Below are positions 1 to 25,055 of a stretch of DNA of 25,055 nucleotides, piece by piece. Origin of the DNA: Candidatus Nanohalarchaeota archaeon (lineage in GTDB: Archaea > Nanohalarchaeota > Nanosalinia > Nanosalinales > JAFCCC01); NCBI GenBank assembly GCA_017610385.1, contig JAFCCC010000009.1:1-25055 (forward strand), written 5' to 3'. The number at the start of each line of letters is the position of its first letter. The first letter of the stretch is position 1. Position numbers and translations under genes: made by a program. The notes under the pieces were generated by a model that worked only from the letters and a program-made list of their open reading frames with translations, searched no databases and was not told the origin of the DNA.

Positions 1-4
1 AAAA

Positions 5-143
5 TGAGCTTTTCAGATAAAAGCTCACGGAAACTTGTTAAGTTTCCTAAATCGGAAATTAATGCATTTCCAATTCAAGCAAAATAAGCCTTTTAGTAAA
101 GGCTTAAGCGAAAACCAAAGAAGAGAATTATTTGTTAATTCTC
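5..143 (+). repeat. Chain of five short hairpins upstream of the 23S gene
   Basis: Five separate inverted repeats with 6-9 bp arms and 3-6 nt loops follow one another: 5-27 (TGAGCTTTT/AAAAGCTCA), 29-47 (GGAAACTT/AAGTTTCC), 54-71 (GGAAAT/ATTTCC), 85-106 (TAAGCCTTT/AAAGGCTTA, loop TAGT) and 123-143 (GAGAATTA/TAATTCTC). None is followed by a run of T, so they do not look like terminators. The fourth is nearly identical to a hairpin just after the tRNA-Arg gene (4297-4322). They may be the end of an upstream transcript or processing and stability elements. No coding sequence is convincing here. Confidence 0.7.
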
Positions 144-160
144 AGGGGGTGTATGATTTG

Positions 161-169
161 TTATATATC
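161..169 (+). promoter_or_regulatory. TATA box of the 23S rRNA gene
   Basis: TTATATATC lies about 50 bp upstream of the outer arm of the pre-23S processing stem, which predicts a transcription start near 188-195. A promoter here suggests that the 23S can be transcribed separately from the 16S, which is not in the window. No tRNA-Ala is seen in the upstream spacer. Confidence 0.5.
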
Positions 170-217
170 CTCACGAGCACATGTTACCCAGAACAGTTAT
201 TGTGTTATGAAGAAAGT

Positions 218-255
218 AGGCAATCTGTCTAGTTTCATCGAGTAAATCGAGTTGG
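218..255 (+). other. 5' half of the pre-23S bulge-helix-bulge processing stem
   Basis: Positions 218-236 are perfectly complementary over 19 bp to 3203-3221. Inside that, the 4-bp central helix GAGT (240-243) pairs with GCTT (3194-3197, with two G-U pairs). It is flanked by the 3-nt bulge AAA (244-246) on this strand and GTA (3198-3200) on the other. The inner helix is 247-255 with 3185-3193. This is the archaeal splicing endonuclease substrate; by the usual rule it would be cut at 245/246 and 3199/3200. Confidence 0.9.
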
Positions 256-3184
256 TATTACAGGCCAGATAGTGAATGGCTTGGTTCGAGACGCTGATGA
301 AGGACGTGACAAGCTGCGATAAGCTTTGGGGAGGCGCATGTAGCCTTCGATCCAAAGATTTCCGAATGGGACTTCCCATCATCAGATGATCCGAAAGGAT
401 CGGGAACGCGGTGAATTGAAACATCTTAGTAACCGCAGGAAAAGAAATCAATAGAGATCTCCTTAGTAAAGGCGATCGAAAAGGAGATAGGGCAAACTGA
501 ATCCCTTAATGTGAATTAAGGGAGATGTGGTGTGACCTAAGTTAGATTCTCTATAGTTGAGTTGAAGTGAACTGGAAAGTTCTACCTTAGAGGGTGATAG
601 TCCCGTAAATTAAAACTGGTGAGAATTGATTAGGTTCAAGAGTAAACGGGCTTGGCATTGCTCGGAGAATGTGGGGGTCATCAACCTCCAACCCTAAATA
701 CGTCTCGAGTCCGATAGCGTATAGTACTGTGAAGGAAAGCTGAAAAGCATCCCTAAAAAGGAGATGAAAAGAGCCTGAATTTATCTGGCTATAGTCTGTT
801 AGTGCCCCGAAGGAATGATAATCTACGAAGGAATTAGTCGAGAGGCTATAGTACGAGTAGAGAGTACCAGGGTTCTAACGTGCGTTTCGAAAAACGCGGC
901 AGGGAGTGTGTTTTTCTGGCAAGGTTAATCTTTGTAAAAGAGAAGTCGTAGCGAAAGCGAATGCTTGCAACTTTGTGAGAAGCAACCTGATAATACGGGT
1001 TTAGTCAGCGGAACACGATCCGAAGCCTGTTGATCTAGTCCTGAACAGGGTGAAGCCCATCGAAAGATGGGTGAAGGCCCGAACCGTTGCTGTGGACAAG
1101 CGCTCGGATGATTTGGGATTAGCGGTGATATGCCAATCAAAACAGGTAATAGCTGGTTCCTCCCGAAATGGACCAAAGCCCAGCCTGGAGCGAGATTTCT
1201 AGCGAGGTAAAGCCACTGATCAGGTGTTACGGCCTTTCACGGGTCGGCATCTTGTCAAACTCAGAATTCGCTAGTATCGTAGACCTCTGGAGTCGGGGGC
1301 GTGGGGTAAGCTCGCGTCCCGAGAGGGAAACAACCCGGACTTAGATTAAGGTCCCTAAATACTGGCTAAGTGTAAAGAAAGGTAGTCTTGAGTCTTAGAC
1401 AGCGGGGAGGTTGGCTTAGAAGCAGCCATCCTTTAAAGAAAGCGTAATAGCTCACCCGTTGAGGCTCGGGGCGCCGTAAATGGACGGGGCTAAAGCCAGT
1501 TACCGATATCCAAGTCTTGTAGTATAAACTACAAGAGGTAGGGAGGCGTTCTGCATGGGCGGAAGCACAGGTGTGAATTTGTGTGGACCGTGTAGAAATG
1601 AGAATCCTGCCAGTAGTACCAGCCTAGAGTTGTGAGAATCAACTCCGCCGAAAGGGCAAGGGTTCCCCCGCAACGATGATCGACGGGGGGTTAGTCGATC
1701 CTAATTCGTACCCTAACAGGAGTACGAAGAATGGGAAATCTGTTAATATTCAGATACCACAATAAGCTCTGTTAATCGTTACATTTCTGGATAATCTAAG
1801 TGGAACCATCGTTCCATTTAACCGTATAAATTCGGGGATTATAATGAAGAGATCCGAAGGAAATTGGGAATAGCCTAAGAAATTATCTTGGGTTTAGATG
1901 AATCCTGGAATCATGGAAAATTCGATTAAGCCACTTGTTGTGTTCGTACCCAGAACCAGCACTGGTGCCCTGGCTGAAAAGGCTAAGGTGTCTCGAGTAA
2001 TAATTAGACTTAGGGAATTCAGCAATTTAGCCCCGTATGTTCGCTATAAGGGGTGCCCGAAACCGCTTCGGCGAGTTTTGGGTCGCAGTAACAAGGAGGA
2101 CACGACTGTTTACTAAAAACGTAGCCGACTGCTAGAGAGAAATCTTGTGTATAGTTGGTGACTCCTGCCCAGTGCCAGTACCTGAACCTTTGTTTCAACA
2201 GAGTGAAGGGCTGGTAAACGGCGGCGGTAACTATGACCGTCTTAAGGTAGCGTAATCCCTTGCCAATTAATTGTTGGCCCGCATGAAGGGAGTAACGATG
2301 TCCTCAGTGTCCCAAGTCTAAGCTCGGTGAACTTGTCATACAGGTGAAAAGACCTGTGATATCTAGTGGGTAGCGAAGACCCCGTGAATCTTTACTACAG
2401 TCTGTGGTTGAGGTACGAGTTTGAATGTAGAGTGTAGACAGGAGACGTCGAAGCGATCTCGTCAGGGATCGTGGAGTCGCTAATGGAACACTGTCCTTTT
2501 AAACTTGTACTTCTTACTCGTAAGAAGACATCTGCAGATGGGTAGTTTAGCTGGGGCGGCATCACTCTGAGAAAGCATCAGAGTGGCCCAATGGTCGACT
2601 CAAACCGGTCGGAAATCGGTTGTAGAGTGCAAGGGCAAAAGTCGGCCTGACAGGATTATGAACATTAAGTTTTCCTGACACGAAAGTGTGGCCTAGCGAA
2701 CTCCTGTAATTTTGTTGATGAATTGCAGGAACGACAGAAAAGGTACTCCGGGGGTAACAGGATTGTCTCGGGCGCGAGTCCATATCGACCCCGAGGCTTG
2801 TTACTTCGATGTCGGCTCATCGCATCCTGGCTGTGCAGCAGCAGCCAAGGGTGGGGGTGTTCACCCATTAAAGCGGTTCGTGAGCTGGGTTTAGAACGGC
2901 GCGAGCCAGTTTGGTCGTTAACTGCTAGATATGTTGGTAGTCTGAGAGGAAGATCCATATAGTACGAAAGGAACTATGGAGCGCAGCCTCTGGTGGATCA
3001 GTTGTCCGATAGGGCACGCTGAGTAGCTACGCTGTAAAGGATAAGCACTGAAAGCATCTAAGTGCGAAGCCACCCTCAAAAAGAGACTGCTTAGGCTCTC
3101 CTAAAAGAGGAGTTAATAGAGCGGAAGTGTAAGAATCAAGGCAACGAGATTTTCAGCTCACCGCTACTAATAGCCAAAAATATG
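256..3184 (+). rRNA. rrl: 23S ribosomal RNA
   Basis: This is the large-subunit rRNA. It is recognised by long conserved blocks: the domain I block GATGAAGGACGTG (about 295-308), the L11/GTPase-centre region (about 1405-1455), the domain V block with TAAGGTAGCGTAAT (about 2243-2256), the peptidyl-transferase ring around GGTAACAGG (about 2753-2761), CGATGTCGG (2808-2816), GAGCTGGGTTTAGAAC (2882-2897) and the sarcin-ricin loop (2961-2974). The ends are set only approximately, from the inner edge of the flanking processing stem. No intron or homing endonuclease gene is seen. Several positions that are nearly invariant in all life differ here: G2661 to A and A2448 to G in E. coli numbering, plus a compensated pair in helix 93. 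Confidence 0.97.
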
Positions 3185-3221
3185 CCAACTCGAGCTTGTA
3201 GAGAAACTAGACAGATTGCCT
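3185..3221 (+). other. 3' half of the pre-23S bulge-helix-bulge processing stem
   Basis: This is the partner of 218-255. The inner helix is CCAACTCGA (3185-3193), the central helix strand GCTT (3194-3197), the bulge GTA (3198-3200) and the outer helix 3201-3221. The outer helix continues as 19 perfect pairs apart from one extra A (237) on the 5' side. Cutting and ligation here would give the circular pre-23S intermediate known in archaea. Confidence 0.9.
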
Positions 3222-3225
3222 AAAT

Positions 3226-3250
3226 CTTCAATTTTTCTAAATTTTTCAAA
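3226..3250 (+). terminator. Probable T-rich terminator of the 23S transcript
   Basis: Two T-rich runs (TTTTT at about 3232 and 3242) follow directly after the processing stem. This is the usual archaeal intrinsic termination signal. No hairpin is needed and none is seen. The call rests on position and composition only. Confidence 0.4.
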
Positions 3251-3264
3251 CTAATATATAAAAA

Positions 3265-3300
3265 TAGTACATAGTAGTAGTTAGCTTTATATATGTACTA
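3265..3300 (+). promoter_or_regulatory. RNase P RNA promoter: TATA box within an inverted repeat
   Basis: TTTATATA (3287-3294) lies about 26 bp upstream of the first pairing base of RNase P RNA (about 3317), the expected archaeal spacing. A 9-bp inverted repeat, TAGTACATA (3265-3273) and TATGTACTA (3292-3300), brackets it, with its right arm overlapping the TATA box. The repeat may be chance or a regulator site. Confidence 0.55.
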
Positions 3301-3316
3301 AAAACAATATAAAATT

Positions 3317-3600
3317 AGTCTGAAGAGGTAGAAGGCAGCAGTTCCTTAGGGAATTAGGAAAGTCCCGCCCCCATTAAATTCGTGCCTCTGGGAGAGAGGG
3401 TGGTGAGAACCACGCAACAGTATCAGAAACGTAACTTCACTCAGTATATGCGATGAAATATCGTTTTTTAATCTTAATTGAGAAAAAAATGAAAGAGATC
3501 TCTGAGATGAAGATGAAACGGACAGTCCACGTGGAGCAAGCTTTGTGCGCTTAGTAGAATGCCTTAAACAGAAGCGGGCTTACTCACCTCATCAGACCCT
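3317..3600 (+). ncRNA. rnpB: RNase P RNA
   Basis: This is the catalytic RNA of RNase P, which removes 5' leaders from tRNA precursors. It carries the conserved CR-I block GGAAAGTCCCGCC (about 3357-3369), GGTGAGAACC with downstream CAGAAACG (about 3400-3432), GTAGAATGCC (about 3554-3563) and CR-V ACAGAAGCGGGCTTA (about 3568-3582). The ends pair as helix P1: GTCTGA (3318-3323) with TCAGAC (3592-3597), plus GAGG with CCTC nearby. The length of about 284 nt is ordinary for archaea. Its presence separates this organism from Nanoarchaeum, which lacks RNase P. Confidence 0.92.
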
Positions 3601-3762
3601 TATCTTATATATCTTCTTTTAAATCAATTATCCTGGAATCAATAATTTTTGCTAAGTTTACTATTTCTTCTTTCAAAGAAGTTTTATTATAGTTTACATT
3701 AATTATAATTTCGATGATTTTCAAACTACAAGCTTAAATATTTTTTCATCTAAGGAAGATGT
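3601..3762. other. Non-coding gap between RNase P RNA and Sec61-beta
   Basis: These 162 bp of very AT-rich DNA hold T-rich stretches after the RNase P RNA (CTTCTTTTAAATC, about 3613) that may end its transcript, and a TATA-like element near 3733. Nothing else is visible. Confidence 0.4.
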
Positions 3763-3942
3763 ATGGCACGAAAGAAACTAACTATGCCTTCTAGCTCAGG
3801 AGGTCTTGTAAGATATTATGATGAAGACACAGATGCAATTAGAATTGATCCGAAATGGGTTGTTGGTGCTATTGGATTTTTAGTAATTTTAGAAGTGTTT
3901 TTACATCTTTATGGGAATGCGTTCTTAGGCACAATTGTATAG
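3763..3942 (+). CDS. secG: Preprotein translocase subunit Sec61-beta (archaeal SecG-type)
   Basis: This 59-residue protein is the small tail-anchored subunit of the archaeal Sec translocon. It works with SecY and SecE in membrane export. The family signature is visible: a short basic N-terminus (MARKKLTMPSSSGGLVRYYD), a conserved SSGGLVRYYDE-type stretch (residues about 10-22), an IRIDPKWVV linker (about 27-35), then one membrane helix (about 35-57). Typical archaeal homologues are 53-60 residues, so it is full length. The start is supported by a GGAAG sequence a few bases upstream. A TATA-like CTTAAATA (about 3733-3740) lies roughly 26 bp before the ATG, so the leader is short. It stands alone between RNase P RNA and the tRNA-Arg cluster. 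Confidence 0.85.
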   Translation: MARKKLTMPSSSGGLVRYYDEDTDAIRIDPKWVVGAIGFLVILEVFLHLYGNAFLGTIV

Positions 3943-3999
3943 AGATTGAGCTTAACTTTAAAAAGTCACACATTTAATTTCTTTTTAATATTATGGGGC

Positions 4000-4146
4000 T
4001 TCCTTAAAGGAATGTTACCTTTAATACGGAAAATTTATAACGGTTTCCTGATTCGTGAATCTTCATTTACGAGTGAGTTAAATCTATGATTTAACAAAAT
4101 AGGAAACTCTCTGAATTTTCACAATAATCAAACTTTCATAAGTTTG
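4000..4146 (+). repeat. Hairpin chain upstream of tRNA-Arg
   Basis: Successive short inverted repeats are present: TTCCT/AGGAA (4000-4012), GGAAA/TTTCC (4028-4048), GATTC/GAATC (4050-4061), GTTAAATC/GATTTAAC (4077-4095, loop TAT) and CAAACTT/AAGTTTG (4129-4146), the last touching tRNA base 1. The style matches the chain before the 23S. A possible TATA box (TTTATAA, 4034-4040) lies within the second hairpin loop. Nothing here codes for protein. Confidence 0.5.
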
Positions 4147-4175
4147 GGCCTGTAGCTCAGTTGGATAGAGCACCA

Positions 4176-4210
4176 ACTAGGAAAATAACCTAAATGTTTC
4201 TTAGGTGTAT
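4176..4210 (+). other. tRNA-Arg intron 1, non-canonical position 29/30
   Basis: This is a 35-nt intron. The BHB consists of central helix GCAC (4170-4173) with GTGT (4205-4208), 5' bulge CA^A (4174-4176) and 3' bulge AT^G (4209-4211). The intron-internal helix CTAGGAAA (4177-4184) pairs with TTTCTTAG (4197-4204). Cutting after the second bulge base gives exactly the ends needed to rebuild the anticodon stem. The outer helix is poor, so this is a relaxed BHB. Confidence 0.85.
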
Positions 4211-4218
4211 GCCTTCTA

Positions 4219-4259
4219 CCAGTTAGAAGAACTGATCCGAAAGGAAATGATTGGAAGAT
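4219..4259 (+). other. tRNA-Arg intron 2, canonical position 37/38
   Basis: This is a 41-nt intron. The BHB consists of central helix CTTC (4213-4216) with GAAG (4254-4257), 5' bulge TA^C (4217-4219), 3' bulge AT^A (4258-4260) and inner helix CAGT (4220-4223) with ATTG (4250-4253). The outer helix is the anticodon stem itself, which is continuous only once intron 1 is gone. This suggests, but does not prove, an order of splicing. Confidence 0.88.
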
Positions 4260-4296
4260 AGCTGGGGGTCGAGGGTTCGAGCCCCTCCAGGTCCGA

Positions 4297-4327
4297 TTAA
4301 GCCTTTTTAGTAAAAGGCTTAAGCGAA
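4297..4327 (+). repeat. Hairpin directly after tRNA-Arg, second copy of the 85-114 element
   Basis: An 11-bp perfect stem (4297-4307 with 4312-4322) with loop TAGT is followed by GCGAAAA. The copy at 85-114 has the same loop and the same GCGAAAA tail but a stem one base pair shorter: one T is lost on the left and one A on the right. Paired loss keeps the stem intact, which suggests RNA structure is what is conserved. Confidence 0.75.
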
Positions 4328-4338
4328 AATAAAACAGC

Positions 4339-4397
4339 GAGTTACGAGTGTAACTCACTTCAAAAAATAAATGTTGTGAGAGAAGGCGGTATTCCGC
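4339..4397 (+). promoter_or_regulatory. Leader hairpins ahead of argS
   Basis: Two further hairpins occupy the gap between tRNA-Arg and argS: GAGTTA/TAACTC (4339-4356, loop CGAGTG) and GCGG/CCGC (4386-4397, loop TATT). They may continue the hairpin chain that runs through the tRNA gene or form an argS leader structure. Function is unknown. Confidence 0.45.
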
Positions 4398-4431
4398 TGG
4401 AAGCTGCCCTTAATTATTAAGAGATAGGAAG

Positions 4432-6129
4432 ATGCACAAATTTACCGAAGAAGTAGCAAAATTAATTGCAAAAGAAACAAAATTAAATCTGGAAGAGATT
4501 TCAAAAAGTCTTGAATTTCCTCCAAATCTGGAAATGGGTGATCTGGCGTTTCCTTGTTTTTCTTTAAGTAAAAAAATGAAGAGGAATCCTATTGAAATTT
4601 CTAATGAATTGGCTGGGAAGATTAAATCGTCTGGGTCAATCAAAGAAGTTAAATCAATGGGACCTTATTTAAACTTCTTTATTAAACCAGAAAAATTAGC
4701 TGAATCGGTTTTGGAAGAAATTTCTACTCAAAAAAAAGACTATGGCTCTAAGAAAAGTAGTGGTAAAACGATTTTAGTTGAATTTCCAGCGCCAAATACG
4801 AATAAGCCACTTCATGTAGGACATGTAAGAAATATGTGCATAGGGGAATCTATTTCAAGAATTTTGGAAACTCAAGGGCATACGGTTTTTAGAGTTAATT
4901 TGAATAACGACAGGGGAGTTCATATTTGCAAATCAATGTTATCTTATCAGAAATGGGGTAAGAACACGAGACCAGATAAAAAATCTGATCATTTTGTAGG
5001 TGAATTTTATGTTTTATTTGCTAAAAAAGCAAAAGACAGTCCTGGGTTAGAAAAGGAAGCGCAAGAATTATTAAGACTATGGGAAGCCAAAGACGATAAA
5101 ACAAGAGCTCTTTGGAAAAAAATGAATAAGTGGGCTTTGGATGGTTTTAAAGAAACCTATAAGAATTTTGGAATTAGGTTTGATAAAGAATATTTTGAAA
5201 GTGAAATGTATGAGAAAGGAAAAGAGATTGTCAATACGTATCTTAAAAAGGGTGTGTTTCGTAAAGGCACAGCCGGAGAAGTTTTAATTGATCTTGGAAA
5301 GGAAATAGGGAAGAAAGTTTTATTAAGGGCTGATGGAACCACGGTTTATATTACGCAAGACTTGTATCTGGCTGAGTTAAAATACAAAGATTATGCTTAT
5401 GATAAATCAATCTATGTGGTGGGAAGTGAACAAAAGTATCACTTTAAGGTCCTATTTGAGATTCTTAAGAGAATTAAGTTTAAGGGCGCAAAAGGATGTT
5501 ATCATTTGAGTTATGGAATGGTTAATTTGCCTGAGGGAAAATTAAAATCAAGGGAAGGAACTGTTGTTGATGCAGATGATTTGCTTGAAGAGGTTGCTGA
5601 AGCTGCTGAAAAAGAAATTAAAAAAAGGCAGAATGTTTCTGTAAAAGAAGCTAAAGAATTATCTTTAAAAATCGCGCTGAGCGCAATAAAATATTTTATG
5701 TTAAAACATTATGCACAAAAGGATTTCATTTTTAGACCAAAAGAATCTATTTCATTTGAAGGGAATACAGGACCATATATTCAGTATTCTTTAGTAAGAG
5801 CCAATAAAATTTTAGAAAAAAGTACAGAAAAAATAAGGGATAAAGTTGATTTCTCTTTATTAACGGAAAAAGAGGAAATTAAATTAATTAAAAAATTAAG
5901 TTTATTTGGGGAAATTTTAGAAGAAACTAGTAAGAATTACGCTCCGAATATTTTGGCGGAGTATGTTTATTCTTTGGCAAATTTATTTAGTCAATTTTAT
6001 GAGAAGTGTCCTGTAATTCAAGAAGATAAAAAGAGAGAAAGATCAAGGATATTTTTAATTCAGTGTTTTACACAGGTTTTAGAAAAAGGACTTAATCTAT
6101 TAGGAATTGATGCTGTTTCTAAAATGTGA
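4432..6129 (+). CDS. argS: Arginyl-tRNA synthetase
   Basis: This class I aminoacyl-tRNA synthetase (565 residues, ordinary length) charges tRNA-Arg with arginine using ATP in the cytoplasm. The N-terminal tRNA-recognition domain (about 1-85) includes GDLAFPCF and MGPYLNF. The catalytic domain has the HIGH-type motif HVGH (128-131) after PAPNTNKPL, and the KMSKS-equivalent LKSREG (371-376), the form usual for this enzyme. The C-terminal DALR anticodon-binding domain starts near NTGPYIQYSLVRA (445-457). The ATG is preceded by AGGAAG at close spacing. The intron-containing tRNA-Arg(UCU) lies 136 bp upstream on the same strand, so read-through or co-regulation is possible. No gene follows for 170 bp. 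Confidence 0.97.
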   Translation: MHKFTEEVAKLIAKETKLNLEEISKSLEFPPNLEMGDLAFPCFSLSKKMKRNPIEISNELAGKIKSSGSIKEVKSMGPYLNFFIKPEKLAESVLEEISTQKKDYGSKKSSGKTILVEFPAPNTNKPLHVGHVRNMCIGESISRILETQGHTVFRVNLNNDRGVHICKSMLSYQKWGKNTRPDKKSDHFVGEFYVLFAKKAKDSPGLEKEAQELLRLWEAKDDKTRALWKKMNKWALDGFKETYKNFGIRFDKEYFESEMYEKGKEIVNTYLKKGVFRKGTAGEVLIDLGKEIGKKVLLRADGTTVYITQDLYLAELKYKDYAYDKSIYVVGSEQKYHFKVLFEILKRIKFKGAKGCYHLSYGMVNLPEGKLKSREGTVVDADDLLEEVAEAAEKEIKKRQNVSVKEAKELSLKIALSAIKYFMLKHYAQKDFIFRPKESISFEGNTGPYIQYSLVRANKILEKSTEKIRDKVDFSLLTEKEEIKLIKKLSLFGEILEETSKNYAPNILAEYVYSLANLFSQFYEKCPVIQEDKKRERSRIFLIQCFTQVLEKGLNLLGIDAVSKM

Positions 6130-6134
6130 TTGTG

Positions 6135-6148
6135 TCCGAGCGCTCGGA
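6135..6148. promoter_or_regulatory. 14-bp perfect palindrome TCCGAGCGCTCGGA, copy 1
   Basis: This GC-rich perfect palindrome sits in the AT-rich gap after argS, about 130 bp before the TATA box of the FIST gene. An identical copy lies at 13804-13817 upstream of a KaiC-like gene. It is a candidate operator shared by the two genes. It has no T-run and is unlikely to be a terminator. Confidence 0.5.
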
Positions 6149-6273
6149 TATGTGATTTCTTTTACTATGGTTTTAAACTAACAAATCAAGCTTATTCTAT
6201 TCGTTTCACAGGAAACAGACCCCAAAAGATATAAGGCATCAATCTTAATTTAAGTAATTGTAGTGGATTATAC

Positions 6274-6300
6274 GCTATAATTTAACCATAGTTAAAACAT
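6274..6300 (+). promoter_or_regulatory. Promoter of the FIST gene
   Basis: CTATAATTT (about 6273-6281) sits about 25 bp before the ATG at 6301, which suggests a leaderless or nearly leaderless mRNA. A short inverted repeat TTAAC-CATA-GTTAA (about 6282-6295) lies between the TATA box and the start. The rest of the 6130-6300 gap holds only the palindrome described separately. Confidence 0.45.
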
Positions 6301-7734
6301 ATGGTTAAAGAATGTGACATTATGGGTAAATATGTTCACGCGGGAGTGGGAATCTCCAAAGCTGATGACCCAGCTCAGGCCGGTAAAGAGGCCGTTGAGA
6401 TGGCTTTGGAAAAAATGAAAAAAGACGGCGGGAAAAAGCCGACCTTTGGAATCTTATTTTGTTCTGGCGGAAAATACGGAAAAAACCGAGAAACTCTTGA
6501 AGAACTAGTTTCTGGTGCTCATTCTATTTTTAAAGATGTGCCCTGGGTCGGATGCACTACTTGTGGAGAAATTAGTAATTTAGGGGTCATTGAGCATTCA
6601 TGTGTAGCGTCTGTAATATCTTCAGATTATCTGCAAGCCGGAATTGGCATAGGAACTAAGGTACATGAAAATCCCGAGAATGCGGGAGAATTAGCTGTTA
6701 AAGACGCAATTAAAAATCTTAAAAGGGAAAAAATGATTACTCCATATTTGCGTTATCTTGCGGAGAAGAAAAAATCTTCTGTTGAGCTAATGAAACAGTA
6801 TTCTTATTTTATGTTCTTGTTCTCTCCAGGACATACGTTTACTTTAAGCGGGATGGAAGACGCGGTACTGCAAGGAGCACATAGAGTAATAGGTCATAAT
6901 ATTCCTATCATTGGTGGTACTGCGGGTGATGATGCTAAAATGATTGGAAATTTTGAATTTGCTAATGGGGTGATATATAATGATGCTGCTATTGGCATGG
7001 CAATATCTGTTGGGTTGAAAGTAGGTTTTGCTTTCGGTCATGGATACATCCCAACCAATAAAACTTGTATTGTAACCAAATCTGAGGGATATATTGTTCA
7101 TGAACTAGATGGCAGACCTGCCGCGGAAGTTTATGCGGAGTTAATTGGAATCAAATTTGAAGAACTTTGGAGCCACAAAACCAATATGATGATGAAGCTG
7201 GTTCCTGTTGTTAAAGCAGCAGTAAAGTATTTCTCTGCAAAGATGGATTCTAAGATGATACCTTTTGCTTCGACAGCATATACGAATCCTTTTGGGATTA
7301 TAGATCTTCATGGCAATATTGCCGTAAGGGTACCTTTAAAAGTTGTGAAAGGTAAAAAACTGCTGTTTGCAGAGAAGATCCCAGAAAATATGGTATTGAA
7401 TAAACTTAAAATTGATCCAAAAAAAGTAATCAACGCAGAGAGTAATGCTATACAGGATGCACGAAAAGATGCGGGAGCTAAACCAAAGATTATTTTCATT
7501 TTTGATTGTTCTTTGCGCAGAATATTTGCATTGGGAGAGAAAAAACTAGATAGAATTATTAAATCTATAAATAAAAAATATCCTGATGCGCACATACTAG
7601 GTTTTGGGTCTATGGGAGAGTATACATTCAATCCTAAATCTGAACCGGTAGCTAATTCTGCTACAGTTTCTATAGGAATAATATCAGACGAACTGATAGC
7701 TGAAAAAGGCAAAACTCAAACGAAAGATTTATAA
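6301..7734 (+). CDS. FIST-domain (FIST_N/FIST_C) sensory protein
   Basis: The protein of 477 residues contains a FIST_N domain (about 15-270) and a FIST_C domain (about 280-460). This intracellular sensory module was first described in signal-transduction proteins and is thought to bind small ligands such as amino acids. Family-like features are GVGISKADDPAQAGKEA (about 15-31), FGILFCSGG (about 50-58), VGCTTCGEIS (83-92), GGTAGDDAKM, and the C-terminal IFDCSLRR and GFGSMGEY. No kinase, GGDEF or methyl-accepting domain is attached, so it would have to signal through a partner. No membrane segment is evident. The first ATG fits the TATA spacing; a second ATG at 6322 (MGKYVHAGVG) is an alternative. 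The LuxE-like gene follows 27 bp later with its own TATA box. The ligand is unknown. Confidence 0.8.
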   Translation: MVKECDIMGKYVHAGVGISKADDPAQAGKEAVEMALEKMKKDGGKKPTFGILFCSGGKYGKNRETLEELVSGAHSIFKDVPWVGCTTCGEISNLGVIEHSCVASVISSDYLQAGIGIGTKVHENPENAGELAVKDAIKNLKREKMITPYLRYLAEKKKSSVELMKQYSYFMFLFSPGHTFTLSGMEDAVLQGAHRVIGHNIPIIGGTAGDDAKMIGNFEFANGVIYNDAAIGMAISVGLKVGFAFGHGYIPTNKTCIVTKSEGYIVHELDGRPAAEVYAELIGIKFEELWSHKTNMMMKLVPVVKAAVKYFSAKMDSKMIPFASTAYTNPFGIIDLHGNIAVRVPLKVVKGKKLLFAEKIPENMVLNKLKIDPKKVINAESNAIQDARKDAGAKPKIIFIFDCSLRRIFALGEKKLDRIIKSINKKYPDAHILGFGSMGEYTFNPKSEPVANSATVSIGIISDELIAEKGKTQTKDL

Positions 7735-7761
7735 ATACTTTATAACTATTACAGAGTAGTG
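7728..7761 (+). promoter_or_regulatory. TATA box and leaderless start of the luxE-like gene
   Basis: TTTATAAATA (about 7729-7738) overlaps the FIST stop codon. It lies about 26 bp upstream of three successive possible start codons, GTG (7759), ATG (7762) and ATG (7765). The predicted transcription start falls on them, so the message is probably leaderless. Confidence 0.5.
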
Positions 7762-8958
7762 ATGATGACAGATATAAAATCCGTCTCGAAATCTCAAGAA
7801 GATTTAGATGTAGAGATTTCGAGGATTCTAGATGAACGGGGTGGCAATTTGGAGGAAGATAGATTTAATAGATTGGCCTTGGAGCTTTTTAGATCTCAAT
7901 TTGAAAGTAATAATATCTATAGGCGTTTTTGTTTAGAAGGAAATTTAACTCCAGAGAACGTAAGTGACTGGAGAAGTATTCCCGCGATTCCAACTGCAGC
8001 ATTTAAACATGCATCCGTATCCTGCTTTCCATCAGAAAAAGCGGTTAAATCATTTACTAGCAGTGGAACGTCAGATTCAGAAAGAAAGGGGACGTATTAT
8101 CTTGATGAACGTGGAGTAAAAATATATGATAAAGCAGTTATTAGAGGCTATGAAGAATTTATGGTCCCAGATAGAAAAGTAATGCAAATTTTAGCATTAT
8201 CCCCCTCTCCTGAATTTCTTCCAAATATGTCAATGGCTAATGCGATACAGCTGTGGGTGAATTGCTATGGGAGAGAAAATAGTACATTCTTAATAGGAAA
8301 AGATGGATTAAATACAAAGGCATTTATTACTGCACTTAAACAAGCAGAAGAAACAGGAGATCCCGTTAGTATCATTGGAGCCACATTTGGTTTTGTACAT
8401 TTTCTTGATGCGTGTGCAGCAAGAGATATGAACTTCCAGTTGCCTGAGGGTAGCAGAACAATTGATGGTGGAGGGTATAAGGGAAGAAGTAGAGAAGTTC
8501 CGAAAACAGAATTCTTCTCGCAACTCTCAGAGACGTTAGGGATATCTAAGGATCACTGCATTAATCTGTTGGGAATGACGGAGCGAGCATCACAATTTTA
8601 TGATAATGTTTTAAGAAACGCCTACTTCGGAATAGAAGAACCTAGATACAAGCCAGATAGTCCATGGACTAGAACGGTTGTAGTGGATCCAGAAGATTTT
8701 AATAGGATTCTAGAACCTGATAGTCCTATGGAAGGATGGCCAGGTTGCTTCAAGAGTGAAACGGGGCTACTAAGACATTATGATTTAGCAAATGTAAGTA
8801 CTGTTTTAGGTGTACAAACAGACGATATAGGATATAGTATTAAGACTGCCTATGGAACTGGGTTTGAGATTTTAGGTAGAGCAAATGGTGCCGAAGCCAG
8901 AGGATGCTCTTTAGCCATTGAAGAACTTATGGGTGAAGCTAAAAATGGCGGCAGTTAA
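7762..8958 (+). CDS. LuxE-family acyl-protein synthetase
   Basis: The protein of 398 residues resembles LuxE, the acyl-protein synthetase of the fatty-acid reductase complex. That enzyme activates a fatty acid with ATP and carries the acyl group on a cysteine before passing it to LuxC. The conserved RSIPAIPTAAFKH region (about 73-85) is followed by the phosphate-binding-like TSSGTS (99-104). Further family-like stretches are the GATFGFVHFLD region (about 208) and INLLGMTERASQFYDN (about 268-283). It is slightly longer than the Vibrio protein (about 370-380). Its end overlaps the LuxC-like gene by 14 bp, so the two are translationally coupled. No luxA, luxB or luxD is nearby, so bioluminescence is not implied. 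The substrate could be a fatty, branched or aryl acid. Confidence 0.85.
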   Translation: MMTDIKSVSKSQEDLDVEISRILDERGGNLEEDRFNRLALELFRSQFESNNIYRRFCLEGNLTPENVSDWRSIPAIPTAAFKHASVSCFPSEKAVKSFTSSGTSDSERKGTYYLDERGVKIYDKAVIRGYEEFMVPDRKVMQILALSPSPEFLPNMSMANAIQLWVNCYGRENSTFLIGKDGLNTKAFITALKQAEETGDPVSIIGATFGFVHFLDACAARDMNFQLPEGSRTIDGGGYKGRSREVPKTEFFSQLSETLGISKDHCINLLGMTERASQFYDNVLRNAYFGIEEPRYKPDSPWTRTVVVDPEDFNRILEPDSPMEGWPGCFKSETGLLRHYDLANVSTVLGVQTDDIGYSIKTAYGTGFEILGRANGAEARGCSLAIEELMGEAKNGGS

Positions 8959-10360
8959 TTTATATTCAGCAGTTTCTGTAGATACAACGGATTTATCTTT
9001 TGGAGAAAATGAGAATAAAGTAACTTTTTCGGTTCCAACGTTTACTCCTGAATCTTTGCAAAGTGCAATGACTGAAATTAAAACAAATAGAGCAAGATAC
9101 TTGCAAGACCGGCCTGTTTCTGAAATTGTTGAAGTCTTGGATCGGGTTAATAGAAAGTGGTTGGATCCCGAGTATAAGTTACGACAACAGGCGATAGAAC
9201 AGCTTCCTATTACTAGTGGATTCTCAGAAGAAATGATTGCTTTTACGCTAAACGGTATTGCAGGTATGTTTACAGAACAACAAATTTATAATATGATCAT
9301 AACAGATCTAGGAGATTCAAGAGTTTTAGATACATATATTGATAGAGAAGGCTTAGATGGGAAAATAAGAGCGTATGGTCCTGATATTATTACTAATATT
9401 TTTGCGGGGAATGTTCCTGCATTGCCGATAATCAGTTTAACACGGGGATTACTAGTTAAATCAGCGAACCTAGGAAAGGTAGCTTCTGGGGAGCCGCTCT
9501 TTGCACACCTATACCTAGAATCCATTGCAGAAGAGGATCCAGAATTAGCAAAAACAATTGCTTTGGGGTATTGGGTAGGAGGAGATGAAGAAATGGAACG
9601 ATTGGCATTTGATGTTCCAATTGTGGTAGCTTATGGTGGCCCTCAAGCAATTCAACAAATAAGTAAAAAAGTGGGGCCAGAAACTAGATTTGTTCCTTAT
9701 GGACACAAATTAGGTTTTGGAGTTATTGGAAAAGAAGGATTAACAGGGGAAGATTTATTAGGGTTATCACAACGTGCAGCCTTGGATGCTTCATTATATG
9801 ATCAGCAAGGGTGTTTGTCTCCCCATATATTTTATGTTGAAGCGGGTGGAGAAGTTTCACCTGAGCAATTTGCAGAGGAATTAGCCAAACAAATGAGTAA
9901 GTTGAGTGTAGATCTGCCACGAGGAAATTTATCTATAAAATCTAAGGCAAGTATCGCGTCTATAAGACAAAACTATGAAATGAAATCTCTTTTTGGGGGT
10001 GAAGTTAAAGTTTTCACGCCAGAAGAAGGGCTTGATTGGATGGTCATTTATGACGAGAATAACAAATTTGAGCCGTCTTGCACTTACAGGGTAATTAGAG
10101 TGAAACCAGTGAAGAGTGTAGATCAGGTATTTGAGCTAATGACTCCTTTTTCAGATTATTTGCAAACTGTTGGGGTTGAACTACCTGACGATCGCTTAGA
10201 CGCATTTGCACAAGAAATGGGCAAACTAGGTGCAACAAGAATAACGCCTATAGGTAGAATGGGAATGCCTTTAGCGCAAATCCCTCATGATGGCCATTTT
10301 GGTTTGTCTGATCTAGTTCGTTGGGCAGTTATAGAAAATGGATCATCTGCTAACTTTTAA
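8945..10360 (+). CDS. LuxC-family acyl-CoA reductase
   Basis: The protein of 471 residues is like LuxC, the NADPH-dependent reductase that takes an acyl group from LuxE or acyl-CoA to an aldehyde. It has the aldehyde dehydrogenase-like fold. Recognisable parts are the nucleotide-binding segment NIFAGNVPALP (about 148-158) with LVKSANLGKVASGEPLFA after it, and the catalytic cysteine in YDQQGCLSP (Cys290 here, close to Cys286 of the Vibrio enzyme). The ATG at 8945 is preferred over a TTG 27 bp upstream because GGTGA (8932-8936) precedes it at good spacing. It overlaps the LuxE-like gene by 14 bp. Together the pair should make an aldehyde from a carboxylic acid. Its use in this archaeon is unknown. 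Confidence 0.87.
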   Translation: MAAVNLYSAVSVDTTDLSFGENENKVTFSVPTFTPESLQSAMTEIKTNRARYLQDRPVSEIVEVLDRVNRKWLDPEYKLRQQAIEQLPITSGFSEEMIAFTLNGIAGMFTEQQIYNMIITDLGDSRVLDTYIDREGLDGKIRAYGPDIITNIFAGNVPALPIISLTRGLLVKSANLGKVASGEPLFAHLYLESIAEEDPELAKTIALGYWVGGDEEMERLAFDVPIVVAYGGPQAIQQISKKVGPETRFVPYGHKLGFGVIGKEGLTGEDLLGLSQRAALDASLYDQQGCLSPHIFYVEAGGEVSPEQFAEELAKQMSKLSVDLPRGNLSIKSKASIASIRQNYEMKSLFGGEVKVFTPEEGLDWMVIYDENNKFEPSCTYRVIRVKPVKSVDQVFELMTPFSDYLQTVGVELPDDRLDAFAQEMGKLGATRITPIGRMGMPLAQIPHDGHFGLSDLVRWAVIENGSSANF

Positions 10361-10456
10361 ATTCTCAGAGATAAAGATAATTAGAGTAAAATAAAAACAG
10401 AACACTACTTTGTAAATCTAATTGATCTGCCGGAGATATTGCCATTTACAATTTCG
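10361..10456 (+). pseudogene. 5' remnant duplicating the start of the gene at 12088
   Basis: Positions 10391-10456 match the first 22 codons of the intact gene (12088-12153). The start codon is changed from ATG to ATA. All other differences (GAT-CTG, CCG, ACA, ATT-TCG against GAT-TTG, CCA, ACT, ATC-TCA) are silent third- or first-position Leu changes. The bases just upstream (10361-10390) also resemble the intact gene's leader. After 10456 the match stops abruptly and a stop follows at 10493-10495. It is a broken copy that was once under protein-level selection. It begins directly after the LuxC stop codon. Confidence 0.8.
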
Positions 10457-10507
10457 AGGGTGGAGGGAGAATGGAACTCACCAGCAACATTCTAATTATT
10501 TTTTAAT

Positions 10508-11917
10508 TTATTTTTTAATCACTCTTTCCAAATCACTCAGATCAAAACAATAAACTTTTTTTCCTTCGAATTCATTAATTTTGCTTTTAAAACTCTTGGC
10601 AAAAACCGCATAGATTTCCTTTCTTTCTGTATTGTGCCACAGAACAAACTTTGTTTTGCTTGCCAAATCTCTAATAATTTTTTCAGCAGTTACATTTTCT
10701 TTCCATTTGCATTCTCCGAAGAGTATTTCGTTTTTGGATTCGTTTAAAGCCAGGAGATCTATTTCAGCAGTTTTTCTTTCATTATTTTCTCTATAGAATC
10801 CCCACCATTTGCCCCACTTAACATATTTCCTTGGCAAAAGAGAGGGTGCTAATTTCTTGCAGACTTGTTCAAATTTTCTGCCAACATATGCATTTGTATC
10901 TGCTTTTATTGATTCAATAACTTTTTGTTCGCGCCTTTTATAACCGGATATGTTCTTGTAGAAATATCTGAACCAGAAATTCATAAGAGGGTGTTTTATA
11001 TAAAATATTTTTTTATGATTTATCAGTGACTCTTCTACCCCAATTAGTTCAAAATAGTGTCTTAGTTCATTCATTTGTCTAGCTATAGCACTTTCTTTTT
11101 TACGGAGAAAAGACGCAATCTCGCTTATTTTTGTGTTTCCACAAGCAATTGCGGAAAGTATATCATAATAAACGCCGGAGCGCTTTCCAAACTCCAGTGC
11201 GAGAATTTCTTTAACTTCTTCTTCCAAAGTTGCCATTTCAGTAAAGAAGAATTTGTCCATTATTTTCATAAAATCATTTCCTTTCAAATTCTCATCCTCT
11301 AAACTTATGTAATATTTCGGAAACCCCCCAAAAATTGCATAAAGTTGAATAACTTCTTCTATATTTCTTATACCCAACTCCCCACACATTTCAAAAACAC
11401 TTTTAAAAGAAAGCTCTCTTAATAAAAACTTCCTCTTAATTCGACCATATAATGGTTCCTTTCCGCTAGAAAACAGTTTATTCATAAGACCAACTAAGGA
11501 TCCTGAAAAAATAAGCAGAAGTTCTTTCCTATTTTCATTGAGATCAATGTATTTTTGCAATATTCCATATACTGCTTTATCTAAAAAAGAAAAATTTTGA
11601 AACTCGTCAAAGGCCACCACCCCATGAAAACGCTTAAATAAAACTTTAAAGAAATCATCCCAAGTTTCTATCCTTTCCAGCTCTTTTAGAACCCCTTTTT
11701 CTTTTAATACGAGTTCATACTCTGCAAGAAGGCTTTCTGTTGATTTGTATTTATTTACAAAAAAATAAAGATTCTTTTCTTTGAGAAATTCTAGAATTAG
11801 GCGGGTCTTGCCTATTCTCCTTAACCCGGAAATAGAAACAGTAAAAAGTTTGCTGTGGGCTAGATCTTTTGCTTCTTTTAAGTAATTTAATTCTTCGGTC
11901 CGGTTTATAAATTTCAT
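10508..11917 (-). CDS. Archaeal AAA+ ATPase with DUF234-type nuclease-like C-terminus
   Basis: The protein of 469 residues belongs to the archaeal ATPase family (PF01637-like), often fused to DUF234, as here. Walker A is GLRRIGKT (31-38) and Walker B is VVAFDE (about 100-105) with FQNF after it. A winged-helix-like middle region (about 255-300) includes KISEIASFLRKKESAIARQM. The C-terminus has the pattern EIDLLAL then ILFGECKWK (about 375-400), which fits the acidic and Lys residues of a PD-(D/E)xK nuclease fold. These genes are common in archaeal genomes, vary between strains and are often linked to mobile or defence regions; the true role is unknown. It lies between a gene remnant and the intact copy of the same gene, which suggests it arrived by insertion or recombination. 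Confidence 0.8.
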   Translation of the reverse strand: MKFINRTEELNYLKEAKDLAHSKLFTVSISGLRRIGKTRLILEFLKEKNLYFFVNKYKSTESLLAEYELVLKEKGVLKELERIETWDDFFKVLFKRFHGVVAFDEFQNFSFLDKAVYGILQKYIDLNENRKELLLIFSGSLVGLMNKLFSSGKEPLYGRIKRKFLLRELSFKSVFEMCGELGIRNIEEVIQLYAIFGGFPKYYISLEDENLKGNDFMKIMDKFFFTEMATLEEEVKEILALEFGKRSGVYYDILSAIACGNTKISEIASFLRKKESAIARQMNELRHYFELIGVEESLINHKKIFYIKHPLMNFWFRYFYKNISGYKRREQKVIESIKADTNAYVGRKFEQVCKKLAPSLLPRKYVKWGKWWGFYRENNERKTAEIDLLALNESKNEILFGECKWKENVTAEKIIRDLASKTKFVLWHNTERKEIYAVFAKSFKSKINEFEGKKVYCFDLSDLERVIKK

Positions 11918-11922
11918 TTATA

Positions 11923-11960
11923 TTCACTTACTGAATAATTCACTAAATGAATATATAAAA
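11923..11960 (-). promoter_or_regulatory. ATPase promoter with two operator-like repeats
   Basis: On the minus strand a TATA box (TTTATATATTC, about 11950-11960) precedes the ATPase start. Between them lie two direct copies of an imperfect palindrome, TTCACTTACTGAA (11923-11935) and TTCACTAAATGAA (11939-11951), 16 bp apart. They sit over the predicted transcription start, a place suited to repression. The regulator is unknown. Confidence 0.5.
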
Positions 11961-12000
11961 CTTTCTACTGAGAATCTAGTTTTTAGGCATGAAGAATCAT

Positions 12001-12012
12001 GAGTATATACTC
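12001..12012. promoter_or_regulatory. Palindrome GAGTATATACTC upstream of the 12088 gene
   Basis: This 12-bp perfect palindrome lies about 75 bp upstream of the ATG. A TATA-like TTTATTATA (about 12031-12039) sits between it and the gene. A regulator site is possible; chance is not excluded in AT-rich DNA. Confidence 0.3.
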
Positions 12013-12087
12013 GTAGTTCAACTATCTAAAACTTTTATTATAACAAATCAGTTTTTAAATTCAGAAAACAAAATAATATCGTAAAAA

Positions 12088-12558
12088 ATGAAAACAGAAC
12101 ACTACTTTGTAAATCTAATTGATTTGCCAGAGATATTGCCATTTACTATCTCAGATATTGATGAAGAAAGACTTGAAGCTAATATTACTGTTCAGGAAAA
12201 AAGTAGTAAAAAACTATTTGAATTTGTGGATCATTTGGAACGTAAATTTGTTCCTATTCATTATATTGGCCAAGACAATATTGAAGGTAAATTTTATCAA
12301 AGATTTTTATTTTCTAGTAACGGCTTTTTAGAAATAATGCAAACGGCTCCAGCGGCGGTAATTGCACACTTTTCAGATAAGAAAGAGGCCCAAAAGTTCT
12401 CAAAAGCACTAAAAAACGCTGTTAAAAAATTTGCAATAGATCAAAGAGCTGCTAAATTCTTAATTAAGGATATTGAGGTTCAACAAGATAAAGAAGAAAA
12501 CTTGACCTATCAAACATGGACAAAACTCAAAAATATTCGTAAAGATGTGGAGTTATAA
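12088..12558 (+). CDS. Conserved protein of unknown function (intact copy)
   Basis: I do not recognise the family of this 156-residue protein. It is soluble, with no signal or membrane segment. The N-terminal half looks alpha/beta (HYFVNLIDLPEILPF, then LEANITVQEKSSKKLFEFV). The C-terminal half is helical and basic (KKEAQKFSKALKNAVKKFAIDQRAAKFLIKDIEV in segments from about 95-130). The V4R-domain gene starts 4 bp after its stop codon, so the two are surely one operon and probably act together. The first 22 codons exist as a broken second copy at 10391-10456 with only silent changes, which shows the protein was under selection in both lineages of the gene. A role as partner or input domain for the V4R protein is inference from position only. 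Confidence 0.75.
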   Translation: MKTEHYFVNLIDLPEILPFTISDIDEERLEANITVQEKSSKKLFEFVDHLERKFVPIHYIGQDNIEGKFYQRFLFSSNGFLEIMQTAPAAVIAHFSDKKEAQKFSKALKNAVKKFAIDQRAAKFLIKDIEVQQDKEENLTYQTWTKLKNIRKDVEL

Positions 12559-12562
12559 GAAA

Positions 12563-13063
12563 ATGCATTCACTAGCTAAAAAATTAATGATGGCTCGCAA
12601 ATTAAGTTTTGGGGCAGATGGAAAAGCAGAACTTTTAGATAATGATGTCTTTTTGATGTATGGTTCTATGTTACTTCAATTACAAGATAAAGCTGGCGAA
12701 AAAATTTCATATGAGATTGGAAAAGAAATGGGAACCAGTATGATTCAAGACATTCGAAAAATGGGTTTAAGTGGAACAAAAATGATTGATTTTATTATGG
12801 ATTTATTAACCATGAAAGGTTTGGGAGAGTTTACTATTGAAAAATTTGATTTGAAAACCAAAAAGGGGGAAGTTTGGGTTAAAAACGGGCTTCTTTTGAG
12901 AGAAGCAGAAAAGGTCAATAAAAAAACAGTTAAAAATACTTTCATAGAAGGATTACTATCGGGTGTCTTTTCTAAAAATTATGATCAAGACATAGCTTGC
13001 AAAGAAATTGCTCGTGTAATGGATAATTCTAAATTATGTAGGTTTATGTTAAAATTAAATTAA
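12563..13063 (+). CDS. V4R-domain protein
   Basis: The protein of 166 residues looks like a stand-alone V4R (vinyl-4-reductase-like) domain, a small-molecule-binding module linked to signalling and transcription control in archaea and bacteria. The pattern includes KISYEIGKEMGTSMI (about 48-62), a helix then GLGEFTIEKFDLKTKKGEVWVKN strands in the middle, and the closing FIEGLLSGVF with ACKEIARVMDNSKLCRFML, where the two cysteines match the usual C..C-R-F end of the domain. The ATG at 12563 is preferred over 12545 because GTGGAG (12547-12552) precedes it; 12545 lacks a ribosome site. It follows the unknown gene at 12088 by 4 bp. Its end overlaps the convergent KaiC-like gene by 4 bp. Confidence 0.7.
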   Translation: MHSLAKKLMMARKLSFGADGKAELLDNDVFLMYGSMLLQLQDKAGEKISYEIGKEMGTSMIQDIRKMGLSGTKMIDFIMDLLTMKGLGEFTIEKFDLKTKKGEVWVKNGLLLREAEKVNKKTVKNTFIEGLLSGVFSKNYDQDIACKEIARVMDNSKLCRFMLKLN

Positions 13064-13755
13064 CGTACTTTCATAAATTCTTCTTCAGTTTCAAACACTT
13101 TTATTCCCTTATTTGTTATATGCATTGGGAATGTTCCTTTCTTTTGATTTGTTCTTCTCATTTTTTTGATTTCAATATTCCTATACAGGCCACTTCCAAT
13201 AGATAAATAATACATAACAATTACTCCATCTGAAACGAATTCTTCTACACCAAATCGTGAAAGAGATCCTTTATCTTGCTCTGGAATTTCAGCGGTTAGC
13301 AATGCAGTGACGTGCGATCTTCTTAGGATTCTAATTAAAGAGTATAATCTTTCTCTTACTTTTGCATCAGTTGAACTATACATACCTAAAACACTAGTAG
13401 AATCAAGAACAATCCGGGATGCTTTCATATGGTCTACCATATCTTCGATTCTTGTCTCAAATCCGTGTCCTTCTAACGGGTTCATATACTGTATTGAGAG
13501 CTTTTTCTTTTTTTCATAACTCTCAAAATTCCATCCAAATTCTTTTGCGTCAGCTCTAATCTCTTCTGGTTCTTCTTCTAGAGTTAAATAAATACATTTC
13601 TCTCCGTTTTTAATCCCTTCTAAAATAAATTGACAACAGAAAATGGTTTTACCTGTACCTGCGCCACCAGTAACTAAGGTAACAGAACCTTTTGGTACCC
13701 CTCCGTTCAGTAAACCATCAAGTCCGGGAATACCTGTTTTTAATCTTTCAACCAT
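13060..13755 (-). CDS. KaiC-like RecA-superfamily ATPase (first)
   Basis: This is a single-domain KaiC-like ATPase of 231 residues. Motifs are the family opening KTGIPGLDGLLNGGVPKGS (about 6-24), Walker A GGAGTGKT (30-37), the catalytic glutamates in YLTLEEE (about 56-62) and Walker B RIVLDSTS (about 114-121). All catalytic parts are present, so it should bind and hydrolyse ATP. Such proteins have been proposed as signalling hubs in archaea, and here the convergent neighbour is a V4R sensor. The start has a TATA box (ATTTATACC on the minus strand, about 13780-13788), and the 14-bp palindrome lies just upstream of it. It differs from the two KaiC-like genes at 17266 and 18209, which sit with the pilus motor. 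Confidence 0.9.
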   Translation of the reverse strand: MVERLKTGIPGLDGLLNGGVPKGSVTLVTGGAGTGKTIFCCQFILEGIKNGEKCIYLTLEEEPEEIRADAKEFGWNFESYEKKKKLSIQYMNPLEGHGFETRIEDMVDHMKASRIVLDSTSVLGMYSSTDAKVRERLYSLIRILRRSHVTALLTAEIPEQDKGSLSRFGVEEFVSDGVIVMYYLSIGSGLYRNIEIKKMRRTNQKKGTFPMHITNKGIKVFETEEEFMKVR

Positions 13756-13803
13756 AGAAATGTATTATGTTTTTCGGTATAAATAATTGAGTATAACTAA
13801 AAC

Positions 13804-13817
13804 TCCGAGCGCTCGGA
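13804..13817. promoter_or_regulatory. 14-bp perfect palindrome TCCGAGCGCTCGGA, copy 2
   Basis: This is identical to 6135-6148. It lies about 17 bp upstream of the TATA box of the minus-strand KaiC-like gene, where activators commonly bind. The rest of the 13756-13931 gap holds that TATA box and a weak inverted repeat (AGTAAT/ATTACT, about 13855-13880). Confidence 0.55.
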
Positions 13818-13931
13818 TGCTGCAAAATTAAATTCAATTTGCATCATCATAAAAAGTAATGAAATTCTTGGAAAATTACTGAAAAAGTGACTATGTATGT
13901 AAAAATCTGCATTCAAAAGAGAATATAAACT

Positions 13932-14198
13932 TCATATATTTCCCAAAAGTTCTTGTAATGCGCGATATTTTTCAACTTCAACTGGCCAAGCAACTAAAGC
14001 TCGATCAATTTTTTTAACATTAATTTTATGTTCTCTAGCTAATTGATCAAAGTGGTATTTTACCTTGGCAATGGTGGATTTGTTTTCAGGGTCAGATTCT
14101 GGAAACATTTTTAGAATTCGAGCAACTTCAGAAACATGAGTTGGCCATTTAGCTATAATAACTTCATAAATTCTATCTCTTAAAACTTTTCCTTTCAT
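13932..14198 (-). CDS. Small winged-helix DNA-binding-like protein
   Basis: The protein is 88 residues long. Predicted order: helix (KVLRDRIYEVIIAKWP), helix-turn-helix-like segment (HVSEVARILKM, then STIAKVKYHFDQLAREHKI, about 40-60) and a strand pair INVKKIDRALVAWP (about 59-72) as the wing. This layout fits a single winged-helix domain, and the basic charge fits nucleic-acid binding. I do not know a named family. An A/T-rich CTTATTTATTCT (about 14220-14232) may be its TATA box. It lies downstream of the membrane-anchored protein gene on the same strand, 38 bp after that gene's stop. It could control that gene or the nearby KaiC gene; the target is unknown. Confidence 0.6.
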   Translation of the reverse strand: MKGKVLRDRIYEVIIAKWPTHVSEVARILKMFPESDPENKSTIAKVKYHFDQLAREHKINVKKIDRALVAWPVEVEKYRALQELLGNI

Positions 14199-14236
14199 AA
14201 ACTTTTTATAACATAGTAAGAATAAATAAGTTTGTT

Positions 14237-15586
14237 TTACTCAAATTTGCCAGAACGATCATGAGTGATAATGCCCCAATTAACTGTATCTGAGCGAGTA
14301 AGTCCTAAATTCTCTCGACCAATCCAGCTCCAATCTATATTGATACAGTACATTACGGGCTGATTCCATATGTAAATACTAATAAGATCTAGGCGATCAG
14401 GAACATGATAAAGATAGTGTGCGCGACCCTCATCTAAACTAAGCTGATACCTTGCACCCATTGGCAAATTTACAGTTTTTCTTTCACCGTTATAATCAAC
14501 TTCTAAAACAGCACCAGAGGTGTGAGTAAATGTAGCAGGTAGCTCATCCAGATTTAATTCATCAGAAAGCCATTCCTTATAAAATGGGAGCTCTCCTGAA
14601 ACAACACAGACAGAACCGAAAGTTGTTTCTTTTTTTCGTTCTAAAAATTTAATGTGATTAAGAGCGATTCGCTCGAGAGCGGCTACTTTTTTGTTGAGCG
14701 CCTTGAAAGATACAACAGGACCATATAATGAAGAATTCGTTGGATAAAGTGATTCGTACAGCTCTCGGAATTCTTTTGTTAACTTTTGAAAATAACCCAA
14801 AAGAGAAGGGGGTATTTCGACTTCTGCTTTAAGAGGGGTGGTTGTATATGGAACACCTAAAGAAGACAAAGTCCTTGCGTTATTTGCAACCAATCTTAAT
14901 CCATATAAATGAACTAGTAAGAATTCTTCTGCCTCATTTCTCCATATAGAATTCGTTACAACGGTAAGAGCGTTTAAAACGCCGTCATAAATGCCTAAAA
15001 TTGGCTTGGAGGAGTTTAAATCAACCCCCAAAACATTAAATTGATCTTTAAATCCGAAACTATATGGTACAAATAAAGATTGGGCCAATTGTACATCAAA
15101 AACTTCTTTATATTTATTTACCATTCTGACTGAAAAATTTAAAGCGTGTAATGCGCTTGAAAAATAATTTTCTAAAGAGATTGTTTTTTTGTCATAAAAG
15201 GGCTCACAGAGTTTTGATGCCAAAAGAGCTGCTTCTACTTGAAGTTCCAGGGGAAATTCATCAATTTCTTCGTTTGGGTCTCTGTCCCAGGCATTTCTTA
15301 ACTCTTGTATTTCAGTAGTACAGGTTGTATAATACTGTAACCAAGGATCATCATACGGAACCTTTTCGCTAGAATCTAAAATGTGTTCAATTAAAGATGG
15401 TTCTGACTTTGGATGTTCTTTTTCATCGCAAGAAGACAAAACCAAAGGCAAAAATAAAGCGGAGAAGATAATTAAACCGCTACTAAATCGCGAGAATAAT
15501 TTTTTTAAATCAAACCTGCTTTGTCGGACTTCTTCATAAATTGTCTGACCAATGTCTTTTGACTTCAGTACATCTTCATCTGACAT
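14237..15586 (-). CDS. Membrane-anchored, lipoprotein-like protein of unknown function
   Basis: The protein is 449 residues long. A hydrophilic N-terminal stretch of about 34 residues precedes a hydrophobic segment (SGLIIFSALFLPLVLSS, 36-52) that ends at Cys53 in LVLSSC. That resembles a lipobox, but the long N-terminal extension is unusual for a lipoprotein. No ATG nearer the hydrophobic segment exists. The rest (54-449) is presumably outside the cell and mixed helical, with conserved-looking pieces ALLASKLCEPFYD, NNARTLSSLG and a C-terminal beta-like part including EVDYNGERKTVNLPMG and VMYCINIDWSWIG. No known enzyme motif is recognised. It is divergent from the secretion ATPase gene with only 38 bp between their starts, so the two may be co-regulated. 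It could instead be a type II membrane protein. Confidence 0.65.
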   Translation of the reverse strand: MSDEDVLKSKDIGQTIYEEVRQSRFDLKKLFSRFSSGLIIFSALFLPLVLSSCDEKEHPKSEPSLIEHILDSSEKVPYDDPWLQYYTTCTTEIQELRNAWDRDPNEEIDEFPLELQVEAALLASKLCEPFYDKKTISLENYFSSALHALNFSVRMVNKYKEVFDVQLAQSLFVPYSFGFKDQFNVLGVDLNSSKPILGIYDGVLNALTVVTNSIWRNEAEEFLLVHLYGLRLVANNARTLSSLGVPYTTTPLKAEVEIPPSLLGYFQKLTKEFRELYESLYPTNSSLYGPVVSFKALNKKVAALERIALNHIKFLERKKETTFGSVCVVSGELPFYKEWLSDELNLDELPATFTHTSGAVLEVDYNGERKTVNLPMGARYQLSLDEGRAHYLYHVPDRLDLISIYIWNQPVMYCINIDWSWIGRENLGLTRSDTVNWGIITHDRSGKFE

Positions 15587-15624
15587 TAATACTTTTATTT
15601 AGGCTAAAGTTCAATATTAAATTA
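15587..15624. promoter_or_regulatory. Divergent promoter between the membrane protein and secretion ATPase genes
   Basis: Only 38 bp separate the two starts. A TATA-like CTTTTATTTA (about 15591-15600) suits the plus-strand ATPase, and TTTAATATT on the minus strand (about 15612-15620) suits the membrane protein. The two elements nearly overlap, so initiation in one direction may block the other. Confidence 0.4.
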
Positions 15625-17274
15625 ATGAATTTTTTAATCAGGAAGAAGAAAACTGAAAAAGAGAAAAAAATAAAGAAGAGTTTGCTTTATGGCCTATTAG
15701 ACGTTAGAATTAAAGAAAGGGAACCACATTTTGAAATTGAAACTAAAAAAGAAATTGTTGTTATTCCTACATTTGATAAATTACAGGAGATAGATATACG
15801 ATATAAGTTAATGGCGCCTTTTGCTAAAGCGCATATTAAGTGGAATTCTAAGAAAAAAGAGGTAATTTATACTGTAGAGGAACCAAAACTGACTCAAACT
15901 GAGAAAAAGATTTTTTTAAAAATACGAACTGGTCTAGAAGAAACATTGGAAACTTCTTTGAGTTCTTTGGAAACAAAAGAACAGATAATTGGTTATTTGG
16001 AAAACCGAATTTTGGCGATTCTAGAGGAGCTTGGACTAAAAGTAAATGAAAAAGAATACAAAAGAATAATGTATTATGTATACCGAGACTTTGTTGGTCT
16101 AAATGAAATAGAACCAATAATGAATGACCCATATATTGAAGATCTTGGCTGTTCAGGAGTTAATATTCCTCTTTTTGTTGTTCATTCTAAATTTGGCAGT
16201 ATCAAAACAAACATAAATTTTAAGGATGAGAACAAATTACGGGATCGTGTAGTTAAATTAGCTGAGCGTTGTGGAAAATATATTAGTTATGCGGAACCGC
16301 TTTTAGATGGTTCTTTACCAGACGGATCACGAGTAAATGCAACGTTTACAAGAGATATAACGTCAAATGGACCAACATTTTCAATAAGAAAATTTAATTC
16401 AATTCCTTTTTCAGCTATAGATCTTTTGGATCTTAAAACAGTTGATTTGGATATTTTGGTATATTTGTGGTTCGCAATGGAATACAGAAAATCTATGTTA
16501 ATTACTGGTGGAACTGCTACAGGGAAAACTTCTTTCTTGAATGTGGTTGTTTCTTTCATTCCTCCTGAAGATAAAATCGTTTCTATAGAAGACACTCGGG
16601 AATTAAAATTGCCTCATCAAAATTGGATTCCTTCTGTTGCAAGACCAAGTTACGGTTTTGAAGAACATGGAGAGATTACAATGTTTAAGTTATTAAAAGA
16701 AAGCTTTAGGCAAAATCCCGATTATGTAGTCGTAGGAGAGGTAAGAGGGACAGAAGCGTCTGTTTTATTCCAAGGAATGGCCAGCGGACACTGCTGTTTA
16801 GGAACTATACACGCATCGTCTCCTAATGCAGTTATTAAACGACTTATTACTCCTCCAATTAATTTATCTCCCGCACTAGTTGAAACTTTAGATATTATCG
16901 TAGTTATGACGCAGGCCAAAGAATTAGGAAAAAGTGCGAGAAGAATTGAATCAATTCATGAAATAGAAGCAGTTACATCGAATCAGAATGTAATAACTAA
17001 TCAGATTTTTTCGTGGACCCCAATAGATGATTCAATTGATTTTAAAGGAATAGAAAATAGCAGAATTTTGGACAAGATTAAGAAGCAGTACGGAATCGGT
17101 CAAAGTCAGCTAAAAAAAGAGATTAATATCCGAAAAGAAATTTTAAAGAAGATGAGAAAAGAAAATATTAGAAGTTTTGAGGATGTTTCTCAAATGATCT
17201 CTAATTATTATAAAGACAAGGCCAAAGTCCTGTCTGATTTGAAAATTAATAAAACAGAGCCGTATTCAGAGTAA
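15625..17274 (+). CDS. Type IV pilus/archaellum-type secretion ATPase (GspE/FlaI/TadA family)
   Basis: This 549-residue hexameric motor ATPase powers assembly of archaeal type IV pilus-like filaments or secretion. Walker A is GGTATGKT (295-302) and Walker B VVVGEVRG (368-375, Glu372). The His box is GTIHASS (393-399). The N-terminal domain (about 90-270) includes GLNEIEPIMNDPYIEDLGCSG and DGSRVNATF, typical of the archaeal branch. An additional C-terminal helical tail (about 450-549) is lysine rich. The ATG at 15625 is preferred over an ATG 84 bp upstream, which would lie inside the divergent gene. The 3' end overlaps the convergent KaiC-like gene by 9 bp. Its likely membrane partners are the two TadC/FlaJ-like proteins at 18941 and 19925. 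Confidence 0.92.
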   Translation: MNFLIRKKKTEKEKKIKKSLLYGLLDVRIKEREPHFEIETKKEIVVIPTFDKLQEIDIRYKLMAPFAKAHIKWNSKKKEVIYTVEEPKLTQTEKKIFLKIRTGLEETLETSLSSLETKEQIIGYLENRILAILEELGLKVNEKEYKRIMYYVYRDFVGLNEIEPIMNDPYIEDLGCSGVNIPLFVVHSKFGSIKTNINFKDENKLRDRVVKLAERCGKYISYAEPLLDGSLPDGSRVNATFTRDITSNGPTFSIRKFNSIPFSAIDLLDLKTVDLDILVYLWFAMEYRKSMLITGGTATGKTSFLNVVVSFIPPEDKIVSIEDTRELKLPHQNWIPSVARPSYGFEEHGEITMFKLLKESFRQNPDYVVVGEVRGTEASVLFQGMASGHCCLGTIHASSPNAVIKRLITPPINLSPALVETLDIIVVMTQAKELGKSARRIESIHEIEAVTSNQNVITNQIFSWTPIDDSIDFKGIENSRILDKIKKQYGIGQSQLKKEINIRKEILKKMRKENIRSFEDVSQMISNYYKDKAKVLSDLKINKTEPYSE

Positions 17275-17961
17275 ATCTATTCCTTCTCCAAAAATATCAA
17301 AGGGAATCCAGTCCAGAGGATGCTTTGTTTGTGACATCTTGATAATTTTTAAAAACCGCTTGCCGTCTTCCTCTTTTAATTTAATGCATCCGTCTGAAAC
17401 AAAATTTAGCATGTTAATTGTTTTTTTATCATGAACTCCCTCTTCTATAGTCATTACTAAGCAAGAATCCGATGCTTTGCTTTTAGCGCTGACTGTTTGC
17501 AAAAATCTGGCAACAGAATCCGCATCAGTATACAATATCATAGAAGAAATTGAATCTATAACAATTCTTTTTTTGACAGGTCCTAAGAAAACTAAGGCAT
17601 CAGATAAAGTTATATTCATTTGATTTAAATCAGTTAAACCAGTTACAGCGAACTTTGATTTTTCTTCATTTGTTCTCCAAGAATACGCATCTAAGAAAAT
17701 TAATCGTTTATTTTCATTTGCTTTAAAATTATGAGAAAATTCAATTGCCATTTCTTTTATTTCTCTAGGAGAATGATCTGTTGTAATGTATAAAACAGTT
17801 TCTTTTTCTTGAAGTCCTTTATCTACAAATTGATTAATAAAAATTGTTTTACACGTTCCTGGGGCACCAACTAACAAAATAGTTGAGTTTTTTGGAAATC
17901 CGCCCTGAAGTAATTTATCTAGTTTGTCGATTCCAGTTTTTATTCTCTTTATTTCCAGCAT
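17266..17961 (-). CDS. KaiC/FlaH-like protein with degenerate ATPase motifs (second)
   Basis: This 231-residue KaiC-like protein opens with KTGIDKLDKLLQGGFPKNS. Walker A reads GAPGTCKT (32-39): the glycine before Lys is Cys (codon TGT, one base from GGT). The catalytic glutamate pair of its relatives (EE) is replaced by TTDH (60-63). Walker B RIVIDSISS (132-140) is kept. It may bind ATP but should hydrolyse it poorly. FlaH of the archaellum is likewise a KaiC-like ATP-binding protein without clear hydrolysis, and it sits at the FlaI motor; this gene is next to the secretion ATPase, so a FlaH-like regulatory role is the best inference. It overlaps that gene tail to tail by 9 bp. Its start faces the repeat block at 17972-18139. 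Confidence 0.8.
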   Translation of the reverse strand: MLEIKRIKTGIDKLDKLLQGGFPKNSTILLVGAPGTCKTIFINQFVDKGLQEKETVLYITTDHSPREIKEMAIEFSHNFKANENKRLIFLDAYSWRTNEEKSKFAVTGLTDLNQMNITLSDALVFLGPVKKRIVIDSISSMILYTDADSVARFLQTVSAKSKASDSCLVMTIEEGVHDKKTINMLNFVSDGCIKLKEEDGKRFLKIIKMSQTKHPLDWIPFDIFGEGIDLL

Positions 17962-17971
17962 ATTTACCTCT

Positions 17972-18139
17972 TTATATTATAATCGATAATCTATGTTATA
18001 TTTTGCAGTAGGGTCTAGGTTAGATTGTGTGTTCTAATCTATATTATATTCTATATTCTAATTTACGTTATATTCTATATTATAGTCTGTATCATATTCT
18101 AAATTATGATCTGTACTTTGATTTATGTTATAATATATA
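17972..18139. repeat. Block of seven degenerate 24-bp tandem repeats
   Basis: Seven successive 24-bp units fill nearly all of the gap between the two divergent KaiC-like genes: 17972, 17996, 18020, 18044, 18068, 18092 and 18116 (unit starts). The best pair (18044 and 18068) share the opening TTATATTCTATATT. The common pattern is TTATATTCTA at the front and TCTGTA or TCTATA at the end. Outer units match a middle unit at roughly 15-16 of 24 positions. The array starts about 10 bp after the start codon of the minus gene and ends 69 bp before the plus gene. Confidence 0.6.
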
Positions 18140-18181
18140 GTAAAACTACCATATAACAAAAATAACATATTTATTTTTCCG

Positions 18182-18208
18182 TTTATAAAGTAAATAAGTT
18201 GAGATATA
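18182..18208 (+). promoter_or_regulatory. TATA box of the third KaiC-like gene
   Basis: TTTATAAAG (18182-18190) is about 24 bp from the ATG at 18209. This gives a leaderless or near-leaderless message, probably for the three-gene run to 21100. Confidence 0.5.
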
Positions 18209-18922
18209 ATGAAAAATATTCCCCGCGTTAAAACAGGAATAAAAGGATTAGATGAATTAATGGGTGGTGGAATACCAGAAAAAAGCACTATTTTACTTGC
18301 AGGTGGTGCTGGTTGTGGAAAAACAACATTTGCACTGGAATTTTTGTATAAAGGCGCTAAAGAATTTGGAGAGAATGGTCTTTTTATTTCTTTTGAGGAG
18401 AGTGTAACCGAATTAAAAAGAAACCTGCCATTTAACTGGGATTTAGATGCATTAATAGAAAACAAAAAACTGCTTATTGTTCGATATGACCCATATCAAT
18501 ATGAGGACATACTAGATTTAATTCGTTCAAATGTGAAAGAAACAAATGCAAAAAGAGTAGTAATTGACTCGATTACTGCTTTAAATTTGTATGTAGAAAA
18601 CGTGAAAGATGTGCGAAAATTAATTATGGATATTAATGAGCAACTAGGAAAGCTTGAATGTACTTCTTTATTCACTGGCGAGATTAAAAATGATGTACCA
18701 CAGCAGATTAGTAGGTTTGGTGTAGAAGAATTTATTGCAGACGGGATAATCTTACTTTTATTAAATCCGCGCGGTTCTGAATTAACCAATGCTATTTTAA
18801 TTAGAAAATTGAGGGGGGCTCTTCATGATAAAAAAATGCATCCTTTCAAAATCGGCGAAGATGGCATAATTGTGTATTCCAAAGAAGAAGCGTTATCAGA
18901 ATCAAAAGTACACTCATTTTAA
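18209..18922 (+). CDS. KaiC-like ATPase of the pilus cluster (third)
   Basis: The protein is 237 residues long. Motifs are KTGIKGLDELMGGGIPEKS (8-26), intact Walker A GGAGCGKT (32-39), catalytic glutamates FEES (61-64) and Walker B RVVIDSIT (about 115-122). It is therefore a complete ATPase, unlike its divergent neighbour at 17266. It is followed after 18 bp by the first TadC/FlaJ-like gene, giving the order KaiC-J-J. That order resembles flaH-flaI-flaJ of archaellum operons, except that the FlaI-type ATPase is upstream in a separate unit. It is a plausible energy or signal input to the pilus motor. It may form a heteromer with the degenerate KaiC copy, but that is speculation. Confidence 0.88.
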   Translation: MKNIPRVKTGIKGLDELMGGGIPEKSTILLAGGAGCGKTTFALEFLYKGAKEFGENGLFISFEESVTELKRNLPFNWDLDALIENKKLLIVRYDPYQYEDILDLIRSNVKETNAKRVVIDSITALNLYVENVKDVRKLIMDINEQLGKLECTSLFTGEIKNDVPQQISRFGVEEFIADGIILLLLNPRGSELTNAILIRKLRGALHDKKMHPFKIGEDGIIVYSKEEALSESKVHSF

Positions 18923-18940
18923 ATTAAAAACATAAACTTT

Positions 18941-19918
18941 ATGATTGAAAACTCCGAATTAGTCTTTATGATTAAAAAATCTCCTAAAAAGAAGACAAAT
19001 CCTTTTAAAAAATCAAAAAAGGAGAAATTTAAGATTTTTTGGGGAAGAAAAGGTTATGTGGGTTTATCAAATTCTTTATTTGGGGAGTTTGTGGATAAAC
19101 ATCCGAATCTATTTTCTTCATTAAAGCAGGATTTAATGAAGGGTAATTTTCATACGCTTTCAAGAACCTATTTTTGTGAATTATTATTGACGCCTCTGTT
19201 AGTATATTTGGTTTCTTTTTTGCTATTTTTAGTTATTTTCATACTTTCTAAACTACCAATTATGTTCAGAGGCGTTTTATTAATAATGGGACCCTTTGCT
19301 TTAGCATTGTTTAGTTTTACCATATTTTTCTTGTATCCATCAATAAGAGTTAAAGCAAGAAAAGCAAGCATAGAAACAAATCTTCCTTTTGCATTAAATC
19401 ATATGTCTGCGGTTACTGGGTCTGGTATACCTCCTTCTGCGTTATTTACACTTTTAACAAATTTTCAAGAATATGGCGAACTTTCTGCAGAAGCTAGTAG
19501 AATTTTAAAAAGAATTAAAATCTTTGGTGAGGACTTGGTAACTGCTTTGAAAACAGTTGCAAAAAAGACACCTTCTGAGGCGTTTATGGAAGTTCTATAT
19601 GGAATTATATCCACATTAGAGAGCGGTGGCTCTTTGAAAAAGTATTTACAAGAAAAATCTAAAACTGCACTTTTTGATTATAAAATTAGACGTAAAAAAC
19701 ATATTCAGAATTTATCAGTTTATGCGAGTGTTTATACTGCAATTTTGGTGGCTGCACCATTGTTTTTAATAGCAGTATTATCTGTTTTAAATTTGATGGG
19801 TGGAAATCTTCTTGGTTTTGAAATTGAAAAAATCATGTATGGTGGAGTTTATTTTTTAATTCCACTGATAAATCTAATATTTTTGATATTTTTATCAACA
19901 GTTCAAAAGGAGATGTAA
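18941..19918 (+). CDS. TadC/FlaJ-type pilus membrane protein (first)
   Basis: This 325-residue polytopic protein with a T2SSF (GspF/TadC/FlaJ) domain forms the membrane platform of type IV pilus-like machines. The basic N-terminus (KKSPKKK, KKSKKEK) is cytoplasmic. Two membrane helices occupy about 80-135 (LLVYLVSFLLFLVIFIL and LALFSFTIFFLYP). The T2SSF cytoplasmic part follows at about 140-245, with NLPFALNHMSAVTGSGIPPSALF and YGIISTLESGGSLKKYLQEK. Two further helices lie near 265-290 and 300-320. FlaJ normally holds more than one such region in one chain; here the second is a separate gene. It follows the KaiC-like gene by 18 bp and abuts the next gene. Confidence 0.87.
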   Translation: MIENSELVFMIKKSPKKKTNPFKKSKKEKFKIFWGRKGYVGLSNSLFGEFVDKHPNLFSSLKQDLMKGNFHTLSRTYFCELLLTPLLVYLVSFLLFLVIFILSKLPIMFRGVLLIMGPFALALFSFTIFFLYPSIRVKARKASIETNLPFALNHMSAVTGSGIPPSALFTLLTNFQEYGELSAEASRILKRIKIFGEDLVTALKTVAKKTPSEAFMEVLYGIISTLESGGSLKKYLQEKSKTALFDYKIRRKKHIQNLSVYASVYTAILVAAPLFLIAVLSVLNLMGGNLLGFEIEKIMYGGVYFLIPLINLIFLIFLSTVQKEM

Positions 19919-19924
19919 TTGATT

Positions 19925-21100
19925 ATGGAATTCATAAAACATCATAAAATTTTGTTGGCATTCTTTGTAGTTTTTGCAATAATGGGAATGACTCTGATTA
20001 TTTTCAATACCTGGCAATATAATGTCCGAGTGAATACTGTTGAAATTACATATGGAGATCAAACTAAAACTGTGCTTTTAATGAATCAAAAAAATTCAGC
20101 GAATATTAAATTTATTACTCAGAATCCAAACAAAATAGATCATTTGATAATTGAAATGCAATGTAGAGAAACTAATGCAACTTTAGTTTCTATGGAATTA
20201 AATGGCGTTTTAATTCGCGAAATACAAAATCCTGTCGCAAACCAAGTAGATTCAATAACACTGGAAAAAGGTCTTGTTTTGTTAAATAACGAGCTTGTTC
20301 TAAATTCAAATGGTCGCGTTACTCTGCAATATCTTAGAATTAAACAATATTATTATGCGCGGAAAGTTTCATATCTTCTCTTGAATTTATTAGGGGCATT
20401 AATCATGGTTGGTCCAATTTTCCTTTGGAGATATTTTGAGTTTCTAAAAAAAGAAGCTTATGAAGATAGATTTCCAGACTTTTTGAGAGATGTTGTTGGC
20501 GGTTTAAAGGCGGGTATGTCCCTAACTCAAGCGGTTACAGCAACTAAAAAAATGGATTATGGCAAACTAACACCACACATTAAAAAAATCATTGCTAAGT
20601 TGGATTGGGGACTTTCATTTGAAAAAGCTTTAGAAGGCTTTGCAGAGAAAAGTGGCTCTAAAACAATAAAAAGATCAATTCGTGCAATTATTCAAACATA
20701 CAATTCTGGAGGAAAGATTTCTAATGTACTAAATTCAATTGGAGAAAATTTAAAGGAATTAAGAAAATTAAAAAAAGAACGCCAAACAGAACTTTATGGA
20801 GAAGTTTTGACTGGTTATATTGTTTATTTCGCGTTTATTATTGTACTAATTGGATTAATGAGATATTTGGTACCAACATTAAATCTTTCAGGAGATGTTT
20901 TCTCACTGCAGCCAGGAGGAGGAACAGCTAAATCATTTATTAGTCTATATCGTGTAATGTTCCGTAATTTAATAGTTATTCAATCTATTTTTTCAGGCTT
21001 GGTCATTGGCAAATTAAGTGAAGGCAAATTGACTGCCGGATTTAAACACATGGCCATTTTGTTAATTTTAGGCTATACTGCCGCGGTTCTTTTAATCTAA
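19925..21100 (+). CDS. TadC/FlaJ-type pilus membrane protein (second), with an external domain
   Basis: The protein is 391 residues long. A first membrane helix (about 9-27) is followed by about 110 residues that are probably outside the cell (beta-rich, including VNTVEITYGDQTKTVLLMN and LNGVLIREIQ). A second helix follows at about 148-165, then a T2SSF domain with FPDFLRDVVGGLKAGMSLTQAV and IQTYNSGGKISNVLNSIGENLKELRKLKKERQ, and three C-terminal helices (about 300-320, 345-365 and 375-391). The external domain is not part of the usual TadB/TadC layout. The ATG is 6 bp past a TTG that starts right after the preceding stop; AGGAGATG (about 19908-19915) could serve either. It is the partner of the 18941 protein and of the secretion ATPase. 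Confidence 0.85.
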   Translation: MEFIKHHKILLAFFVVFAIMGMTLIIFNTWQYNVRVNTVEITYGDQTKTVLLMNQKNSANIKFITQNPNKIDHLIIEMQCRETNATLVSMELNGVLIREIQNPVANQVDSITLEKGLVLLNNELVLNSNGRVTLQYLRIKQYYYARKVSYLLLNLLGALIMVGPIFLWRYFEFLKKEAYEDRFPDFLRDVVGGLKAGMSLTQAVTATKKMDYGKLTPHIKKIIAKLDWGLSFEKALEGFAEKSGSKTIKRSIRAIIQTYNSGGKISNVLNSIGENLKELRKLKKERQTELYGEVLTGYIVYFAFIIVLIGLMRYLVPTLNLSGDVFSLQPGGGTAKSFISLYRVMFRNLIVIQSIFSGLVIGKLSEGKLTAGFKHMAILLILGYTAAVLLI

Positions 21101-21138
21101 GGTGCGTTGTCCAGAAATAAAAAAGAAATTGAGCATTT

Positions 21139-21182
21139 ACTTACTTTTATATTCCAGCCACTCCAAATAATTTAAAGTAAGT
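21139..21182 (+). promoter_or_regulatory. Promoter region with 9-bp inverted repeat upstream of the surface protein gene
   Basis: ACTTACTTT (21139-21147) and AAAGTAAGT (21174-21182) form an inverted repeat with a 26-bp gap. The TATA-like AATTTAAA (about 21169-21176), roughly 30 bp before the ATG at 21205, overlaps the right arm. It could be a regulator site controlling the large gene separately from the upstream operon. Confidence 0.4.
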
Positions 21183-21204
21183 TAATCGCCTGTCGTGAGT
21201 GCCT

Positions 21205-24200
21205 ATGAGAAAGGGATGTATTTTGAAAGAAGTAAGAGTAGTTTTCCTACTTTTCTCTATATTTTTGTTTATCTCTTTATTTTCGCAAAACGTTTTTTCT
21301 TCGTCCTATGACTGGTGGAATGGTTCCTGGAACTATAGAATGGACGTAAATGTGTCAACTTCTACGTATTCCCGAGAAAATTCACCGGTAGAATTATATG
21401 TCAATTTTACAAATGAATTAAGTTCTTTAACCTCAGAAATGTTTGATAATAATTCTGTGAGGGTAGTGGAATATAATGCGACAGGTAGTGTTCTTTATGA
21501 GATTGCTAGTCAATTTGATGAATTGGAAAACTACAATTCTGAGAACGCTGTTGGAACAGTAATTTGGTTATTAAATGGAACAACGGCCGCTAGTGAAACA
21601 AGATACTTTCAAATATATTTTGACACTACCAGCGATTCTAAAACAGAAGCAGATTACAATAGTTTTATTAATTATTCATGGAGTGGGGAAGAAGTTTCTG
21701 TGAATAATTCTGTATTGGAATTAAAAATTGATACAGATAAAAATGATGTTTCTGGGTTGTATTACGCGAAAAGAAGTTCAAAAGAAATCTTTAATGGTGT
21801 GTCCGATACCTATCCAATAGAGTATAGTTCTTACTCAAATGGCTCAAAACTAACATACAATCTAAAAAATAATGCAACAGTTATTTCAGGACCAATCAGA
21901 TTAACAATCACTCAATCAGGAGATGAAATATTATTTGGTGATGCTTCAATCACGACAGGCGAAGCAAACATAACAAAAAAATATTATATATACAAAGACA
22001 ATCCGTGGATTAAAATTAAACATACGCTTACAAACAAAGACGCTAGTTCAATTGAAAGGTATAACGCAGACGTTTGGCCATTAACGATAGATGCTGAGCG
22101 CGGATTTGGAATAGACTTTATGACGTCTCCACAAGAAGACCCATACTCGTGGAGTTCTGTTTATACAACAGCAGGGGAATTGGGATTGGGAGTAATAAAT
22201 CTAAATGAAAGCGGAACAAGTAATTTTCAAGCATATGGTTCAGTAACTTTAGGTTTTGTAGGTATTAGATTAAGCGATTCAACAGTCATTCCTTCTGGAG
22301 ATTCCCTAACAGAAAGTGCGGCGATATTATTTAATAATGAATCAAGTCATACTCCTGTGGAAAATTTAAAAAATAGATTTCAAACACCCTTAACAATAAC
22401 TAAATCAAATTGTGAAACATACACTGCAACTTCAGAAACACTTACACCTTATGAAATCTATAATTTGAATGATAATCTGAATATTCGAGTGAATATTACG
22501 CAAGATACACAAAATTTAGTTAGGTATGTAACTTCTATCTTAGATTTAGGCACAATTAGTGAGTTAGATGATGTATCAGTAATTTTATATGATGATGGCA
22601 CACATGGGGATGTAAGCAATGGGGATTCGATTTATACAAATGAATATTCATTTTTAGAAACTGGTGCTGTAGGTTCTTGGACTATAACCTCTAACGTATA
22701 CGATGGTACGTATTTTCTTTTAAATCAAACTCAAAAAAGTATTGAGCTTTCTAATCAATATTATAGTAATTTGTCAATTGTTAATCCTGCAGGACAAATA
22801 GAACGAACAATTTATGGAAATATTTCAGTAAGCAATTGTAGAAACGACACAGGAATAACTTCTGTGACAGTTAATTGTTCTTATAATGGAACGCAAGTAA
22901 CACAGTATTCTGATACAGGACTTGGAAATTACACCTTAAATTTCACAGCACCATCTACTCCTGGAACATATGAATTAAGTTGTATTATGAGCAAATATAA
23001 CAATTCTGGAACTGATTCTCAATTATTTACTGTTGATAATCCAACTACAAATTTAGAACTTGTATTAACTCCCAATAGTACGATTGTTGAAAATATTACT
23101 CAGAGATACGCACAAAATTTTACAATTAATGTTAGTATAAATAATCCAGGACAAAGTACAGCATATTACTCGAATCTTACACTAAGCTTGCCAGAAAATT
23201 GGACTGCTTATCCTTCGTATTATTATTGTGGGAATATTACCCAAAGCGGTTCTTGTGATCACTCTTTTAATATTACCGTAGCGAAAGCGTATGTTCCTAA
23301 TAATTATATGGTTACTGCTGAAATCAGCTGGATTAATTTAAATACGTCAATAAATTCAACTCAAGATAGCTCAACAATTGAAATAGAAAACACTCCTGTT
23401 TTAGAGGTATCTGAAACGTCAATTAGCGGAATTGTTCCAGAAGGAAGCAGTGCGTTATTAGACAATTTTACAATTAATTCTACAGGAAATGGTAATTTAT
23501 CTACAATAAATTTTACATGCCAAGCTGGAACCGCTTGTGACAATTTGACAATTATTTTTTCTCCAACTTCTTTAATTGGTTTGGAACTATCCAATACGTA
23601 TGAAATTGAGATTAATATTACAGTTCCAGAAGGATTGGATACCGGCAATTATTCAGGCATAATAAATGTTTCTTCTAGTAATGGTGGTTCAGATATATTT
23701 AGTGTGAATATCTCTGTTCCAGAAAGTGATGCATGGTCAATATCCTCTCAAACATGTTCTATTAATGCCTTATCTGATTTCATCGGTTCTGTTTGTAATT
23801 TAACTCTTTCAAATTTAGGTAATACTCAGGTAAATCTAACATTGAGTCCCGAAGAAGGCAACTATACAAAATTAAATGAAACTTCTATTGTAATAAATGC
23901 ACAATCTTCTGCGGTTTTAGAAGTTAGTTATAATTCTACAAACGCGGGTGTGGGCACGTATAATTCAACTTATACAATAAATTCTACAGGCACGCCAACT
24001 CAAAGAACATTAAATGTGTCTTTAAGCATTGTAGTAGGACCAACTATAACTTCTTTAATTGAATTGGAAAATCAGCAGGGAGATTCAGTAAACTTATTAG
24101 CAAATTTGCAGGACTTATCTTTACAAGGCATTAGTACAGTTAATGCAACAATTGTACAACCCAATGGAACTATACAATATGTTAACTTAACAAACATAAC

Positions 24201-25055
24201 TCAAAATAGTGCTGGTGGTTTTTCTAATTGGTCTTATTCATATAATAATACATTACAAAGAGGTCGTTATAATGTAACACTAAATGCTATAGACAATGGC
24301 GGCGGACCACGTTCTCTTGTAACTTATTTTATGGTCTATGCATATTTGAACGCTTCATTAAGCACAAATTGGGCACATTATTTTACTGGTGAAACTGCGA
24401 CAATTAATGCGGGATTAGAAGATTATAATTCAGTTTCTTTGAGCGGAAATGTTAGTATTTTAGTATTATATGATACGAACGTCTTACTGAATGAATCTCA
24501 TAAAGTAATCAATGGGGTACTTGATGTTGTTCCAACATTTCAAATCGCTTCTGACGGAAATATTGGAAATTATACTTTGAAAGCTATTTCTAAGTATTAT
24601 GATGCGATATCAGACATTAATGTAACGAAAACAGAGTATTTTTATTTTACAGTACATAAGGCGTTAGAAATGGATCTGGAAACAAGTATTGTATGGTATC
24701 CGGAAAACACTATGAGATTTTATATTTTGCTGTATGGGAATGGCAATATAACATCTGAGGTAGATAATACCTCACTTAATTTAAAAGTATATGATCCTGC
24801 TGAAAATTTATTTTTTAGTGTTTCTAAAGATAATTTAACTGTTTTTGATCAAACTTCAGATTCTATTCTCTATAAATATGCTTATGCTCTTCCGACGCCA
24901 GTTACGACAGGCTTATACTTGGCGAAAATAACAAAAACGCAGGGAGATAGAAATGAAATTGATTTAACTTCATTCAGAGTTTCTTCTGGGGGTCCTTATG
25001 ATGTAGTTATTGAATCAATAACTTCTGAAGCGCCTCAAGGAGATAATATGAATTT
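21205..25055 (+). CDS. Very large secreted surface glycoprotein (3' end outside the window)
   Basis: An open frame of at least 1283 codons has no stop before the window end. A signal peptide is clear: charged MRKGCILKEVRV, then a hydrophobic core (VVFLLFSIFLFISLFS, about 12-27), with a probable cut after FSQNVFSS. The mature start DWWNGSWNYRMDVNV looks like a DUF2341-type beta domain. Beta-sandwich repeats follow, including a DDGTHGDVSNGDSIYTNEY segment (about 470-488) like those of calcium-binding or choice-of-anchor domains, and CARDB/Ig-like modules with repeated PEN/PEG loops. N-X-S/T sequons are dense, dozens in number, with few Lys and Cys. That suits heavy N-glycosylation. It directly follows the pilus motor genes and could be an adhesin or filament-associated protein. 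No pilin-type cleavage site is seen. Confidence 0.85.
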   Translation, partial: MRKGCILKEVRVVFLLFSIFLFISLFSQNVFSSSYDWWNGSWNYRMDVNVSTSTYSRENSPVELYVNFTNELSSLTSEMFDNNSVRVVEYNATGSVLYEIASQFDELENYNSENAVGTVIWLLNGTTAASETRYFQIYFDTTSDSKTEADYNSFINYSWSGEEVSVNNSVLELKIDTDKNDVSGLYYAKRSSKEIFNGVSDTYPIEYSSYSNGSKLTYNLKNNATVISGPIRLTITQSGDEILFGDASITTGEANITKKYYIYKDNPWIKIKHTLTNKDASSIERYNADVWPLTIDAERGFGIDFMTSPQEDPYSWSSVYTTAGELGLGVINLNESGTSNFQAYGSVTLGFVGIRLSDSTVIPSGDSLTESAAILFNNESSHTPVENLKNRFQTPLTITKSNCETYTATSETLTPYEIYNLNDNLNIRVNITQDTQNLVRYVTSILDLGTISELDDVSVILYDDGTHGDVSNGDSIYTNEYSFLETGAVGSWTITSNVYDGTYFLLNQTQKSIELSNQYYSNLSIVNPAGQIERTIYGNISVSNCRNDTGITSVTVNCSYNGTQVTQYSDTGLGNYTLNFTAPSTPGTYELSCIMSKYNNSGTDSQLFTVDNPTTNLELVLTPNSTIVENITQRYAQNFTINVSINNPGQSTAYYSNLTLSLPENWTAYPSYYYCGNITQSGSCDHSFNITVAKAYVPNNYMVTAEISWINLNTSINSTQDSSTIEIENTPVLEVSETSISGIVPEGSSALLDNFTINSTGNGNLSTINFTCQAGTACDNLTIIFSPTSLIGLELSNTYEIEINITVPEGLDTGNYSGIINVSSSNGGSDIFSVNISVPESDAWSISSQTCSINALSDFIGSVCNLTLSNLGNTQVNLTLSPEEGNYTKLNETSIVINAQSSAVLEVSYNSTNAGVGTYNSTYTINSTGTPTQRTLNVSLSIVVGPTITSLIELENQQGDSVNLLANLQDLSLQGISTVNATIVQPNGTIQYVNLTNITQNSAGGFSNWSYSYNNTLQRGRYNVTLNAIDNGGGPRSLVTYFMVYAYLNASLSTNWAHYFTGETATINAGLEDYNSVSLSGNVSILVLYDTNVLLNESHKVINGVLDVVPTFQIASDGNIGNYTLKAISKYYDAISDINVTKTEYFYFTVHKALEMDLETSIVWYPENTMRFYILLYGNGNITSEVDNTSLNLKVYDPAENLFFSVSKDNLTVFDQTSDSILYKYAYALPTPVTTGLYLAKITKTQGDRNEIDLTSFRVSSGGPYDVVIESITSEAPQGDNMN

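Follow-up and report, generated by a model that had tools for sequence, protein, structure and literature searches.

Gene content of the island

The window, i.e., the whole stretch of 25,055 nucleotides that was analysed, carries between positions 6301 and 14198 an island of genes encoding a FIST protein, LuxE, LuxC, a protein termed X, a V4R protein, a KaiC-family ATPase and a winged helix-turn-helix (wHTH) protein. The features are as follows:

6135-6148, no strand: perfect 14-bp palindrome TCCGAGCGCTCGGA, a candidate operator, between ArgS and FIST
6301-7734, plus strand: FIST N and FIST C protein, 477 aa (PF08495, E=3e-40; PF10442, E=6e-20)
7759-8958, plus strand: LuxE-family acyl-protein synthetase, 399 aa (PF04443, E=1e-24)
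8918-10360, plus strand: LuxC-family acyl reductase, 480 aa (PF05893, E=1.5e-89), with an alternative ATG start at 8948
10394-10465, plus strand: leftover 5' fragment of gene X, corresponding to X residues 2-25 (E=4e-6)
10508-11917, minus strand: ATPase_2/DUF234 ATPase, which separates LuxC from X and is not in the island elsewhere
12088-12558, plus strand: X, of an undescribed family of ~150 aa that marks the island, with relatives 31-51% identical in other archaea
12545-13063, plus strand: V4R-family protein, 172 aa, overlapping X by 14 bp and 50% identical to the V4R protein of genome G003
13060-13755, minus strand: KaiC-family ATPase (PF06745, E=9e-66; 222 bits, above the gathering score), convergent with V4R
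13804-13817, no strand: second copy of TCCGAGCGCTCGGA, upstream of KaiC
13932-14198, minus strand: wHTH protein, 88 aa, a candidate regulator with homologues beside other islands

The initial annotation had described an overlapping LuxE-LuxC pair next to a FIST sensor, and this was confirmed by the Pfam matches. The reading frames of FIST, LuxE and LuxC are open, and the genes are complete and adjacent; both FIST domains score above the gathering score. LuxE and LuxC overlap by 41 bp if the TTG at 8918 serves as start and by 11 bp if the ATG at 8948 is used, which is where the LuxC profile match begins. The catalytic residues are intact: Cys299 of LuxC aligns with the catalytic cysteine position of the Photorhabdus-type enzyme, the SSGTS motif of LuxE occupies residues 101-105, and its C-terminal acyl-acceptor cysteine is Cys383. 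Both proteins match chains of the Photobacterium LuxC-LuxE complex structure (7xc6). Family membership and these residues support the proposed acid-to-aldehyde chemistry as a probable activity of the pair, and the stated lack of luciferase and LuxD was borne out for the window, as neither family was matched by the window ORFs scanned against Pfam. LuxE and LuxC each occur once in the genome (788 kb, 93.5% complete).

The 25-kb contig is archaeal, since an archaeal 23S rRNA and RNase P are located on it. Assembly of bacterial and archaeal DNA into one contig, which had been raised as a possible error, is unlikely, because the independent genome G003 shares the gene order across positions 6301-21100.

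Gene X matched neither Pfam nor PDB entries. A single-sequence AlphaFold model of X reached a pLDDT of 42 and was not usable; Foldseek with this model leaned to AdoMetDC folds (best E=0.014), a weak lead, and AdoMet_dc was absent from the Pfam scan results for the X members. In G003, X directly follows LuxC and the ATPase_2/DUF234 gene is missing. The remnant of the X 5' end, which matches the beginning of X with 84% identity over 102 nt, lies just after LuxC in the window and marks the ancestral LuxC-X junction; it shows that the ATPase gene is a later insertion between the two genes. The V4R protein of the window scored 12.7 bits against PF02830, compared to a gathering score of 31 bits, and its homologues reached 33.5 and 44 bits; the family profile matches MJ1460 (E=1e-10) and the phenol sensors MopR and PoxR. 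The wHTH protein is 62% identical to the HTH proteins beside the islands of G003 and G082 and 46% identical to that of G618.

The palindrome TCCGAGCGCTCGGA precedes both transcription units of the island, the FIST operon and KaiC, and these are its only two copies in the window. Sampling 264 kb of other contigs gave two further copies (L207, position 15789; L211, position 8402), amounting to four copies in 289 kb sampled of this genome with 32% G+C. The palindrome may thus serve a small regulon as operator or be a repeated element.

Distribution of the island and exchange of its enzymes

The main archaeal sample comprised 394 genomes, to which two phylum searches were added. A strong LuxC match was found in five of the 394 genomes (G000, G003, G082, G238 and G156), and FIST adjoins LuxE-LuxC in all five, yet FIST occurs in only 64 of the 394 genomes overall. 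A scan of genome contigs with one LuxC as query returned no match. The link between the FIST sensor and the pair, which the initial annotation would have given up if the pair and FIST did not co-occur in other archaea, is thereby seen to recur in divergent archaea. The annotation's pair with its sensor is present as described, but X, V4R, KaiC and wHTH, with which it makes up a conserved island, had been missed.

X occurs in nine of the 394 genomes, a count that omits G162 (E=0.001), and all nine hold FIST in the same island. The two phylum searches added five further genomes, giving a total of 14; in 12 of these FIST lies inside the X island, and the contigs of the remaining two stop beside X. 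The genomes with X span at least four archaeal phyla. The window, G238 and G366 each stand for one of these, with G067 and G448 in the same phylum as G366; G082, G039 and G332, which were absent from the results of the two phylum searches, account for one phylum or more besides. X was found neither in the plasmids nor in the viral contigs searched. It was also not found in 31 bacterial genomes with the nearest LuxC relatives, a search run without an internal positive control, and FIST occurred at none of the 85 bacterial loci checked.

The layout varies between lineages. G003, from another family of the same order, has FIST-LuxE-LuxC-X-V4R followed by a convergent KaiC, with an HTH gene upstream. 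The order is X-V4R-FIST-LuxE-LuxC with an adjacent HTH gene in G082 and FIST-LuxE-LuxC-X in G515, and in G618 X-V4R lies opposite LuxC-LuxE-FIST, together with an HTH gene. In G238 the genes lie on two contigs, one with FIST-LuxE-LuxC-FIST-LuxE and the other with LuxC-X-V4R, and in G062 X-V4R-FIST was found with the enzymes absent from the piece seen. The convergent V4R-KaiC pair also occurs in G003, G067, G039, G448, G509 and G516, in the last two of which X and V4R lie beside the contig end, leaving any enzyme genes out of view; no KaiC was observed near the islands of G082, G062, G618 and G238. G156 has LuxE-LuxC and FIST and lacks X; this genome looks Asgard-like because of gelsolin and weak roadblock matches.

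In five of the X genomes, LuxE-LuxC is replaced by another ligase together with an aldehyde-dehydrogenase-type reductase. X, FIST, V4R and KaiC surround a ligase of ~400 aa and an ALDH-family reductase with a conserved PIGCN cysteine in G067, G366, G039 and G448. The island of G332 contains yet another ligase-reductase pair and, in addition, genes for a histidine kinase and for an LDH-like dehydrogenase to which a receiver domain is fused (loci L145 and L168). Because these five genomes hold a different ligase and reductase in the same frame, the sensory frame is conserved and the type of reaction kept, and the catalytic pair would be interchangeable between lineages. In the FIST tree, the FIST proteins of the ALDH version form a separate group (100/99), joined by one FIST outside any island seen; those of the LuxE-LuxC version cluster weakly (85/86), with the FIST of G156 apart.

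Ancestry of LuxE-LuxC and the nature of the substrate

The nearest sequences found for LuxE and LuxC of the window are bacterial, with 38-39% identity, compared to about 26% to the other archaeal copies (G003). In the trees, the window proteins are sister to the bacterial clade with support of 99/96 (LuxC) and 100/100 (LuxE). The other archaeal copies are placed elsewhere, several of them on long branches, and for LuxC the mutual placement of these long-branch rows is not resolvable in the tree; the pair of G003 groups with that of a haloarchaeal plasmid (Halostella). The X proteins of the window and of G003 form a group (92/93). The G+C content is about 38% in LuxE-LuxC, compared to 30% for the X-V4R region and 32% for the sampled part of the genome. 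Taken together, the enzyme trees, the X tree and the G+C content lead us to favour the view that the lineage of the window exchanged its catalytic pair while keeping an older frame. With respect to the bacterial transfer suggested initially, the sister position and the higher identity to bacterial copies speak for it, but the window proteins are not nested inside the bacterial clade, and the direction and date of a transfer are not shown.

The operon of the bacterial relatives (Bacillota, Pseudomonadota) encodes LuxE, LuxC, an ABC ATPase, a permease, a binding protein and an SDR. A TPP riboswitch, called at the Rfam gathering score, lies upstream of this operon in 12 of the 17 bacterial loci tested (L012, L013, L018, L029, L032, L058, L066, L067, L077, L009, L010 and L021), and some Neobacillus loci also hold a membrane protein which, going by its sequence, we read as ThiW-like. 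The riboswitches and the operon content suggest that the bacterial enzymes reduce an acid related to thiamine precursors and would thus work in the salvage of such precursors. TPP-riboswitch operons with LuxE-LuxC were not found described in the literature searched.

These relatives bring up nutrient salvage as an alternative for the archaeal island, in which the pair would reduce an imported vitamin or aromatic precursor acid so that the cell can assimilate it, and the sensors would only regulate its uptake and use. The sister relationship of both window enzymes to operons that probably perform such salvage under TPP control argues for it. However, no TPP riboswitch was found in the window, neither a transporter nor an SDR adjoins the pair in the window or in G003, and other lineages retain the frame with different enzymes. 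As no ThiD-family gene was found in the genome, the bacterial thiamine pathway itself is unlikely in this archaeon, and thiamine salvage in the organism of the window was disfavoured. We regard nutrient salvage in general as unlikely, with some real chance left to it.

According to the initial annotation, the pair is a fatty-acid reductase. On this reading, fatty aldehyde might be made from host-derived fatty acids for a lipid, for detoxification or as a signal. The family names and the conserved acyl-thioester residues agree with this, as does the ability of V4R homologues to hold palmitate. However, the window proteins scored 64 of 550 and 130 of 750 bits, respectively, against the NCBIfam LuxE and LuxC equivalogs (NF052244, NF052251), far below the cut-offs for the fatty-acid enzymes, and their nearest relatives are TPP-regulated. 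In addition, no ketoacyl synthase was found in the genome, and for this reason the acid is probably imported or not a fatty acid. The fatty-acid reading was therefore not supported, and we consider it distinctly improbable. The substrate is probably an acid that the cell takes up, small or aromatic, and not a long-chain fatty acid of its own synthesis.

A putative system of acid reduction and sensing

The explanation we prefer, with a confidence somewhat short of even, is that the island couples the reduction of an acid to an aldehyde with the sensing of one of the two. LuxE would adenylate a carboxylic acid and transfer the acyl group to Cys383, from where it would pass to Cys299 of LuxC and be reduced to the aldehyde with NAD(P)H; the families and residues are observed, and the activities are predicted from them. 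Proteins of the V4R family accommodate small ligands, hydrophobic or phenolic, in a cavity inside the protein. From what is known of their families, FIST and V4R would act as sensors; their ligand may be either the acid or the aldehyde, and X may be a partner of theirs. KaiC and the small wHTH protein could then relay this state to an output, possibly via the palindrome TCCGAGCGCTCGGA. The retained catalytic residues and the constant adjacency of FIST to archaeal LuxE-LuxC, set against its restricted overall occurrence, argue for this explanation. So do the matches to the 7xc6 complex, the presence of FIST in every X genome of the main sample, the exchange of the pair within one frame, the V4R profile matches, the histidine kinase and receiver domain of G332, and the absence of ThiD and ketoacyl synthase from the genome. 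Against it stand the frequent occurrence of KaiC, V4R and FIST in other archaeal settings, the presence of TCCGAGCGCTCGGA at two other sites, the four islands near which KaiC was not seen, and the piece of G062 on which no enzymes were seen.

LuxE might alternatively acylate V4R, X, FIST or another protein, from which LuxC would remove the acyl group. This use of the pair in protein modification would fit LuxE being an acyl-protein synthetase by family, and V4R/Bet3 proteins can carry acyl groups. It would also fit G003, in which LuxE lacks the acyl cysteine tail and a similar YRGGC stretch lies at the start of LuxC. However, the V4R cysteines are not fully conserved and some are missing from the window protein, and the LuxC cysteine is invariant in all copies, as a reductase would require; we hold modification of this kind to be very unlikely. 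The same tail is lacking in LuxE of G003 (L108, 1403-3918) and of the Halostella plasmid (L178, 3662-6140), and in both cases the LuxC encoded next to it has a YRGGC stretch at its start, which looks like a transfer of the tail from one protein to the other. Finally, both half-reactions are reversible in principle and the pair could oxidise an aldehyde to an acyl thioester with ATP formation in an energy-poor cell, but no sign of an aldehyde source was seen in the island and sensors and an HTH protein would be odd company, making this highly improbable.

Reductive sensing as preferred here resembles several known systems in part. The LuxC-LuxE(-LuxD) proteins of luminous bacteria are homologous enzymes with the same catalytic residues and adjacent genes, but the window LuxC is only about 24% identical and a sensory frame takes the place of the luciferase genes. 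The bacterial TPP-riboswitch operons hold the closest relatives of both enzymes, likewise with LuxE immediately upstream of LuxC, whereas their riboswitch, transporter and SDR are not part of the archaeal island. NosP and other FIST proteins serve as auxiliary sensors (PMC12570481). The window protein shares the FIST N and FIST C domains with NosP; however, it scored 100 bits against the NosP equivalog, with a cut-off of 450, and it is partnered by KaiC, V4R and X and not by a histidine kinase, no kinase being found among the window ORFs scanned. V4R domains are considered to have a role in signalling through the binding of hydrophobic ligands (PMC2253512), and ligands of the fold include phenols in PoxR and palmitate in TRAPPC3 (PMC10933270). 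At the profile level the window V4R is homologous to MopR, PoxR and TRAPP Bet3, but it is stand-alone, overlaps gene X and lacks fusion to a sigma-54 regulator. KaiC-family ATPases have been put forward as archaeal signalling hubs (as cited in PMC5847659). The island likewise has a PF06745 KaiC beside sensor genes, but no description of such a gene in the company of FIST, V4R, X and an acid reductase was found in the literature searched. LuxE-domain proteins of ammonia-oxidising archaea have been reported as DSF-type candidates (PMC11442133); a description of LuxE or LuxC with FIST or V4R in archaea was not found in the literature searched. Except for X, all components of the island are from known families; the gene combination and the exchange of the pair in a fixed sensory frame were not found described in the available literature.

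In a wider reading, which is tentative and on balance rather unlikely, the island would represent an undescribed form of archaeal signalling with an aldehyde, or an alcohol derived from it, as messenger, an exchangeable ligase-reductase pair, sensing by V4R, FIST and X, and a response by KaiC and wHTH that might extend to control of the adjacent pilus genes. Most of what is known of LuxE-LuxC comes from luminescence; here the pair is found within a sensor island of at least four archaeal phyla, mostly in small-genome lineages in which signalling is hardly known. The exchange of the pair in a fixed frame predicts that the sensors respond to what the resident pair consumes or produces. In bacteria, the LuxE-LuxC clade under TPP riboswitches provides a lead to the reduction of a thiamine-precursor acid.

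Some further features were observed around the island. It is adjoined by a TadA-KaiC-KaiC-TadC-TadC-type pilus block in the window (15541-21100) and in G003 (L108, 6539-13680), where the ATPase of the block (1139 aa) carries an intein-like insertion at the Walker A motif. A 449-aa protein without a Pfam match, encoded at 14237-15586 of the window, starts with a lipobox-like LVLSSC. At 4146-4295, a tRNA match missed by ARAGORN covers 150 bp compared to a model of 71 positions, and this tRNA probably carries a long intron.
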